Positions 1 through 64,000 of a stretch of DNA of 64,000 nucleotides are shown here, one piece after another. Below the pieces are notes generated by a model. That model was not told the origin of the DNA. It was given only the letters and a program-made list of their open reading frames with translations, and ran no database searches. Position 1 is the first letter of the stretch. Each line of letters opens with the position of its first letter. The position numbers and the translations under genes are program-made. Origin of the DNA: Streptomyces sp. NBC_00448 (lineage in GTDB: Bacteria; Actinomycetota; Actinomycetes; Streptomycetales; Streptomycetaceae); assembly GCF_036014115.1 (NCBI RefSeq), contig NZ_CP107913.1:9566501-9630500 (forward strand). The letters are read 5' to 3'.

Positions 1-1
1 G

Positions 2-106
2 GTGACCGGGCTGCGGCGGCTGCACTCCGGGCACCTGGGCGACTACGTCGCCTGGCTCGCCCTCGGTGTCGCCGCCCTGTGCGCCGCGTTCGGCGCGCAG
101 ACCTGA
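2..106 (+). CDS. C-terminal end of a proton-translocating antiporter-type subunit (partial)
   Basis: Only the last 34 codons of a gene that begins before the window are visible, ending at a TGA. The peptide reads LRRLHSGHLGDYVAWLALG followed by a hydrophobic stretch and a short polar end. The 'LRRL-x-SG-x-L-x-x-Y' pattern followed by a final membrane helix resembles the C-terminus of NuoL/hydrogenase-4 type proton-conducting membrane subunits. That assignment rests on a short tail and is tentative. If right, the complete protein would be a multi-helix inner-membrane subunit that moves protons. Confidence 0.45.
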   Translation: MTGLRRLHSGHLGDYVAWLALGVAALCAAFGAQT

Positions 107-225
107 TCCGGCGCGCAGACCTGAGGGGGCGGTGGCACCGGCGTCACCGCGTCATCACGTTCGCGGATCACCGCGCGGTGCACGGCGGGCCGGACCCGAC
201 CGAGCAGGCCCCAGGCCGGGCAGGC

Positions 226-765
226 TCAGGCCGGGCGGGTCACCGCTTGCAGGACGGTGCGGTTGAAGGCCGGCAGGTCGTCGGGCTTACGACTGGTGAT
301 GAGGGCGTTGGGGCCCGCCGTGCACACCTTCACCTCCTCGTCCACCCAGGTCGCGCCCGCGTTGCGCAGGTCCGTCCGCAGGCTCGGCCACGAGGTGAGC
401 GTCCGGCCACGGACCGTGTCCGCCTCGACCAGGGTCCACGGGGCGTGGCAGATCGCCGCGACCGGCTTGCCGGCGGCGAAGAAGCCGCGTACGAGGTCGA
501 GCGCCTTGGCGTCCTGGCGCAGCTCGTCCGGGTTGGCGACGCCGCCGGGCAGGACCAGCACGTCGAAGTCCGCCGCGGAAGCCTCGTCCACGGCGAGGTC
601 GGCCGGGAAGGTGTCGGCCTTGTCCAGGTGGTGGAAGCCCTGGACCTCGCCCGCCTCGGGGGTGATCAGCGACGGCGTCACTCCCGCGTCGGACAGCGCC
701 TGCCAGGGGGAGGTCAGCTCCACCTGCTCGACGCCCTCGGTCGCGGTCAGGAATGCGGCTCGCAC
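226..765 (-). CDS. DJ-1/PfpI family type 1 glutamine amidotransferase-like protein
   Basis: This 179-residue protein is a complete single-domain member of the DJ-1/PfpI superfamily. The nucleophile elbow is visible as AICHAPW near residue 105, with the Cys-His pair typical of PfpI/YhbO-type proteins, preceded by the strand VLVLPGG. The length matches the family (about 170-190). Members are described as intracellular proteases, glyoxalase-like or protein-deglycating stress enzymes, and the sequence does not say which applies here. It is transcribed alone on the minus strand, away from the partial gene upstream. A stress-response role is inferred from the family. Confidence 0.9.
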   Translation of the reverse strand: MRAAFLTATEGVEQVELTSPWQALSDAGVTPSLITPEAGEVQGFHHLDKADTFPADLAVDEASAADFDVLVLPGGVANPDELRQDAKALDLVRGFFAAGKPVAAICHAPWTLVEADTVRGRTLTSWPSLRTDLRNAGATWVDEEVKVCTAGPNALITSRKPDDLPAFNRTVLQAVTRPA

Positions 766-917
766 GACATCACGTCCTCTCGTTGCCGGAGCCTGTTCGA
801 AGCGTTCACGCTGCGGCTACCCGTCGCCATGCACCGAAAACGGCATCCGCGCCGCGGAGTCCCGTCGCCTCCCCACCGCGAGGCGTACTCGGTTCCGCCC
901 GCCGGGGCGCTCGTGGC

Positions 918-2675
918 TCAGCCCTCCGGGGAGTCGTCGCCGTGGCTGCGGACGATCTCCTTCATCTTGGCGACCGCGAAGCCCCAGCCCTGCTCGACGG
1001 TGGGCTTGGCGGGGACGGCGATCTCGTCGGGGTTGGTGACGACATCGAGCAGCACGGGTCCGCGCACGTCCAGCGCGGTGCGCACCGCCTCGTCCAGTTC
1101 GGCGGGGTCGGTGACGCGGATGCCGGTGAGTCCCAGGGCGGTCGCGACCGCGGCGAAGTCGGGGTTGTCCAGGACGGTGCCGAACTCGGGCAGGCCGGAC
1201 TGCTCCTGTTCGAGTTTCACCATGCCCAGGCGGCGGTTGTCGAAGACGACGAGGGTCACCGGAAGGTCGTAGGTCCTGAGCGTCATCAGGTCGCCGAGCA
1301 GCATGCTCAGGCCGCCGTCGCCGCAGAACGCGACGACCTGCCGGTCGCGGTCCAGGAGTTGCGCGCCGAGCGCGTGCGGCATGGCGTTGGCCATCGAGCC
1401 GAGGTTGTAGGAGCCCAGCAGGCGGCGCGTGCCGCGCATCTCCACGAACCGGGAGAGCCAGACCGTCGCCATGCCGGTGTCGGAGGTGAAGACGGCGTCG
1501 TCGTCGGCGTACCGGTCGACGGCGGCGGCCAGCGCCTCGGGGCGGATGTCGTGGGCGCGGTTGTCCAGCGCCGAACGGACCCGTCCGATCAGGCCCTTGT
1601 CGTGGCCGGGCGCGGCCAGCCGGTCCTGGCCCTCGCGCCAGGACGCGAAGTGCCGCACGGACTTCTCCAGGTGCCCTCGGTCACGGCCGCCGGCGGGGGC
1701 TGGAGCGGACAGGTGGGCGAGCAGGTCGCGCACCGTCGCGCCGACATCGCCGACCAGGCCGATCTCGACCGGCACCCGGCGCCCGATGTGGGTCGGCTCG
1801 GTGTCGACCTGGACGACGGTGCGGCCCTCGGGGTACCAGTCGCGGTACGGGAAGTCGGTGCCCAGCAGCAGGAGCGTGTCGGCGTCCTGGAGCGCGGCGG
1901 CCGCGGCGGGGTTGCCGATCAGGCCGGTCTGGCCGACCTGGAAGGGGTTGTCGCCCTCGAAGCCCTCCTTGGCCTTCAAGGTGAGCACCATCGGCGCGGC
2001 CAGCCGGTCGGCGAGCGCGAGGACCTGGTCGCGGGCCTCACGCGCGCCGCGCCCGACCAGCAGGGTGACCCGCTCGGCCTCCTCCAGCAGGCCGGCGGCC
2101 GCGCGCACGGCGTCCTCGTCCGGGCGGGTGGTCGGCGTGGTGACCGAGAAGCGGGAGGGCCGGTCGTCGGGGAGTTCCTGCTCGCCGATGTCCCCGGGCA
2201 CCGTCAGCACCGCGACGCCCTTGCGCCCGAGGGCGTTGCGCACGGCGGTCTCCAGCAGCAGCGGCAGTTGCCCGGGGGAGGTGATCGTGGCGCGGAAGAC
2301 GGCCACGTCGCTGAAGAGCGCGTCGTTGTCGACCTCCTGGAAGTAGTCGCTGCCCAGCTCCGCAAGCGGCACCTGCCCGGCGATGACCAGCACCGGGGTG
2401 TGGCTCTTGGCCGCGTCGTAGAGGCCGTTGAGCAGGTGCACCGAGCCGGGGCCGACCGTGCCCATGCACACCCCGAGCCGCCCGGTGAGCTGGGACTGGG
2501 CGCTCGCGGCGAAGGCCGCGGCCTCCTCGTGCCGGCAGCCCACCCACTCCACGCCGTCGGTGGTGCGGATGGCGTCGGTCAACGGGTTCAGGGCGTCGCC
2601 TACGACGCCGAAGACCTGGCGCACGTCGAGTTCGGCGAGAGCGTCCACGATGACGCGGGCAACGGTGCGGGCCAC
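918..2675 (-). CDS. poxB: Thiamine-diphosphate-dependent pyruvate oxidase/dehydrogenase-like enzyme
   Basis: At 585 residues it has the three-domain layout of the acetolactate synthase/pyruvate oxidase superfamily. The N-terminal Pyr domain starts with VFGVVGDALNPL and includes the catalytic Glu in RHEEAAAFAA near residue 50. The central domain includes PGDIGEQELP and LLLLGTDFPY. The C-terminal PP domain carries the TPP-binding GDGGLSMLLGDLMT motif, closed by VFDNRRLGM instead of the usual NN. The closest type is PoxB (pyruvate to acetate and CO2, quinone-linked and membrane-peripheral), but a related lyase cannot be excluded. It begins 30 bp after the upstream glutamate-synthase-like gene on the same strand, so the two are probably co-transcribed. 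Confidence 0.85.
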   Translation of the reverse strand: MARTVARVIVDALAELDVRQVFGVVGDALNPLTDAIRTTDGVEWVGCRHEEAAAFAASAQSQLTGRLGVCMGTVGPGSVHLLNGLYDAAKSHTPVLVIAGQVPLAELGSDYFQEVDNDALFSDVAVFRATITSPGQLPLLLETAVRNALGRKGVAVLTVPGDIGEQELPDDRPSRFSVTTPTTRPDEDAVRAAAGLLEEAERVTLLVGRGAREARDQVLALADRLAAPMVLTLKAKEGFEGDNPFQVGQTGLIGNPAAAAALQDADTLLLLGTDFPYRDWYPEGRTVVQVDTEPTHIGRRVPVEIGLVGDVGATVRDLLAHLSAPAPAGGRDRGHLEKSVRHFASWREGQDRLAAPGHDKGLIGRVRSALDNRAHDIRPEALAAAVDRYADDDAVFTSDTGMATVWLSRFVEMRGTRRLLGSYNLGSMANAMPHALGAQLLDRDRQVVAFCGDGGLSMLLGDLMTLRTYDLPVTLVVFDNRRLGMVKLEQEQSGLPEFGTVLDNPDFAAVATALGLTGIRVTDPAELDEAVRTALDVRGPVLLDVVTNPDEIAVPAKPTVEQGWGFAVAKMKEIVRSHGDDSPEG

Positions 2676-2705
2676 GGTTCCTCCAACAGGGGTGGGCGGG
2701 ACGGC

Positions 2706-4283
2706 TCAGAAGTGGTCGGGATCGGCGGCGGCCCAGTCGGCGGCCCATGACGCGGGCGGCTCCGCCAGGAGCTGCCCGGGCGACAGCCAGTCGTACAACT
2801 CCTCGTAGGAGCGGACGGTGTACGGATCGATCCGCCGCCGCAGCATGTGCGGACGCAGCTGGGACGCGTCGCCGACACCCATGGACGCCATGATCTGCAG
2901 CGCGCTGGCCACCGTCGCGGACTGCAGGCGCTGCACGCGCGCCGACTTGTCGCCCACGTCCAGGGCGCGGGCGCGCCGCGGGTCCTGGGTGGTGACGCCG
3001 ACCGGGCAGGTGTTGGTGTGGCAGCGCTGGGCCTGGATGCATCCGACCGCGAACATCATGGCGCGGGCGGCGTTGCCGTAGTCGGCGCCCTGGAGCATCC
3101 GCTTGACGAGGTCGGAGCCGGTGGCGATCTTGCCGCTGGCGCCGATCCGGACCCGGTCCCGCAGCCCGGCGCCGACCAGCGCGTTGTGCACGGTGATCAG
3201 ACCCTCGGTGAGAGGGGTGCCGATGTGGTCGGCGAACTCCAGCGGCGCCGCGCCGGTGCCTCCTTCAGCGCCGTCGACGATGATGAAGTCCGGTGTGGTG
3301 CCCTCCTCGACCATCGCTTTGCAGACGGCCAGGAACTGGCCGCGCGAGCCGACGCAGAGCTTGAATCCGGCCGGTTTGCCACCGGACAGCTCGCGCATCC
3401 GGGCGACGAACCGGACCAGTTCGCGGGGGGTGCCGAACGCACGGTGGTAGGGCGGCGACACGACGGTCCGCCCCTGCGGGACGTCCCGCACCCGGGCGAT
3501 CTCCGCGTTGACCTTGGCGCCGGGCAGCACGCCCCCGATGCCGGGCTTGGCTCCCTGGGAGAGCTTCAGCGACACGCACTTGACGTTGTCGAGACCGGCC
3601 TTGTCGGCGAACTCCCCGGGATCGAAGCCGCCGTCCTTGTCGCGGCAGCCGAAGTAGCCGGTGCCGATCTCCCAGACCAGGTCACCACCGTGCCGCAGGT
3701 GGTACTCCGACAGGCCGCCCTCACCCGTGTCGTGCGCGAACCCGCCTGCCGCCGCTCCCTTGTTGAGGGCCATGACCGCCTGGGCCGACAGAGATCCGAA
3801 GCTCATGGCGGACACGTTCAACAGCGCCATGTCGTACGGCTTGGTGCAGTCCGGGCCGCCGATGCGTACCCGGGGCGGCTCGTCGGGCACCGGGCGCGGG
3901 GCCATGGACGGGACGAGGAACTCGTGGCCGGTCGCGTAGACGTCCCGCTCGGTGCCGTACGGCTCCTCCGCGTCGGTGCCCTTGGCCCGCTCGTAGACGA
4001 TGCTGCGGGTGTCACGGTCGAAGGGGCGCCCGTCGAAGTTCCGCTCGATGAAGTACTGCTGGAGCTCCGGACGGATCTTCTCCAGCAGGAAACGGGCGTG
4101 GCCGAGGACCGGGTAGTTGCGCAGGACCGAGTGGCGGCGCTGCAACAGGTCGTACAGGCCGAGCAGTCCCAGCGCGGCAAGAGGCACCGTGGCGGTCCAC
4201 CACCACGGACTGGCCGCCACCGCGGCGACGGCCGCGGCAACGGCGGCGAGCAGGGTCAGGGCCACCGCAAGGGATCTCATCAC
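2706..4283 (-). CDS. FMN-binding glutamate synthase family protein (GltB-like, membrane-anchored)
   Basis: This 525-residue protein carries the central and FMN domains of glutamate synthase without the amidotransferase domain. Residues 1-45 are hydrophobic, forming two probable membrane helices, which is common in stand-alone members. The FMN/iron-sulfur region shows DGAEGGTGAAP around residues 330-340, a phosphate-binding IGASGKI, and a C-x5-C-x4-C cluster in CIQAQRCHTNTCPVG for a 3Fe-4S centre. Archaeal-type enzymes of this family make glutamate, but many bacterial stand-alone copies have no proven substrate. It precedes the PoxB-like gene in an apparent two-gene operon, suggesting a redox role at the membrane. 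Confidence 0.85.
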   Translation of the reverse strand: MMRSLAVALTLLAAVAAAVAAVAASPWWWTATVPLAALGLLGLYDLLQRRHSVLRNYPVLGHARFLLEKIRPELQQYFIERNFDGRPFDRDTRSIVYERAKGTDAEEPYGTERDVYATGHEFLVPSMAPRPVPDEPPRVRIGGPDCTKPYDMALLNVSAMSFGSLSAQAVMALNKGAAAGGFAHDTGEGGLSEYHLRHGGDLVWEIGTGYFGCRDKDGGFDPGEFADKAGLDNVKCVSLKLSQGAKPGIGGVLPGAKVNAEIARVRDVPQGRTVVSPPYHRAFGTPRELVRFVARMRELSGGKPAGFKLCVGSRGQFLAVCKAMVEEGTTPDFIIVDGAEGGTGAAPLEFADHIGTPLTEGLITVHNALVGAGLRDRVRIGASGKIATGSDLVKRMLQGADYGNAARAMMFAVGCIQAQRCHTNTCPVGVTTQDPRRARALDVGDKSARVQRLQSATVASALQIMASMGVGDASQLRPHMLRRRIDPYTVRSYEELYDWLSPGQLLAEPPASWAADWAAADPDHF

Positions 4284-4735
4284 CCCTGCCGCATTACCGC
4301 GCAGGCCCTCCCCATGCTGCCCGCCCGCGTCAAGTTCCGGTCATGCCCGATGACGCCCGGTCACGCCCGGGCTCGGGCGGCCCGGCCCCGCCGTGACCGC
4401 CTCCTGGCGCCCTTCACGGGCTGTGGCCGTACCGACCGGGTCCGTGAGGGACGTGTTTCGAGGCGGTCCGGCAGGTGTCATCCCCGGTGCGTGGGTAACC
4501 GACTGGACATGGAGACGCCACGTTTGAAGGCTTTGGCCACGGTATGCACGATAGATCCCTCCCGGGCGACATCCGGCCCGCGGTCGCCCGAGCGCGGCGA
4601 CGGACGCACGAAGGTCCTGTCCCGTCCGGGCCGCTGAGTTCCCCGATGCCGGTGAGCCCCTCGATACCGACAGGCTCGCCCTGCGACGCCGGCGGCCCCG
4701 GGGAGGCCGCGACCGCAAGACCGGGAGGTGTTTCC

Positions 4736-5419
4736 GTGACGACCGTCGCTGTGCCACTCCGCCGAGGCTCCGGCAAGGTGTGGGCGCTACCGGGGGTGTA
4801 TACGCCGCAGGCCGACACGCGGCTGCTCGGCCGTGCCCTGCGGGCGGAGGAGGCGCTGGCAGGAGCGGACGTGCTCGAGATCGGAACCGGCAGCGGGGCG
4901 CTGGCGGTGCTGGCCGCGCGGATGGGCGCCCGGGTGGCTGCCACCGACGTCTCCTGGCGGGCGGTGATGAGCGCCCGTGCCAACGCGGTGCTGCAGCGGC
5001 AGCGTGTTCGGGTCCGCCGCGGCGACCTGGCCGGCCCGGCCGGGGGGCGCACCTACGACATGGTCGTGACCAACCCGCCCTATGTGCCCTCGCCGCAGTC
5101 GCGGCCGCCGGCCGGCGCCGCCAGGGCCTGGGACGCGGGAAACGACGGGAGGCACGTCGTGGACCGGGTCTGCTCGCACGCTCCGGCGCTGCTGCGCCCG
5201 GCCGGCGTCCTGCTGATGGTGCACTCCGGCCTGTGCGGGGTGGACCTCACCCTGGGGCAACTGGAGAGTGCCGGTCTGCCCGCCGAGGTCGTGGCGCGTG
5301 AGTACGTGCCCTTCGGGCCGGTACTCGGACGCCGCCTGCCCTGGCTGCGGGCGCAGGGCCTGATCGGACCGGCCGACGAGCACGAGGAACTGGTGGTCAT
5401 CCGTGCCGCGCGAACCTGA
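4736..5419 (+). CDS. HemK2/MTQ2-type class I SAM methyltransferase
   Basis: The protein has 227 residues from the GTG at 4736, chosen because GGGAGG lies just upstream at 4723-4728. The reading frame is open further upstream, but that part is low-complexity. The SAM-binding motif I is VLEIGTGSGALAVLAA. The substrate motif NPPY follows (VVTNPPYVPS), which marks HemK/PrmC-like glutamine-N5 or MTQ2-type methyltransferases. The likely substrate is a protein side chain, but the product has not been established for this actinobacterial subgroup. Its 3' end overlaps the CDGSH gene by 17 bp, so it is the first gene of a tightly coupled three-gene operon. Confidence 0.85.
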   Translation: MTTVAVPLRRGSGKVWALPGVYTPQADTRLLGRALRAEEALAGADVLEIGTGSGALAVLAARMGARVAATDVSWRAVMSARANAVLQRQRVRVRRGDLAGPAGGRTYDMVVTNPPYVPSPQSRPPAGAARAWDAGNDGRHVVDRVCSHAPALLRPAGVLLMVHSGLCGVDLTLGQLESAGLPAEVVAREYVPFGPVLGRRLPWLRAQGLIGPADEHEELVVIRAART

Positions 5420-5777
5420 GACGCACGAGACCGACTCACGCGAGACCGACTCACGCGAGACCAGGTCACGCGAGGCCGTCGCGCACCCCGACCCTCGTGA
5501 AGTCGAGCCGAGCGAGCCCGAGTTGCGCGACGCCGTACGGGATCGCCGCCCCCGCCGGATCACCGTCGATCCCGAGGGGCCGATCCTGGTCGAGGGCCCG
5601 GTCGAGGTGGTCCGTGAAGACGGCACCGTGGCTGCCAGCGACAGGTTCGCGGTCGCGATCTGCACGTGCCGGCGTACCCGAACCGCCCCCTGGTGCGACA
5701 CCAGCCACCGCCGTCACCGCCGTCCGTGCGGGACCGAACACCCCGGAAGGGACGAGCCACGTGGCGACCCGGAATAG
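5403..5777 (+). CDS. CDGSH iron-sulfur domain protein
   Basis: This is a 124-residue protein with a GTG start inside the previous gene. Residues 1-45 are a polar, repetitive leader (repeats of D-S-R-E-T). The rest is one CDGSH domain with the full ligand motif C-T-C-R-R-T-x3-P-W-C-D-T-S-H: three Cys and one His able to hold a 2Fe-2S cluster. The 'G' of the canonical CDGSH is replaced by T. Such proteins are small redox or electron-transfer modules. It overlaps both neighbours, implying translational coupling with the methyltransferase and the iron-redox enzyme. The repetitive leader may not be part of the native protein if a later start is used. Confidence 0.8.
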   Translation: MPREPETHETDSRETDSRETRSREAVAHPDPREVEPSEPELRDAVRDRRPRRITVDPEGPILVEGPVEVVREDGTVAASDRFAVAICTCRRTRTAPWCDTSHRRHRRPCGTEHPGRDEPRGDPE

Positions 5778-6777
5778 CACCGAGCGCGACCGGACCGCAC
5801 CCGCGGTGCCCTGCTCACGCGGACCGCTGTCGAGTGCCGTGGTGGTGGCCCTGACCGCGAACCACCGGCCCGGCCCGCACCACCTGCGCCACGCGGCCAC
5901 GACCGACGCGCCCTACGGGGACGACCTGCAACTGGCCCTCTACCTGCTGTACGAACTGCACTACCGTGGCTTCGCCGGGGTCGACGAGTCCATGGAATGG
6001 GCGCCCGTCCTCGCGCCGCTCCGGGAGGCGCTGGAGGACCGCTTCCTGCGTGCACTGCGCGCCGACGTACCCGGCCGCGCTCCGGAGGACGCGTTCGCCG
6101 ACCTCCTCGTCGAGCCCGCCGACCGGAGCGGGAGCGTCGCGTACCACCTCGAACACGAGGGCGCCCTGGGGCAGGTGCGCGAGTACGCGGCCCTGCGCTC
6201 GCTGTACCACCTGAAGGAGGCCGACCCGCACGCCTGGGTCATCCCACGACTGCGCGGGCGGGCGAAGGCCGCCATGGTCGCCATCGAGTACGACGAGTTC
6301 GGTGCGGGAAGGGCCGAGGAGGTGCACGCCCGGCTCTTCGCCGACCTGATGGACGACCTTGGTCTGGACACCGCCTACGGCCGCTACGTGGACCACGCGC
6401 CCGCGGAGATGCTCGCCGTCGTCAACCTGATGACGCTGTTCGGCATGCACCGCAGGTCGCGGGGGGCTCTGGTGGGGCACTTCGGCTGCGTCGAGGTGAC
6501 CTCGTCGCCCGGCTCGCGGCGACTCGCGGCCGCCATGCGCCGTACCGGGGCCGGCCCCGCGGCCGTGCGGTTCTACACCGAGCACGTCGAGGCGGACGCG
6601 GTCCACGAGCAGGTGGTACGGCACGAGGTGGTCGGCGGGTTGCTCGCCGACGAGCCGCACCTGGCCGGCGACGTCGCCTTCGGGGTGGACGCCACCGTCC
6701 TTCTGGAGGACCGCCTGGCCGCGCACCTCCTGCGTGCGTGGCGGTCGGGAGGATCAGCCCTGCGCCAGTCGCTGTGA
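5761..6777 (+). CDS. Iron-containing redox enzyme family protein (heme-oxygenase-like fold)
   Basis: From the GTG at 5761 the protein has 338 residues. The open frame extends upstream, but there it overlaps the CDGSH gene out of frame and reads as low-complexity. The body is all-helical and rich in Glu, His and Asp, as in heme-oxygenase-like di-iron proteins. Visible ligand-like segments include ELHYRGFAG, EYDEFGAGRAEEVHARLF, FYTEHVEADAVHEQV and HEVVGGLLAD. The E-x-H and H-x-x-x-H/E spacing fits a dinuclear iron site. Members oxidise diverse small molecules and the substrate cannot be read from sequence. It is the third gene of the methyltransferase-CDGSH operon, where the CDGSH protein could supply electrons (inferred). 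Confidence 0.8.
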   Translation: MATRNSTERDRTAPAVPCSRGPLSSAVVVALTANHRPGPHHLRHAATTDAPYGDDLQLALYLLYELHYRGFAGVDESMEWAPVLAPLREALEDRFLRALRADVPGRAPEDAFADLLVEPADRSGSVAYHLEHEGALGQVREYAALRSLYHLKEADPHAWVIPRLRGRAKAAMVAIEYDEFGAGRAEEVHARLFADLMDDLGLDTAYGRYVDHAPAEMLAVVNLMTLFGMHRRSRGALVGHFGCVEVTSSPGSRRLAAAMRRTGAGPAAVRFYTEHVEADAVHEQVVRHEVVGGLLADEPHLAGDVAFGVDATVLLEDRLAAHLLRAWRSGGSALRQSL

Positions 6778-7377
6778 CAGCAAGTGGCCCCCTCGCCGAC
6801 GTGGCGTCGCCGCCGTACCTGCCGTCGCCCGCCGTCGGCCGGGTGTCTTCGGGGCGCCGGCCCGGCTGGCGACCGGCGGGTCCGCTCGGCCTGCCGGATC
6901 ACGGTCCGGCGAGGAACCTACGCAGCGGTGGATCGGCGACGAACTCGGCTGCGCGCAGACGGACATCTCCCGGAGGCCCACCGCGGTCCACCCGCCCCGC
7001 GCGCGGGGCGGTCGAGCCGAGGAGTGACCGCACGGGAGCTGTTCGTGATCGGTCGGCAACATTTGTCTTTCGCGGCCCAACAGGCGGTGTGCCGCGCTGA
7101 TTCAGGTCGTCAGCGGCGGAAGCGTCGGCTGCACATCGCCCTCCCCAGATGCGAAGCCGTGGAAGAGGACGAGACTGGCTGGAAGGGCGAGGAGCCGTAA
7201 CGACGGGCCACCCCGGGCCGTGCACCTCTGGTGTCATCCCGTGCGGGGGTGGTCGGGCGGCGACTCGTGGACGTGACCACTTCGCGCGGCCACCCCGGCG
7301 TGCGGAGGAGCCGGCCTCGGACGCGATGCCGGACCTCGTCCGGAACCACGCACTCGACGGTGAGAAGGCGAAGCGTG
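6778..7377. other. Intergenic stretch without a supported gene
   Basis: About 600 bp separates the redox operon from the next operon. Several frames are open, but they give Arg/Pro-rich peptides with no recognisable domain, and none has a good ribosome site. I see no tRNA-like fold or clear promoter. The ribosome site for the next gene (GAGAAGG) lies at its right edge. Confidence 0.5.
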
Positions 7378-8049
7378 ATGGGCGAACCGAAGAACCTCGG
7401 CATGGCCGCGGCCGTGGCCGGAGGGTACCTGCTCGGCCGCGGCAAGAAGGGCCAGATGGCGCTGACCGCCGCCGCGTTGCTGGCCGGCAGGGGCCTGCGG
7501 CCGGGCTCACTCGTGGCGGACGGCGTTCGCAAGGTGCCCGGCGTACCGGCGTCCCTCAAGGGTGGTGGCGACGACGAGGGCGGTACGGCCCCGGAGAGCG
7601 GGCACGGTACCGGCAGCGGTGCGCACGCGCACGGCCGCCTCAGCCGGGCCGCCCGCGGCGTGGCGAACCACGGCATCACGGCGCTCACCGGGGCGCTGCA
7701 CGAGCGCACGCTCGGCCTGAACGACGAATCCGCGGACGACGGGGAATCGGCGGCACCGGAGGCGGGTGACGGCAGCGACGGCAACGGCGGCAATGCCGAC
7801 GACGACACCGCCGTCGAGGACGAGGCGGCGGGTGAAGCCGAACCGCCCGAGCCGAAGCCTGCCGCCAAGAAGGCCGTGCCGAAGAAACGGGTGGCGCCCA
7901 AGAAGCGGGCGGCACCGAAGAAGCCGGCCGCGGCCAAGGCACCGAGTGGGAAACCCGGCGGCAAGAAGCCGTCACCCGCTCGGAAGACGACGGCGAAGAA
8001 GAGCCGACCCACCAAGAAGGCAACCCCGCACGCCCGGCGGGAGAGGTGA
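7378..8049 (+). CDS. Small protein with hydrophobic N-terminus and histone-H1-like Lys/Ala/Pro tail
   Basis: The protein has 223 residues from the ATG at 7378 (a GTG lies directly before it), with GAGAAGG upstream. Residues 1-45 contain Gly/Ala-rich hydrophobic stretches (MAAAVAGGYLLGRGKKG, LTAAALLAG). The middle is acidic and flexible. The last 75 residues are a run of PKK, AKK and KPA repeats like a histone-H1 or HupS-type tail, which suggests binding to nucleic acid or to an acidic partner. It is 6 bp from the following SRPBCC gene and co-transcribed with it. Comparable trios occur near Streptomyces gas-vesicle genes as I recall, but no gvp gene lies in this window. Function unknown. Confidence 0.75.
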   Translation: MGEPKNLGMAAAVAGGYLLGRGKKGQMALTAAALLAGRGLRPGSLVADGVRKVPGVPASLKGGGDDEGGTAPESGHGTGSGAHAHGRLSRAARGVANHGITALTGALHERTLGLNDESADDGESAAPEAGDGSDGNGGNADDDTAVEDEAAGEAEPPEPKPAAKKAVPKKRVAPKKRAAPKKPAAAKAPSGKPGGKKPSPARKTTAKKSRPTKKATPHARRER

Positions 8050-8055
8050 CCGTTC

Positions 8056-8982
8056 ATGGCGACCGACCAGAAGACCAACGAAACCGACCCGAGCCCGATC
8101 ACCCTGCTCAGGCACGAAGTCAGCCACTATCTCAGCGCCCGCGCCAAACACGCCGCCCGCAAGGCCGGAAGCAGGCTGACCGACGCGACCGACAAGCTGA
8201 TGGATGTCGACGAGGACAGCGGCACCGTCCCGAAGGTCGGCAAGCGCGTCCTGCACGGTGAGTCGCCGGCCGCCGCGATCGCCGCCGAGAAGGGCGAGGA
8301 CATCAAGAGCGGCGTCACCGGGAAGATCAAGGACGCCGTCTCCGGCGGTGGTTCGGGCGACGACTCGTCGGGCGACACCAAGGCCACGAACATCGTCGAG
8401 ATGATCGACGTCGGGGTTCCGCTGCGCACCGCGTACGACCACTGGACCGAGTACGAGAACTTCAGCGGGTTCACCAAAGGGGTCCAGCAGGCTGAGCGCG
8501 GCGAAGAGGCGACCAGCGAGTGGACGGTCAAGATCGGCCCGTCCACCCGGAGTTGGAAGGCGACCGTCCAGGAGCAGCTTCCCGACGACCGTATCGTCTG
8601 GAAGTCCGAGGGGTCCCTGGGCACCACGCAGGGTGCCGTCAGCTTCCACGAGATCACCCCGACGCTCACCCGGATCATCCTCGTCCTCGTCTACTACCCG
8701 ACCGGCATCGTGGAGAAGACCGGCAACCTCTGGCGTGCTCAAGGCCGCCGGGCGCGGCTGGACTTCAAGAACTTCCAGCGGTACGTGACTTTCGCCGAGG
8801 AGGAGGCCGAGGGCTGGCGCGGCGAGATCCGCGAGGGCGAGGTCGTACAGACCCACGAGGAGGCCATGGAACAAGAGGAGGCGGAAGCGGACGACGAGGA
8901 CGAAAGCGACGAGGACGCCGAGGACGACGAGGAAGAAGAAGGCGTCGACGAGGACGACGAGGCCGAGGAAGAGGCCGGCTGA
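8056..8982 (+). CDS. SRPBCC (START-like/polyketide-cyclase fold) protein with acidic tail
   Basis: The protein has 308 residues. The first 110 residues are polar and helical. A SRPBCC ligand-binding domain spans roughly 115-265, recognisable from EMIDVGVPLRTAYDHWTEYE, the FSGFTKGV segment, the WKATVQEQ strand and VSFHEITPTLTRI. The final 45 residues are almost only Glu and Asp. The domain family binds hydrophobic ligands or acts as a scaffold, and no catalytic residue is evident. The strongly acidic tail complements the strongly basic tail of the gene just upstream, so the two products may associate electrostatically (inferred). The next gene starts 3 bp after its stop. Confidence 0.85.
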   Translation: MATDQKTNETDPSPITLLRHEVSHYLSARAKHAARKAGSRLTDATDKLMDVDEDSGTVPKVGKRVLHGESPAAAIAAEKGEDIKSGVTGKIKDAVSGGGSGDDSSGDTKATNIVEMIDVGVPLRTAYDHWTEYENFSGFTKGVQQAERGEEATSEWTVKIGPSTRSWKATVQEQLPDDRIVWKSEGSLGTTQGAVSFHEITPTLTRIILVLVYYPTGIVEKTGNLWRAQGRRARLDFKNFQRYVTFAEEEAEGWRGEIREGEVVQTHEEAMEQEEAEADDEDESDEDAEDDEEEEGVDEDDEAEEEAG

Positions 8983-8984
8983 CC

Positions 8985-9941
8985 ATGGACAATGACCGGA
9001 GAACGGACGAGACGTCGCACGAGGTGGAGGTGATGCCGGACGAGGCGGAGGCGCCGCAGGATGCCCGCAGCACGAGTGGCGATCCGGACGTCCTGCTCGA
9101 CGTCAAGGACCTCCACGTCGACGAGATCGATCTCGACGTCCAGGATCTGCGGGCGCGCGTGGCGCTCCACGCGGAAGTGCTCGACCTTCTCAAACTCGAG
9201 GTCGGAGTGGACGTCGTGCTCGGTCGGGTCGCACTCGACATCACCGGTGTCCAGGCACAGGCGCTGCTCAAGGTCCGCCTCGACAACGTGGCGGCGATCC
9301 TTGCCAATGTGCTGCGTACCATCGACCGCAACCCGCAGATCCTCGAACAGATCACCCGGCCGGTGGGCGAGGCGGCTCGGTCCGTCGGTGAAGGCGCCGG
9401 CCGCGCCGTCGGCGAACTGGGCGCCGGCGCGGGCGAAGCCGTCGAGGACGTCGGCTCGGGCGCGGGCGAAGCCGTCCAGGAGGTCGGCTCGGGCGCGGGC
9501 GAAGCCGTCGAGGACGTCGGCTCGGGCGCCGGCAAGACCACGGAAGCGGCCGGGGCGGCGGTGGGCGACGCCGCGGGGGAGGTCGCGGACACGGCGTCCG
9601 ACGTCGCGGGCGAAGCCGTCGAGGACATCAGCGCGACGGCGAGCACGACCGCGGAAGGCGCGGGAGACACGGCGGATACGGCGAAGGACATCGCGGACGG
9701 GACCACGGAGCACGCCGCGGACGAGGCCGGCGACACGGCGAAGGGCGCCGTGGAGGACTCGGATGAGGCGGAGGACGCGCAGGACGCGGAGAAGGAGAGC
9801 ACGGCGCCGGACGCCGAGCGGCCGCGAGAGCGCGCACCCGAGTACGCCGGTCCTTCCCGGCACCGCCCCCGTCGCCAAGGCCACCGCCGTCCCGCTCCCT
9901 CGCGCCGCGCGGCCGCCTCCCGCCGCCACCGGCCGCGCTGA
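8985..9941 (+). CDS. Repeat-containing protein of unknown function, third gene of the SRPBCC operon
   Basis: The ATG at 8985 gives 318 residues. The conserved part is residues 35-125, a helical/strand unit rich in 'D-x-x-D-L' (VDEIDLDVQDLRARVALHAE, then VDVVLGRVALDITGVQAQAL). It is followed from about residue 135 by degenerate 11-residue repeats of the form GAGEAVEDVGS, then an Ala/Asp/Glu-rich section and a basic Arg/Pro tail. The repeats suggest an amphipathic or extended polymer-like segment. No enzymatic motif is visible. It follows the SRPBCC gene by 3 bp and ends before a strong hairpin terminator, so it is the last gene of the operon. Unrecognised function. Confidence 0.75.
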   Translation: MDNDRRTDETSHEVEVMPDEAEAPQDARSTSGDPDVLLDVKDLHVDEIDLDVQDLRARVALHAEVLDLLKLEVGVDVVLGRVALDITGVQAQALLKVRLDNVAAILANVLRTIDRNPQILEQITRPVGEAARSVGEGAGRAVGELGAGAGEAVEDVGSGAGEAVQEVGSGAGEAVEDVGSGAGKTTEAAGAAVGDAAGEVADTASDVAGEAVEDISATASTTAEGAGDTADTAKDIADGTTEHAADEAGDTAKGAVEDSDEAEDAQDAEKESTAPDAERPRERAPEYAGPSRHRPRRQGHRRPAPSRRAAASRRHRPR

Positions 9942-9999
9942 CCCCGCGACGAGCCCACATGTGGCGGCCGTTGCCGTCGGAGGAGGACGAGGCACGTTC

Positions 10000-10033
10000 A
10001 GGACTGCGAACGGGGTGATCCGTTCGCAGTCCT
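10000..10033 (+). terminator. Hairpin terminator after the SRPBCC operon
   Basis: A perfect inverted repeat (arms AGGACTGCGAACGG and CCGTTCGCAGTCCT, loop of six bases) lies 58 bp after the stop of the repeat protein. There is no T-run, as is usual for Streptomyces terminators. Confidence 0.75.
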
Positions 10034-10061
10034 GATCTCGCCGGGCCGCATCGAGGGCATC

Positions 10062-10090
10062 TTGTCAGGTACTGGACACTGGCTTACAGT
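10062..10090 (+). promoter_or_regulatory. Probable vegetative promoter of the GH16 gene
   Basis: TTGTCA and TACAGT are separated by 17 bp, a close match to the -35/-10 pattern of the main sigma factor. The element is 72 bp upstream of the GH16 start codon and just after the upstream terminator. Confidence 0.5.
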
Positions 10091-10161
10091 CCGGCGGAAG
10101 AGAGCGGCACCGCGACACCCACGTCGCCCGAGCACCCGAGCACCCGAGCAACGGAGCTTCG

Positions 10162-10887
10162 ATGTCACGCCTACGCATCCGGCTGGGCCGCGTCCTGGGC
10201 GCCGTCGTCGCCGGCCTCCTGACGCTGGTCATGGTGCAGCCGTCCGCGCACGCCAGTTCCTGGGGCGCACCGCAGACCGTCGACGCGTGGAACGTCGTCA
10301 GCGGCAGGTGGACCGCCAACAACGAGTTGGAGACCTACACGCCGAGCTGTGTCTGGTACGACGGCGGCACCCTCATGATCAAGACCTACCAGTCGGGCGA
10401 CACGTACTACTCCGGCCGCGTGGAGTCCCAGGCCCTCTACGGCTACGGCACCTACCGGTTCACCGCGAACATGCCCGACGGGCAGGGCCTGCTGCCCGCG
10501 GTGTGGGCGGCGTACCTCGACCCGTGGCTGCCGGAGATGGACGGCGCGGAGATCGTCGGCTCCGACCCGGACACCGTCTACCAGACCTTCCACGACACCA
10601 GCAACGCCCAGACCCAGTGGGCCTCGTACAACTCGGCCGGCTGGACCAACAGCTTCCACACCTACTCGTTCAGCTGGTGGCCCGACCACATCGACTTCGC
10701 CGTCGACGACGTCTTCCAGGGCACCAAGTGGTACACCACCGCACCGGGCGTCGGCATGCACTTCATCATCGACACCGCCGTCGGCGGCGACTGGCCAGGC
10801 AACCCGGACTCCTCCACCTGGGCCACCGCCGACGGCGCCCGCTACCTCAAGGTCTCCTCCGTCACCTACACCCCCTACCACCCGTAG
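10162..10887 (+). CDS. Secreted glycoside hydrolase family 16 protein
   Basis: The product has 241 residues with a clear signal peptide: a basic start (MSRLRIRLGR), a hydrophobic core, and cleavage probably after SAHA (about residue 30). The mature enzyme is a single GH16 jelly-roll. The catalytic signature E-x-D-x-x-E is intact as EMDGAEIVG near residue 130, and aromatic substrate-binding positions are abundant (SFSWWPDHIDF, GGDWPGN). GH16 enzymes cleave beta-1,3 or beta-1,4 glucans or galactans; the exact polysaccharide cannot be told. The gene stands alone between a terminator and a convergent carrier gene, with its own promoter. It has no carbohydrate-binding module, so it is at the small end of the family. 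Confidence 0.9.
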   Translation: MSRLRIRLGRVLGAVVAGLLTLVMVQPSAHASSWGAPQTVDAWNVVSGRWTANNELETYTPSCVWYDGGTLMIKTYQSGDTYYSGRVESQALYGYGTYRFTANMPDGQGLLPAVWAAYLDPWLPEMDGAEIVGSDPDTVYQTFHDTSNAQTQWASYNSAGWTNSFHTYSFSWWPDHIDFAVDDVFQGTKWYTTAPGVGMHFIIDTAVGGDWPGNPDSSTWATADGARYLKVSSVTYTPYHP

Positions 10888-10957
10888 ACCGCCGGGGGCC
10901 CGCTAGGCGTCCACGGCCCCGCGCAGCGGGCTTGGTGCCCGGGGCCGCGCGATCGCC

Positions 10958-12349
10958 TCACCCGTAGGCGGGGTCCGGGGCGCCGCCGGGGGCGGGGACC
11001 TCGGGGGCGCCGGCGCCCTCGGGGGTGGACGCCGGCTCCGCGTCCACCAGGGTGCGTTCGTCGAACGGCAACTCGCCGGCCAGCACCCGCGCGACCCGCT
11101 CCTTGTCGACCTCGTGCACCCAGGTCCCGACGAGCAGGGTGGCCACCGCGTTGCCGGCGAAGTTGGTCAAGGCGCGCGCCTCGCTCATGAAGCGGTCGAT
11201 GCCGACGATCAGGCCGACGCCGTCGACCAGCGCGGGCTGGTGCGACTGGAGGCCGCTGGCCAGGACGGCGATGCCGGAACCCGACACGCCCGCGGCGCCC
11301 TTGGAGGCCAGCATCATGAACAGCAGCAGGCCGATCTGCCGGCCCAGACCCATCGGCCGGTCGAGCGCGTCCGCGATGAACAGCGAGGCCATGGTCAGGT
11401 AGATCATGGTGCCGTCGAGGTTGAAGGAGTACCCGGCCGGCACCGTGACACCGACGACCGGGCGGCTGACGCCCAGGTGCTCCATCTTCGCGATGAGCCG
11501 GGGAAGCGCGGACTCCGACGACGAGGTGGACAGGATCAGCAGGAACTCCCGGCCCAGGTACTTCAGCAGCTGGAACAGGTTGACGCCGGTGGCCAGCCGC
11601 AGCACCGTGCCGAGCACCACGACGATGAACAGCACGCAGGTCGTGTAGAAGCCGATCATGATGGTGGCCAGGGCCTTGAGCGCGTCCGTGCCCGTCTCGC
11701 CGATGACCGCGGCCATCGCCCCGAACGCCCCGATCGGCGCCGCCCACAGGATCATGGACAGCACCCGGAACACCAGCTTCTGGAGGTGCCCGATGCCGCG
11801 CAGCACCGGCTCGCCGGAGCGGCCCATCGCCTGGAGGCCGAAGCCGACCAGCAGGGCGACCAGCAGCGTCTGGAGCACCTGGCCCTGGGTGAGGGCCGAC
11901 AGCAGGCTGGTGGGGATGATGCCCAGCAGGAAGTCGACCGGGCCGACGTGGGCGTCGGCCGCCGCGGTATGGCCGATGTGCCGGGTCGCTTCGGTCAGGT
12001 GGAGCCCCGCGCCCGGGTGCAGGATGTTGCCGACGACCAGACCGATGGCCAGCGCGACCGCCGACATGACCACGAAGTAGCCGAGCGCGAGGCCGCCGAC
12101 CCGGCCGACCTTCGCCGCCTGCCGGACCGAGCCGACGCCGAGCGCGATCGTGCAGAAGATCACCGGCGAGATCATCATCTCGATCAGGGAGACGAACCCG
12201 GTTCCCAGCGGCTTGAGTTCCCTGGCGAAGTGCGGCCACAGGAAGCCCGTGGCGATGCCGAGCAGCACCGCGACGATCACGGCGAGGTACAGGTACTGTG
12301 TGCGGTCCCGCTGGGGGGTGGGCGGTGTCCCCGCCGGCGTTACGGGCAT
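10958..12349 (-). CDS. dctA: C4-dicarboxylate:proton/sodium symporter, DctA type
   Basis: The protein has 463 residues from the ATG at 12349, preceded by AAGGAG (an open frame extends further but is Pro/Arg-rich). It is a DAACS-family carrier with eight membrane helices and two re-entrant loops. Diagnostic motifs are the serine-rich loop STSSSESALPRL, GYSFNLDGT, and the C-terminal FAGNAVATLLVG. Such carriers import succinate, fumarate and malate across the cytoplasmic membrane. The C-terminal 40 residues are a Pro/Ala/Gly tail of no known role. The gene is divergent from a CitA/DcuS-type sensor kinase gene, the usual arrangement in which the two-component pair switches on uptake when substrate is present. 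Confidence 0.92.
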   Translation of the reverse strand: MPVTPAGTPPTPQRDRTQYLYLAVIVAVLLGIATGFLWPHFARELKPLGTGFVSLIEMMISPVIFCTIALGVGSVRQAAKVGRVGGLALGYFVVMSAVALAIGLVVGNILHPGAGLHLTEATRHIGHTAAADAHVGPVDFLLGIIPTSLLSALTQGQVLQTLLVALLVGFGLQAMGRSGEPVLRGIGHLQKLVFRVLSMILWAAPIGAFGAMAAVIGETGTDALKALATIMIGFYTTCVLFIVVVLGTVLRLATGVNLFQLLKYLGREFLLILSTSSSESALPRLIAKMEHLGVSRPVVGVTVPAGYSFNLDGTMIYLTMASLFIADALDRPMGLGRQIGLLLFMMLASKGAAGVSGSGIAVLASGLQSHQPALVDGVGLIVGIDRFMSEARALTNFAGNAVATLLVGTWVHEVDKERVARVLAGELPFDERTLVDAEPASTPEGAGAPEVPAPGGAPDPAYG

Positions 12350-12567
12350 GGCTGGTCTCCTTGACGACGTCGGTGGCGTCCGGGGGGTGCGCCGCGGGTT
12401 CACGGGCTCGCGGGGCCGCGGGTGCACGGGTTCGCGGGCGGGCGTCCGGGACACGGCAGTGCGTGCGGCTCACGTCCTGGCGGTCCCCGCGACTATCGCG
12501 GGCCACGTGACGTGCGTCACGGTTGTGGTCGTTGAGTTCACGCAGAGTCGAGAGGCGGGCCGATGCC

Positions 12568-14289
12568 ATGGCGGCGCCACGCATGCCCTACCCCCGCAGC
12601 CTGGCCGGGCAGTTGTTCGCGATGCAGGCCGTCCTGGTCGCCCTGGCCGTGACCGCCTGCGCGATCTTCGGCTACGTCAGCGACGGGCGCCAGGCGGAGC
12701 AGTCCGCCCGCCGCCAGGCCACCGCGGTGGCCCGGGCGGTCGCCGACACCCCCGCGGTGGAGCAGGCCGCGCGCGGCGGCGATCCGACGGCGGAACTCCA
12801 GCCGTACGCACTGTCCGTGCAGCGCGACACGGGGGTGGACTTCGTGACGATCATGGACACCCACGGCATCCGCTGGACCCACCCCGACCCCGCCGAGATC
12901 GGCCACCGCTACCTGGGCCACATCGCACCGGCGCTGCACGGCCGCACCTTCGCCGAGACCTACACCGGCACGCTCGGGCCGTCGGTACGGGTGATCACCC
13001 CCATCCGGTCCGGCACCCGGATCACCGGGCTGGTCAGCGCCGGCATCACCGTCGAGGCGATCAGCGCGCGCTCCCGCAGGCAACTGGCCGCGCTGATCGG
13101 CGTCGCGGCCGGCGCGCTGGCCCTCGGCGGGATCGGCAGCTACCTGGTCAACGCCCGGCTGCGCCGCCACACCCACGGCATGAACGCCCGCGACCTGCAC
13201 CGCATGCACGACTACCACCAGGCCGCGCTGCACGCCGTACGGGAGGGACTGCTGCTGCTCGACGGCGAGCAGCGCATCGCGCTCATCAACGACGGCGGGC
13301 GCGAACTGCTGGGCCTGGACGAGGAGGCCGTGGGCCGGCAGGTCGCCGAACTCGGCCTGCCCGACGCCCTGACCGCGGCGCTGCTGGCCCCCGAGGCCCG
13401 CGTCGACGAACTCCACCTGACCTCCGAGCAAGTCGTCGTCGTCAACACCGCGCCGGTCTCCGGCGGCGAGCAGCGCGGCACCATGGTGACCTTGCGCGAC
13501 CACACCGAACTCCAGGTGGTGATGGGCGAACTGGACTCCGAACGGGGCTTCAGCCGGGCCCTGCGCGCCCAGGCGCACGAGGCGGCCAACCGGCTGCACA
13601 CGGTCGTCTCACTGGTCGAACTGGACCGCGGCAGCGAGGCGGTGGACTTCGCGACGTCCGAACTGCGGGCGGCGCAGGCCCTCACCGACCAGGTGGTCGC
13701 GGCGGTCGACGAACCCGTGCTGGCCGCGCTCCTGCTGGGCAAGGCGGCGCAGGCCAACGAGCAGGGGGTCGAGCTGGTGATCACGGACGACAGCCGGCTG
13801 GAGGACGGGCTGCTGCCCGCCGGCCTGGCACCGCGCGACCTGGTCACCATCCTGGGCAACCTGATCGACAACGCCGTCGACGCGACGCAGGGTCTGCCGG
13901 CCGCACAAATCGGGGTCACGGTCACCGCCCGCGAGGCCCCCGGCGAGCTGCTGCTGCGGGTGGCCGACACCGGTCCCGGTGTACCCTCCGGCGACACCGA
14001 CGCGGTCTTCGAACGGGGCTGGTCGACGAAGCCCGCGCCGGCCGGCGGCCGCGGGCTCGGCCTGGCCCTGGCCCGGCAGGCCGTGACGCGCAACGGTGGC
14101 ACGCTCACGCTGACCGCCGGGCCCGAGGGCGGCGCCGTCTTCACCGCGCGGCTGCCCCTGCGCCCCGAGCCCGGACCGGTGTCCGAACCGATCCCCGTAC
14201 CCGTAGCCGTACCTGTCCCCGGACCGGTGTCCGTACCCGTATCCACCCGACAAGGCGCCGGCCGGCCGGCAGGAGGAGGACAGGCATGA
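12568..14289 (+). CDS. CitA/DcuS-type sensor histidine kinase
   Basis: The ATG at 12568 (GAGAGG upstream) gives 573 residues. Two membrane helices (about 13-33 and 165-185) enclose an extracytoplasmic PAS-like sensor with the typical SVQRDTGVDFVTIMD and VRVITPIR segments. A cytoplasmic PAS domain follows, then a DHp helix with the CitA/DcuS-type phosphoacceptor in QAHEAANRLHT. The ATPase domain shows ILGNLIDNAVDA (N box), ADTGPGVP (G1) and GRGLGLAL (G2). Family members sense citrate or C4-dicarboxylates. Its position, divergent from dctA and overlapping the response regulator by ATGA, supports control of dicarboxylate uptake. The last 35 residues are a Val/Pro repeat tail. Confidence 0.9.
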   Translation: MAAPRMPYPRSLAGQLFAMQAVLVALAVTACAIFGYVSDGRQAEQSARRQATAVARAVADTPAVEQAARGGDPTAELQPYALSVQRDTGVDFVTIMDTHGIRWTHPDPAEIGHRYLGHIAPALHGRTFAETYTGTLGPSVRVITPIRSGTRITGLVSAGITVEAISARSRRQLAALIGVAAGALALGGIGSYLVNARLRRHTHGMNARDLHRMHDYHQAALHAVREGLLLLDGEQRIALINDGGRELLGLDEEAVGRQVAELGLPDALTAALLAPEARVDELHLTSEQVVVVNTAPVSGGEQRGTMVTLRDHTELQVVMGELDSERGFSRALRAQAHEAANRLHTVVSLVELDRGSEAVDFATSELRAAQALTDQVVAAVDEPVLAALLLGKAAQANEQGVELVITDDSRLEDGLLPAGLAPRDLVTILGNLIDNAVDATQGLPAAQIGVTVTAREAPGELLLRVADTGPGVPSGDTDAVFERGWSTKPAPAGGRGLGLALARQAVTRNGGTLTLTAGPEGGAVFTARLPLRPEPGPVSEPIPVPVAVPVPGPVSVPVSTRQGAGRPAGGGQA

Positions 14290-14969
14290 GCGAGCAGGCC
14301 ATCCGCGTGCTCGTGGTCGAGGACGACCCGGTCGCCGCCGACGCGCACGCGCTCTACGTCGACCGCGTGCCCGGATTCACCGCCGTCGGCAAGGCCCACA
14401 ACGCGGCGCAGGCCCGCCGCCTGCTGCTGCGCGCCCCGGTCGACCTGATCCTGCTCGACCTCTACCTGCCCGACGGCCACGGCCTGGAACTCGCCCGCTC
14501 GCTGCGCGCCGCCGGTCACCGGATGGACGTCATCGCGGTCACCTCCGCCCGCGACCTGGCGGTGGTCCGCGAGGGCGTCTCGCTCGGCGTCGTGCAGTAC
14601 ATCCTCAAGCCCTTCGCGTTCGCCACGCTCCGCGACCGGCTGCTCGGCTACGCCCGGTTCCGGGCCGCGGCAGGCGAAGCGGGCAGCCAGGACGAGGTCG
14701 ACCGGGCCCTGGCCACGCTGCGCCCGTCGAGGCCCGCGGCCCTGCCCAAGGGGCTCAGCGCCCCCACGCTGGAGACGGTCGTCCGCACGCTCAGGGTCGC
14801 CCCGGCCGGGCTGACGGCGGCCGCGACCGCCGCGTCGGCCGGCATCTCCCGCATCACCGCCCGCCGTTACCTGGAGCACCTGGTCGAGCAGGGCCGCGTC
14901 GAGCGCAGCCCCCAGTACGGCCAGGTCGGCCGCCCGGAGCTGCACTACCGCTGGCTGACCGCCGATTAG
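14286..14969 (+). CDS. CitB/DcuR-type response regulator
   Basis: The protein has 227 residues. The receiver domain holds the acidic pair (VVEDDPVAAD), the phosphorylation site in LILLDLYLPDG and the conserved Lys in YILKPFAF. The C-terminal half is the HTH typical of the CitB family (THETVV-like entry, then ATAASAGISRITARRYLEHL, ending GRPELHYRW). The start overlaps the kinase stop by four bases, so the pair is translationally coupled. The likely target is the intergenic region in front of dctA. Its last four bases overlap the end of the convergent kinase gene at 14966. Confidence 0.92.
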   Translation: MSEQAIRVLVVEDDPVAADAHALYVDRVPGFTAVGKAHNAAQARRLLLRAPVDLILLDLYLPDGHGLELARSLRAAGHRMDVIAVTSARDLAVVREGVSLGVVQYILKPFAFATLRDRLLGYARFRAAAGEAGSQDEVDRALATLRPSRPAALPKGLSAPTLETVVRTLRVAPAGLTAAATAASAGISRITARRYLEHLVEQGRVERSPQYGQVGRPELHYRWLTAD

Positions 14970-15529
14970 GCCGAGCCGGGAGCGAGCCCGTCGGCGGCGA
15001 TCGCCGCCCAGACCTGTCGGGCGAGGCCGTCGACGGGGAGGGCGCCGTCGACGACCAGGTCGCAGTCGTCGCGGACCGGCTCGACGTGCCGTGCGTGGGC
15101 GCCGCGCCGGTGGCTCCGGTAGTTGCGGAGGAGCACGTCGAGCGGGAAGCCGTCCCGCAGGCACTTGCGCTCGATCTTCCGGACCAGGCGGAGGTCGGCG
15201 GGCAGGTCGACGAAGACGTCGAAGCGCACGTTCGCCGCCGGAGGGTCGAGGTACCGGGCGAAGAGGCCCTCGACGATGACGACGGCCGAGGCGGCCAGCG
15301 CGGTGTCGGCGTCGGCGGTGAGGCGTACGAGGTCCAGTGACCGGGGGTCGCCCACGTCCAGCCGCGGAGCCCCGGCCTCGTCCGGCGCCCACACCCCGCG
15401 CTCGGGGCTCCGGAAGTAGTAGTCGTCGCCGTGCAGCACCCGTACGGGGAACCGGGGCGCGGTGGCCGCCAGCGCGGCGGCCAGCGTGGTCTTCCCCGCC
15501 CCGGCTCCTCCGGTCAACGTCACCAGCAT
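14966..15529 (-). CDS. Uridine kinase-like P-loop phosphotransferase
   Basis: The protein has 187 residues. The Walker A sequence GGAGAGKTT is near the N-terminus (residues 7-15), followed by HGDDYYF, a typical substrate-binding aspartate segment of the uridine kinase/phosphoribulokinase group, and VVIVEGLFARY as Walker B. The lid segment RKIERKCLRDGFP and the Arg/His-rich RSHRRGAHARHVEP complete the fold. The natural substrate may be uridine/cytidine or another small alcohol, as many short actinobacterial homologues are uncharacterised. It converges on, and overlaps by four bases, the response regulator gene. Confidence 0.8.
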   Translation of the reverse strand: MLVTLTGGAGAGKTTLAAALAATAPRFPVRVLHGDDYYFRSPERGVWAPDEAGAPRLDVGDPRSLDLVRLTADADTALAASAVVIVEGLFARYLDPPAANVRFDVFVDLPADLRLVRKIERKCLRDGFPLDVLLRNYRSHRRGAHARHVEPVRDDCDLVVDGALPVDGLARQVWAAIAADGLAPGSA

Positions 15530-15598
15530 CTGTCCACCCCTCGACCCGGTCGCCTGCGAAAGCGGGTTCTGCCCGCCCCCCGATACGGGGCTGCCTGC

Positions 15599-16093
15599 TC
15601 AGACGCCGAGCCGCACCGGCGTTGCCGGAGGGCCGGCGGCGACCAGCGCGGTCAAAGGAGTCGCGAGGTCGCGGGGGGAGAAGAGATCGCTGCCCGCGTA
15701 CGAAGCGATCTCCTGCGGGTGCCACCACTTCAGTCCGCGGATGGCCTCCGCGGCGAGCTGCTCGTCGGACAGGGACCCGCGCGGAGTGAACGTGGCGGTG
15801 CGCACGAGGAAGTAGTCGTTGCTGACCCCCTCGTAGCCAGCGGCGTACCCGGGACCCACGACTTCCTGGTGCCAGACGTGCGGCGGATCGGCCCCGAGAA
15901 CCAGCCCCACCTCCTCGCGCACCTCACGGCGGAGCGCGGCAAGGGGCGTCTCACCCTGCTCGATCCCGCCGCCGGCGGCCGCCCACACCACCCTCCCCGC
16001 GGGCCGCGAAATGACGTGACGGCACAGCAGGATGCGGTCCTCCTCGTCGAGGATGAGCGCACGGACGGCATGACGCAGCTTCACAGACGGCAT
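15599..16093 (-). CDS. NUDIX hydrolase
   Basis: The protein has 164 residues with a complete NUDIX box (GGIEQGETPLAALRREVREE-VGL), giving the G-x5-E-x7-R-E-x2-E-E-x-G-x metal-binding pattern. The N-terminal strand RALILDEEDRILLCRH and C-terminal LKWWHPQEI fit the subgroup annotated as general nucleoside-diphosphate-X pyrophosphatases, with substrate unknown. An IS5-type element starts 11 bp upstream of its start codon. The natural promoter has therefore probably been displaced, and expression may now depend on the element. Confidence 0.9.
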   Translation of the reverse strand: MPSVKLRHAVRALILDEEDRILLCRHVISRPAGRVVWAAAGGGIEQGETPLAALRREVREEVGLVLGADPPHVWHQEVVGPGYAAGYEGVSNDYFLVRTATFTPRGSLSDEQLAAEAIRGLKWWHPQEIASYAGSDLFSPRDLATPLTALVAAGPPATPVRLGV

Positions 16094-16103
16094 CCCGGCA
16101 CAC

Positions 16104-16976
16104 TAAGCGTTGTCCCGTAAATGATCTACGGTGCGCTTGCTGACCTGCCTACTCCTACGTCACCCGGCCAGGGTGAGGTTGTGAAGGCGGGCGATGCCGA
16201 GGATGGCGTGGTGGACGCCGTCGCCTTTGAGGCGGCAGTCGCGGAGGATCTTCCAGGTCTTCATGCGGGCGAAGGCGTGTTCGACGCGGGCGCGGACTTT
16301 GCGGTGGGAGGTGTTGTGTTCCTCTTTCCAGGCGGGAAGTTCGCTCTGGCCGGCTTTTCGTCGGTGCGGGATGATCAGGCCGGTCCCCTGGTAGCCGCCG
16401 TCGGCGATGACCGTGGCGCGGCCCACCGCGGCCCTGGCGCCGGACTCCTCCCATGCTTTGCAGTCGTTGCGGTTGCCGGGCAACGGCGGGCCGACTGCCA
16501 CGACAAGCCGGGTGTCGGCGTCGATGACCACCTGGTGATTGGTGGAGTAGCGGTAGTTCTTGGACTGCGCGGCGACGCTGTGGTCGCGGGTGGGGACCAG
16601 CGTGCCGTCCACGATCAGCACAGTGTCCTTGCGGAACCGCTTGCGGGGCTCAAGCGCGAGCGCCGGTCCGAGGTGGTCGACGATCCGGTCCGCGGCGGAC
16701 TTCGACACCCCGAACAGCGGGGCGAGTTGGCGCAGGGTGAGGTTGGTGCGCCAGTACGCGGCGACCAGCAGGACCCGGTCCTCCAGCGGCAGGCTCCAGG
16801 GCCGGCCCTTGCGCACCGGGTCTGCACCCTCCCGCCGCAGTGCAGTGATCAGCTTGCTGAACTGCCGCGGGCTCAACCCACTGAACGGGGCTATCCAGGA
16901 GGGCTCCGACGCCGTGATCACACCAGACACAGCATGATCATCTCACCGGTGGCCAGCAGTTACGGGACAACGCTTA
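16104..16976. mobile_element. IS5-family insertion sequence, intact
   Basis: Perfect 17-bp inverted repeats (TAAGCGTTGTCCCGTAA at 16104-16120 and its complement at 16960-16976) flank one transposase gene. The outermost TA on each side may be a 2-bp target duplication, making the element proper 16106-16974. It sits between the NUDIX gene and a VOC pseudogene, whose TAA stop falls at the element border. Confidence 0.9.
16160..16930 (-). CDS. IS5-family DDE transposase
   Basis: The protein has 256 residues from a GTG. An N-terminal HTH region (LTLRQLAPLFGVSKSAADRI) precedes a DDE domain: first Asp in LIVDGTLVP, second in VIADGGYQGTGL, Glu in RARVEHAFARMKTWKIL. The length and the final LHNLTLAG are normal for the subgroup, so it is probably active. 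It catalyses excision and insertion of the surrounding element. Confidence 0.92.
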   Translation of the reverse strand: MSGVITASEPSWIAPFSGLSPRQFSKLITALRREGADPVRKGRPWSLPLEDRVLLVAAYWRTNLTLRQLAPLFGVSKSAADRIVDHLGPALALEPRKRFRKDTVLIVDGTLVPTRDHSVAAQSKNYRYSTNHQVVIDADTRLVVAVGPPLPGNRNDCKAWEESGARAAVGRATVIADGGYQGTGLIIPHRRKAGQSELPAWKEEHNTSHRKVRARVEHAFARMKTWKILRDCRLKGDGVHHAILGIARLHNLTLAG

Positions 16977-17340
16977 CTCGGCGGACTGGACTTCGACCAC
17001 GCAGAAAAGGTTGTCCTCTGGATCGGCAAGCACCGTCAGGCGCATGCCGGGGTGTTCGTCGAGCACTTCCCAGCGGAGCCTTGCCCCGAGGGCGGTGAGA
17101 CGGTCGACCTCGCCCTGCCGCTGCCCCATGCGACACGGAAGTCGAGGTGCGTCTTCTGATCGCCGCCGGGTGTTTCGGAGCTGCGGTGGAAGTGGAACCG
17201 GAGACCGTCCGCGGCGTCGGTTTGAAGGAGGACGTCGGAGTCGCTGCCGGCTGGTTCTCCTCCGACGGTGCAGACCCAGAACGCGGCGGGTCCGCAGCCT
17301 CGATGGTGATGCTGCCATGGTGAAGTGCCGAGGTGCTCAA
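16974..17340 (-). pseudogene. VOC/glyoxalase-fold protein gene broken by two frameshifts
   Basis: A VOC-family protein can be read only by changing frame twice. A likely TTG start at 17340 with GAGGAG in front gives ITIEAADP. The next segment (AAFWVCTVGGEPAGSD ... TDAADGLRFHFHR ... KTHLDFRVAWG) is in a second frame. The C-terminal RQGEVDRLTALGARLRW ... LADPEDNLFCVVEVQ is in a third. The order and length (about 120 residues) match a small VOC protein, so the reading is secure although the gene is dead. It lies downstream of the aldo/keto reductase on the same strand, and the IS5-type element abuts its 3' end. Confidence 0.75.
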
Positions 17341-17418
17341 GGGTGATCTCCTCATCGGGTCGGGTTCAGATCGCGGGTGGGATGGATCCGGAGAATCGAA
17401 GCATGAGTCGAGCGATGG

Positions 17419-18465
17419 TCAGATGACGGGAACAGGGGGAGGTTCGAGCAGCGTGCGGTCGCCGTCGAAGCCGCAGCTCAGCGCGGCCGCGACATCCTCG
17501 TGCGGGGTTCCCAGGCGTACCGCGCTGACATCGTCCAGGTGTTGATAGTGATGGTCGCCGAGTTCGAGGTGGAGAGACTCGAGGTATTCCTCCAGTTGCG
17601 TCAGGGTGCGGGGGCCGACGATCGGGATCAGCGCCGTCTGCGCGAGTGCGGCCCGGCGGCGTAGCCAGGCCAGGGAGACCTGAAGCGCGCTGGCGCCGAC
17701 CTCGTCGGCTATCGCCAGGACGGCGTCGACGACGGCGGTGCGCTGTGCGGTGGCCTCGATCGCGTCGCCGCGAGCGGTGAGCCTGCCCTGTCCGCCCTGT
17801 CGGTACTTGCCGGTGAGCAGACCTCCGGCCAGCGGGGAGTACAGGGCCACGCCCAGGCCGTGGGCCTGCGCCATGGGCAGCAGTTCCCGCTCGGCGGATC
17901 GTTCGGCCAGGCTGTATTCGGTCTGGATGCCGACCAGTGGAGCCTGAGCGCGCAGGTCCGCCCGGACCGCGGCGCCGGCGACCCGCCAGGCCGGGAAGTT
18001 CGACAGCCCGCCGTGCAGGATCTTGCCGGATCGGATCAGGTCGTCGAGCCCGGCCAGGATCTCCTCGACCGGGGTCGTTCCGTCGGGAAAGTGCGGCATG
18101 AAGACGTCCACGTAGTCGGTGTCCAGACGGCGCAAACTCGCCTCCAGGGAACGAATCATGATCTTGCGGCTGTTGCCGGTGGTGCCGGGGCGGGGCTGGG
18201 CCTGCCTGGTCCCGCCGTACTTGGTGATCACCACGAAGTCGTCGCGTCGGCCACCGAGGAGGCCGCCGAGCACGGTTTCGGCCTGTCCGTCCTGGTAGAG
18301 GTTGGACGTGTCGAACGTGGTGCCGCCGGTGCCGACGAAGGCCTCGAAGATCTGCCGCGAGCCCTCGGGACCGGCGCCGGCGTCCGAGGTGGCGAAGTTC
18401 TCCGTCCCCAGCACGTACTCCGAGACTCGTAGTCCGGTCAGTCGGCCGAAGGTCTGGTAGCGCAT
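17419..18465 (-). CDS. Aldo/keto reductase family oxidoreductase
   Basis: The protein has 348 residues from the ATG at 18465, which has AGGAG seven bases upstream. The frame is open for another 58 codons, but these belong to a transposase remnant. Landmarks are GTTFDTSNLY (catalytic Asp/Tyr region), the Lys in FVVITKYGG, the LDTDYVDVFMPHFPD segment replacing the usual His, SNFPAWRV, and a C-terminal NADP-binding IPIVGPRTLTQLEE. The His of the catalytic tetrad falls in a slightly altered context (MPHF). It belongs to the group of general 'potassium-channel beta/Tas-like' reductases acting on aldehydes or ketones with NADPH. The substrate is unknown. Confidence 0.88.
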   Translation of the reverse strand: MRYQTFGRLTGLRVSEYVLGTENFATSDAGAGPEGSRQIFEAFVGTGGTTFDTSNLYQDGQAETVLGGLLGGRRDDFVVITKYGGTRQAQPRPGTTGNSRKIMIRSLEASLRRLDTDYVDVFMPHFPDGTTPVEEILAGLDDLIRSGKILHGGLSNFPAWRVAGAAVRADLRAQAPLVGIQTEYSLAERSAERELLPMAQAHGLGVALYSPLAGGLLTGKYRQGGQGRLTARGDAIEATAQRTAVVDAVLAIADEVGASALQVSLAWLRRRAALAQTALIPIVGPRTLTQLEEYLESLHLELGDHHYQHLDDVSAVRLGTPHEDVAAALSCGFDGDRTLLEPPPVPVI

Positions 18466-18479
18466 GGCGGCTCCTGAAA

Positions 18480-18639
18480 ATGTCGACCAAGGTCTGCACG
18501 GGCCCGTCCTTGCACAGGATCGCGTCGGTGAGCTCGAAGAGGGAGTCGGCGCGGGCGTACAGACATCGTAGAACTCGACCCGAAAGCGGGACAAGACACC
18601 CAACGCATCACCGGCGGAGCCGGGGACAGACAGACTCAT
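18480..18639 (-). pseudogene. N-terminal stump of a transposase
   Basis: The sequence reads MSLSVPGSAGDALGVLSRF then VEFYD, then after a one-base shift LYARADSLFELTDAILC and DGPVQTLVD. This is the start of a Streptomyces transposase family whose members open with 'SVP...LSRFR-x-EFYDCL-x-ARADALFELTDA'. Everything after about residue 55 is missing and the aldo/keto reductase follows immediately, so a deletion joined the stump to that gene's ribosome site. Confidence 0.6.
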
Positions 18640-19321
18640 ACGCAGCGGCCGTTCTCTCGTGCTTCGTTACTCGACATCTCGAAGCGTGGAGAACGGCCGC
18701 CTCGGCTGTCCCGGAAAGAACCGCAGATCAGCAGGTCGGGTGACCTGCGAGGTTAAACATCAAGCTGAGACTGCGGTGCCTGTCGAAGAACTCGCCGGGG
18801 AGGCGGGACGGGTGTTGGAGCATCGGGCCGATGGGGGGCCTGCATGCGGCGTTGACGGTAAATGCTGCTCGTCCTGAACGGGTCAGAATTTCGACGGAGT
18901 GCATCTTCTCCGTGTGGATCTGAGGGGCAGGAAATAACCGTAGAAGTTGTCCGTTGAGAGGCGGCCGTCGGCTCTCGATGGATCGACATGTGCCTTCGCG
19001 AAGGGCTTGAATCTCAAGGAACCCTCAACTCCTTACCTTTGTGGCGCAGGTCACACCGTAGGCTGTATCAACCGATTTTGCATGCTTTTTCAGCTGATCT
19101 GATACTGACATAATGGCTCAAATTGGTTCACTGTGATCCGAAGTGACAGGGCCTGCGATCGGTAAAGAAACTCCAAGGATATTCCCTCGGGTGGTGGGCG
19201 GAACCTAGCGTCCCTGTTGGCCGTCGCGACGCTTCGTAATGGCTCCGTCACGATATTTCGCCGGGTGTTTACATCGCGATGGACATGGTTTCCGGCGTAC
19301 TCTCACGAGAGGATTTTCCTT
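18640..19321. other. Intergenic region with low-GC promoter zone
   Basis: About 680 bp without a supported gene. The left 150 bp look like the outer end of the transposase remnant. The part from 19010 to 19190 is clearly AT-richer than the surroundings and holds the candidate promoter for the secreted protein gene. No tRNA or hairpin was recognised. Confidence 0.5.
19078..19106 (+). promoter_or_regulatory. Candidate promoter for the secreted-protein pair
   Basis: TTGCAT and GATACT are spaced by 17 bp in the AT-rich stretch, about 215 bp before the start at 19322. A second -10-like CATAAT follows at 19109-19114. The long leader makes the assignment uncertain. Confidence 0.35.
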
Positions 19322-20095
19322 ATGGAGAGACCAATGCGTCGTGCCCTGGCTGCTACAGCGGCCGTTGGCGGTGCGGCGTTACTCGTTTGCTCCCTCGGTG
19401 CCGGCACTTCTGCAGCGCTCGGCGCGCCGGGCTGCGAGCAGGACACCTGCCCGACGGCTTCTCCGACGCCCACCCCCACCGAGACGACTCCCACTCCGGC
19501 TCCGACCGATGGGAGCAACGACGACGGTGACAGTGGGGTCATCGAGACGGCTCCTCCCGCCACGCCGACCGAAACGCTGACGGATGCTCCTACCGACCCC
19601 GCCGGTACGGCCGCTGACCCTGCTGCCCCAACGGACGGCGACATCTACAACGGTGTCAGCCCGGATGGGATCTATTGCATCCCCGGCGGGTGGTACACAC
19701 CGACCAAGATGTACGGCAAGTACATGAGGCCCGTCGGCGCCGTTCAGTCCGACGTCAACAACACATCCCGCAGTGCCACCGTCACCTTCAATGCGCAGGC
19801 CTCGGCCACCGTCGGCGTCAGCCTCAGCAGCAAAATCAACGTCTCTGTCGGAGCGCTGCTCGCCAAGATCAAAGCCGAGTACGAGATCACGTTGAGCGCA
19901 TCGGTCACCGCGTCTCTCAGCAACTCCATCTCCACCACCATTCCCGCGCACAAGACGGTCAATGCGGAATACGGGGTGTGGCGCAGCAAGTTCACCGGGA
20001 CCACGCACTACCAGTATGCCGACTGCGCGGTCACCAGCCACGTGGTCACCGCCTACGGCCCCTACCGGGTGGGTTGGTACCTGTGGGAGGGGTGA
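19322..20095 (+). CDS. Secreted protein with Thr/Pro linker and unrecognised C-terminal domain
   Basis: The ATG at 19322 gives 257 residues (GAGAGGA upstream); an ATG at 19334 with its own GGAGAG is equally possible. A signal peptide (MRRALAATAAVGGAALLVC ... AALG-AP) is followed by a linker of about 90 residues made of Thr, Pro, Asp and Ala. A C-terminal domain of about 130 residues starts at IYNGVSPDGIYCIPGGWYTP. That domain is rich in Ser/Thr and beta-strand-like (SATVTFNAQASATVGVSL) and ends with Cys-containing YQYADCAVTSH. It resembles surface or pore-associated beta proteins in composition only; I do not recognise the family. It is translationally coupled to the following lipoprotein gene. 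Confidence 0.8.
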   Translation: MERPMRRALAATAAVGGAALLVCSLGAGTSAALGAPGCEQDTCPTASPTPTPTETTPTPAPTDGSNDDGDSGVIETAPPATPTETLTDAPTDPAGTAADPAAPTDGDIYNGVSPDGIYCIPGGWYTPTKMYGKYMRPVGAVQSDVNNTSRSATVTFNAQASATVGVSLSSKINVSVGALLAKIKAEYEITLSASVTASLSNSISTTIPAHKTVNAEYGVWRSKFTGTTHYQYADCAVTSHVVTAYGPYRVGWYLWEG

Positions 20096-20610
20096 TCCGC
20101 TCCTTCGCCGTGGCGGTGTCCGCACTGGCGATCGCGGCAGGCATGGCAGGCTGCACCTCCGCCGGGCACCCGCACGGGACGCCGAAAGAGTCGACCGCAC
20201 GGTCGGTCCGTTCCTCGGGGATGCCATCTGCGACAAATCCGTCGCCGACGCCTTCACCAGCTGGGCAGGCAGAAGGGAATCCCGGGCGGCCGTTGCCCCT
20301 GCCCGAGCATCAGAAGGTCCTCTACCAGACGCAGGGCAGGCGGGCCTCGGCCAACCTCGCAGTGCTGCCACAGATCCCTCGCGGAACGCTGGGCATCGTG
20401 GTGCTGTGCAACGGCCCTGGACGAATTCTGATCCGCCTCAGCGGCATCGCTTCTTTCGGTGCCGCCTGTGGGTCGGGCCCGGGTGTCTACAACGAGATCG
20501 CGCTCGGTAGCGTGAAGAAGAAGGTCGCCATCTCGGTGACCGGATCGATGAAGAACGAATGGGCTCTGACAATGGGTTGGACATCGGTGATCGATAACCC
20601 GGCCAGCTGA
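20092..20610 (+). CDS. Putative lipoprotein of unknown function
   Basis: The protein has 172 residues from the GTG at 20092, whose GTGA overlaps the stop of the preceding gene, with GGGAGG just before. The N-terminus is a lipoprotein signal (RSFAVAVSALAIAAGMAGC), with the lipidated Cys at residue 21. A Ser/Pro/Thr-rich spacer follows to about residue 75. The remaining 95 residues form a compact domain containing VVLCNGPGRILIRL and an internal Cys pair (LCNG ... ACGSG) that could form a disulfide. The pairing with a secreted protein suggests they act together at the cell surface (inferred). A strong terminator follows. Confidence 0.75.
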   Translation: MIRSFAVAVSALAIAAGMAGCTSAGHPHGTPKESTARSVRSSGMPSATNPSPTPSPAGQAEGNPGRPLPLPEHQKVLYQTQGRRASANLAVLPQIPRGTLGIVVLCNGPGRILIRLSGIASFGAACGSGPGVYNEIALGSVKKKVAISVTGSMKNEWALTMGWTSVIDNPAS

Positions 20611-20620
20611 CAGAGAGAAG

Positions 20621-20664
20621 CCCGCGTGGGGGGATGCCTGCACGCAGGCCCCAAAACACGCGGG
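20621..20664 (+). terminator. Strong two-tier hairpin terminator
   Basis: Outer arms CCCGCGTG and CACGCGGG enclose an inner GCCTGC/GCAGGC stem with GGGG/CCCC. It begins 10 bp after the lipoprotein stop and ends the two-gene unit. Confidence 0.8.
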
Positions 20665-20843
20665 TGAGCAGGGCGCCAGCGGTTCGCCTCGGTGGGCTCC
20701 CTGAGCGCGAGATGGCGGACGCGGGCAGCAGGGGCCGATGCAGTTGCAGGTCTCTGCGGCGAGCCGCTACTGCCCACAGCCCGAAATGGGCGCGGCGGGG
20801 CGGTGGCACTGGGAGGGCGACACGCTCTGAGAGGGCGTTTGAT

Positions 20844-21104
20844 CTAGGTGGATTGTTCTTTATCTCCTAGTACGTTCCTCGCCAGGTGGGTGTCGTCTCG
20901 TCCGTTTATGCGCTTGGTGAGGTTGTCGATCGAGGCGACGTGGATCATGGCTTCGGAGCTGGCGGGCAGCGTCTCGTAGTCGCGGGCGAGGCGCCGGTGC
21001 ATCATGATCCATCCAATACTTCGCTCGACAACCCAGCGTCTTTTGACCACATGAAAGCCGCGGACTCCGGGGTTCCTGTTGACGACTTTGAACCGCCCCG
21101 GGTT
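20844..21104 (-). pseudogene. C-terminal fragment of an IS5-family transposase
   Basis: About 87 codons remain: RFKVVNRNPGVRGFHVV, then RRWVVERSIGWIMMHRRLAR and DYETLPASSEAMIHVASI. The 'RRWVVER-(S/T)-x-(G/A)-W' motif carries the catalytic Glu of IS5/IS1648-like transposases. Everything upstream is lost at a junction with IS3-type sequence near 21108. The left terminus of the element is probably near 20829. Confidence 0.75.
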
Positions 21105-21115
21105 CGGTAGAGACC

Positions 21116-21424
21116 TCAGATTGTGGTTTTGACCTGGGGTTTTGTGAGTTCTGTGTAGTAGTTGGTCTCGTACTCGACGGGTGGGACGTGGCCTATCTCA
21201 CCGTGTAGTCGTCGGTGGCAGTACCAGTCGATCCATTCGGCGGTGGCCAGCTCAACCTGGGAGAGGGTCTTCCAGGGCCGCCTCGGCTTGATCAACTCGG
21301 TCTTGAACAGGCCGATCGTGCTCTCCATCAGGGCGTTGTCGTACGCATCTCCGACAGATCCGATCGAGGCCGCGATTCCGGCCGCGCCCAGGTGTTCGGC
21401 CAGCTTGAAACTGGTGTACTGCCT
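21116..21424 (-). pseudogene. C-terminal fragment of an IS3-family transposase OrfB
   Basis: The segment starts in the middle of the DDE domain (QYTSFKLAEHLGAAGI), keeps the catalytic Glu in NALMESTIGLFKTELI, and ends with the usual WIDWYCHRRLHGEIGHVPP. The N-terminal two thirds are missing. It joins the end of an IS30 transposase at about 21425, so at least one deletion or nested insertion occurred here. Confidence 0.75.
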
Positions 21425-21428
21425 GGAC

Positions 21429-22155
21429 TCAACCGGTCGTTGCAACACCGGTCTGTTGGAGCAACCGTACCTGCTCGTTGAACGCCTCGGCTGGTGTCCT
21501 CCAACCAAGTGTCTTGCGGGGTCTGGTGTTCAGCGCGTGAGCAACGGCTTCGATTTCTTCGGCGGACCAGCGCGAGAGGTCGGTGCCCTTCGGAAAGTAC
21601 TGGCGCAGGAGCCCGTTGGTATTCTCGTTCGTGCCTCGCTGCCATGGGCTGCGCGGATCGGCGAAGAACACGGGGATACCGGTCTCGACCCTGAACTGCG
21701 TGTGTGCCGACATTTCCTTGCCGCGGTCCCATGTCAGCGACCGCGTCAGCTGCTCGGGAAGCGTCGACATCGTGTTGGCGAGTGCCTTCTTCATGGAGAT
21801 CGCTCCGTAGCCGGCAAGTGCGGGGCCATTCTTCGTTCGAGGGATCGTGCCGTATCCCTCTTCGCGGGGCAGATGAACCAGCATGGTGAACCGGGTCGAC
21901 CGCTCGACGACGGTGCCGATCGCGGAACGCCCCAGCCCGATGATCAAATCCCCTTCCCAGTGGCCGGGGACAGCGCGGTCCTCGGCCTCGGCGGGCCTCT
22001 GGCTGATCAACGCCTCTGGCGTGACGTGCGCCCAGGTCTTCCGCCGTGAACGTGCCCGCGGCGCACGCAGAGCGCGACCGGTCCGAAGACACAAGATGAG
22101 CTCGCGTTTCAGCGCTCCGCGGCCCTGAATGTAGAGGGCCTGGTAGATCCCTCTC
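21429..22155 (-). pseudogene. IS30-family transposase lacking its N-terminal DNA-binding domain
   Basis: About 240 codons can be read without interruption from GIYQALYIQGRGALKREL through GHWEGDLIIG (first Asp), FADPRSPWQRGTNENTNGLLRQYFPKG (Asp and Glu of the DDE triad) to LNTRPRKTLGWRTPAE and the natural stop. The N-terminal helix-turn-helix is gone. Going upstream a TGA is reached at the border of the next insertion element, so the gene was cut there. Confidence 0.75.
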
Positions 22156-22204
22156 TGGCAACGTAGGTCGAGTCAGGCATACTGGATGATTCATTGAGCC
22201 GAGG

Positions 22205-22636
22205 GTGGAGAAGGAGAAGTGCTTGGTGGCCAGTACCAACGACCACGGGACCTCGGATCCGCAGGTGACACCCCGCTCGGCGGGTCATCGCCGGTACTCG
22301 GCGGCGTACAAGGCAAAGATCTTGGCCGAGTATGAGGGGCTCGACAAGCAGGCCAAGGGTGCCTTGCTGCGGCGCGAGGGCCTGTACTCGTCACTGATCA
22401 CAACCTGGCGCCAGCAGCGGGACAAGGGTGCAAAGGAGGCGTTGGCCGCGCCGGCGGGTCGGCCGAAGGCCGATCCGCGGGACAAGGAGATCGCCCGGCT
22501 CGAGACCGAAAATGCCAAGCTGCAAGCCGAGTTGGGCAAGGCCCGCACCGTCATCGAGGTGCAGTCAAAACTCTCCGCGCTGCTCGACCAGTTCGCCACG
22601 GACAGCGCCACGACGAACAACGGCGAGAACACGTGA
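22205..22636 (+). CDS. IS3-family OrfA (HTH protein)
   Basis: The protein has 143 residues. The segment [19 protein letters not shown] plus [18 protein letters not shown] is the IS3 OrfA helix-turn-helix, and [20 protein letters not shown] is a leucine-zipper-like coiled coil used for multimerisation. It overlaps OrfB by GTGA. Confidence 0.85.
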
Positions 22637-23730
22637 CCCCGGTGGAAGCGGCGGCCGCTGAGGTGGCCGGCGACCTGGGCGGGTCGGCCTTCGAGGCGGC
22701 CCGCGCGGCTGCCCTGGACAAGCTGTCCCACCTGGTCGGCCGGGTGAAGGCGTGCGCCGCGCTCGGCATGAGCCGGGCGACCTGGTATCGCCACCACCGC
22801 ACGTCCCCGCCGCCGGTGAAGCCGACCCGGGAGCGTAAGCGCGATCCGCGGGCCCTGAGCGAGGCCGAGGAAGCGGAGGTGTTGGCGGTGTTGCGGTCGG
22901 GGGAGTTCGTCGACATGGCACCGGCCGAGATCTACGCGGTGTTGCTGGACCGGGGCACCTACCTGTGTGCGGAGGCGACGATGTACCGGATCCTGCGCCG
23001 GCACGGCGAGGTCCGTGAGCGTCGGCGCCAGGCCGTCCATCCGCCGCGCAAGAAGCCCGAGTTGATCGCGACCGCGCCGAACCGGGTGTGGTCGTGGGAC
23101 ATCACCAAGCTGAAGGGCCCGTATCCGGGCAGCTATTTCTGCCTCTACACGATCATTGATATCTACAGCCGCTACACCGTCGGCTGGATGATCGCCGCAT
23201 CCGAGAACAAGGAGCTCGCCGAGCAGTTTCTGTCCTCCACTATCTCCAAGTACCCCGTTGAACGGGGGAAGTTGACGATCCACTCCGACCGGGGATCGCC
23301 GATGATCGCCCACAACGTCGCGCAGATGCTCAGCAATATGGGTGTCACCAAGTCTCACTCGAGACCGAGGACGTCGAATGACAACCCGTACTCGGAAAGT
23401 CAGTACAAAACCCTAAAATATCGGCACGATTTCCCTGACCGGTTCGGCTGCATCGAGGACGCCCGCACCTGGTGTACCGGCTTCTTCGACTGGTACAACC
23501 TCACCCACCGACACTCGGGGATAGCGATGCACGCTCCCTACGACGTGCACTTCGGTCTCGCCGACCAGCTCCGCGAGATGCGCGCCGACGTCCTCGCGAG
23601 CGCCTATCAACAACACCCCGAGCGGTTCGTCCGCAGACCACCCGAGCCCCCAAAACTTCCCGAGGCTGCCTGGATCAACAAACCGGCCGACCTCCGACAC
23701 CACGATCAAACGATCCCGGCCCAGCAATAG
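22633..23730 (+). CDS. IS3-family OrfB transposase
   Basis: The protein has 365 residues. An N-terminal helical region ([19 protein letters not shown]) is followed by an rve/DDE core: [15 protein letters not shown] (Asp), IHSDRGSPM (Asp) and [15 protein letters not shown] (Glu). The C-terminal [16 protein letters not shown] is typical of this subgroup. All catalytic residues are present. It is a different sequence from the four-copy IS3-family element found further along, though of the same subgroup. Confidence 0.9.
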
Positions 23731-23845
23731 ATCGAACTACCTGCCTTGATCACGTTGACAGGTTCCGCCAGGCTTGCTCATCGATTCGGCTACCCGGCGG
23801 GTGCAGGCGCGATCTGAAACAATTCCCGGTGACTGAGGAGGGGAC

Positions 23846-26344
23846 ATCACGGGAGCACGACCGTCCAACGCCGGTGACGACTACCACTTCTGGTGGGCCT
23901 CTAGGCGGGCCCTGGCCCTGATCGACCCGGCGAGCACGCTACGCGTGCTTACGGTCGAGGGCTTGGTGCACGTCGATGATCCCGATGACACCTATGAGGC
24001 AGCCGATGTCGCCGAGTACTTCGGCGGCGAGGACGCCACGACGGCCACCGCGCTCGTCATCTCCCAGCTCAAGCACAGCACCACCCGCCCCGACAAAGCG
24101 TGGACGGCGTCGCGGCTGTGCCAAATCAAGCAACGCACCAGCTCGGTGACCGGCAAACCGACCGGCACCGCCCGCGCGATCATTCGCGACCTCGCCGACG
24201 TCTGGACCAAGTTCGCCAAGGCCCACGGCCGAGACTACGCACTGCGTGTTCTGACCATCCAGCTGGTCAGTAACCAACCGGCCGACGCCCGGCTGGCGCG
24301 GGCGGTCGAAGCAGCCAAGAAGGCCATCGCCGCCACCCGGGGGACTCTCCGGGCGGCTGCTCTGCTCAGCGCGCTCACCGACCAGGATCGCACGGTCATC
24401 AACACGCTCTACCAGAGCCTGAAGGGCGACCTGGGCAGCGGCGGCTTCTGCGACTTCCTGACGGTGCTGGACCTCTCGGACTGCGGACAGCAGGGCCGCG
24501 TGAGCCTTGAGCTCGCCGTCCGCGTCGCGATGTCCGTCCACTCCCCGGACCAGCCCGACACCTCCGCGCTGAAGCTGTTCGACCTCATCCGGCGGCACGC
24601 CCTTCCCGACCTCGCCCACCGGCCCGGCATCCGCCGCGCGGACGTCCTGGCCGCCCTCGGCGTCCCCGGAGCCCAGACCCTCTACCCGGCCCCGCCGATG
24701 CTGGCCGAGGTCGACGACCCGCTGCCCGCGCCCAGCGCCCCCGAGATCGCAGCCGCGGCCCTCGCCGCACCCGGCGCGCGGGTCCTCGTCCACGGCGGCG
24801 CCGGAGCCGGCAAGTCCACCACCATGACTCAGCTCCAGGACAGCCTGCCGCCCGGCTCGTTCGTCGTGATGTACGACTGCTTCGGCGCCGGCGGCTACCT
24901 CCAGTCCGGACAGGGCCGCCACAGCCCGCGCAGGTTCATCACCCAGGTCACTAACGACCTGGCGAAAACCTGCGGAACCCCGCTGCTCCTGGAAGCACCC
25001 CGCGACGAGGAAGACCTGTGGGAGCAGTTCACCCGCACGCTCCAGCAGGCCGTCGACACGCTCCCCGAGACCGGTCGTCTCGTCCTGGTCGTCGATGCCG
25101 CGGACAACGCCGCCACCGCCGCCGAACGTAAGCGGGAGCGAGGCTTCCTTCCGGGGCTGCGCGACCTGGGCCTGCCCGACCGGACGAGCCTGATCCTCAC
25201 CGCCCGCTCGCACCGCATCTCCCAACTCACCGAAGGCACCACCGCGACCGTCACGCTGCGCCCCTTCGACCCCGCCCTGTCCGGCGCGCACCTGCGCCGC
25301 TACGCGCCCGGCGCCACCGACGCCGAAGCGGCGCTCTTCCACGAGGCGACCGCAGGAAATCCCCGGACCCAGTTCTACGCGCTCAGCGTTGCTACGGCCC
25401 AAGGCGACGGGATCCCCGGCATCCTCGCCCAGTGCCGCACCACTCCGGATCACCTCTTCGAAGACCTGGTCAATTCGGCACTCCAGACCACGGGCACCGA
25501 CGCGGGCGGCCTCCGATGGCTCGCGCTCCTGGCTGCCCTGTCCCGCCCCGTGCGGATCGAACCGCTCGCGCAGGCCCTCAACGTCACCACCGCCCAGATC
25601 ACCGCCTTCGCCCACGGCCTGCAGCCCGGTGTCACCCTCGAAGGCGAAACCATTGCCTTCCGGGACGAGGACTTCGAGGCGTACGTCATGGGCGTGCTCA
25701 CCGACGACGACCTCCGCGAGGCCCACCACCGCCTCGCCGACCTGTTCCTGGCAACACGCGCCACAGATCCCGACGCTGCCACGCACGTGGCAGACCACCT
25801 CTACGACGCCGGCCGCGGGGACGAAACCATCGACCTCGTCCTCGACGAGCCCGCGCCCGCCGGCATCCCGGACGGTTTCGACCGCCTCGATGTCCGCGAC
25901 CGCCGTCTCGACCTCGCCCTGCGGGCAGCAGCCGACAACAGCACCGGCGTACAGGCCGCACGCCTGGTCATCCGAGCCTGCACGGCCACGTTCTCCACCA
26001 CCGCGCTGACAGAACTGCTGCGCACCCGACCAGGCCTCGCCGCCCGCTACAGTAACCGCCCGACCCTCGCACGCCGCCTGGTACGCGACACCTCGCAGCC
26101 GTGGCTCGGCCCGGCCCACATGCGCGCCGCAGTCGTCCTCGCCCACGACAACGCCACGCACGCGCAGGCCCGCGAACACCTGCGCAACGCCGAAGCATGG
26201 CTGCAGCGCCGAACAGACCTGCCCTCCCACGAAACCTGGGGCTGGTCCCTGGAACCCGAAGACCTCGCCGCCGGAGCGTACGCCCACCACCTGCTGTCAG
26301 GCCCCGGGGCTGCGGCCCACTGGCTCAGGCGTTGGACCAGCCCC
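23846..26344 (+). pseudogene. N-terminal part of an Avs-like STAND NTPase with Cap4/DUF4297-like nuclease domain
   Basis: This is the 5' part of a gene cut by an insertion element at 26345. Residues 1-150 look like a Cap4/DUF4297 PD-(D/E)XK nuclease: NAGDDYHFWWASRRAL, then a Glu in LTVEGLVHVD and a Q-x-K in ISQLKHST. The STAND ATPase follows with Walker A VLVHGGAGAGKSTTM (about residue 320), the Avs-type VVMYDCFGAGGYLQSG and Walker B RLVLVVDAAD. No ATG, GTG or TTG precedes the nuclease motif: the frame opens after TGA 23834, and ATC at 23846 follows GAGGAGGGG. The next GTG (23945) would delete the motif. Alternatively, GTG 23829 begins in another frame and a small deletion near 23860 shifted it. 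After the break the frame runs 7 codons into the IS (stop 26363-26365). Confidence 0.8.
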
Positions 26345-26378
26345 GGAAGATTTCAAGTCCAGTGAGACAGTTGTGATG

Positions 26379-27383
26379 CTATGAGCTTTGTGGTGTTGGT
26401 TCTCGGCGCTTGGCGGGATCGTTGATCCAGGCAGTCCGGGGTATCTCGGGTGGCCGGGGGCGGCGCCCGAAGCGTTCGGGGTGGTGTGCGTATGCCTGAG
26501 CGAGGGTGGCGGCCCGTTGGTCGCGGACCTCGTCGGCGGTGCCGAAATGGATGCTGGCGGGGGTGTGCCAGGCGATGCCGGAGTGACGGTGCTCGTGGTT
26601 GTAGTAGGCGATGAACGCCTCGAACCACTCACGGGCATGGGCCAGGGAGTCGAACCTTTCCGGGAAGTCCGCCATGTACTTCGTGGTCTTGAACTGGGCC
26701 TCGCTGTAAGGGTTGTCGTTGGAGACCTTGGGTCGTGAGTGCGACCGGGTGACGCCCAGATCGATCAGCAACTGGGACACCTTCTTGGAGGTCATGGACG
26801 TGCCGCGGTCGGCGTGCACGGTGTTGGGCACGATGCCGTTGAGGGCGATGGTCTCGCGGATCAGTTCCTCCGCCCGCTGGGCGGACTCGGCGCGTTCGAC
26901 GGTGTGGCCGGCGATGTACCGGCTGAAGATGTCGATGATGACGTAGGCGTGGTACCAGACGCCCTTCGTCGGTCCGGCGACCTTGGTGATGTCCCAGGAG
27001 AAGACCTGTGACGGGCCGGTGGCGACCAGTTCCGGCACCACCCGGGGAGGGTGGGTCGCCTGGCGGCGGCGTTCACCGCTTTGGCTGTGTTCCCGCAGGA
27101 TCCGGTACATCGTGGAGACCGAGCAGTGGTAGCGGCCGGCATCCAGCTCGCGGGCCCAGATCTGCGCGGGCGGCAGTTCCGCGTACTCGGCGCTGTTCAT
27201 CAACTCCATTACGGCCAGGCGCTCTTCGGCGCTCAGGGCGGACGGCTGGGCGCCGGCCGTGCGGGGTCGGGGTGCGGCCGGTGGCCGCAGCCGGCGGTAG
27301 TGGGTGGCGCGGGAGCGGCCGGTCAGTCGGCAAGCGGCCACGACACCTAGCTCGGTCTCGACGCCGTGGAAGGCGTCGTTCAT
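26379..27383 (-). CDS. IS3-family OrfB transposase, copy 1
   Basis: The ATG at 27383 gives 334 residues. The open frame continues upstream into OrfA, so initiation at a nearby non-ATG codon or by frameshift is possible. The DDE core is complete: VFSWDITKVAGPTKG (Asp), VHADRGTSM (Asp) and NDNPYSEAQFKTTKY (Glu). The ending ERFGRRPRPPEIPRTAWIN is shared by this subgroup. Confidence 0.9.
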   Translation of the reverse strand: MNDAFHGVETELGVVAACRLTGRSRATHYRRLRPPAAPRPRTAGAQPSALSAEERLAVMELMNSAEYAELPPAQIWARELDAGRYHCSVSTMYRILREHSQSGERRRQATHPPRVVPELVATGPSQVFSWDITKVAGPTKGVWYHAYVIIDIFSRYIAGHTVERAESAQRAEELIRETIALNGIVPNTVHADRGTSMTSKKVSQLLIDLGVTRSHSRPKVSNDNPYSEAQFKTTKYMADFPERFDSLAHAREWFEAFIAYYNHEHRHSGIAWHTPASIHFGTADEVRDQRAATLAQAYAHHPERFGRRPRPPEIPRTAWINDPAKRREPTPQSS

Positions 27384-27403
27384 GACCGGGGCGGCGGCAG
27401 ACT

Positions 27404-27784
27404 TCAGTCCGCGCCCCTGGAGATCATGTCCAAGAGCGCGGAAGCTTTTCCCATGACCTCCAGGGCGGCCTTGTTCTGGGCCAGTTCCTTCTCGAGCCGC
27501 TCCACCCGGCGACGCAGTTTGTCGTTCTCCGTCTCGGCGTCCGACTTCTTCGGCCTCGCGGGGCTCGTGCGGCGGTCGGCCAGGTTCTCCAGGGCGCCGG
27601 CGTCCCGAGCGGCCCGCCATTCCTTGACGTGAGAGTGGTAGAGGCGCTCTCGGCGCAGGATCGCACCCTTCTCGTTCTTCGGGGCCGCGTCGTACTCGGC
27701 GACGATCCGCAGCTTGTACTCCGGGCTGAAGGAGCGACGCTTCGGCCTGGGCGCGGGATCGGGCGCGGGATTCGTGCTGGTCAT
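27404..27784 (-). CDS. IS3-family OrfA, copy 1
   Basis: The protein has 126 residues. The HTH part reads FSPEYKLRIVAEYDAAPKNE, GAILRRERLYHSHVKEW, and a coiled coil follows (DAETENDKLRRRVERLEKEL). It ends 20 bp before the assigned OrfB start. Confidence 0.9.
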   Translation of the reverse strand: MTSTNPAPDPAPRPKRRSFSPEYKLRIVAEYDAAPKNEKGAILRRERLYHSHVKEWRAARDAGALENLADRRTSPARPKKSDAETENDKLRRRVERLEKELAQNKAALEVMGKASALLDMISRGAD

Positions 27785-27864
27785 GAGGGGATGGTTCTCC
27801 TGTCGGTGCCCTCTCAGGCTAACCCGGCAAAGCCGGATGTCTCACACAAGGCTGACAGAGAGGG

Positions 27865-30800
27865 CCCCGCCGACCTGCTCGACACCGTGGCAGCCCTCGC
27901 CCTCACGACCGCCCCCTCCACCACTCCGCGGCAGGCACGGGTCGACCTCGAGTCCCTGAACATCCCGCCGCTTTACCACGCCACCTTCATCGCGCATCTG
28001 AGCGACCGACTCGACGCCTCGGACAGGGCCTGGATCGACGGATGCGTCCAGGCATGCCTGGACAGACCAGCCGCACAGGCCTCCACCTGGCAGGTCCAAC
28101 TGTGCGAGAGCGCCGCCCAGCACGGCGACCGCACCCTTGCCCGGCGCCTCACCGAGCGCTGGCTCCGTCCCACCTACGACTTTCCGTCCGAAATGCGGCA
28201 CTCGCAAGCGGGCACCGTTCTGGCACTGCGCCAGCACGCCCTGCTCGCTGTCCTCGACGGCCGCGACCCGGACATCACCGCCTGTCTGCCCAGTCACCTC
28301 CGAACAGACCCCAATGACCGCACCGGCAGCGACCGCCACTCCTACAACCGGCGGCAATGGCTGGACCACGCCACCCCGCTGCTGCGTATGTGCATGCTCC
28401 GGGCACGGGCGCTCCTCGCCGAGGGCGCCGAGGCCCTCCCGTCCGCCATTGCGGAGGAACTCCGGCGGCAGGACGACAGCGTCGCCCACCGCTGGTTCCG
28501 CGGCGCGAAGACGTACCGGGCGTGGGCACTGCTGGCCACCGAGGCGATCCTCGCCGCCGGCGCGCACACCAGCGACCCCGGTTTGCTCCACGACCTCGCC
28601 GACCGCGGCCCGGTCCTCGTCCACGGCCAAGCCCCCTGGCTGTGGCTCGACATGGCCGCCGCCCTGAACAGCCGCAACACCGACCCGGCCCTCGCCGCAG
28701 ACCTGTGCGAACGGGCAGCCATCCACGCCCAGGAACACCAGCACACCGCAGCGGGTCGCGTCGACCTCCTCGCCACTTGCGCCCAGTATGCCGGGCAGGT
28801 GTCAGCGCACCTCGGTGAGTTGTACTTCGCCCGTGCGACGGAAGCCGCCGCAGGGATCGACGACAACGGTGCCCGCCTGCTGAGCGCACACGCCCGCCTT
28901 GCGGCCCGGGGCACCCCTGCTTGCTCCGAGCAGCAGGCGACCGACCTCGCCGAGCGACTCCTCGTGGCAGGGGAGGCCGCAGCCGACCATGCCGCGGACG
29001 AGGACGCCGTCCCTTACCAGAACCTGCTGCACGCAGCCGCCGCCCTCAGCCCGGCCACCGCCTTCGCGGCCGCGAGCCGCTGGGACGACGAAACGCGCCA
29101 CGCCCTTGCGGACGCCGTCACCCCGCTGATCACCGCATCCGTCGCCACCGGATTCCTCACCCCCCAGGACGCCTCTTACCTGCAGCACCTGATCGACGAC
29201 CCCGAACAGCGGACCGCAACAACCCTGATCCTTCTCGAAGCCCTGCCCAGGGACGCCCAGCGGATCAGCCTGGCCCGCAGGGAACTGCGACGCACCGCCC
29301 GATGGCTGCGCTCCAGCGTGCCCGCGGTGCAACAGCCCGGTCTCGCCCAGGACGTGCTCGACTGGGCGCAGGACAACCGCGTCACCGACAGCGAACTGCA
29401 CGCCATGCTCGATCCGGTCATGCCGTTCCGGACCGATGACGAGTTCTCCCAGCGCCGCCGGCAGGCCTTCGCGAGCCGCATGCGCCAGGCCAAGGAACCC
29501 GCCGTCGGCGCACCCGCATGGAGGCGGCTCGCCGACAGCGCCTTTCTCAACGGTCTCCTCCAGACCTACCCCGACCGCCAGGAACTGGCGGAGCTCATCG
29601 CCGCAACCGTGCACAACACCCCACCCCAGGAGCGCCTCCAAGCCCTCGACGCCACGCTCGCCCTGATGGGCAACCACGAGATCGACGCCTGCGCCGTCCT
29701 GATGGCGATCGCCGAACTCATCCGCACCTGGCAGGCATGGGCCGGCGTGCGGTCCTGGGCCGCCCAGGCACTGCCCGGCATCCTGAACCGCCACCTGCCG
29801 GAGCTCACCCACGGCGCCGTACCGGGCCTATTGCTGGCAGCGCTCAGCGCCTTCGCCACGACACAGACCCTCCGTGGCGACCTCCTGGCCGCGATCCACG
29901 AGCACCGGCCGCACCTCACGGCCGAACACATGCTCAACCTGGCCCTGGTCTTCGCCGAACTCGCCGAACCGCACGAGGCGGCCGACGCTGCCGCCCGTGA
30001 ACTCCGCACCTTGGTCCCCGCCGCAACGCCACCCGGCCCGAACCTGCCGCCGGCGACCACGCCGGCCGACGTCATCGGCTCGCTGCTGTGGAGCGCGTTC
30101 GGACATCAACGCAAGGCTGTCCGCTGGCAGGCCGCCCACGCCGCCCGCGGCCTGCTCCTCGACACCCGCAGCCCTCTGTCCCCGGCCCTCGCCGACCGCC
30201 TGGCCGCATGCCTGCACAGCACCACCGCCGGAGCTTTCCGCAGCCGCGACCTCCACTTCTACTGGCTGTCGGCCCGTGTGTGGCTGCTCACCGTCCTACA
30301 ACGCGTGGCCGACGACAACCCTGCCGTTCTGGCCCGCCACCTGCCGGTGATCGCCGCGACCGCCACCGACCGCACCCTCCCGCACGCCCAGATCAGGGAA
30401 CTCGCCCGCACCACCGCGCTCACCCTTGCCGCAGCCACCCCCGGATACGACACCGGCGACCTCGCCTGGGCGAACCGCCCCACCGCCTGCCACGCACCCC
30501 GAGGCCGACACCGCCCCCTCGGAGACGAGAACCGCAACCGGACCGGCGCCCGCTACGCCTTCGATGCCACCGATACGCTGCCGTACTGGTTCACGCCCCT
30601 GGCCCGCGTCTTCGGGGTGGACATTGCGGAGGTTAGCGAACGGGCCGAACGGTGGATCGTCGAGGAGTGGCAGCTCTCCGAGGACGACTGGATGGCCGAC
30701 ATCCGGGAGCTGCGCGACGAGGAGACCGCCGGACGCATGATGCACCGTCACGGGTCCATCCCGCCGGAGGAGGGCCTCCACCTGTACATGGAGTACCACG

Positions 30801-31741
30801 CCATGATGCTCGCCGCTGGCGAACTGGTGGACTGCGGAACCCCGGTGAGTATCGGCAGGTACGACGAGGACGAGCACGACCCGTGGATGTACTGGCTCTC
30901 CGGGCATCTCCCCGTGTCCGCCACCGCCTGGCGCGCCGACCTGCGCTCCGCGATCCCGGCAGAGCCCGCCCTGTTCGGCACCCGGCCGCTAGACAAGTGG
31001 CTCGGCACCCGGCCCGCCGACTTCGACGCCCTGCTCGGCCTGACAGAAGGCGCCCTTGCGGAACACGTGTGCGTCGCGGCGAGCACCGACGTCGCCCATC
31101 CCGACGAACGCGGCACCGTCTCGATCAGATCGGCACTCGTCGGCCCGGCCCACGCACGAGCGCTCCAGCGCGCCCTCCAAGCCGCGAAGGACCTCTGGTC
31201 GTGGAGACTGCCGATGCAGGGTGACACGGAAGCCGAGGTCGAGCACGGGCCGTTCCGGCTGCGCGGCTGGCTTGCCGCGGGCACCTACGAGCGCGAGAGC
31301 CTTGACGGGCTCGATCACCAAGCTCGCGGACTGGCCTGGGAACTCCCCCTGCCAGGCGACGAGTTCCGGCAGTGGGCCGCGTGCACCGTCGACTCCACCG
31401 GAGACGCCCTGCTCGATCCGACGGGACGCCGCCTGGCACGGACAACGCTGTGGTCCGACGAGGACTTCGACGCGCGCCACCGTATCCAGCGAGTCCAGTC
31501 CTCGGGCTACCGCACCACCGTCGGCCGCTGGCACCTGCTCGGATTCCTCGCCGCCACCGGCATGCAGCTCATCGTGGAGGTACAGATTGACCTCAGACCG
31601 GACGGCCCCGCAAAGGCCCGGACCCAGCGAAGCAGGCTCTACCTCGTCGACGGAGCCGGGCGGGTCAGTACTCTCCGACACCGACCTGATGAAGCTCGGC
31701 GAGAAGATCCTCCACGAAATGGACGCCACCGCAACCGGTGA
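27865..31741 (+). pseudogene. C-terminal part of the Avs-like STAND NTPase
   Basis: About 1,290 codons continue the gene interrupted at 26344. Joining codon AGC-CCC (26339-26344) to GCC at 27869 gives S-P-A-D-L-L-D-T in one frame, so the insertion plus duplication (1,524 bp, a multiple of three) is the only lesion at this point. The region is helical and repetitive, with Ala/Leu-rich units like TPR or HEAT repeats (for example AADLCERAAIHAQEHQHTA and LIAATVHNTPPQERLQALDA). This is the layout of the C-terminal sensor of STAND proteins, which in Avs systems binds phage proteins. It then changes to a mixed alpha/beta terminal domain (LVDCGTPVSIGRYDEDEHD ... RWHLLGFLAATGMQLIVEVQ). The original protein was about 2,120 residues. 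Confidence 0.8.
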
Positions 31742-32339
31742 CACCCTCACAAGGTGGCTCGCCCACCACATCGCCGACCTCATCACCACGGCCGACCATG
31801 CACAGACGGCCGGAACGGCAGAGGAGGCCGCCCACGCGGCCGAGCAGTGCCGCCGTGCCATCCTCGACCTGTGGGCGCACCGCACCGCCTGGCCGAACGG
31901 GTGGCCGCCGCCGGGAGCTAGGCGAATGGCGTCGATCCTGAACAACATCGACGAACCTGCTTTCGGATTCCAGCAAGGCAGCAGGCTCTCTGCACTTCAG
32001 CGACTCCACCACCAAGTCCTTGCGGCACTAGCCGACGAGGGGACTGCAGGCGAACCAGTCGACGCCGAACAGGACTGGCTCAAGTCCTACGGACAGCTGC
32101 TCGACGTCGACGAGCACGCGCTGCTGGCGCTCTATGCGGGCCGTGACCACCGCGCAGGCGCCTCCGCCGAAGCACCCAGGGCGAAGGAACCTACCGACGC
32201 GGACCCCCGCCCGGACGGGCCGACCCGTCCGATACCACAGGTCCATCGCGCCGTGGAGCTGGCAGACAGGTATCGCCAGACTGTCAGCTCACTGCTCGCG
32301 GATGACGCCAAGGACACGCCGCCCAAGCCGCATTGGTGA
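31689..32339 (+). CDS. Unrecognised 216-residue protein overlapping the STAND gene
   Basis: The ATG at 31689 lies 53 bp before the STAND stop, in another frame. The product is mostly helical, with segments such as LTRWLAHHIADLITTADHAQ, then EEAAHAAEQCRRAILDLWAH, WPNGWPPPG and LLDVDEHALLALYA. A disordered Ala/Pro/Asp stretch (about 165-190) precedes a final helix. No catalytic motif or membrane segment is visible. The overlap means it was co-translated with the giant ATPase, so it is probably an accessory or regulator of that system (inferred). Its expression may now be weakened by the insertion upstream. Confidence 0.7.
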   Translation: MKLGEKILHEMDATATGDTLTRWLAHHIADLITTADHAQTAGTAEEAAHAAEQCRRAILDLWAHRTAWPNGWPPPGARRMASILNNIDEPAFGFQQGSRLSALQRLHHQVLAALADEGTAGEPVDAEQDWLKSYGQLLDVDEHALLALYAGRDHRAGASAEAPRAKEPTDADPRPDGPTRPIPQVHRAVELADRYRQTVSSLLADDAKDTPPKPHW

Positions 32340-32555
32340 CGGAGTAGCGATCTTGAGGGGGTTGGTGACTCTGGTCTGGTGTCCCGGGTGGGATCTTTTA
32401 GGCGGACAGAGTGGGGGAGGAGCGGGAGCCCGCTGCTGCTGGTCGATCGGATCCTCCTCAGCCCCAGCATTCGACACCGCAGCAGGTTCGGCACCCCGTG
32501 AGTTGCCTGCGGATGGTCCTCCTCGGGGGCGGAAGCCTGCTGTCCAGGCGCAAGA

Positions 32556-33840
32556 ATGACGGCCGTGAACGATGGCGAACTGCGGGACCTGCTGACGCGA
32601 TACCAGCAGCTGAAGGACATGCCCAAGGGGGCGGAGACCCACCGCGGGCAGCGCTTCAATCTCTTCCTGCGCGATCTGCTGCGCGCCTGGGGGCTGGAAG
32701 CGCACTCCGACCAGCGGGGCATCCGAAACCGGGACGAGACCGATGTGGGCTTCTCCGTAGGCCGCGCCTACTACATCCTTGAGGCGAAGTGGGAGCGCAA
32801 GCCGATCAATCTGGATCCAGTCGCGAAGCTCTATCTGCGGCTGAAGGTCCGCCCACCGGGAACGGCCGCCGTTCTCGTGTCCATGTCCGGCTTCACCAAG
32901 CACGTCCACGAGTTCACCGAGTACCACCCCGAGATCACTCTCCTGGACCGCACGCACATCGAGGCCATGCTCACCGGCCTGGTCGACCCCGACCAGCTCC
33001 TGCACTTGCTGTTCTCCTGGACCAGCCGGCGCGGCGGCTCCCACGTCCCGCTTGAACGCCTCATGCTCAACCCGTATCCGCCGGAGCTCCCGCGCTGGAC
33101 GGATCCGAGTGGCAAGCCTGGCGTGTCCTACCTGGCCGATGGCGTGTGCGCCCAGGCGCTGCTGGTGACCGACGAACCTCCTGCGCTCACCTTCACCGGC
33201 ATGACCGCAACTGCCTATGGCGCCATGCTGCTCACCTGCGACCAGGGCGTGATGCGCCTGGACCCGGACACGAGGAAGACCAACTGGGAGTTCCCACTGA
33301 GCGGCTGCTCGGGTTCGGCCCTTCTCGGATCGGAGGCCAGTTTCTTCACGGCGTGCGAGTCCGCGGTTGTGCGCTGGGACAGCCGTGCCCTGACGGCTGT
33401 GGCCGGCGCGTTCAAACCGCACAGTCAGCTACTCGCGGGACCGGACGGCGAACGTTGGATGTTCTCGACCACCGGCCCTACCGGGCGTGTCTGGAACGGA
33501 TCGCACACCCTGACCCGCCTCGGCAGCCGCGCGGGGGAGGAGAAACCTCACCCGATCGAGTTCGGCGGCCAGATCAGGCAGGCCGCCATCACCGGCCGCA
33601 ACACCCTGTACATCGCCTCCAGCTACTTCGCGGGCGAGCTGGACATCACCGATGAGATGCGCCTGGACCTCCCGCCGGATTCGGACCAGGCGTTCCAGGC
33701 CGCTCCCCGCCACCGCCCTGACCGCCCGCGACGGCGTGTACTACCTCCTGCTGCACGCGTGGGACTCGGACTGGCGCCCCCACACCGCCCTCACCCGTCC
33801 AGTGCTCCTGCGCATCGAACTACCCGGGAGCACGGCGTAG
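32556..33840 (+). pseudogene. Restriction-endonuclease-like protein with probable beta-propeller, frameshifted near the 3' end
   Basis: Residues 1-150 form a PD-(D/E)XK-type domain: HRGQRFNLFLRDLLRAWG, then DETDVGFSVGRAYYILEAKWE, in which Asp and E-x-K fit the nuclease core. The next 230 residues look like PQQ/WD-type blades (LLTCDQGVMRLDPDTRKTNWEF, then SFFTACESAVVRWDS, GPTGRVWNGSHTL). Around 33700 the frame shifts: the natural ending LTARDGVYYLLLHAWDSDW ... VLLRIELPGSTA is found in the next frame and stops at 33838-33840. Read through in the first frame it becomes an Arg-rich tail to 34022. The intact protein would be about 428 residues. Family not named with certainty; a nuclease role in defence is inferred from the domain and neighbours. 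Confidence 0.65.
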
Positions 33841-33965
33841 GGCCACCGCGCAGGGCGGGTGCACCCCGGCCAATCGCTCCAGAGGAGGCGGCCAGCGCGT
33901 CACAGTGGCACCGGTCCGCGGCGCCGTCCGGGCGGAGGGCACGTCGGTCCTCCGGGAAACACGAA

Positions 33966-33987
33966 GCCCCCGGCGGGTGCCGGGGGC
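33966..33987. terminator. Hairpin terminator
   Basis: Perfect arms GCCCCCGGC and GCCGGGGGC with a GGGT loop, 125 bp after the preceding stop. The rest of 33841-34168 shows no supported gene. Confidence 0.6.
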
Positions 33988-34168
33988 GATGGTGGTCGTC
34001 CGTGTGGAAGCGAGGCGGGTGACGTGGTGCGGTCAGCGGAGGCGGCTGTCGGAGCAGAAGGAGGTTGGCGTGCTCTGGGTACCGGTGGAGTCGGAAGAGA
34101 CGGTAGAAGTGCAATTTCGGGGCGGATGAGACTGCTGTGGTTGCGGCGCAGCACTCACACGGCCGGGA

Positions 34169-34369
34169 TCAGCTCTCGTAGCGGGCGCGCATCAGGTCCG
34201 CCCACTCCTGCGCGCGGAGCATGTCGCTGGCGCAGTGGTCGCAGTGGGGTACCGAGTCGATTCGTGTCGGGTGGTCGGACTGGGCTGACCGGACCGTGGC
34301 GGTGACCCGCCGGGTGAGGCGCCGGTCGCACAGCGGGCAGAGGTCTCCGTGGAGCAGTTCGTTGGCCAT
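34169..34369 (-). CDS. Small zinc-ribbon-like protein (uncertain)
   Basis: The ATG at 34369 gives 66 residues containing two C-x2-C pairs, CPLCDRR and CDHCASD, 33 residues apart, as in small zinc ribbons. The remainder is polar and ends in an amphipathic helix (RAQEWADLMRARYES). No good ribosome site is seen, so the gene is uncertain. The paired cysteines are the main argument for it. Confidence 0.4.
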   Translation of the reverse strand: MANELLHGDLCPLCDRRLTRRVTATVRSAQSDHPTRIDSVPHCDHCASDMLRAQEWADLMRARYES

Positions 34370-34516
34370 GCGGCGCACTGTGCCCACGGCCGCGGACTAC
34401 CGTCGCGTGCTGCCGGTTCTGCCCGCCTGGCGGGAGCCGCTGGGGAAATCCGGTGACGGTCTCCCGCCTGGCGGGAGGGACCCGGGACCGGGCCGTGCTG
34501 CCGGTCGCGCGCGGGG

Positions 34517-34980
34517 TTGCACAGCTGGGTGCTGAGCGAGTCGAAGGTCGGATCGGGTGCCGGGTGGCGGTACCTGTTTCGCGGTGTGATGGTTGGCGAC
34601 GGCCGCCGCGCGGCGAGGACGCCGCTGCGCGCCGCTCAGGATGAGGCGGGTGTCCCGCCCGGCTTCTGGACGGGCCGGGGCCTGGCCGGGCTGGGTCTGG
34701 TGGCCGGGTCGGAGGTCACCGAGCGGCAGGCGGAGCTGCTGCTGGGGGAGGGCCGGCACCCGAACGCGGACCGGATCGATGCGGAGCTGTTGGGGGCGGG
34801 CGTCGATCCGGCGGCGGCGCGGCGGGCGACGGTGCTGGGACGTCCTGTCGAGCAGATCAGCTCGCCGTGGCTGGCGATGGATCTGGTGTTCCGGCTGCCG
34901 GCCACTGTTCAGGTCGTATGGGCGCTGGGTGATGACGAGGTCCGGCGGGTGCTGGAGCTGTGCCAGGTCCTGGACCACCC
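34517..34980 (+). pseudogene. Fragment of a MobF (TrwC-type) conjugative relaxase
   Basis: About 155 codons from a TTG at 34517 match the N-terminal region of actinobacterial MobF relaxases: LSESKVGSGAGWRYLF, then VMVGDGRR, PPGFWTGRGLAGLGLVAGSE, a GRPVEQ segment, and MDLVFRLPATVQVVWALGD. After LCQVLD the similarity stops. The metal-binding His triad and all later domains are missing, and the short frame ends at 35032. It is a relic of an integrative conjugative element. Confidence 0.6.
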
Positions 34981-35131
34981 GATGGCGACCTGCTGTACGC
35001 CGTCCGGCACAAGCTGCCGGCGTGCTGCGTAGCGCGCGGCAGCGGAGCGGGAGCCGCAGGGGCCGGTGTCCGGTGGCGACGGGCTGCACAGTACGGCTGT
35101 GCAGCCCGTGCGCCCACGCACGTGACAGCCC

Positions 35132-35338
35132 TCAACTTACGAGCGGCACGATGATCGCTAGCAGGGCGATGCACAGGGTCATGAAGCTGAGTGCCACGAT
35201 GCTCCCCCAGCCGATTGCCCGGTCGACCGGGGCCTTGAGCAGGCGGGCGATGCCGAATCCGACGAGGCCGGCGAGCGCGGAGAAGAGGATGCACATGCCC
35301 AGCACGAGCATCAGGACCACGAGCAGCTGCACGGTCAC
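35132..35338 (-). CDS. Small two-helix membrane protein
   Basis: The protein has 68 residues: two long hydrophobic helices (5-30 and 44-67) joined by a short basic loop (RLLKAPVDRAIG). Its start overlaps the stop of the HTH gene upstream by four bases (ATGA), which strongly supports that it is real and co-translated. No family recognised. It could be a membrane partner of the upstream DNA-binding protein or a hypothetical carried by the integrative element. Confidence 0.6.
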   Translation of the reverse strand: MTVQLLVVLMLVLGMCILFSALAGLVGFGIARLLKAPVDRAIGWGSIVALSFMTLCIALLAIIVPLVS

Positions 35339-36189
35339 GCGGCCCCCTGCTGCTTGCGGTGGCGGTTGCCGGCCTTCGTGTGAAGCTGCTCAGGGAGCCA
35401 GATACGCCGCTGGCGGGCCGCGTCGTACAGGACGCCACGGAAGCGGGTCTTGCGCATCCGGACCGCCGCATGGGTGAGGCGCAGCGCGTCCGCGATCTCG
35501 GTGTCCGCGTACCCTTCGACGATCATGCGGATGACGGCCTGAGTGACCGGAGGCTGCTCGTTCAGGATGTCCTCGAAGTTGGTGCTGAGGACGGCGGCCT
35601 CGGGCTCGGAAAGGTAGCCGGCCTGCAGGAGCGGGCCGAAGAGCTTCGGGTGCGCGTGCGCGGCCTCCTCCGAACCGTCGTACAACGCGTGCTGCTTGGC
35701 CCATTGCTGGCGGTCCTTCGCCCACCTCGTGTACACGCGGCGAAACTCCCAGATGCACTGGCCCACGAAGTACGTGGTCAGGCAGCTGGCCCCCTGACCG
35801 TGCTTGTAGTCGGGATTCCACCCGCCCTTGACCAGCGCCTTGCGGCGGAACGACGCCCGCGCCCGCATCACCACGTCGACGAGGATCTCGTCGCGGGCCC
35901 CGGGGTCCGAGCGCAGCAGCGCGTAGTCGTCGGGGTGAATCCAAAACGGAAAGCCCCGCTCCGCACACCACTTCAGCGCGATCCGGGCGAGCTGGCCCTC
36001 GCGGAGCATGCCGCGCAAGATCGGCCAGGCATCCCGGCAAAGCTCGTCCTCGAACACCTCGTAGGCCGGCCCCTCGAAGCCGCTCGCGGCCAGTTCGCTG
36101 ACCCGAACGGCATCCCTCCGAATCCGGGCCGACCGCCCGGCGGACAGGCCGTCGTCGACGGCCTCCGCGACCTCACGTACCACACGCAT
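35335..36189 (-). CDS. Sigma-region-4-like HTH protein of an integrative element
   Basis: The ATG at 36189 is chosen because GGAGG lies seven bases upstream; this gives 284 residues (an open frame extends 13 codons further). The middle contains a sigma-like helical section (EILVDVVMRARASFRRKALVKG, then LTTYFVGQCIWEFRRVY), and the C-terminal part has a helix-turn-helix QAVIRMIVEGYADTEIADALRL followed by HAAVRMRKTRFRGVLY. It ends with a basic tail. Such proteins are common in Streptomyces accessory regions and are presumed regulators. It is not close enough to a named sigma family to assign a group. Confidence 0.65.
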   Translation of the reverse strand: MRVVREVAEAVDDGLSAGRSARIRRDAVRVSELAASGFEGPAYEVFEDELCRDAWPILRGMLREGQLARIALKWCAERGFPFWIHPDDYALLRSDPGARDEILVDVVMRARASFRRKALVKGGWNPDYKHGQGASCLTTYFVGQCIWEFRRVYTRWAKDRQQWAKQHALYDGSEEAAHAHPKLFGPLLQAGYLSEPEAAVLSTNFEDILNEQPPVTQAVIRMIVEGYADTEIADALRLTHAAVRMRKTRFRGVLYDAARQRRIWLPEQLHTKAGNRHRKQQGAA

Positions 36190-36280
36190 AAAGATGCCTC
36201 CGTCTTGGACCACTTCCGCCCTGGCCACCGTTGTTGCCGCGCGCCCGGAGATCAGCAGTCATCTGGTTGTACGGAGTCAT

Positions 36281-36466
36281 GTGCAGAGTAGAAGTGGGAA
36301 TGTCACACAGTGCTCCAAAGTTTTTGGTGCGGCAGTTATTCGACCGCTGCAGATTGCTGAGCGCGCTCAAACTGCGCTCCCGCCGGAGGGACTCCGGCGC
36401 CTGGTCCTCGAGCGGATCGACGACCAGGACGGCGCGGCTGGCGGCGAGCAGGACGCCCCGCGGTGA
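36281..36466 (+). CDS. Possible 61-residue protein upstream of the DUF6415-like gene
   Basis: An open frame from a GTG at 36281 (GGAG eight bases before) encodes a peptide ending AERAQTALPPEGLRRLVLERI-DDQDGA. Its TGA overlaps the GTG of the next frame (GTGA at 36463). The coupling and amphipathic helix suggest a real small gene, but no homologous domain is recognised. Confidence 0.3.
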   Translation: MQSRSGNVTQCSKVFGAAVIRPLQIAERAQTALPPEGLRRLVLERIDDQDGAAGGEQDAPR

Positions 36467-36920
36467 CCGGCGGCCACCGGTGCGAGATCGCCCCTGCAGT
36501 CAGGTCCGCCATGCACACTTCCGCGCACACGATCCTGTGGGACCCCGACGGGCTGATCGAAGCGGAACTCCCGCTGGACCGCGTTCTGTACGAGTGCCTC
36601 ATCAAGGCGGTGCTGGCGTGGACCGGCCCGGGCACGCTGCCGGAGCGCGACTACGAGCAGATCGGCCTGCAGCTGACCGGCACGCCCGCGCGGTCGCCGC
36701 GGGCGTACGGTGCCGCGCCGAGCAGCTGCCGGCGGACAGCGGGCGCCGGGCGCTCGCCGACGTCGTCTTGCGCGAGGCGGAAGTGCGGCTGTCCGTGACG
36801 CTGGAGGGCACCGTGTGCTGCGTCCAGGACCGCGCCCGCCTGGTGCGCGCCCTCTACGAGCGCCTGGACCGCCTCCAGGCCGACGGGACTGTCGTTGCTG
36901 GCCCAGCCGCCTCCGCGTAG
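36463..36920 (+). pseudogene. DUF6415-like protein gene with one frameshift
   Basis: The first part reads MHTSAHTILWDPDGLIEAEL and LPERDYEQIGLQLTG (ATG 36511, or GTG 36463). Around 36681 the reading must shift by one base, after which HARAVAAGV, AEQLPADSGRRALADVVLRE and RARLVRALYERLDRL follow to the stop at 36918. The 'L-x-GHAR ... LADVVL-x-EA ... CVQ-x-RARLVRALYERLDRL' pattern is that of small DUF6415-type proteins frequent in Streptomyces. The gene is probably inactive. Confidence 0.5.
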
Positions 36921-37047
36921 GCCGGGCCGACCGGTGACGAAGGGCGCGCAGCCGGCATCCGCCACCAGTCCGGCCCGGCCGGATAGTTCCACCGCCGGAT
37001 GGGGAGCTGTAGAGCGCGTGATGCCAAGCCGCGGGAGGGGACAGGGC

Positions 37048-37632
37048 ATGGGAGCGGGAATGGTGCTGTTGGTGGTGTTAGCCGTCCTGGCCGCGGGGGG
37101 TGTGACGGGCGTTCTGGTACGGGCTGGGCGTCGTGAGGCGCGCGCTGAGAAGATCCGGCTCGCGGAGCAGGCCCGGATCCAGGCACTGCGGTCGATGGAG
37201 GCGGTCTGGCTCCTGGGAGACCGGGAGTTCGAGGAATACGTGGCGGAGCTGTGCCGCCGGGACGGGTGCACCCAGGTGCGGCGCGTGGACGGTGCGAACG
37301 ATCTGGGCGCGGACGTGGTGGGCCGGCTGCCGGACGGCCGGAAGATCGTGGTGCAGTGCAAGCGCTACGCCAAGCACCGCACGGTCGGCAGTTCCGACCT
37401 TCAAAAGTTCAACGGCACCGTCCGCGACGAACACGGAGCGGACGTCCCGCTGTTCGTCGCCTCGTGCAAGTTCACCAAGCAGGCCCGGTCCTTCGCCGCC
37501 CGGCACGGCTTGGTGCTCTTCGACGTCGACCTGCTCGGCTTCTGGAACAGCGGCACCACGCTGATGTCGCTCCTGGACCTGGACATCGGCCGTTCCGGCA
37601 CCAACCGCCGCCTTCGCCCGGACCACGGCTGA
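37048..37632 (+). CDS. Membrane-anchored Mrr-like restriction endonuclease
   Basis: The ATG at 37048 (GGAGGGG nine bases upstream) gives 194 residues. A single N-terminal membrane helix (MVLLVVLAVLAAGGVTGVLV) is followed by a short charged coil and a PD-(D/E)XK Mrr-type domain: REFEEYVAELCRRDGC, then ANDLGADVVGRLPDGRK and IVVQCKRYAK. The Asp of GADV and the Q-x-K are the expected catalytic residues. FVASCKFTKQARSFAARHG and LVLFDVDLL complete the fold. The Mrr family cleaves DNA, often modified DNA. Membrane tethering is a known variation and would place the nuclease where DNA enters the cell (inferred). Confidence 0.85.
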   Translation: MGAGMVLLVVLAVLAAGGVTGVLVRAGRREARAEKIRLAEQARIQALRSMEAVWLLGDREFEEYVAELCRRDGCTQVRRVDGANDLGADVVGRLPDGRKIVVQCKRYAKHRTVGSSDLQKFNGTVRDEHGADVPLFVASCKFTKQARSFAARHGLVLFDVDLLGFWNSGTTLMSLLDLDIGRSGTNRRLRPDHG

Positions 37633-37827
37633 CGACCGGATCCACACCTCAGGGCCCCGACGCCGGCTGCGCAGCGCAGACTCCTGGAAGAGACAGTCGC
37701 CGTGCCGGTCACGACGTGCCCGATCAGCCTCATTCGGGTTGCTTGTGGACAGCGGCGGGCCCTTCCGGAGGGGTCGGGTCGTCGGAAATCCCGCGCCGCT
37801 GGAGCGGTGTGTCTCTAGGGTTCTCTC

Positions 37828-38523
37828 ATGGGAGTGCCGACGACGAACTGCGGATGGTGTGGTGCCTTCGCAGCGATGGAGTTCGTCCAATTCAGCGTGA
37901 CGGCGACAGGCGGGCATGCCCCCGTGCCCGCGGCACCCGGCGTGAGGCCGCGCTTGGTGCCGACGTTCTGGGAGATGTACACCTGCCCGGCCTGCAACGC
38001 AGCGAGCATTGCGCTGGTAGCCCACGAGGATGGCGAAGACGAGAGCGTCTTCCTCCGATGGGTTCCCGACAAGCCGCCGGTGAGGGGGTATCCCGACAGC
38101 GTGCCCAAGGCCATTGCAGGTGCGGCAGCAGAGGCTCACAGCTCGCTGCGGGTGGGCAACATCCAGGCCGCCGTCCTGATGGCGAGGACGACCGTGGAGG
38201 CAACGGCCAAGGCGAAGGGCATCACGTCGGGCAATCTCGTTGCCAAGATCGATGCTCTTTACGCTCAGCACTTGATCTACGAGCACGTCCGGGATGCCGC
38301 ACACGAAGTCCGGTTCGCCGGTAACGACGCTGCCCACGGCGACTTGGTCGACGATCCGATCAGCGCCGATGAAGCGGCGACGATCGTCGAACTGATGGAC
38401 ATGCTCCTTGATGGTGTCTTCATCGCGCCGGCGAAAACGGCTGCCCAGACCCTTGCCCGGCAGGCCCGGAAGAACGCCGGCAGCACGGCGACCACCACTA
38501 CTCCCGCGGTAAGCGCGCCCTAG
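37828..38523 (+). CDS. DUF4145 domain-containing protein
   Basis: The protein has 231 residues. The N-terminal 90 residues hold two Cys pairs, CGWC near the start and CPAC at about residue 53, as in a zinc ribbon. The C-terminal DUF4145 helical domain is recognisable from EAHSSLRVGNIQAAVLMART, TVEATAKAKGI, then RDAAHEVRFAGNDAAHGDL and ATIVELMDMLLDGVF. DUF4145 is often found in or beside restriction and phage-defence proteins, with no defined activity. It sits between the Mrr-like and PLD-like genes on the same strand, but 195 bp after the first, so an operon is possible rather than certain. Confidence 0.85.
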   Translation: MGVPTTNCGWCGAFAAMEFVQFSVTATGGHAPVPAAPGVRPRLVPTFWEMYTCPACNAASIALVAHEDGEDESVFLRWVPDKPPVRGYPDSVPKAIAGAAAEAHSSLRVGNIQAAVLMARTTVEATAKAKGITSGNLVAKIDALYAQHLIYEHVRDAAHEVRFAGNDAAHGDLVDDPISADEAATIVELMDMLLDGVFIAPAKTAAQTLARQARKNAGSTATTTTPAVSAP

Positions 38524-38581
38524 GCTCGCCTCCCAGCGGGTGGGCTTGCGGGTACTCATCCCAACGCTGAAGGGGGAGACG

Positions 38582-39418
38582 ATGAGCGATGACGGACTGA
38601 AATTCCCGGACGCGTTCCATCACCAGGCCGGGACCGGCCAGCGGAGCAGCGGCGCCTACTTCGGTACGGATGTTCTCACCGGGCTGGTCGCCGGTATGGA
38701 TGAGTTCTTGACCGACCCCGATGGCCGCTGGAAACAGTACCGGTCCCTCGGTGCCGCAGTCCTCGGATGCGTACCTTGGCTGGACGATCCGGCTCTTCTC
38801 GGCGCCATCGGCAGGTTCCCCTCTGCGTGCGTAGTTGTCACGAAGCAGGAGCTGAAGAAGCGGGGAAGACAGAAGTTCGAACAGCTCAAGCAGTATGCCC
38901 AGCAGGGCAACGGCTTTCCTGCTGAGGTCTTTGCTGAGATGACCGACCTGGTCTCCCGCTACGACGGGCCGCCTCCGGCGGTCGGCCCGTACTCGTACCG
39001 GGCCGGACTGCGCGTCCCGAGCATCCGCTCATTCGGGTTCCGCAAGATCGGAAGCCGCCCGGTACCCCTCATCCACGCCAAGATGTTTCTGCTGGGTCAT
39101 CTGTGGTGGCACGACGAGGATGGATCACCTGCGGGCGTCGTCGATGTCACTGGCTTCACCCCCAAGCGGCTGTGGGTGGGCAGTACCAACGGAACCGAGA
39201 GCTCGCGGCTTGGTCTCGAGTTCGGCGTTTGGCTGGACGACCCTGACCTGCTTGCCGACGCGGAGCAGTTCTTGGTCAAGGTGATGCGGTCGTCCGAGAG
39301 TATCGACCCCGACGACGACTTGTTCGAGCCCGAGTACGTCAGCGTCGAGTACGACGATGAGGCCTTGTACGAGGCGATGCGCGACAGCTACGACGTGCCC
39401 AGTGAAAACGACGAATGA
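38582..39418 (+). CDS. Phospholipase D-like (HKD) phosphodiesterase domain protein
   Basis: The ATG at 38582 has GGGGGAG seven bases upstream and gives 278 residues. A single PLD-like active-site region is visible: VPLIHAKMFLLGHLWW (H-x-K) followed by KRLWVGSTNGTESSRLGLEFGVW, where the 'G-S-x-N' and downstream Glu are the usual companions. Single-HKD proteins dimerise to form the active site. Relatives include nucleases and the DISARM component DrmC, which is also a PLD protein. Whether it acts on nucleic acid cannot be read from sequence. The C-terminal 40 residues are strongly acidic. An IS3-family element begins 32 bp after its stop. Confidence 0.75.
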   Translation: MSDDGLKFPDAFHHQAGTGQRSSGAYFGTDVLTGLVAGMDEFLTDPDGRWKQYRSLGAAVLGCVPWLDDPALLGAIGRFPSACVVVTKQELKKRGRQKFEQLKQYAQQGNGFPAEVFAEMTDLVSRYDGPPPAVGPYSYRAGLRVPSIRSFGFRKIGSRPVPLIHAKMFLLGHLWWHDEDGSPAGVVDVTGFTPKRLWVGSTNGTESSRLGLEFGVWLDDPDLLADAEQFLVKVMRSSESIDPDDDLFEPEYVSVEYDDEALYEAMRDSYDVPSENDE

Positions 39419-39484
39419 TCCGCGCCACTGTCTGGTGCTCGCGACTACACGGAAGATTTCAAGTCCAGTGAGACAGTTGTGATG

Positions 39485-40489
39485 CTATGAGCTTTGTGGT
39501 GTTGGTTCTCGGCGCTTGGCGGGATCGTTGATCCAGGCAGTCCGGGGTATCTCGGGTGGCCGGGGGCGGCGCCCGAAGCGTTCGGGGTGGTGTGCGTATG
39601 CCTGAGCGAGGGTGGCGGCCCGTTGGTCGCGGACCTCGTCGGCGGTGCCGAAATGGATGCTGGCGGGGGTGTGCCAGGCGATGCCGGAGTGACGGTGCTC
39701 GTGGTTGTAGTAGGCGATGAACGCCTCGAACCACTCACGGGCATGGGCCAGGGAGTCGAACCTTTCCGGGAAGTCCGCCATGTACTTCGTGGTCTTGAAC
39801 TGGGCCTCGCTGTAAGGGTTGTCGTTGGAGACCTTGGGTCGTGAGTGCGACCGGGTGACGCCCAGATCGATCAGCAACTGGGACACCTTCTTGGAGGTCA
39901 TGGACGTGCCGCGGTCGGCGTGCACGGTGTTGGGCACGATGCCGTTGAGGGCGATGGTCTCGCGGATCAGTTCCTCCGCCCGCTGGGCGGACTCGGCGCG
40001 TTCGACGGTGTGGCCGGCGATGTACCGGCTGAAGATGTCGATGATGACGTAGGCGTGGTACCAGACGCCCTTCGTCGGTCCGGCGACCTTGGTGATGTCC
40101 CAGGAGAAGACCTGTGACGGGCCGGTGGCGACCAGTTCCGGCACCACCCGGGGAGGGTGGGTCGCCTGGCGGCGGCGTTCACCGCTTTGGCTGTGTTCCC
40201 GCAGGATCCGGTACATCGTGGAGACCGAGCAGTGGTAGCGGCCGGCATCCAGCTCGCGGGCCCAGATCTGCGCGGGCGGCAGTTCCGCGTACTCGGCGCT
40301 GTTCATCAACTCCATTACGGCCAGGCGCTCTTCGGCGCTCAGGGCGGACGGCTGGGCGCCGGCCGTGCGGGGTCGGGGTGCGGCCGGTGGCCGCAGCCGG
40401 CGGTAGTGGGTGGCGCGGGAGCGGCCGGTCAGTCGGCAAGCGGCCACGACACCTAGCTCGGTCTCGACGCCGTGGAAGGCGTCGTTCAT
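39485..40489 (-). CDS. IS3-family OrfB transposase, copy 2
   Basis: Its 334 residues are identical to the protein of copy 1, with the three catalytic acidic residues kept. Confidence 0.9.
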   Translation of the reverse strand: MNDAFHGVETELGVVAACRLTGRSRATHYRRLRPPAAPRPRTAGAQPSALSAEERLAVMELMNSAEYAELPPAQIWARELDAGRYHCSVSTMYRILREHSQSGERRRQATHPPRVVPELVATGPSQVFSWDITKVAGPTKGVWYHAYVIIDIFSRYIAGHTVERAESAQRAEELIRETIALNGIVPNTVHADRGTSMTSKKVSQLLIDLGVTRSHSRPKVSNDNPYSEAQFKTTKYMADFPERFDSLAHAREWFEAFIAYYNHEHRHSGIAWHTPASIHFGTADEVRDQRAATLAQAYAHHPERFGRRPRPPEIPRTAWINDPAKRREPTPQSS

Positions 40490-40509
40490 GACCGGGGCGG
40501 CGGCAGACT

Positions 40510-40890
40510 TCAGTCCGCGCCCCTGGAGATCATGTCCAAGAGCGCGGAAGCTTTTCCCATGACCTCCAGGGCGGCCTTGTTCTGGGCCAGTTCCTTCTCG
40601 AGCCGCTCCACCCGGCGACGCAGTTTGTCGTTCTCCGTCTCGGCGTCCGACTTCTTCGGCCTCGCGGGGCTCGTGCGGCGGTCGGCCAGGTTCTCCAGGG
40701 CGCCGGCGTCCCGAGCGGCCCGCCATTCCTTGACGTGAGAGTGGTAGAGGCGCTCTCGGCGCAGGATCGCACCCTTCTCGTTCTTCGGGGCCGCGTCGTA
40801 CTCGGCGACGATCCGCAGCTTGTACTCCGGGCTGAAGGAGCGACGCTTCGGCCTGGGCGCGGGATCGGGCGCGGGATTCGTGCTGGTCAT
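40510..40890 (-). CDS. IS3-family OrfA, copy 2
   Basis: Its 126 residues are identical to OrfA of copy 1. Confidence 0.9.
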   Translation of the reverse strand: MTSTNPAPDPAPRPKRRSFSPEYKLRIVAEYDAAPKNEKGAILRRERLYHSHVKEWRAARDAGALENLADRRTSPARPKKSDAETENDKLRRRVERLEKELAQNKAALEVMGKASALLDMISRGAD

Positions 40891-41074
40891 GAGGGGATGG
40901 TTCTCCTGTCGGTGCCCTCTCAGGCTAACCCGGCAAAGCCGGATGTCTCACACAAGGCTGACAGAGAGGGACACCGGCTCTGCGCGGCTCCAGAGATGAA
41001 ATGCGAGTGCACGCTGAGCCCGCGTTTCGCCTCTGACCTGCGAAATCCCATCAACGGAAAAACCGTGGTGAGCG

Positions 41075-41200
41075 TTACACCCCGCGATACGGCTCTCCTG
41101 CCCGGCCCGGCCAGATCCGCTCCCGCTCCAGGTCAATGCCCTTCAGATCGGCTGCGATCTTGCTGAGATACTGCGCAATAAAGGTGGCATCGTCGGCCAT
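41075..41200 (-). CDS. Small 41-residue protein
   Basis: The ATG at 41200 with GAGGG five bases upstream opens a short frame: MADDATFIAQYLSKIAADL, then KGIDLERERIWPGRAGEPY and RGV. The composition is balanced and a clear amphipathic helix is predicted by eye, unlike the Arg/Pro-rich noise around it. No known family. It may be a small partner carried by the island; the call rests on the ribosome site and composition. Confidence 0.45.
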   Translation of the reverse strand: MADDATFIAQYLSKIAADLKGIDLERERIWPGRAGEPYRGV

Positions 41201-41618
41201 CGTCCCTCACCATCCCCGCAAGACTCGTGCCGTCTGTACCGCGTGATCGTACTGAAAGGTCACCTCACCACCCGCCGCGGATGCGCAACCTCACTCTCAA
41301 GCGCCTGACTGTTCCGGTGCGAGCACTCGTTGCGCGGGAACCGGTCGACAAGAGGCTCGCAGGGGTGGGGTGACCGTCGGCGGGAGGGTGACCGCCTGAG
41401 CGTCCATCACCTGAATGACCGATCTCCATCGGTAGGGGCGGCGTGCGCCGCGGAAGAGAGGGTGGTCGTCGCAGGGCGGTCGGCGCTGAACGATCTGACG
41501 TGCCGGCCGGTGCTGGTGGTCGAGCGGCGGCTCCCCGGGCAGGGCCGGGGGCGTTAGCTGATCGGGCGAGCTTTGCGCTCAGGTCGCTCCGCATCGATAC
41601 AAACGGCGATCAGGTCTC
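41201..41618. other. Intergenic stretch, nothing recognised
   Basis: About 420 bp with no supported reading frame, repeat or hairpin. It may contain the promoter for the leftward 41-codon gene, but no clear -10/-35 pair was seen. Confidence 0.4.
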
Positions 41619-42596
41619 TTACGCCTTCAGATAGTCGATCATCCTGCTGAGCGTCTCTATGTTGTCCTTGACCTTGCCAAACGCGATGTTGCAGTCCATG
41701 CAGAGGAGCCCTCGGTTGTGCCCGTAGGCATGGCAGTGATCGACGTTGGCGTCGCCCATCCGGAAGTTGTCGGGATCGACCTTGATGAAGGGGGTCAGGC
41801 ATGTGGCGCAGGCGTTGTCCTGGTCCCTGAGCATCTGGGCGATGTCCCCGAACGTCAGGCCATAGCCCTTCTTGAGGTTGCCCTTCGCGCTCTTGATCCG
41901 GACGCATTCGTTGCATATCCGGCCCTCGCCGCGGTTCTTGAAGCCGAACACGGCGTACTCGTGGCCTGATCGGCACTGTGTATCACCCCTGCGATAGGGC
42001 TCGTACGGCACCGCCTCTGGGTCAATCCCGCGGGAACGCAGTTTCGAGTCGCGCGTGCAGCGCCGACAGCTCCGGGCGCCTGTCTTCGGGTTCACATAGG
42101 GAATGTTGCCATCGTCGAATATATGCCCGTTTGTGCATCTTTCGGCCGGAGTGGCATCGTCGGCGGCCCGATCACGTCTACCGTTCACAAAGGCTTCGCT
42201 TCCCAGGTTCCGCCACAAGGTCGCGTGCTCGTGATGGACGCACAGTAACGCGTTCTCGCAGTTGCGTGTGACTGTCTGTCCCGACGTGAGCGGCGTGTTG
42301 GAGTAGTGCTCGAACACCCAGCGCTGGACGTAGACGAGCGGCTTCTTGCCTGCTGCGTAGCGGTCACCGTCGTAGTACAGCGGGCGGCCGTCTTTGTCCG
42401 TCATCCCCTTCCAAACCATGCATCCCGACTCCGTGCGCTCTACGTTCTGGCGCACTACCTCGATGCTGATCGGGGGTCGGAGGCCGGTCCTCTCAAAGGT
42501 TCCGTGCTTCCGGTAGTAGCGGTAGCAGGCTTGGCACCTGGTGCCGCCGATCCTCGTCGCGGGCTTTCCATCGCCAGAGGCGCACAGCATTGGCAT
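41619..42596 (-). CDS. Endonuclease VII-like HNH nuclease
   Basis: The ATG at 42596 gives 325 residues; a start 14 codons further upstream is open but less like the family. Residues 1-35 hold a small zinc motif (LCASGDGKP ... CQACYRYYRKHG). A first HNH-like region follows (WVFEHYSNTPLTSGQ ... CVHHEHATLWRN). The C-terminal 90 residues are a recombination-endonuclease-VII domain: ACATCLTPF, then ANVDHCHAYGHNRGLLCMDC and NIAFGKVKDN, with the C-x2-C, D-H-C-H and C-x2-C metal/active-site set. Such nucleases cleave branched or double-stranded DNA and are common in actinophages and islands. The double HNH layout is typical of the HNH proteins seen in actinophages. Confidence 0.85.
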   Translation of the reverse strand: MPMLCASGDGKPATRIGGTRCQACYRYYRKHGTFERTGLRPPISIEVVRQNVERTESGCMVWKGMTDKDGRPLYYDGDRYAAGKKPLVYVQRWVFEHYSNTPLTSGQTVTRNCENALLCVHHEHATLWRNLGSEAFVNGRRDRAADDATPAERCTNGHIFDDGNIPYVNPKTGARSCRRCTRDSKLRSRGIDPEAVPYEPYRRGDTQCRSGHEYAVFGFKNRGEGRICNECVRIKSAKGNLKKGYGLTFGDIAQMLRDQDNACATCLTPFIKVDPDNFRMGDANVDHCHAYGHNRGLLCMDCNIAFGKVKDNIETLSRMIDYLKA

Positions 42597-42921
42597 GGCG
42601 AGGAGCAGAGCACAAGGTCGCGGCCGAGAGCAAGCCAAAGACTACCAACCCGGCATGAAGCCCCCATGGGACCTACCATGGCGAGGTTGAGGCCCGGGGG
42701 GCTATAGACGGAGCCCCAAACCTCGATTGCGCCTTGGGAGTCGATCGCCCCAGACCGCATGTCGTCGTTCGGATGAGACGCCGACACATGCGTGAGAGCA
42801 TCCCGGGATGGAAGAAGTTTCACGCCGCGGTGCCGAACGGCCCACCCCGTCGACGGCGGCGAAGGGCGCGGCAGTCCTCCGCCCCTCGGAAGATTTCAAG
42901 TCCAGTGAGACAGTTGTGATG

Positions 42922-43926
42922 CTATGAGCTTTGTGGTGTTGGTTCTCGGCGCTTGGCGGGATCGTTGATCCAGGCAGTCCGGGGTATCTCGGGTGGCCGG
43001 GGGCGGCGCCCGAAGCGTTCGGGGTGGTGTGCGTATGCCTGAGCGAGGGTGGCGGCCCGTTGGTCGCGGACCTCGTCGGCGGTGCCGAAATGGATGCTGG
43101 CGGGGGTGTGCCAGGCGATGCCGGAGTGACGGTGCTCGTGGTTGTAGTAGGCGATGAACGCCTCGAACCACTCACGGGCATGGGCCAGGGAGTCGAACCT
43201 TTCCGGGAAGTCCGCCATGTACTTCGTGGTCTTGAACTGGGCCTCGCTGTAAGGGTTGTCGTTGGAGACCTTGGGTCGTGAGTGCGACCGGGTGACGCCC
43301 AGATCGATCAGCAACTGGGACACCTTCTTGGAGGTCATGGACGTGCCGCGGTCGGCGTGCACGGTGTTGGGCACGATGCCGTTGAGGGCGATGGTCTCGC
43401 GGATCAGTTCCTCCGCCCGCTGGGCGGACTCGGCGCGTTCGACGGTGTGGCCGGCGATGTACCGGCTGAAGATGTCGATGATGACGTAGGCGTGGTACCA
43501 GACGCCCTTCGTCGGTCCGGCGACCTTGGTGATGTCCCAGGAGAAGACCTGTGACGGGCCGGTGGCGACCAGTTCCGGCACCACCCGGGGAGGGTGGGTC
43601 GCCTGGCGGCGGCGTTCACCGCTTTGGCTGTGTTCCCGCAGGATCCGGTACATCGTGGAGACCGAGCAGTGGTAGCGGCCGGCATCCAGCTCGCGGGCCC
43701 AGATCTGCGCGGGCGGCAGTTCCGCGTACTCGGCGCTGTTCATCAACTCCATTACGGCCAGGCGCTCTTCGGCGCTCAGGGCGGACGGCTGGGCGCCGGC
43801 CGTGCGGGGTCGGGGTGCGGCCGGTGGCCGCAGCCGGCGGTAGTGGGTGGCGCGGGAGCGGCCGGTCAGTCGGCAAGCGGCCACGACACCTAGCTCGGTC
43901 TCGACGCCGTGGAAGGCGTCGTTCAT
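42922..43926 (-). CDS. IS3-family OrfB transposase, copy 3
   Basis: Identical in protein sequence to copies 1 and 2 and apparently functional. Confidence 0.9.
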   Translation of the reverse strand: MNDAFHGVETELGVVAACRLTGRSRATHYRRLRPPAAPRPRTAGAQPSALSAEERLAVMELMNSAEYAELPPAQIWARELDAGRYHCSVSTMYRILREHSQSGERRRQATHPPRVVPELVATGPSQVFSWDITKVAGPTKGVWYHAYVIIDIFSRYIAGHTVERAESAQRAEELIRETIALNGIVPNTVHADRGTSMTSKKVSQLLIDLGVTRSHSRPKVSNDNPYSEAQFKTTKYMADFPERFDSLAHAREWFEAFIAYYNHEHRHSGIAWHTPASIHFGTADEVRDQRAATLAQAYAHHPERFGRRPRPPEIPRTAWINDPAKRREPTPQSS

Positions 43927-43946
43927 GACCGGGGCGGCGGCAGACT

Positions 43947-44327
43947 TCAGTCCGCGCCCCTGGAGATCATGTCCAAGAGCGCGGAAGCTTTTCCCATGAC
44001 CTCCAGGGCGGCCTTGTTCTGGGCCAGTTCCTTCTCGAGCCGCTCCACCCGGCGACGCAGTTTGTCGTTCTCCGTCTCGGCGTCCGACTTCTTCGGCCTC
44101 GCGGGGCTCGTGCGGCGGTCGGCCAGGTTCTCCAGGGCGCCGGCGTCCCGAGCGGCCCGCCATTCCTTGACGTGAGAGTGGTAGAGGCGCTCTCGGCGCA
44201 GGATCGCACCCTTCTCGTTCTTCGGGGCCGCGTCGTACTCGGCGACGATCCGCAGCTTGTACTCCGGGCTGAAGGAGCGACGCTTCGGCCTGGGCGCGGG
44301 ATCGGGCGCGGGATTCGTGCTGGTCAT
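43947..44327 (-). CDS. IS3-family OrfA, copy 3
   Basis: Identical in protein sequence to the other OrfA copies. Confidence 0.9.
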   Translation of the reverse strand: MTSTNPAPDPAPRPKRRSFSPEYKLRIVAEYDAAPKNEKGAILRRERLYHSHVKEWRAARDAGALENLADRRTSPARPKKSDAETENDKLRRRVERLEKELAQNKAALEVMGKASALLDMISRGAD

Positions 44328-44504
44328 GAGGGGATGGTTCTCCTGTCGGTGCCCTCTCAGGCTAACCCGGCAAAGCCGGATGTCTCACACAAGGCTGACA
44401 GAGAGGGGGATGCTCGTACTGAGCTGGATCATCCCGAGCCAGTGGGCACCCGCTGCCGGTAGGCGCCGGAGGCGGGTGTTCCAGGTCGCTGTCTGGGAGC
44501 CGTC

Positions 44505-45931
44505 ATGCATGGGTGGGCGGGCGTGCTGACTTTCGACGTGCGTATCTACAAGCTCCGGATCCGGCCAGGCCGGCGCCGGCCGTTTTGCGTGCGGTGGCGT
44601 GTCGCCGGCAGGGATCACAGTGAGAGTTATCAGTTCGAGGCGCGCAGGCGGATGGGCGTCGTGCCGAGCTGATGGGCGCCCTGCGGCTGGGCGAGCAGTT
44701 CGACACCGCCACAGGGTTGCCGGCTGCCGAGGTGCGCGCGAGGAACAGGATCACGTGGTTCGAGCACGCCGTGGAGCACGCGCAGGCGAAGTGGCCGCGC
44801 GCCTCAGCGAAGCACCGGGCGGGCATCGCCGACGCTCTCGCCACCGTGACGATAGCCCTCACCACCCCGTCGACGCGGTGCCACACTCCGCCGGGTCTGC
44901 GCGGCGCGCTGATCTCGTGGGCGTTCCGCATGACCCGGGACGAGCATGGCGTGTGGGTCCCGCGAAAGGCGGCGGAGGAGCCTCCGGCGGACATGGCGGC
45001 GTGCCTGGAGTGGATCGCCCGTCACTCGCTGCCCCTGGCGGATGCCGTCAGGCAGGAGAACCTGCGCAGAGCACTCGGCGCGATCTCGCAGAAACTCGAC
45101 GGCAGCCACGCCGCGGAGAACACCGTCCGGCGTAAGCGCATGATATTCAACAACGCCCTGGTCTACGCCGTCGCATGCGACCGACTCCAGGCCAATCCGC
45201 TGCCGAAGGTGGACTGGCAGACGCCGCTGACGGACATCGAGGTCGACTTCCGCTACGTGCCCGGCCCGCGCCTGGCCCGGGACCTGATCACTGCCGTACG
45301 CGAGCAGGGCCCGCGGGGCGCGCACCTGGAGGCGTTCTTCGGCTGCCTCTACTACGCGGCGATGCGACCGGCCGAGACCGCCGCGCTCACCGAACGCGAC
45401 TGCCTCCTCCCCGGCCCGGAAGGAGGCCCGGAAACCTGGGGCGAACTCGTTCTGGTCCGCAGCCATCCCGAAGCCGGCTCCGGCTGGACCGACGACGGCC
45501 GCCCCCACGACACCCGCGGACTCAAACGACGAGCCCGCAACGCCACCCGCTCCATCCCCATCCCGCCCGACCTCGTCCACCTGCTACGCACCCACCTCGA
45601 TCACTACGGCACTGCACCCGACGGCCGACTCTTCCGCGCGGTACGAGGCGGCCGCATAACCTCCAGCGAATACTGCAGGATCTGGTCTGCCGCCCGACGG
45701 CGCACTCTGCTCTCCCGTGACGCCGAGACACCCTTCGCGCAGGTCCCCTACTCCCTGCGGCATGCAGGCATCTCCCTGTGGATCACCGCCGGCATCCCCC
45801 CTGCCGAAGCAGCTCGACGCGCCGGACACAGCCTCACCGTGCTCTACCGCATCTACGCCAAACCGCTCCGCGGCCACCAACGCCACGCTAACCAGCTCAT
45901 CACAGCCGCCCTACAGGACATCCAAGAGTGA
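44505..45931 (+). pseudogene. Tyrosine recombinase/integrase with an N-terminal frameshift
   Basis: From the ATG at 44505 (GGGAG six bases before) the start of an actinomycete integrase is read: VLTFDVRIYKLRIRPGRRR, then FCVRWRVAGRDHSESYQFEA. At about 44640 the frame must shift to continue with QADGRRAELMGALRLGEQFD and on to the end. The catalytic domain is complete: Arg in YYAAMRPAETAAL, H-x-x-R in YSLRHAGISLW, His in RAGHSLTVLYRIY and the nucleophile Tyr in the same segment. Without the shift only a protein starting at ATG 44672 (419 residues), lacking the arm-binding N-terminus, could be made. It was probably the integrase of an element in this island. Confidence 0.75.
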
Positions 45932-46451
45932 CGTCTTGACCGCGTACGGCTATCACTGACTGTTTCGCCACTACCTGTACGCGAGCGTGAACCGTCGGGG
46001 GTCTCACCGAGCGAGAAGCGACCCTGCCCTTGCAGTTGAACGCCGCTGATGTGCGCCAACTACGTGGAACTCGGGCCATGATCGCCCGCAGACGGGGCGC
46101 GGGTGTGAAGGCCGGCGTGCAACTCGGCGAGCGAGGTGTCAGATCAGGGTTGATGCGCCAAAGAGGGTACTGAGCGGTCCTTGTCGCCCACTTTCAGGCG
46201 ATGGCGGGCGGCGCGTTATAGCCTCAAAGAGCGGCCAGTGTAGGGGAGTTGCTGTGTCAGCCATCTCGGTGCACGCGCACACCATAGAGTTAGTCTGTTG
46301 ACGTCGTCAACGCCAATGCTGTGGTGAAGATGTCGTTTTTCGTGTACGGTCTGCGTCGTTGCTCCTGTCGCTCCGTCAGGACGGGCTGCGGCGCCGGGGT
46401 GGGGGCTGTCTGTCCGGAAGCGGGCTGCGGCCGTAGTGCCGAGGAGGGGCA
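45932..46451 (+). other. Upstream region of the kinase-helicase operon
   Basis: About 520 bp without a long gene. It contains a 15-codon frame (GTG 46254 preceded by AGGGGAG, ending TGA 46299-46301) that could be a leader peptide, and it overlaps the palindrome at 46297-46311. No attachment-site repeat was recognised next to the recombinase gene. Confidence 0.4.
46297..46311. promoter_or_regulatory. Perfect 15-bp palindrome, candidate operator
   Basis: GTTGACGTCGTCAAC is a perfect 7-1-7 inverted repeat, about 140 bp upstream of the kinase-helicase start. It contains a -35-like TTGACG. Palindromes of this kind bind dimeric repressors, but no repressor gene lies next to it, so the regulator is unknown. 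Confidence 0.45.
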
Positions 46452-49400
46452 GTGGGCCAGGAGTTAATCGGTGGTCGGTTCCGCTTCGTAGGGGCCATCG
46501 GCTCGGGGAACATGGGGGAGGTCAACAAAGCGGAGGACCTTCTGGCCGCTGCGGGAAGCCCGGAACGCACCGTCGCGGTGAAGACGATCCTTCGACGCCG
46601 CTCCGGTGTGCTGGTGGATACCCGGGCCGACACCAAGGCCGTGGACCGCTTCGCCCGCGAAGTGCGCATCATGCGGCGCTTGGACCACCCGCACCTCACC
46701 CGTCTTATCGACGGCGGTGTGGATGACTCCCACGGTGGCCTGCCTTACCTTGCGATGGAGTACCTCGACGGTGAGACCCTGCGTGATCTCATTACGGAGG
46801 AGCAGCAACTGCCCGTCCCCTGGGCCGCTGCCATCGGCGTCCAGATAGCCGACGGACTGTCAGCCGCGCATGCCGCCGGCATCGTGCACCGCGATCTGAA
46901 GCCCGCCAACGTGATGCTGACCCGCGGTGGCACCGTCAAGATCCTTGACTTCGGCATGGGCCGCATCGTCGACGACCCGCAGGAGGCCGACCTCACCAGC
47001 ACCGGTGTCGCCGTCGGCACTGCCCGCTACATGGCGCCGGAGCAGTTCGAGGCCAAGCAGGTCACACAGGCCGCGGATCTGTACGCGCTGGGCTGTGTCC
47101 TGTACGAGATGCTGACCGGAGTTCCGCCGTTCGTCAGCGAGGTGCGCCAGGAACTCGGGCACAAGCACCTTCACCAGGCCCCGACCCCGGTGCGCCTCAT
47201 CCGGTCCGACGTTCCGGCCGAACTCGCCCGTCTCGTTGACCGCCTCCTGGCCAAGGGCCCGGCCGATCGTCCCGCCGACGCCGTCGCCGTCCGCGACGCG
47301 CTCCTCCCACTGGCCCTCGACGGTGACATCCCGCAGCTCCCGGCCTGGGACGCGTTCGACCCCGTGCGGGCCCTGCGGGCCTCCCGGCCCGCCCCCTCTG
47401 CGGCCCCCGTTATGGTCTCCGAGCCGTCCGCCTGCGATGCGGTCCGTCCCGGTTCTGCCCCGGCCGGCATGGATGTGTTCGGCGTCCACCGCAAGCTCAT
47501 CGAGGACTACCGCGCCTTCACCGAGGGCGGCACCGTTGTCCGCGACGACCGCGTCGCGGCGTTCGTTGAGGAGGATCTGAGCGCCAAGTCGCAGTGGCCC
47601 GACCCCTGGCTGTCGCTGAACCCGTTCTTCGCCGGCGGCGGCACCGTCCTGGAACTTGCCGGGCAGGGCGTGCTGCACGAGGAGTGCGCACGCATCTTCC
47701 AGGCCAAGAAGACCGGGGGCGGCACGGTGTGCGACGGCCGTCCGCTGACCTTGCATCAGCACCAGCGCGAAGCGGTGGAGGCAGCCCGCTCGGGTGAGTC
47801 GTATGTGCTGACCACCGGCACCGGCTCCGGCAAGTCCCTTGCCTACATCGTGCCGATCGTCGACAAGGTCCTCAAGGACCGTGAGACCGAGGGCCCCAAA
47901 GCCGGCAAGCGGGTGCGGGCGATCATCGTCTATCCGATGAACGCCCTCGCCAACAGCCAGCTCAAGGAGCTGGAGAAGTACCTGCGCGACGGTTACGGAG
48001 CAGGCCGCGAGCCGGTCACCTTCGCCCGCTACACCGGTCAGGAGGACGACGCCCGCCGCAGGGAGATCCGCGACAACCCGCCGGACATCATCCTCACCAA
48101 CTACGTGATGCTGGAGCTGATGCTCACCCGGCCCGACGACCGTAGGAGCCTCATCAAGATGGCCAGCGGTCTGCAGTTCCTGGTCTTCGACGAGTTGCAC
48201 ACCTACCGCGGCCGCCAGGGCGCCGATGTCGCCCTGCTCATCCGCCGCGTCCGCGAGGCCTGCCAGGCCGATGCGCTCCAGTGCGTCGGTACCTCCGCGA
48301 CCATGTCCACCGAGGGAACGCTGGAGGAGCAGAAGAAGGTCGTCGCGGACGTCGCCTCCACCCTGTTCGGGACCAAGGTCCGTCCCGAGCATGTCATCGG
48401 TGAGACCCTGATCCGGGCCACCGGCAACGTCCCGGACACCGTTTCCGCCGAGCGTCTCCAGGCACCAGCGGCCCCGCGTGCCTACGGCGACCTCGTCCGC
48501 GACCCCCTGGCGCGGTGGATCGAGACCCGCTTCGGCCTGGCCACCGACGCGACCACCGGCCGGCTCGTCCGCCAGAGGCCTGCCAAGATCGAGGAGGCCG
48601 CGCAGGAGCTTGCCGAGCACAGCGGCTTATCCGCGGAGCAGTGCGCCGCCGCTGTCCGCGCCACCCTGGAAGCCGGATCGCAGGCCCGCCACCCCGTCAC
48701 CGAGCGGCCGCTGTTCGCTTTCCGTCTGCACCAGTTCCTGTCCAAGGGCGACACCGTCTACGTGACGCTGGAGGACAAGTCCACTCGCTACCTCACCCGC
48801 GCCTACCAGCTCGAACAGCCCGGCAGCGGCGGCAAACTGCTGATGCCGCTCGCCTTTTGCCGCGAGTGCGGGCAGGAGTACCTGACGGTCTGGCGCGACG
48901 AGAAGAACGGCGACGTGCGCTACGAGGCGCGCCGCGACACCGCCGCGACCGGCGGCCGCCAGGGCGACGGCTACCTCTACATCGACCCCGACCGCCCGTG
49001 GCCCGCCAACCCGCAGTACGCCGTCGACGACCGCCGGCTGCCCGAGTCCTGGCTGGAGCTGGACGCCGCAGGCCAGGAGGTCGTCAAGAAGACCTACCGC
49101 GACCGCGTCCCGCGCGCGGTGACCGTCGACGCGCACGGCTACGAGGGCAGGGGCGAGCTGCACGCCGCGTTCATCCCCTCGCCCTTCCTGTTCTGCCTGC
49201 ACTGCGGCGTCGCCTACGAGCAGACCCGCGGCAAGGACTTCGCGAAGCTGGCCACGCTCGACCAGGAGGGGCGTTCCTCGGCGACCTCCCTCATATCGGC
49301 CTCCGTGGTGCGGTCCCTGAAGTCGGTGCCCGAACAGGCCCTGGACAAGGAGGCGCGCAAGCTCCTCACGTTCGTCGACAACCGCCAGGACGCCTCCCTG

Positions 49401-52400
49401 CAGGCCGGCCACTTCAACGACTTCGTCCAGATCACGCAACTGCGCGGCGCCCTGTACCGGGCAGCACTGGACGCGGGGGAGGAGGGCCTGCGTCACGAAG
49501 AGCTCGCCTTGTGCGTCACGAACGGGATCGGCCTGGCGCCCCTCGACTACACGGGCGAGAGCGACCTTGCGCCCTCACTGGCCCGCAGCGCGGCGAAGAC
49601 CCTTCGCGATGTGATCGCCTTCCGGCTCTACCTGGACCTGGAGCGCGGCTGGCGCATCACCATGCCCAACCTGGAGCAGACCGGCCTGCTGGAGATCGAC
49701 TACGAGGACCTGGCATGGGTCGCCGGCACGCAGGGCCGCTGGACCAATGCCCACCAGGCGCTGCGCGACGCCGACCCCGCCCTGCGCGCCGAAGTGACGA
49801 AGGCGCTGCTCAACGAGATGCGCCGGGCCCTGGCCATCGACGTCTCCTACTTCCGCGACGACTTCGACTCGCTCCAGCGGGCCAGCGAGGAGCGCCTCAT
49901 CGATCCCTGGGTACTCTCCCCCTCCGACAAGCCCAGGATCGGCACCGCATACCCGCACCCCTCCCGTCCCGGCCTGGACCGCGCGAGCCTGTTCCTGTCG
50001 GCGCGCGGCAAGTTCGGCAAGTACCTGCAGCGCACCGACCGGGCCTTCAAGAAGCTCGGCAACGAGGACCTCCAGCTCGTCATCGAGGACTTGCTGAAGG
50101 TCCTCGCCACGGCCGGCCTGGTCAAGGAGGTCGCCGACACCCCGCGGCGGGCCGGCCGCTTCCACCGCCCGACGGGACCCGCGGTCACCGGCTACCGGGT
50201 CGCCGCCCAGTCCCTGATCTGGCGTGCGGGCAAGGGCGAGACAGGAGCCCACGACCCTCTGACCCGCACCTACCAGAGCGGCGACGGCCCGCGCGTCAAC
50301 ACCTTCTTCCGCGAGCTGTACCAGAGCGCGGCCGCCGAGCTGGCCGGCCTGTTCGCCCGCGAGCACACCGCGCAGGTGGCCCCGGAGGAGCGCGAGCGGC
50401 GCGAGGAGGCGTTCCGCAAGGCCGAGCTGAAGCTGCTCTACTGCTCGCCGACGATGGAGCTCGGCGTCGACATCTCCTCGCTGAACGCGGTGATGATGCG
50501 CAACGTCCCGCCGACGCCCGCCAACTACGCCCAGCGCAGCGGCCGCGCCGGCCGCAGCGGCCAGCCCGCCCTCGTCACCACGTACTGTGCGACGGGCAAC
50601 AGCCACGACCAGTACTACTTCCGCCGCTCCGAGCGCATGGTCGCCGGCGCCGTCGCGCCCCCGCGCCTGGACCTCGCCAACGAAGACCTGGTCCTGTCTC
50701 ACCTCCAGGGCATCTGGATCGCGGAGACCGGCCTGAAGCTGGGCCGCGCCTTACCCCAGGTCCTCGATGTCTCGTTCGCCGACACAGGGGAACGCCCCCA
50801 GCCCGAGCTGAGGCTCCTGCCGGACTTCCTCGCCGCCTCCCTCGACGCTGACGCGCAGCGCCGCACGGTCGATTCCGCGCTGCGGGTACTCGCCCCCCTG
50901 CTGCCGAAGTTCGCCGAGACCACGTGGTGGCACGACGACTGGATACAGGACCGCGTAACGACCGTGCCCGAACGGTTCGACCGGGCCTTCGACCGGTGGC
51001 GTGACCTGTTCACGGCCGCGCTCGACGACCAGTACATCCAGAACAAGCGCCGCCTCGACTACAGCCTGACGGAGGGCGATCGGATCCGGGCCAACGCCCG
51101 TCGCCGCGAGGCAGAGACCCAGCTGAACCTGCTGATGAACGAGAGCGCTGACAGCAAGTCGGTCCTGTCCGACTTCAACCCATACCGCTACCTCGCCTCC
51201 GAGGGCTTCCTGCCCGGCTACTCCTTCCCACGCCTGCCGCTCGCCGCTTACATTCCCACAACCGGCCGCCGCCGCGGCGAGGGCGACTACCTGCAGCGTC
51301 CCCGCTTCCTCGCCATCCGCGAGTTCGGCCCCGGGTCGCTCATCTACCATGAGGGCGCCCGCTACCAGGTCACGCGCATCCAGCTCCCGCCGGACGCCTC
51401 GGGCGATCTCGCCACCACCGAGGCCCGCCGCTGCGCGAGCTGCGGCTACCACCACGACCCCAAAGAGCGCGCCGACCGCTGCGAGATGTGCGCCGAGCCC
51501 CTGGGCTCGGCCACGTACGGCCTTCTGCACCTGCACACCGTCTACACCACCCGCCGCGAGCGGATCTCCTCCGACGAGGAAGAGCGCCGCCGCGCCGGCT
51601 TCCGCCTGGAGACCTCGTACCGTTTCCAGGACCACGGCACCCGCAAGGGCCGCCAGGACGCCATGGTCGCCGACACGTCGGGGAAGCCGATCGCACAGGT
51701 GGCGTACGGCGACTCGGCGACCGTCCGGATCACCAACACCGGCCGCGTCCGGGCGAAGAAGGACGAGCCCGCCGGCTACTGGCTCGACCTCGGCGACGGC
51801 CGCTGGATGAACGACAAGGACGCCTCCGAAGCGTCCGGCGACACCAGCGAGATGCCCCGCATCGACGCCGACGGCAACGAGAAGCGCCGCAAGAAACGCG
51901 TCATCCCTTACGTCGAGGACCGCCGCAACGTCCTCGTTGCCACCCTCGACGAGCCGCTGCCCGAGCCGATCGCGCTGTCGCTGATGTACGCCCTGGAGCG
52001 GGGTATCGAGGCCACCTTCGAGCTGGAGGACTCCGAGCTCAGCAGCGAACTCCTCCCGCCGGACGACGGCCCGCGCGACCGCATCCTGTTCACGGAGGCC
52101 GCCGAGGGCGGCGCGGGCGTGCTCCGCCGCCTCCAGTCGGAGAAGGACGCCCTGGCGAAGGCGGCCTTGCAGGCGCTCGCCATCTGCCACTTCGACGAGG
52201 ACGGCAACGACCTGGGCGGCCCGCACCCTGACCGGCCGTGTGCCCGCGGCTGCTACGAGTGCCTCCTGACCTACGGCAACCAGCTGAACCACGTCCAGAT
52301 CGACCGGCACACCGTGAAGGACCTGCTGCTGCGGCTCGCGTCAGCGACGGCGACGCGCGAAAGGCGCGGCGAGTCGCGGTCGGAGCAGTTCAAGCGGCTG

Positions 52401-52751
52401 CTGGAGCAGACTTCCGGCGCGCCGACCCCGGTCGAGGTCGCTGCCGGCGAGGCCATCGCCCAGGACGACCTGCTGACCTGGCTCAAGGCCAAGGGGCTGC
52501 GCCTCCCCGACGACGGCGCCACGCTGATCACCGAGGCGAACGCCCAGGCCGACTACGTGTACCGCCTGGGGAGCGCCAACCTCGCCGTCTTCGTCGACCT
52601 GCCCGGCACGGAGATGACGGCCCTGCGCGACGAGGACGCCGAGGAGCGACTGCTCGACGCCGGCTGGGACGTCGTCCGCTTCCCGCACGACGCCGACTGG
52701 GACGCCATCGCCGCCGAGCGCCCCCGCGACTTCGGCACCGCCGCCCACTGA
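46452..52751 (+). CDS. Ser/Thr protein kinase fused to a DEAD/DEAH-DUF1998 helicase (DISARM DrmA/B- or Druantia DruE-like)
   Basis: This is a single 2,099-residue protein from the GTG at 46452, with GAGGAGG five bases upstream. Residues 8-285 are a Hanks-type kinase with all key residues: GSGNMGEV loop, Lys44 in VAVKTIL, HRDLKPANV (Asp148) and DFG (Asp166). A superfamily-2 helicase starts near 435: Walker A TTGTGSGKS (about 454), DELH in FLVFDELHTYRG (about 578), VGTSATMS, and motif VI QRSGRAGRSGQ (about 1361). A DUF1998-type region has C-x2-C pairs CASCGY and CEMC (about 1660) and CARGCYECLLTYGNQ (about 1929). The last 80 residues (YVYRLGSANLAVFVDLPG ... LLDAGWDVVRFP) resemble a degenerate endonuclease-like end seen in such helicases. 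It heads the operon with the SNF2 and methylase genes. The fused kinase is unusual. Confidence 0.88.
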   Translation: MGQELIGGRFRFVGAIGSGNMGEVNKAEDLLAAAGSPERTVAVKTILRRRSGVLVDTRADTKAVDRFAREVRIMRRLDHPHLTRLIDGGVDDSHGGLPYLAMEYLDGETLRDLITEEQQLPVPWAAAIGVQIADGLSAAHAAGIVHRDLKPANVMLTRGGTVKILDFGMGRIVDDPQEADLTSTGVAVGTARYMAPEQFEAKQVTQAADLYALGCVLYEMLTGVPPFVSEVRQELGHKHLHQAPTPVRLIRSDVPAELARLVDRLLAKGPADRPADAVAVRDALLPLALDGDIPQLPAWDAFDPVRALRASRPAPSAAPVMVSEPSACDAVRPGSAPAGMDVFGVHRKLIEDYRAFTEGGTVVRDDRVAAFVEEDLSAKSQWPDPWLSLNPFFAGGGTVLELAGQGVLHEECARIFQAKKTGGGTVCDGRPLTLHQHQREAVEAARSGESYVLTTGTGSGKSLAYIVPIVDKVLKDRETEGPKAGKRVRAIIVYPMNALANSQLKELEKYLRDGYGAGREPVTFARYTGQEDDARRREIRDNPPDIILTNYVMLELMLTRPDDRRSLIKMASGLQFLVFDELHTYRGRQGADVALLIRRVREACQADALQCVGTSATMSTEGTLEEQKKVVADVASTLFGTKVRPEHVIGETLIRATGNVPDTVSAERLQAPAAPRAYGDLVRDPLARWIETRFGLATDATTGRLVRQRPAKIEEAAQELAEHSGLSAEQCAAAVRATLEAGSQARHPVTERPLFAFRLHQFLSKGDTVYVTLEDKSTRYLTRAYQLEQPGSGGKLLMPLAFCRECGQEYLTVWRDEKNGDVRYEARRDTAATGGRQGDGYLYIDPDRPWPANPQYAVDDRRLPESWLELDAAGQEVVKKTYRDRVPRAVTVDAHGYEGRGELHAAFIPSPFLFCLHCGVAYEQTRGKDFAKLATLDQEGRSSATSLISASVVRSLKSVPEQALDKEARKLLTFVDNRQDASLQAGHFNDFVQITQLRGALYRAALDAGEEGLRHEELALCVTNGIGLAPLDYTGESDLAPSLARSAAKTLRDVIAFRLYLDLERGWRITMPNLEQTGLLEIDYEDLAWVAGTQGRWTNAHQALRDADPALRAEVTKALLNEMRRALAIDVSYFRDDFDSLQRASEERLIDPWVLSPSDKPRIGTAYPHPSRPGLDRASLFLSARGKFGKYLQRTDRAFKKLGNEDLQLVIEDLLKVLATAGLVKEVADTPRRAGRFHRPTGPAVTGYRVAAQSLIWRAGKGETGAHDPLTRTYQSGDGPRVNTFFRELYQSAAAELAGLFAREHTAQVAPEERERREEAFRKAELKLLYCSPTMELGVDISSLNAVMMRNVPPTPANYAQRSGRAGRSGQPALVTTYCATGNSHDQYYFRRSERMVAGAVAPPRLDLANEDLVLSHLQGIWIAETGLKLGRALPQVLDVSFADTGERPQPELRLLPDFLAASLDADAQRRTVDSALRVLAPLLPKFAETTWWHDDWIQDRVTTVPERFDRAFDRWRDLFTAALDDQYIQNKRRLDYSLTEGDRIRANARRREAETQLNLLMNESADSKSVLSDFNPYRYLASEGFLPGYSFPRLPLAAYIPTTGRRRGEGDYLQRPRFLAIREFGPGSLIYHEGARYQVTRIQLPPDASGDLATTEARRCASCGYHHDPKERADRCEMCAEPLGSATYGLLHLHTVYTTRRERISSDEEERRRAGFRLETSYRFQDHGTRKGRQDAMVADTSGKPIAQVAYGDSATVRITNTGRVRAKKDEPAGYWLDLGDGRWMNDKDASEASGDTSEMPRIDADGNEKRRKKRVIPYVEDRRNVLVATLDEPLPEPIALSLMYALERGIEATFELEDSELSSELLPPDDGPRDRILFTEAAEGGAGVLRRLQSEKDALAKAALQALAICHFDEDGNDLGGPHPDRPCARGCYECLLTYGNQLNHVQIDRHTVKDLLLRLASATATRERRGESRSEQFKRLLEQTSGAPTPVEVAAGEAIAQDDLLTWLKAKGLRLPDDGATLITEANAQADYVYRLGSANLAVFVDLPGTEMTALRDEDAEERLLDAGWDVVRFPHDADWDAIAAERPRDFGTAAH

Positions 52752-52783
52752 CGCCCGATCACCACAAGGACGCGACGACTCAC

Positions 52784-55714
52784 ATGGCACTCACCTACTC
52801 CGCCGGTTCCCTGGTGACGGCACGCGGCCGCGAATGGGTGGTGCTCCCCGAGAGCGCCCCCGACATGCTCGTCCTCCGCCCCCTCGGCGGCTCCGACGAC
52901 GACATCGCCGCCGTCTTCCCCACCTTCGAGGAGGTCAAGGGCGCCGAATTCGCCGCGCCCGAGCCCTCCGACCTCGGCGACCAGCGCGCCGCCGGCCTGC
53001 TGCGCACCGCACTGCGCATCGGCTTCCGCTCCGGCGCCGGCCCCTTCCGCTCGCTCGCGGGCATCGCCGTGGAGCCCCGCGCGTACCAGCTCGTCCCGCT
53101 GCTCATGGCCCTGCGCCAGCAGACCGTACGCATGCTCATCTCCGACGACGTCGGCATCGGCAAGACGATCGAAGCGGGTCTCATCGCCAGCGAACTGCTC
53201 GCCCAGGGCGAGGCGACCGGCCTCGCCGTGCTCTGCTCGCCCGCGCTCGCCGAGCAGTGGCAGGGCGAACTGCGCACCAAGTTCGGCATCGACGCCGAAC
53301 TCGTCCTCGCCTCCACGGTCTCGCGCCTGGAACGCGGCCTGGACCTCGGCCAGTCCCTCTTCGACAAGTACCCACACGTCATCGTCTCCACGGACTTCAT
53401 CAAATCCACCCGCCACCGCGACGACTTCGTGCGCCACTGCCCCGACCTGGTGATCGTGGACGAGGCCCACACCTGCGTCGCGGCCGACGACACATCCACG
53501 AACACCCAGGACCAGCTGCGCTACGAACTCCTCAAGCGCGTCTCGGCGGACGCCGGCCGCCACCTTCTGCTGGTCACGGCGACGCCCCACTCCGGCAAGG
53601 AATCCGCGTTCCGTAACCTGCTCGGCCTGGTCAAGCCCGAACTGGCGAAAGTGAACCTGGACAGCGAAGCGGGCCGCGTCCTGCTGGCCCAGCACTTCGT
53701 CGCGCGCAAGCGGGCCGACGTACGCCAGTACCTCACCAAGGCAGACGGCCTCAGCGACGACAGCCTCGCCGAGAAGACCGCGTTCCCCTCGGACCGCTAC
53801 TTCAAGGACGAGACCTACAAGCTCGCCCCCGCCTACCGCGCCCTGCTCGACGACGCCATCGCCTACGCCAGCGACCGCGTCGAGGCCGCCGGCTCCCAGG
53901 GCAGGCGCGAGGCCCGGATCGCCTGGTGGTCCGCGATCGCCCTGCTGCGCTCCCTGGTCTCCTCGCCCCGCGCCGCCGCACAGACCCTGCGCACCCGCTC
54001 GGCCGCTGCGGTCGCCGCCTCCGCCGAGGAAGCCGACCGGCTGGGCGCCCCGCTGACCAGCGACTCCGCCGACAGCGACGCCCTGGAGGGCATGGACGTC
54101 GCCCCGGGCGCCGAGACCGAGGAGCACGCGGGATCACGGCTCGCCGAACTCGCCACGCGCGCCACCGAGCTGGAAGGCCCGGAGCAGGACCTGAAGCTGA
54201 AGGCGCTCATCAAGCACCTCAAGGCACTGCTCGCCGACGGCTACAACCCGATCGTGTTCTGCCGCTACATCCCGACCGCCGAATACCTCGCCGACCAGCT
54301 CGCCAACGACCCGGAGACCAAGAAGCGCGGTCCGCTCGGCGCCAAGACCGTCGTCAAGGCCGTCACCGGCACCCTCTCCCCGCAGCAGCGCCTCCAGCGG
54401 ATCGAGGAACTGGCGACCGAGGCAGGCGAGGACGCCGCCGCCCGCCGCGTCCTGATCGCCACCGACTGCCTCTCCGAGGGCGTCAACCTCCAGCACCACT
54501 TCGACGCCGTCCTCCACTACGACCTGGCCTGGAACCCGACCCGCCACGACCAGCGCGAGGGCCGCGTCGACCGGTACGGCCAGAAGAAGGACCAGGTCCG
54601 CGTCATCACCCTGTACGGCGACGACAACGGCATCGACGGCAAGGTCCTCGAAGTCCTCATCAAGAAGCACCGCCAGATCAAGAAGGACCTCGGCATCTCC
54701 GTCTCCGTGCCCGACGAGATGTCCACCGGCGTCACGGACGCCATCGTCGAGTGGCTGCTGCTGCGCGGCCGCCAGGGCGAACAGGAGACCCTGTTCGGCT
54801 CCGACGCCCTCCAGCAGAGCTTCGCCGACCTGGAACAGGACTGGAACTCGGCCGCCGAACGCGAGAAGGCCTCCCGCTCCCGCTTCGCCCAGCGCTCCAT
54901 CCACCCCGAGGACGTCGCCCGCGAGGTCGCCTCCGTGCGCGAGGCCCTCGGCAGCGCCGGCGAGATCGCCACCTTCGTACGCGACTGCCTGAACGCCCTC
55001 GGCGGCGTACTGCGCGTTACGGGCGCGGACTTCACCGCCGAGGTCGGCGGCACTCCGGCCGGCCTGCGCGACGCGCTCGCCCCGGTCGTCGGCGCGGACA
55101 TCATCGAGAAGGACCGCCCCATTCCGTTCCGGGCCGACCCCGCGGTGGCGCGCGGCGAAGCCGCCCTCGTCCGCACCGACCCGGTCGTCGGCGCCCTGGC
55201 CGGACATGTCCTGAACGCGGCACTGGACACCCAGGCCGACGGCGTCCGCCCGGCCCGCCGCTGCGGCGTCATCACGACGGACGCGGTCGCCACCCGCACG
55301 ACGCTGCTGCTCGTGCGCTACCGCTTCCACCTCACGCTGCCCTCGCGCAGCGGCGACAAGCAGCTCGTGGCGGAGGACGCCCGCCTGCTCGCCTTCCACG
55401 GCTCACCGAAGAACGCGCAGTGGCTGACGCAGGAACAGGCCGTGGCACTGCTCGACGCCACCGCCACCACGAACACGGCCCCGGACTTCGGGATGCGGAC
55501 CATGACCCGCATCCTCGCCCAGCTTCCCGAGGTGACCGGCTACCTGGAGTCGTACGGCGACGAGCTCGCCGCCGGCCTCGACGAGTCCCACCGCCGCGTC
55601 CGCAAGGCCGCCGACGACATCGTCCGAGGCCTTCGCGTCACCGCCCAGAAGCCCGCCGACATCCTCGGCGTCTACGTCTACCTGCCCGCCGCCGTGTCCG
55701 GAGAGGCCGCCTGA
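52784..55714 (+). CDS. drmD: SNF2-type helicase, DISARM DrmD-like
   Basis: The ATG at 52784 gives 976 residues, starting 32 bp after the kinase-helicase stop. The SNF2/RapA-like ATPase is complete: motif I SDDVGIGKTIEAGL (about 121), DEAH in LVIVDEAHTCVA (about 225), TATPHSGK, and C-terminal motifs CLSEGVNLQ and HDQREGRVDRYGQ (about 590). The N-terminal 60 residues carry the small domain (LVTARGREWVVLPES) found in DrmD-like proteins, and a long helical C-terminal region follows the helicase. In DISARM, DrmD works with the methylase DrmMI in the class 1 gene set, and that neighbourhood is reproduced here. The symbol is a best guess from domain order and the next gene. Its stop overlaps the methylase start (TGATG). 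Confidence 0.82.
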   Translation: MALTYSAGSLVTARGREWVVLPESAPDMLVLRPLGGSDDDIAAVFPTFEEVKGAEFAAPEPSDLGDQRAAGLLRTALRIGFRSGAGPFRSLAGIAVEPRAYQLVPLLMALRQQTVRMLISDDVGIGKTIEAGLIASELLAQGEATGLAVLCSPALAEQWQGELRTKFGIDAELVLASTVSRLERGLDLGQSLFDKYPHVIVSTDFIKSTRHRDDFVRHCPDLVIVDEAHTCVAADDTSTNTQDQLRYELLKRVSADAGRHLLLVTATPHSGKESAFRNLLGLVKPELAKVNLDSEAGRVLLAQHFVARKRADVRQYLTKADGLSDDSLAEKTAFPSDRYFKDETYKLAPAYRALLDDAIAYASDRVEAAGSQGRREARIAWWSAIALLRSLVSSPRAAAQTLRTRSAAAVAASAEEADRLGAPLTSDSADSDALEGMDVAPGAETEEHAGSRLAELATRATELEGPEQDLKLKALIKHLKALLADGYNPIVFCRYIPTAEYLADQLANDPETKKRGPLGAKTVVKAVTGTLSPQQRLQRIEELATEAGEDAAARRVLIATDCLSEGVNLQHHFDAVLHYDLAWNPTRHDQREGRVDRYGQKKDQVRVITLYGDDNGIDGKVLEVLIKKHRQIKKDLGISVSVPDEMSTGVTDAIVEWLLLRGRQGEQETLFGSDALQQSFADLEQDWNSAAEREKASRSRFAQRSIHPEDVAREVASVREALGSAGEIATFVRDCLNALGGVLRVTGADFTAEVGGTPAGLRDALAPVVGADIIEKDRPIPFRADPAVARGEAALVRTDPVVGALAGHVLNAALDTQADGVRPARRCGVITTDAVATRTTLLLVRYRFHLTLPSRSGDKQLVAEDARLLAFHGSPKNAQWLTQEQAVALLDATATTNTAPDFGMRTMTRILAQLPEVTGYLESYGDELAAGLDESHRRVRKAADDIVRGLRVTAQKPADILGVYVYLPAAVSGEAA

Positions 55715-58700
55715 TGTCCGCCACCACCCGCAACCAGGTCTTCTCCGCTGTCCACACCGTCGGCGCGCTCCTGCCCGTCGACATGCTGGTCCGCATCAGC
55801 GAGGGCAAGGACGTCCCCGGCACCAAGCCCGCCGACTACGGACTGCCCACCTCCCGCTCGGTCCGCGACGAGGCCGAACGCAGCTGGGAGTACCTCAAGC
55901 CGCTCTGGCGCGACGTGCGCAAGCGCCTTTCCGAGAACCCGGAGACCGGCGCCCCGGCCAGCGACCCGACTGGCATCGCCGGCAACGACTGGCTGGCCCC
56001 GCTCTGGCGCGAACTCGGCTTCGGCCCGCTCACGCCGATGGGCCAGTCCGGCATCGCGGCCGACTCCGAGGAGGAGAAGAAGTTCCTCGTCTCCCACCGC
56101 TGGCGGCACGTCCTCATCCACCAGCCGGCCTGGAACGCCGACCTCGACCGGCGGCCGGGCGGCGCGGGCACGGTCCCGCCGCAGTCGATGCTCCAGGAGT
56201 GCCTGAACCGCACGGAGGCCCACCTGTGGGGCGTCCTCACCAACGGCCGCCAGGTGCGGCTACTGCGTGACTCCAGCGCGCTGGCGACCGCCTCGTACGT
56301 CGAGTTCGACCTCGAGGCGATCTTCGACGGCGAGCTCTTCAGCGAATTCGTGCTGCTCTACCGGCTCCTGCACGTCTCCCGCTTCGAGGTGGGGGAGGAC
56401 GCCGCGCCGTCCGCGTGCTGGCTGGAGAAGTGGCGCACCGAGGCCATCGCCTCCGGCACCCGCGCCCTGGACCAGCTCCGCAAGGGCGTCCAGACCGCCA
56501 TCACCACGCTGGGCACGGGCTTCCTCAAGCACCCCGCCAACCGTGAGCTGCGCGAAACGCTGGACGTCCAGACCTTCCATTACGCCCTGCTGCGGACGGT
56601 CTACCGGATGCTGTTCCTCTTCGTCGCCGAGGACCGCGAGGCGCTGCTGATGCCGACCGCGGACGCCGGCGCCAAGGAGCGCTACGCCACCTACTTCTCC
56701 TCCGCCCGGCTGCGCCGCCAGGCCCAGCGACGCCGCGGAACCTCCCACGGCGACCTCTACCAGGCGCTGCGCTTCGTCCTGTCCGGCCTCGGCAACGACG
56801 ACGGCCGCCCGGAACTCGGGCTGCCCGCCCTCGGTGGCATCTTCGACGACACCGAGACCGACAAGCTCCTGCACGACCTCGCCCTGTCCAACGAGCCCCT
56901 GCTCGACGCCGTACGCGCCCTGTCGATCGTCCGCGACACCACCTCCCGGCGCAACCGCGTCGTCGACTACCGCCACCTGGACGCCGAGGAACTCGGCTCC
57001 ATCTACGAGTCCCTGCTGGAACTCGTCCCCAAGCACAACGCCACCGACCGCACCTTCGAACTCGTCGAGCTGGCCGGCAACACCCGCAAGACCACGGGCT
57101 CCTACTACACCCCCTCCTCACTCATCGACTGCCTGCTCGACTCCGCCCTCGACCCCGTCATCGACGACGCCGTCAAGCGAGGCGAGATCCGCGCCACCCG
57201 CGCCGGCCAGCCCGACGCCCGCGACGCCATCGTCGACGAACTGCTGTCCCTGACGGTCTGCGACCCCGCCTGCGGCTCCGGCCACTTCCTCGTCGCCGCC
57301 TCCCGCCGCATCGCCAAGCGCGTCGCCGCCGTCCGCGACCAGAACCCTGAGCCGACGATCGACGCCGTACGCCACGCCCTCCACGAGGTCGTCGCCCGCT
57401 GCATCTACGGCGTGGACCTCAACCCGATGGCCGTCGAACTCGCCAAGGTCTCCCTGTGGCTCGAGGCCCTTGAACCCGGCAAGCCGCTGGGCTTCCTCGA
57501 CGCCCACATCAAGCACGGCAACGCACTGCTGGGGGCGACCCCAGCCCTGCTGGCGGGCGGCATACCCGACGACGCCTTCAAGCCGATCGAGGGCGACGAC
57601 AGAAAGATCGCTTCGGCTCTGAAGAAGCGGAACGCCACCGAACGCGGCGGCCAGCTCAGCTTCCACACCGAAGACCGCATCTGGGTCTCCAACGCCTCCT
57701 TTGCGGCTAGCCTGCGCGACATCACCGACGCCCCGGCCGACACCCTGCGCGACGTCCGCATCCAGTCCAGCCGCTTCCGCGACCTGGAACAGTCCGCGGA
57801 CTACCTCCACGCCCTCAACGCCTCCGACGCCTGGTGCGCAGCCTTCGTCTGGCCCAAGGTCCAGAGCGCCCCTACCCCGGTGACGGAGGGCGTCTTCCGC
57901 GACCTCCAGAACCCCGGCGGCGGCATACCGGCGACCACACGAGACGAGATCGTCCGTATCGCCCAGCAGTACAAGTTCTTCCACTGGCACCTGGAGTTCC
58001 CCGACGTCTTCCTCGTCCCCGCGACTGCGGACGCTAGCGTCGACACGTATGTCGGCTGGGCCGGCGGCTTCTCCTGCGTGCTGGGGAACCCGCCGTGGGA
58101 GCGCATCAAGCTCCAGGAGCAGGAGTTCTTCGCTCAGCGTGACGCGGCCATCGCCGCCGCCCCGAACGCCGCCGCCCGAAAGAATCTCATCGCAGACCTA
58201 CCGGCAACGAATCCCGAGCTCTTCGCCGAGTTCACCGCTGCCAAGCGCCGCGCCGAGGGCGAGAGCCAGTTCCTACGCTCCTCGGTGCGCTACCCGCTCA
58301 CGGGCCGAGGCGACATCAACACCTACGCCGTCTTCGCCGAGACCGACCGCAGTCTCATGGGCCCCACGGGTCGGACCGGCGTGATCGTGCCCACAGGTAT
58401 CGCCACCGACGCCACCACACAATTCTTCTTCAAGGACCTCGTCCAGCGCGGCTCACTCGCCTCGCTCTACGACTTCGAGAACGCCGCGCCGCTCTTTCCC
58501 GGCGTGCACCGCTCATTCAAGTTCAGCCTGCTCACCCTCGCCGGTCGCACCGCCCGCGAACCCGCCGCAACGTTTGCCTTCTTCCTCCACGATCCGGCTG
58601 AACTCGACGCGGCGGACAAGCGCTTCATCCTCACCCCGGAGGAGATCACCCTCCTCAACCCCAACACTGGTACCTGCCCGGTCTTCCGCACCCGTCGCGA

Positions 58701-59754
58701 CGCCGAAATCACCCTCGGCATCTACCGCCGCGTCCCCGTCCTCATCAAGGAGGGCGACCCCAACGGCAACCCCTGGGGCCTGTCGTTTATGACGATGTTC
58801 CACATGTCGAATGACTCGCACCTCTTCCATACCCGCGACCAGCTCGAAGCCGACGGCTGGACCCTCACCGGTAACACCTTCACCCGCGGCGCGGCCCGGA
58901 TGCTCCCGCTCTACGAAGCGAAGATGCTGCACCACTACGACCACCGTTGGGCGACCTACGACCTAGACGGCTCCACCCAAGACTTCACCCTCGCGGAGAA
59001 GCACGATCCTTCTGCGGTGGTCCTTCCGCGCTACTGGGTGGCTGAGCCTGAGGTCGACGCCCAATCCGCCCACAAGTCCTGGGACCGTGACTGGCTTCTA
59101 GGCTGGCGCGACATCTGCCGCGCCACTGACGAGCGGACTGCGATTTCGTTCGCTTTTCCGAAGTCCGCCGTCGGCAACAAGGTTCCTTTGATGTGCGCCA
59201 AACAAGAGCCGTGGACGGCACTTACCCTTGTCGCCTGCCAGACGTCATTCGTACATGACTTCGCAAGCCGTCAAAAGGTGGGCGGAGTAACGATGAATTT
59301 CTTCATCTGGCAGCAACTTCCCGTTCTGCTTCCGGGAGTCCTTCAGCCCTTCGAGGATTTCATCGTGGCCCGCGTTTTTGAGCTCACCTATACCGCCTGG
59401 GACATGGTTGCCCTTTCCCGTGACCTCGGCGACGTCGGAGAGCCCTTCCGCTGGGACGAGGAACGCCGCGCCGTCATCCGGGCCGAATTGGACGCACTCT
59501 TCTTCCACCTCTACGGCGTCGCCCGCGAAGACGTGGACTACATCCTCGATACTTTCCCCATCGTGAAGCGCAAGGATGAGGCCAAGTATGGCTCCTACCG
59601 CACCAAGGAGTTGATCCTCGACCTCTACGACCGCATGGCCGCAGCTGGCGTCTCCCTCGATACCCCCCTCGTCGACGGCGAGAACTTCACCTCCGCCCTC
59701 ACCCCGCTCCCCGGCCACGGTCCGCGACACCCCGCCCGAAGCGAATCTGACTGA
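55714..59754 (+). CDS. drmMI: Eco57I-type adenine-specific DNA methylase, DISARM DrmMI/PglX-like
   Basis: The product has 1,346 residues starting on the overlapping TGATG. The methylase core has motif I VCDPACGSGHFLVAA (about 517), preceded by the TGSYYTPSSLIDCLL entry motif, and motif IV NPPWERIK (about 792), the N6-adenine signature. A long N-terminal region contains SHRWRHVLIHQPAW and HLWGVLTNGRQVRLLRDS, as in PglX/DrmMI-type proteins. The C-terminal 400 residues include FDFP-type target-recognition-like stretches (KSWDRDWLLGWRDICRATDE) and end in a helical domain. It should methylate adenine in a specific site to mark self DNA. The remaining uncertainty is whether the system is DISARM proper or a BREX-like relative. 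Confidence 0.85.
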   Translation: MSATTRNQVFSAVHTVGALLPVDMLVRISEGKDVPGTKPADYGLPTSRSVRDEAERSWEYLKPLWRDVRKRLSENPETGAPASDPTGIAGNDWLAPLWRELGFGPLTPMGQSGIAADSEEEKKFLVSHRWRHVLIHQPAWNADLDRRPGGAGTVPPQSMLQECLNRTEAHLWGVLTNGRQVRLLRDSSALATASYVEFDLEAIFDGELFSEFVLLYRLLHVSRFEVGEDAAPSACWLEKWRTEAIASGTRALDQLRKGVQTAITTLGTGFLKHPANRELRETLDVQTFHYALLRTVYRMLFLFVAEDREALLMPTADAGAKERYATYFSSARLRRQAQRRRGTSHGDLYQALRFVLSGLGNDDGRPELGLPALGGIFDDTETDKLLHDLALSNEPLLDAVRALSIVRDTTSRRNRVVDYRHLDAEELGSIYESLLELVPKHNATDRTFELVELAGNTRKTTGSYYTPSSLIDCLLDSALDPVIDDAVKRGEIRATRAGQPDARDAIVDELLSLTVCDPACGSGHFLVAASRRIAKRVAAVRDQNPEPTIDAVRHALHEVVARCIYGVDLNPMAVELAKVSLWLEALEPGKPLGFLDAHIKHGNALLGATPALLAGGIPDDAFKPIEGDDRKIASALKKRNATERGGQLSFHTEDRIWVSNASFAASLRDITDAPADTLRDVRIQSSRFRDLEQSADYLHALNASDAWCAAFVWPKVQSAPTPVTEGVFRDLQNPGGGIPATTRDEIVRIAQQYKFFHWHLEFPDVFLVPATADASVDTYVGWAGGFSCVLGNPPWERIKLQEQEFFAQRDAAIAAAPNAAARKNLIADLPATNPELFAEFTAAKRRAEGESQFLRSSVRYPLTGRGDINTYAVFAETDRSLMGPTGRTGVIVPTGIATDATTQFFFKDLVQRGSLASLYDFENAAPLFPGVHRSFKFSLLTLAGRTAREPAATFAFFLHDPAELDAADKRFILTPEEITLLNPNTGTCPVFRTRRDAEITLGIYRRVPVLIKEGDPNGNPWGLSFMTMFHMSNDSHLFHTRDQLEADGWTLTGNTFTRGAARMLPLYEAKMLHHYDHRWATYDLDGSTQDFTLAEKHDPSAVVLPRYWVAEPEVDAQSAHKSWDRDWLLGWRDICRATDERTAISFAFPKSAVGNKVPLMCAKQEPWTALTLVACQTSFVHDFASRQKVGGVTMNFFIWQQLPVLLPGVLQPFEDFIVARVFELTYTAWDMVALSRDLGDVGEPFRWDEERRAVIRAELDALFFHLYGVAREDVDYILDTFPIVKRKDEAKYGSYRTKELILDLYDRMAAAGVSLDTPLVDGENFTSALTPLPGHGPRHPARSESD

Positions 59755-59934
59755 CCTTCCTGCGCCTCATCACTCGGAGGGCACGGCTCGAACGGATCCC
59801 TCGGCCTACGACCGTCATCATCCGCAGCGCATCGTGTCCGTTGACGACGAGGACACCCGGAAGGTTCAGACGGCCGTGGCCGGGCGGGGCCGGTTGGATG
59901 AGCCCGTCTTGGGGCCACCTTCCGGCGGGCGCTT

Positions 59935-60189
59935 GTGCTCGTCGTTCGCAGCAAGCAGGTGCTCAGCTGGGATCGGCTCGCTGAATGGGCAGACCCGAGG
60001 TTGGCAGCCCTTCTACCGAAAGACAAGGTCACCGTCCTTGTTGAAGCTGCCCGCGAAACTGCCGAAGCGGATCCCCTGCTATCGGTGATCGTGGTCGACT
60101 CGGACAGACGGCGGCCCGACCCGGCGTACTGGGACATCCTCTTCCAACTCGATTGCCCCGTTCCCCCACGAGGCGGTGAGAAGACGTAG
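59935..60189 (+). CDS. Hypothetical 84-residue protein
   Basis: The frame opens at a GTG (59935) and reads LVVRSKQVLSWDRLAEWAD, then KDKVTVLVEAARETAEADPL and VIVVDSDRRRPDPAYWDILF. The composition is protein-like, with alternating helix and strand, and differs from the noise around it. The 5' side may be truncated: related-looking codons continue upstream, but a stop (TGA) intervenes at about 59902. It follows the methylase by 180 bp and may be a minor accessory gene. Unrecognised. Confidence 0.45.
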   Translation: MLVVRSKQVLSWDRLAEWADPRLAALLPKDKVTVLVEAARETAEADPLLSVIVVDSDRRRPDPAYWDILFQLDCPVPPRGGEKT

Positions 60190-60203
60190 CTGGAGGGTCG
60201 ATC

Positions 60204-60296
60204 TTGTGGTTTCGTAAGCGAGAGCGAGCAACGTTTATCGATGGTTTCGGGCAGCACTTGGCGATCAGACAGCCCGAAGATGTCGATGAGAAGTGA
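60204..60296 (+). CDS. Possible 30-residue peptide after the 84-residue gene
   Basis: GGAGGG at 60192-60197 precedes a TTG at 60204 that opens MWFRKRERATFIDGFGQ and HLAIRQPEDVDEK. The spacing after the preceding stop is only 14 bp. A good ribosome site is the only support. An IS3-family element starts 5 bp after its stop. Confidence 0.3.
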   Translation: MWFRKRERATFIDGFGQHLAIRQPEDVDEK

Positions 60297-60368
60297 CAAC
60301 TGAGGTTCCCCCTTTGATCTGGACAGCTTGATACTGGGACGGATGGGTCCCGGAGGAAGTAGTCCAGG

Positions 60369-60677
60369 TTGAGTGGCAAGAGCAACATGAGCAAGCGGTA
60401 CACGGCCGAGTTCAAGCGCGACGCGGTCGCGCTCGTCCGTTCGTCGCCGCTTCGGAACGTCACCGAGATCGCCCGTGAACTCGGCGTGAGTCCGGAGGGG
60501 CTTCGCGGCTGGGTGAAGCAGGCGAAGACCGACCGCGGTGAAGGGGCGCCCGGCGCGCTGACCACGGCGGAGAAGGACGAGCTGCAGCGGCTGCGCAGGG
60601 AGAACCGGGAACAGCAGCAGACGATCGAGATCTTGAAAAAAGCAGCGGCCTTCTTCGCGAAGGAGACGATGAAGTAG
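60369..60677 (+). CDS. IS3-family OrfA
   Basis: The protein has 102 residues from a TTG with GGAGGAAG upstream (ATG 60387 also possible). The HTH is KRYTAEFKRDAVALV plus NVTEIARELGVSPEGLRGWV. The leucine-zipper end (LQRLRRENREQQQTIEILKK) covers an A6G run at 60636-60642 where a -1 frameshift would fuse it to OrfB. Confidence 0.85.
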   Translation: MSGKSNMSKRYTAEFKRDAVALVRSSPLRNVTEIARELGVSPEGLRGWVKQAKTDRGEGAPGALTTAEKDELQRLRRENREQQQTIEILKKAAAFFAKETMK

Positions 60678-60739
60678 GCACGCTGTGCCGTTTCATCGAC
60701 GCGGAGAAGGCCGCCGAGACCAACCCCGGCGGCTATGGC

Positions 60740-61576
60740 GTGGCCCTGCTGTGCCGCGTAACGGGGATCAACCGCTCCACCTACTACGCCTGGCTGGCGG
60801 CCCGGCCGGCAGCGGCCGAACGGCAGTGCGCCGCAGACGAGTTGACTGAGGAGATCCGTGAGATCCACGCCTCCTCCCGGGGTGCCTACGGTGCCCCGCG
60901 CGTGCACGCTGCGCTGCGGCGCAAGGGCCATGCGATCAACCGGAAGAAGGTCGAGCGGATCATGCGCGAGCGCGACATCCGCGGTGTCACCCGCCGCAGG
61001 CGCCGCCACCTGACGCAGCAGGACACCAAGGCCGCCCCGGCCCCGGACCTGGTCGGCCGCGACTTCACCGCAACACGGCCCGGCACGAAGCTCGTCGGGG
61101 ACATCACGTATCTGCCGACGATCGAGGGCTGGTGGTTTCTCGCGACCGTCATCGACCTGGCGACGCGCGAGGTGATCGGGTACGCGATGGCCGACCACCA
61201 CCGCGCCGAGCTGGTCACCGACGCCCTGCGCATGGCCGCCGGCCGTGTTGGCCTGCAGCCGGGCTGCATCATGCACAGCGATCGCGGAAGCGAGGGCGAA
61301 TTCCGCCAGGAGCTACGGGAGTTGAACCTGAGGCAGAGCATGGGACGAACCGGTATATGCTACGATAATGCTGCAGCCGAGAGCTTCTTCGGCCTGCTGA
61401 AAGCGGAGATCGGCACCGCCGTCTGGGAGAGCCGCGAGGCGGCCCGGGCCGACGTCTTCCGCTTCATCGAGGTCGAGTACAACCGCACCAGGCTCCGCAG
61501 ACACCCCGAGTTCGGTTACCTCACCCCACTCGAAACGCGAGCCAGGCTGCAGCAAGACCTCGCCCCCGCAGCGTAA
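60740..61576 (+). CDS. IS3-family OrfB transposase
   Basis: The coordinates give the longest frame with a start codon; the native product is probably an OrfAB fusion made by -1 frameshift at the A6G run, because the same frame is open and family-like upstream (LCRFIDAEKAAETNPGGYGV). The DDE core is complete: GTKLVGDITYLPTIEG (Asp), CIMHSDRGSEG (Asp) and CYDNAAAESFFGLLKAEI (Glu). A few residues after HSDRGS deviate from the usual 'QYTS'. Confidence 0.85.
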   Translation: MALLCRVTGINRSTYYAWLAARPAAAERQCAADELTEEIREIHASSRGAYGAPRVHAALRRKGHAINRKKVERIMRERDIRGVTRRRRRHLTQQDTKAAPAPDLVGRDFTATRPGTKLVGDITYLPTIEGWWFLATVIDLATREVIGYAMADHHRAELVTDALRMAAGRVGLQPGCIMHSDRGSEGEFRQELRELNLRQSMGRTGICYDNAAAESFFGLLKAEIGTAVWESREAARADVFRFIEVEYNRTRLRRHPEFGYLTPLETRARLQQDLAPAA

Positions 61577-61800
61577 GCACCCGCTGTCCAAAATCAGGGG
61601 GGAACTTCAAACGCTGGGTACTTGTTCGCTTTGCCACCCCCTCAAGAGTGCGATGAGCTGTGGCCCCTCACTCGACTCCCGGCGGGCGGCCGACGTTGGG
61701 GTGCACTGTCGGTGATCGAAAGGGGACTGGTGCAGCCACCGCAGTGTGCGAGAGGCTGATCCATCCAAGAGGATCTTCAGCACGCGGAGGCTACGCACTC

Positions 61801-62325
61801 ATGGCGATACCAGGCACTGCAGAGCAGTCCTTACCAGCAGCAGGCACCTATGAGATCGATCCAGTGGCATCGACGGTCCGTTTCGACACGCGGGCCGTGT
61901 TCGGGCTGCTCCCGGTCCGTGGGACGTTCACTATCAGTCATGGCCGGATTACCGTTGCTGAGTCGCCGGAAGAGTCGTCGGTGGAAGTCGCGATGGACGC
62001 GGCCAGCTTCGAGTCCGGCAATCAGCAGCGCGACGATCACGTCAGGTCCTCCGACTACCTGGACGTGGCACGACATCCCGAGATCGTCTTCCGGAGCCAG
62101 AGCCTGGGAAGATCCGCCCAGGATGCCTCACTGCAAGGAGAGATGACTGCCTGCGGAGTATCGCAGCCGGTTCTCGTCACGATCAATTCCGTTGCCTGCG
62201 AAGACAGGAGGATCACAGCCGACGCCACCGCCACGATAGACAGATACGCCTTCGGCATCACAAAAGCCAAGGGCATGACGGGTCGCCGTCTAAAGATCAC
62301 CTTGGAAGTGGTCGCAAACCGCTGA
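61801..62325 (+). CDS. YceI family lipocalin-like protein
   Basis: The ATG at 61801 with GGAGG 10 bases upstream gives 174 residues. The single YceI beta-barrel is recognisable from AGTYEIDPVASTVRFDTRAV, VRGTFTISHGRI, SFESGNQQRDDHVRSSDYL and DVARHPEIVFRSQSL. There is no signal peptide, so it should be cytoplasmic, as in many actinobacterial members. YceI proteins bind long isoprenoids or similar amphiphiles. It stands alone between two insertion elements and looks like ordinary chromosome cargo. Confidence 0.9.
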   Translation: MAIPGTAEQSLPAAGTYEIDPVASTVRFDTRAVFGLLPVRGTFTISHGRITVAESPEESSVEVAMDAASFESGNQQRDDHVRSSDYLDVARHPEIVFRSQSLGRSAQDASLQGEMTACGVSQPVLVTINSVACEDRRITADATATIDRYAFGITKAKGMTGRRLKITLEVVANR

Positions 62326-62386
62326 GGGAAACCTGGTCTCTCCGTGGTCGCGATCGCGACATCCATCGGGGAGTGGCCGGTGCTGG

Positions 62387-62778
62387 TCAGCCTGCGGCAG
62401 TGTTCTGAGCTTGGGCGGCCCTGGTGCTGGCGAGGCGGTAGGAGTCACTGCCGGTCTCGATGATGTTGCCTCCGAAGGTCAGGCGGTCGACGATGGCCGC
62501 ACAGAGCCGCGGGTCGGTGAAGGTTTTCGTCCACCCGCCGAACGACTCGTTCGAGGCGATGGCGACGCTGTTCTTCTCCTCCCGCTCGGTCAGAACCTGG
62601 AACAGCAACTCCGCGCCGCGGCGGTCCAGTTCCATGTAGCCGAGCTCGTCGATCGCGAGGAGGTCGACGCGGCCGTAGCGGGCGATGGTCTTGGTCAGCA
62701 CCTTCTCGTCCGCGGCCTCGACCAATTCGTTGACCAGTTTGGTGGCGAGTGTGTAGCGGACCCGGTAGCCGGCCATGG
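62387..62778 (-). pseudogene. C-terminal part of an IS21-family IstB ATPase
   Basis: About 130 codons remain: GYRVRYTLATKLVNELVEAA, VDLLAIDELGYMELDRRGAE (Walker B), and SNESFGGWTKTF, DPRLCAAIVDRLTFGG to the stop. The N-terminal half with Walker A is missing because copy 4 of the 1,520-bp IS3-family element inserted at 62779. No IstA gene is present, so this is a dead relic. Confidence 0.8.
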
Positions 62779-62858
62779 CCCTCTCTGTCAGCCTTGTGTG
62801 AGACATCCGGCTTTGCCGGGTTAGCCTGAGAGGGCACCGACAGGAGAACCATCCCCTC

Positions 62859-63239
62859 ATGACCAGCACGAATCCCGCGCCCGATCCCGCGCCCAGGCCG
62901 AAGCGTCGCTCCTTCAGCCCGGAGTACAAGCTGCGGATCGTCGCCGAGTACGACGCGGCCCCGAAGAACGAGAAGGGTGCGATCCTGCGCCGAGAGCGCC
63001 TCTACCACTCTCACGTCAAGGAATGGCGGGCCGCTCGGGACGCCGGCGCCCTGGAGAACCTGGCCGACCGCCGCACGAGCCCCGCGAGGCCGAAGAAGTC
63101 GGACGCCGAGACGGAGAACGACAAACTGCGTCGCCGGGTGGAGCGGCTCGAGAAGGAACTGGCCCAGAACAAGGCCGCCCTGGAGGTCATGGGAAAAGCT
63201 TCCGCGCTCTTGGACATGATCTCCAGGGGCGCGGACTGA
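62859..63239 (+). CDS. IS3-family OrfA, copy 4
   Basis: The 126-residue protein is identical to the other three OrfA copies, in opposite orientation. Confidence 0.9.
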   Translation: MTSTNPAPDPAPRPKRRSFSPEYKLRIVAEYDAAPKNEKGAILRRERLYHSHVKEWRAARDAGALENLADRRTSPARPKKSDAETENDKLRRRVERLEKELAQNKAALEVMGKASALLDMISRGAD

Positions 63240-63259
63240 AGTCTGCCGCCGCCCCGGTC

Positions 63260-64000
63260 ATGAACGACGCCTTCCACGGCGTCGAGACCGAGCTAGGTGT
63301 CGTGGCCGCTTGCCGACTGACCGGCCGCTCCCGCGCCACCCACTACCGCCGGCTGCGGCCACCGGCCGCACCCCGACCCCGCACGGCCGGCGCCCAGCCG
63401 TCCGCCCTGAGCGCCGAAGAGCGCCTGGCCGTAATGGAGTTGATGAACAGCGCCGAGTACGCGGAACTGCCGCCCGCGCAGATCTGGGCCCGCGAGCTGG
63501 ATGCCGGCCGCTACCACTGCTCGGTCTCCACGATGTACCGGATCCTGCGGGAACACAGCCAAAGCGGTGAACGCCGCCGCCAGGCGACCCACCCTCCCCG
63601 GGTGGTGCCGGAACTGGTCGCCACCGGCCCGTCACAGGTCTTCTCCTGGGACATCACCAAGGTCGCCGGACCGACGAAGGGCGTCTGGTACCACGCCTAC
63701 GTCATCATCGACATCTTCAGCCGGTACATCGCCGGCCACACCGTCGAACGCGCCGAGTCCGCCCAGCGGGCGGAGGAACTGATCCGCGAGACCATCGCCC
63801 TCAACGGCATCGTGCCCAACACCGTGCACGCCGACCGCGGCACGTCCATGACCTCCAAGAAGGTGTCCCAGTTGCTGATCGATCTGGGCGTCACCCGGTC
63901 GCACTCACGACCCAAGGTCTCCAACGACAACCCTTACAGCGAGGCCCAGTTCAAGACCACGAAGTACATGGCGGACTTCCCGGAAAGGTTCGACTCCCTG
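63260..64000 (+). CDS. IS3-family OrfB transposase, copy 4 (partial)
   Basis: The first 247 codons are visible and identical to the other copies, including all three catalytic acidic positions. The end lies beyond the window. Confidence 0.9.
   Translation, partial: MNDAFHGVETELGVVAACRLTGRSRATHYRRLRPPAAPRPRTAGAQPSALSAEERLAVMELMNSAEYAELPPAQIWARELDAGRYHCSVSTMYRILREHSQSGERRRQATHPPRVVPELVATGPSQVFSWDITKVAGPTKGVWYHAYVIIDIFSRYIAGHTVERAESAQRAEELIRETIALNGIVPNTVHADRGTSMTSKKVSQLLIDLGVTRSHSRPKVSNDNPYSEAQFKTTKYMADFPERFDSL

What the first reader, a model, noticed from the sequence alone, without database searches (positions are those of the whole stretch)
46452..59754. Three-gene defence-type operon with a Ser/Thr kinase fused to a DUF1998 helicase
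Seen: one 2,099-residue frame encodes a complete kinase (Lys44, HRD, DFG), an SF2 helicase (TTGTGSGKS, DELH, QRSGRAGRSGQ) and zinc/DUF1998 motifs, followed by a SNF2 helicase and an Eco57I-type adenine methylase, closely spaced (32 bp) and overlapping (TGATG). Known: DISARM uses a helicase (DrmA), a DUF1998 protein (DrmB), the SNF2 protein DrmD and methylase DrmMI; Druantia uses the large DUF1998 helicase DruE; Pgl/BREX uses the kinase PglW with methylase PglX. Inference: this is a compact hybrid in which phospho-signalling is built into the helicase, a possible distinct subtype.
Basis: partly seen in the sequence, partly recalled or inferred. Interest (0 to 1): 0.85.

Follow-up and report, generated by a model that had tools for sequence, protein, structure and literature searches.

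The report
Kinase-fused ARMADA phage-defence operon
A soil bacterium carries a three-gene anti-virus system of a recently described type (ARMADA) in which a protein kinase, a signalling enzyme, is fused to the front of the DNA-motor protein, as it is in related operons of many actinobacteria; this suggests that DNA defence here is under built-in phosphorylation control.

Summary
In detail: a 2,099-aa kinase-helicase, a SNF2 helicase and an Eco57I-type methylase in tandem (46452-59754). The core is not new in kind: it matches ARMADA Type I (Bell et al., bioRxiv 2025, PMC12458937), which has the same three genes in the same order. The helicase matches ArmC better than DruE, and DrmA/DrmB not at all; the same genome has a separate DISARM locus. 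New, as far as the preprint's main text shows ('kinase' 0 occurrences; supplements not seen): a PknB-like kinase fused before the helicase in one actinobacterial clade (77 of 80 named loci; two others are cut by contig ends). Its catalytic residues are invariant in 82 rows (81 distinct), and the helicase's old start Met remains at the junction (80 of 82). In 58 of 59 named Streptomyces loci, and in the window, the C-terminal Vsr-type nuclease has lost its motif His. The methylase's presumed recognition region differs between near-identical operons (96% helicase, 16% recognition region), as expected for methylation-based self-recognition. Most likely: ARMADA restriction with a cis-acting kinase switch; kinase role, substrate and defence activity are untested. 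Verdict: new variant of a known kind.

The parts
46452..52751 (+). Kinase + YprA/DUF1998 (ArmC/DruE-like) helicase + C-terminal Vsr-like domain, 2,099 aa, GTG start
46461..47315 (+). Hanks-type Ser/Thr kinase domain (aa 4-288); K44, E70, HRD 146-148, N153, DFG 166-168, activation-segment T182
   Evidence: Pfam Pkinase 161.5 bits; best solved match PknB, 162.6 bits; K44, E70, HRD, K150, N153, DFG invariant in 82 rows, 81 distinct
47316..47468 (+). Variable linker (aa 289-339) between kinase and helicase
   Evidence: conservation 0.42-0.48 in the windows from aa 301 and 326
47469..47471 (+). Met340: position where the kinase-less homologues begin; ATG in 80 of 82 fused rows, without Shine-Dalgarno signal in the window
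47757..48308 (+). RecA1 (DEAD) domain, Walker A GTGSGKS and DELH
   Evidence: Pfam DEAD; both motifs in 82 of 82
50349..50561 (+). RecA2 (Helicase_C) domain
   Evidence: Pfam Helicase_C
51981..52265 (+). MZB / DUF1998 zinc-binding domain
   Evidence: Pfam MZB (own-genome scan); fold match of this part to MrfA and DrmAB chain B
52431..52736 (+). Vsr-like (PD-(D/E)xK superfamily) domain, aa 1994-2095; the His of the D-G-P-x-H motif is missing here, so predicted catalytically impaired
   Evidence: VIA-align Z 8.2, rmsd 2.7, 87 aligned to I-Bth0305I 3r3p_A; motif comparison
52784..55714 (+). SNF2/RapA-type (BrxHII/ArmA/DrmD-like) helicase, 976 aa
   Evidence: PADLOC PDLC02853 1993 bits (labelled DpdE); NCBIfam DrmD 301.6 bits, below its cut-off of 610
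55714..59754 (+). PglX/Eco57I-type N6-adenine DNA methyltransferase, 1,346 aa; DPACGSG and NPPW motifs
   Evidence: both motifs in 78 of 78
58861..59373 (+). Hypervariable presumed target-recognition region of the methylase (aa 1050-1220)
   Evidence: mean identity 0.34-0.37 in 50-aa windows 1051-1200 against 0.85-0.91 in windows 501-600, on 861 close pairs

Best explanation
The operon is an ARMADA Type I defence system of an actinobacterial sub-clade whose ArmC-like (YprA-family) helicase carries an N-terminal PknB-like Ser/Thr kinase. Proposed working: (1) the PglX-like methylase marks a specific host sequence, whose identity differs from strain to strain (supported by the hypervariable recognition region). 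(2) The SNF2 motor and the YprA helicase engage unmarked incoming DNA, perhaps in one machine with the methylase (inferred from ARMADA/DISARM/BREX precedent). (3) DNA engagement or another infection cue turns on the kinase in cis; it phosphorylates itself, the linker or a partner and so licenses or releases the helicase (inferred; the kinase stands directly before the helicase's own N-terminus, the end where the preprint places the NTR strand that packs into RecA2 and, in DISARM Class 1, an autoinhibitory trigger loop). (4) Phage DNA replication is blocked by translocation or cleavage. In this window the fused Vsr-like nuclease looks catalytically damaged, so blocking without its own cut, or cutting by another nuclease, is more likely. 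Shown here: architecture, conservation, recognition-region variation, single fused clade, motif loss. Not shown: defence activity, kinase activity, substrate.
For: Gene set and order equal the preprint's Type I description. A profile of this helicase family scores the ArmC-position helicase of E. coli ATCC 8739 at 336 bits, the DruE-position one at 270, and DrmA/DrmB of the window's own genome not at all at E<=1. Of 80 named loci, 77 have the fusion. Kinase catalytic residues are invariant in 82 rows (81 distinct), while the fused kinases range from 58 to 86% identical to the window's. Fused rows form one branch, support 100, with one kinase-less row (L053) inside. Fused kinase domains form one clade, 100/99. 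Junction Met is ATG in 80 of 82, SD-like signals in 3 of 82 against 218 of 1640 control positions, i.e. a relic of the old start. Recognition region: 85 pairs (among all 2,628 pairs of 73 rows: 72 loci plus the window) have helicase >90% and recognition region <40% identical; Spearman helicase~SNF2 0.92, helicase~recognition region -0.10. Precedents: ARMADA II protects by a non-abortive mechanism and needs Walker and NPPW residues (PMC12458937 abstract and sec. 6); trigger loop and NTR (secs. 7, 9); PglW kinase activity is essential for phage resistance in Streptomyces (PMC4365076 abstract); the Hanks kinase YabT is DNA-activated (PMC6333020 abstract).
Against: I found no experiment on a Type I or kinase-fused member; the preprint tested Type II, whose fourth gene (ArmD) is needed for defence and is absent here. 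Kinase activation by DNA and its substrate are pure inference. One member inside the clade (L053) lacks the kinase (tblastn found no remnant), so the kinase can be dispensed with. The window's SNF2 protein is slightly closer to the DrmD of its own genome (171 bits by BLAST, 184.5 by profile) than to ArmA (155; 170.2), and by BLAST the methylase is slightly closer to the methylase-like ORF of that DISARM locus (115) than to ArmB (104), though the profile prefers ArmB (163.6 against 116.9). No pair of distant operons (helicase <74%) shares a recognition region >80% identical, so exchange between distant clades is not seen. Placement in ARMADA rests on profile scores and gene order, not on a tree with the authors' references.
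Confidence: 0.6

Rival explanations
1. The kinase is the effector: after the helicase detects foreign DNA it phosphorylates host or phage proteins to stop infection, replacing the nuclease.
For: Kinase residues are invariant in 82 rows, while the Vsr motif is lost in 65 of 89 fused rows (63 of 87 distinct), in two separate branches of the tree.
Against: 24 of 89 fused rows keep an intact Vsr motif. Motif loss also occurs in kinase-less lineages (15 of 40 rows, or 12 of 37 after dropping the Streptomyces rows L032, L044 and L053), so loss is not tied to the kinase. ARMADA II is reported as non-abortive.
Confidence: 0.15
2. The kinase is housekeeping-level regulation (stress or growth-phase gating of an otherwise ordinary ARMADA, for example to prevent self-attack), with no infection-specific role.
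For: Streptomyces has many such kinases (55 Pkinase matches in this genome). A SigA-like sigma-factor gene stands divergently upstream in 23 of 133 loci searched, hinting at regulation. One kinase-less member exists (L053).
Against: Fusion in cis, retained across many genera, would be unusual for a general regulator; Pfam shows no known sensor domain in the protein (membrane segments were not tested).
Confidence: 0.2
3. It is a DISARM Class 1 or Druantia subtype rather than ARMADA.
For: SNF2 matches the DrmD model over nearly its whole length (301.6 bits) and is slightly closer to the own genome's DrmD than to ArmA; the helicase's best PADLOC match is a DruE3 model (338.4 bits).
Against: SNF2 is below the DrmD cut-off (610). 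DrmA and DrmB do not match, and the separate DISARM locus in the same genome passes the cut-offs for DrmA 1354.5/950, DrmB 669.7/240 and DrmD 1238.7/610. ArmC beats DruE against the wide helicase profile, and the partners are not those of Druantia.
Confidence: 0.05

Closest known systems
ARMADA Type I (Bell et al. 2025 preprint, PMC12458937)
   Same: Three genes in the same order (YprA-like helicase, BrxHII/RapA-like helicase, PglX-like methylase); helicase with DUF1998 in the same chain and a C-terminal Vsr-like domain.
   Different: N-terminal kinase fused (not mentioned in the preprint's main text); Vsr motif degenerate in the window and in 58 of 59 named Streptomyces loci, where the preprint predicts an active nuclease.
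ARMADA Type II (E. coli ATCC 8739 / NCTC 12900)
   Same: Homologues of ArmA, ArmB, ArmC (genes assigned by me from the locus order and the preprint).
   Different: Order ArmA-ArmB-ArmC-ArmD and a fourth gene ArmD (UvrD-type), absent here.
DISARM Class 1
   Same: SNF2 (DrmD-like) and methylase (DrmMI-like) homologues.
   Different: No DrmA or DrmB here, and no PLD-type gene among the 10 neighbours scanned; a separate DISARM locus exists in the same genome.
Druantia (DruE)
   Same: Large DUF1998 helicase; DruE3 338 bits.
   Different: SNF2 and methylase partners instead of Druantia partners; Druantia partner models were only sought through PADLOC on the three proteins.
BREX-2 / Pgl (PglW, PglX)
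   Same: Ser/Thr kinase plus PglX-like methylase in a Streptomyces phage-defence setting.
   Different: Kinase is not PglW (51.5 of 990 bits); no PglZ among the 10 neighbours scanned.

Membership tests
ARMADA Type I | YprA-family helicase carrying DUF1998 in the same chain | tested here: met
   DEAD, Helicase_C and MZB over cut-off; ArmC 336 bits > DruE 270 > DrmA/DrmB none; C-terminal model matches MrfA Z 11.8, rmsd 3.9, 176 aligned
ARMADA Type I | BrxHII/RapA-like SNF2 helicase as partner | tested here: met
   BrxH and RapA models match, RapA below its equivalog cut-off; solved RapA chains match; homologous to ArmA, 155 bits
ARMADA Type I | PglX-like methylase as partner | tested here: met
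   PglX 52.6 bits (below its equivalog cut-off of 400), Eco57I 60.3; homologous to ArmB, 104 bits
ARMADA Type I | Gene order helicase, SNF2, methylase; no ArmD | tested here: met
   the downstream ORFs scanned are transposase, YceI and IstB
ARMADA Type I | C-terminal predicted active Vsr nuclease | tested here: inconclusive
   Vsr-like fold present, but the motif His is missing in the window
ARMADA Type I | BrxA-like insertion after RecA1; placement in the authors' YprA tree | not tested
   only the C-terminal 460 residues of the helicase protein were modelled; reference set not available
ARMADA Type I | Anti-phage activity | not testable with these tools
   needs plaque assays
DISARM Class 1 | DrmA and DrmB present | tested here: not met
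   helicase matches PADLOC DrmA at 46.8 bits only; DrmA/DrmB of the own genome not matched at E<=1
DISARM Class 1 | DrmD over curated cut-off | tested here: not met
   301.6 of 610 bits; DrmD at the other locus of the same genome 1238.7
BREX-2 / Pgl | PglW over cut-off and PglZ in the locus | tested here: not met
   PglW 51.5 of 990 bits; no PglZ among 10 neighbouring ORFs
Dpd | DpdE over curated cut-off and other Dpd genes | tested here: not met
   NCBIfam DpdE 164.2 of 500, although one PADLOC model labelled DpdE scores 1993; no Dpd-type gene recognised among the 10 neighbours scanned with Pfam
Druantia | DruE with Druantia partner genes (DruH, DruM/F/G or DruA-D; list recalled) | tested here: inconclusive
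   DruE models match; partner models were not sought beyond PADLOC on the three proteins and Pfam on 10 neighbours

The most novel reading that the evidence does not exclude
Kinase-ARMADA is a distinct, phosphorylation-driven form of restriction: an actinobacterial lineage captured a kinase at the front of its DNA-sensing helicase, and in Streptomyces phospho-signalling has since taken over from the decayed Vsr nuclease as the step that stops phage, so that foreign unmethylated DNA is converted directly into a kinase signal.
Probability: 0.15. Interest if true: 0.8.

Novelty: new variant of a known kind. Interest (0 to 1): 0.5.

Why it matters
It would link two defence strategies usually kept apart, methylation-guided DNA targeting and protein phosphorylation, in one polypeptide, and give a clean genetic test (kinase-dead, or the helicase alone from the conserved junction Met) of what kinases do in DNA-based immunity, a question raised by PglW. 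It also shows that a defence nuclease motif can decay while the rest of the system stays conserved.

Tried and rejected
Rejected: DISARM, BREX/Pgl and Dpd membership (see Membership tests); Druantia membership judged unlikely but not fully tested. Rejected: an internal start producing a separate helicase from Met340; SD-like signals in 3 of 82 against 218 of 1640 control positions. The helicase half places L024 next to the fused clade (SH-aLRT 85, not starred); the best kinase tree does not join them, and joining is not rejected either (AU p 0.289). A linker motif (P-x-W...D/N-P) occurs in 71 of 82 fused and 0 of 37 other kinases, but the L024 kinase, by eye, does not match it as written. Led nowhere: fold search with the methylase N-terminus (no PDB match at E<=0.001); phage records with the SNF2 protein (no match); an HTH/DUF5753 neighbour family in 31 of the loci compared, a kind I recall as very common in Streptomyces. 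A link between kinase gain and Vsr motif loss is not claimed, because losses occur without the kinase too.

Limits of counts: one search kept 80 of 211 relatives, the most similar. In one search, KH rows L023, L024, L032, L044 and L053 were skipped. In one search six rows with partial helicases were dropped (L023, L024, L152-L155); of the 40 'none' rows three are Streptomyces (L032 and L044 cut by the contig end, L053 a real absence). Two pairs of loci are the same sequence fetched twice (L020/L031, L081/L190): 82 rows are 81 distinct, 129 are 127 distinct. The tree used 62 of 129 rows. In one search one row (F_L194) was a wrong piece, and one of 87 rows (L194) a wrongly chosen antisense frame; neither is counted. 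'Intact' means the regular expression D-G-P/S-x-H in the motif stretch. L155 is a helicase fragment of 612 aa, 57% identical and without kinase, so the identity border between fused and unfused is not sharp for fragments.
Full report
WHAT IS THERE. Protein 1 (46452-52751, 2,099 aa) holds a complete PknB-like kinase, a superfamily-2 helicase and a DUF1998/MZB zinc domain; protein 2 (52784-55714) is a SNF2/RapA-type helicase; protein 3 (55714-59754) an Eco57I/PglX-type adenine methylase. The window lies near the right end of a 9.65 Mb single contig, which ends about 22 kb beyond the operon. Among 10 flanking ORFs scanned with Pfam are rve transposases, an endonuclease VII-like and a weak phage-integrase match (below cut-off) upstream, and a transposase pair, YceI and IstB downstream.

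SPREAD. In a 35-genome sample of the genus, the window's own included, five genomes have a full-length fused protein, one has it split over two frames (G032), and one (G019) has a 54%-identical helicase split over two frames with a separate divergent kinase. A scan of named genomes found 211 relatives of the helicase part; the best 80 were kept. Of these, 77 have the kinase in the same frame, two are cut by the contig end (L032, L044) and one lacks it (L053). All 80 have the SNF2 gene next (two cut), and 78 the methylase after it; in the other two (L066, L070) the contig ends first. Genera include Streptomyces, Kitasatospora, Micromonospora, Nonomuraea, Lentzea, Nocardia, Amycolatopsis, Saccharothrix, Actinomadura, Pseudonocardia and Marinactinospora.

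THE CORE WITHOUT KINASE. A phylum sample gave 23 of 396 genomes with the helicase and 21 of 396 with the SNF2 protein, the window's own counted. Of 20 loci fetched from it, one is fused (L137); in the other 19 BLAST showed no kinase above 70 bits, although some are cut by contig ends. A class sample gave 29 of 345; of 20 loci fetched, the six with helicase identity of 57% or more are fused and the 14 at 54% or less are not. On plasmids the helicase occurs in 71 records and the SNF2 protein in 70, mostly outside actinobacteria: Deinococcus, Thermus, cyanobacteria, Pseudomonadota and others. Of eight regions read, two (Nostoc, Thermus) have the reversed order; Hydrogenimonas reaches the start of its circular record before a methylase; in the other five the third large gene follows helicase and SNF2, annotated as methylase in four, as hypothetical in Roseomonas, and after a small toxin-antitoxin pair in Acidithiobacillus. 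Neighbours include McrBC (Deinococcus), DISARM drmA/drmB (Nocardioides) and a Lit-family protein (Roseomonas).

ONE FUSED CLADE. On a tree of 62 of 129 helicase rows, the fused rows form one branch with support 100, with L053 inside (FastTree, kinase and Vsr columns left out). Fused kinase domains form one clade against 33 other kinases of this and related genomes (100/99). Kinase-less helicases start at the position of Met340, and that Met is ATG in 80 of 82 fused rows, with SD-like signals in only 3: the kinase was placed in front of an intact helicase gene. Kinase residues K44, E70, HRD, K150, N153 and DFG are invariant in 82 rows, 81 distinct.

NUCLEASE. A model of aa 1640-2099 (mean pLDDT 70.5; 80-91 in the ten-residue blocks of model residues 371-450) matches MrfA (Z 11.8, rmsd 3.9, 176 aligned) and chain B of DrmAB (Z 10.2, rmsd 4.4, 177 aligned) in its first part; LuxS proteins also match that part at Z up to 8.6, so such values can be a common arrangement. 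Model residues 362-456 (aa 2001-2095) match the homing endonuclease I-Bth0305I catalytic domain (Z 8.2, rmsd 2.7, 87 of 97 aligned), with VRR_NUC (Z 7.1, rmsd 3.6, 95 aligned) and Hjc resolvases (Z about 5) lower. This agrees with the preprint's Vsr assignment for ARMADA. The motif D..VFVDGPxH...RD is intact in 24 of 89 fused and 25 of 40 unfused rows; in 65 fused rows, the window included, it is not. By genus among the named loci: lost in 58 of 59 Streptomyces and in Kitasatospora, Marinactinospora and Wenjunlia; intact in the other 18. On the tree this takes two branches within the fused clade.

METHYLASE. DPACGSG and NPPW are present in 78 of 78. Among 861 pairs with 78-95% identical helicases, windows 501-600 are 85-91% identical but aa 1051-1200 only 34-37%; aa 651-1000 are also variable (41-66%). 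The extreme pair (L039, L064) has 96% helicase, 98% methylase N-terminus and 16% recognition-region identity. No distant pair shares a recognition region above 80%. The N-terminal 470 residues gave a good model (pLDDT 84.2) without a solved match at E<=0.001.

WHAT IT IS. Bell et al. (PMC12458937; abstract and sections 5, 6, 7, 9, 12 and the figure legends read, sections 3, 8 and 10 in passages) describe ARMADA Type I as the same genes, generally in this order. I took the Type II locus of E. coli ATCC 8739 from its record, assigning ArmA-D and DruE by gene order and the preprint's legend; the DruE so assigned matches solved chain 9tu7_Y over its full length (4862 bits), which is also the best large solved relative of the window's helicase (154 bits). 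The wide helicase profile scores ArmC 336 bits, DruE 270, DrmA/DrmB nothing. The SNF2 protein, by contrast, is marginally closer to the own genome's DrmD than to ArmA. That genome has a DISARM locus at 4.51-4.52 Mb with DrmA, DrmB and DrmD over cut-off; its presumed methylase and DrmC ORFs had no NCBIfam match at E<=1e-30. PADLOC's model PDLC02853, labelled DpdE, gives the SNF2 protein 1993 bits, which looks like a mislabelled model: the curated NCBIfam DpdE gives 164 of 500.

NOVELTY. The core is known. The kinase fusion is not in the preprint's main text ('kinase' 0, 'phosphor' 0 occurrences). Searches for DISARM/DUF1998/kinase, DrmD/kinase/Streptomyces, Actinobacteria/DISARM-like/kinase, SNF2/DUF1998/protein kinase, DruE/DrmD/DrmMI, ARMADA/YprA and ARMADA/kinase listed no paper whose title or abstract start describes it. 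Those were listings in an open-access library only, and the preprint's supplements were not available. Hence: new variant of a known kind.

MECHANISM. Shown by sequence: conserved kinase, motors and methylase; variable specificity region; nuclease motif loss. Inferred: methylation marks self; the motors engage unmarked DNA; the kinase gates them. The Pgl precedent (PMC4365076 abstract: PglW kinase activity essential, thought to lead to activation of PglX) and the DNA-dependent kinase YabT (PMC6333020 abstract) make a DNA-gated switch plausible, not proven.

Noticed in passing
L020 4165-7221 (-) and the same place in other Streptomyces loci, e.g. L027, L029, L033, L069, L072: A SigA-like sigma-factor gene (about 1,000-aa ORF with Sigma70 regions 2-4 and a long extra C-terminus) is transcribed divergently upstream of the kinase-helicase: tblastn matches in 23 of 133 loci (L020 and L031 are the same sequence), not in the window. 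A possible dedicated regulator.
   Followed up: partly
L061 22330-24174 and others (L038, L059, L067, L074, L138, L201, L204, L156): McrB-like AAA genes match near the operon in 20 of 133 loci, fused and unfused: a recurrent type IV restriction neighbour.
   Followed up: partly
L242 (G000:C1:4505001-4525000): The same genome has a separate DISARM locus of the DrmD (Class 1) kind: DrmA, DrmB, DrmD over cut-off.
   Followed up: yes
   Followed up: partly
L035 22391-23710 (+): A protein of about 440 aa without Pfam match directly downstream of the methylase; tblastn matches in 17 of 133 loci, all in Streptomyces records.
   Followed up: no
L156 15119-18670 (Deinococcus radiodurans R1 plasmid MP1): The D. 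radiodurans R1 copy of the operon has its methylase annotated as two separate ORFs (DR_RS17025, DR_RS17030), followed by an IS630 transposase: possibly a broken system.
   Followed up: no
window 26379-27620, 39485-40726, 42922-44163 (all -): Three 413-aa ORFs of equal length; the two scanned are rve transposases with equal scores. Likely copies of one insertion sequence near the contig end.
   Followed up: no
PADLOC model PDLC02853: Labelled DpdE but matches this SNF2 protein over nearly its full length at 1993 bits, so the label may mislead annotation of these operons.
   Followed up: partly
L066 (contig CAJCJE010000769.1): A fused kinase-helicase on a 9.9 kb contig filed as Candidatus Melainabacteria, 71% identical to the window's helicase: probably a mis-binned actinobacterial contig.
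   Followed up: no
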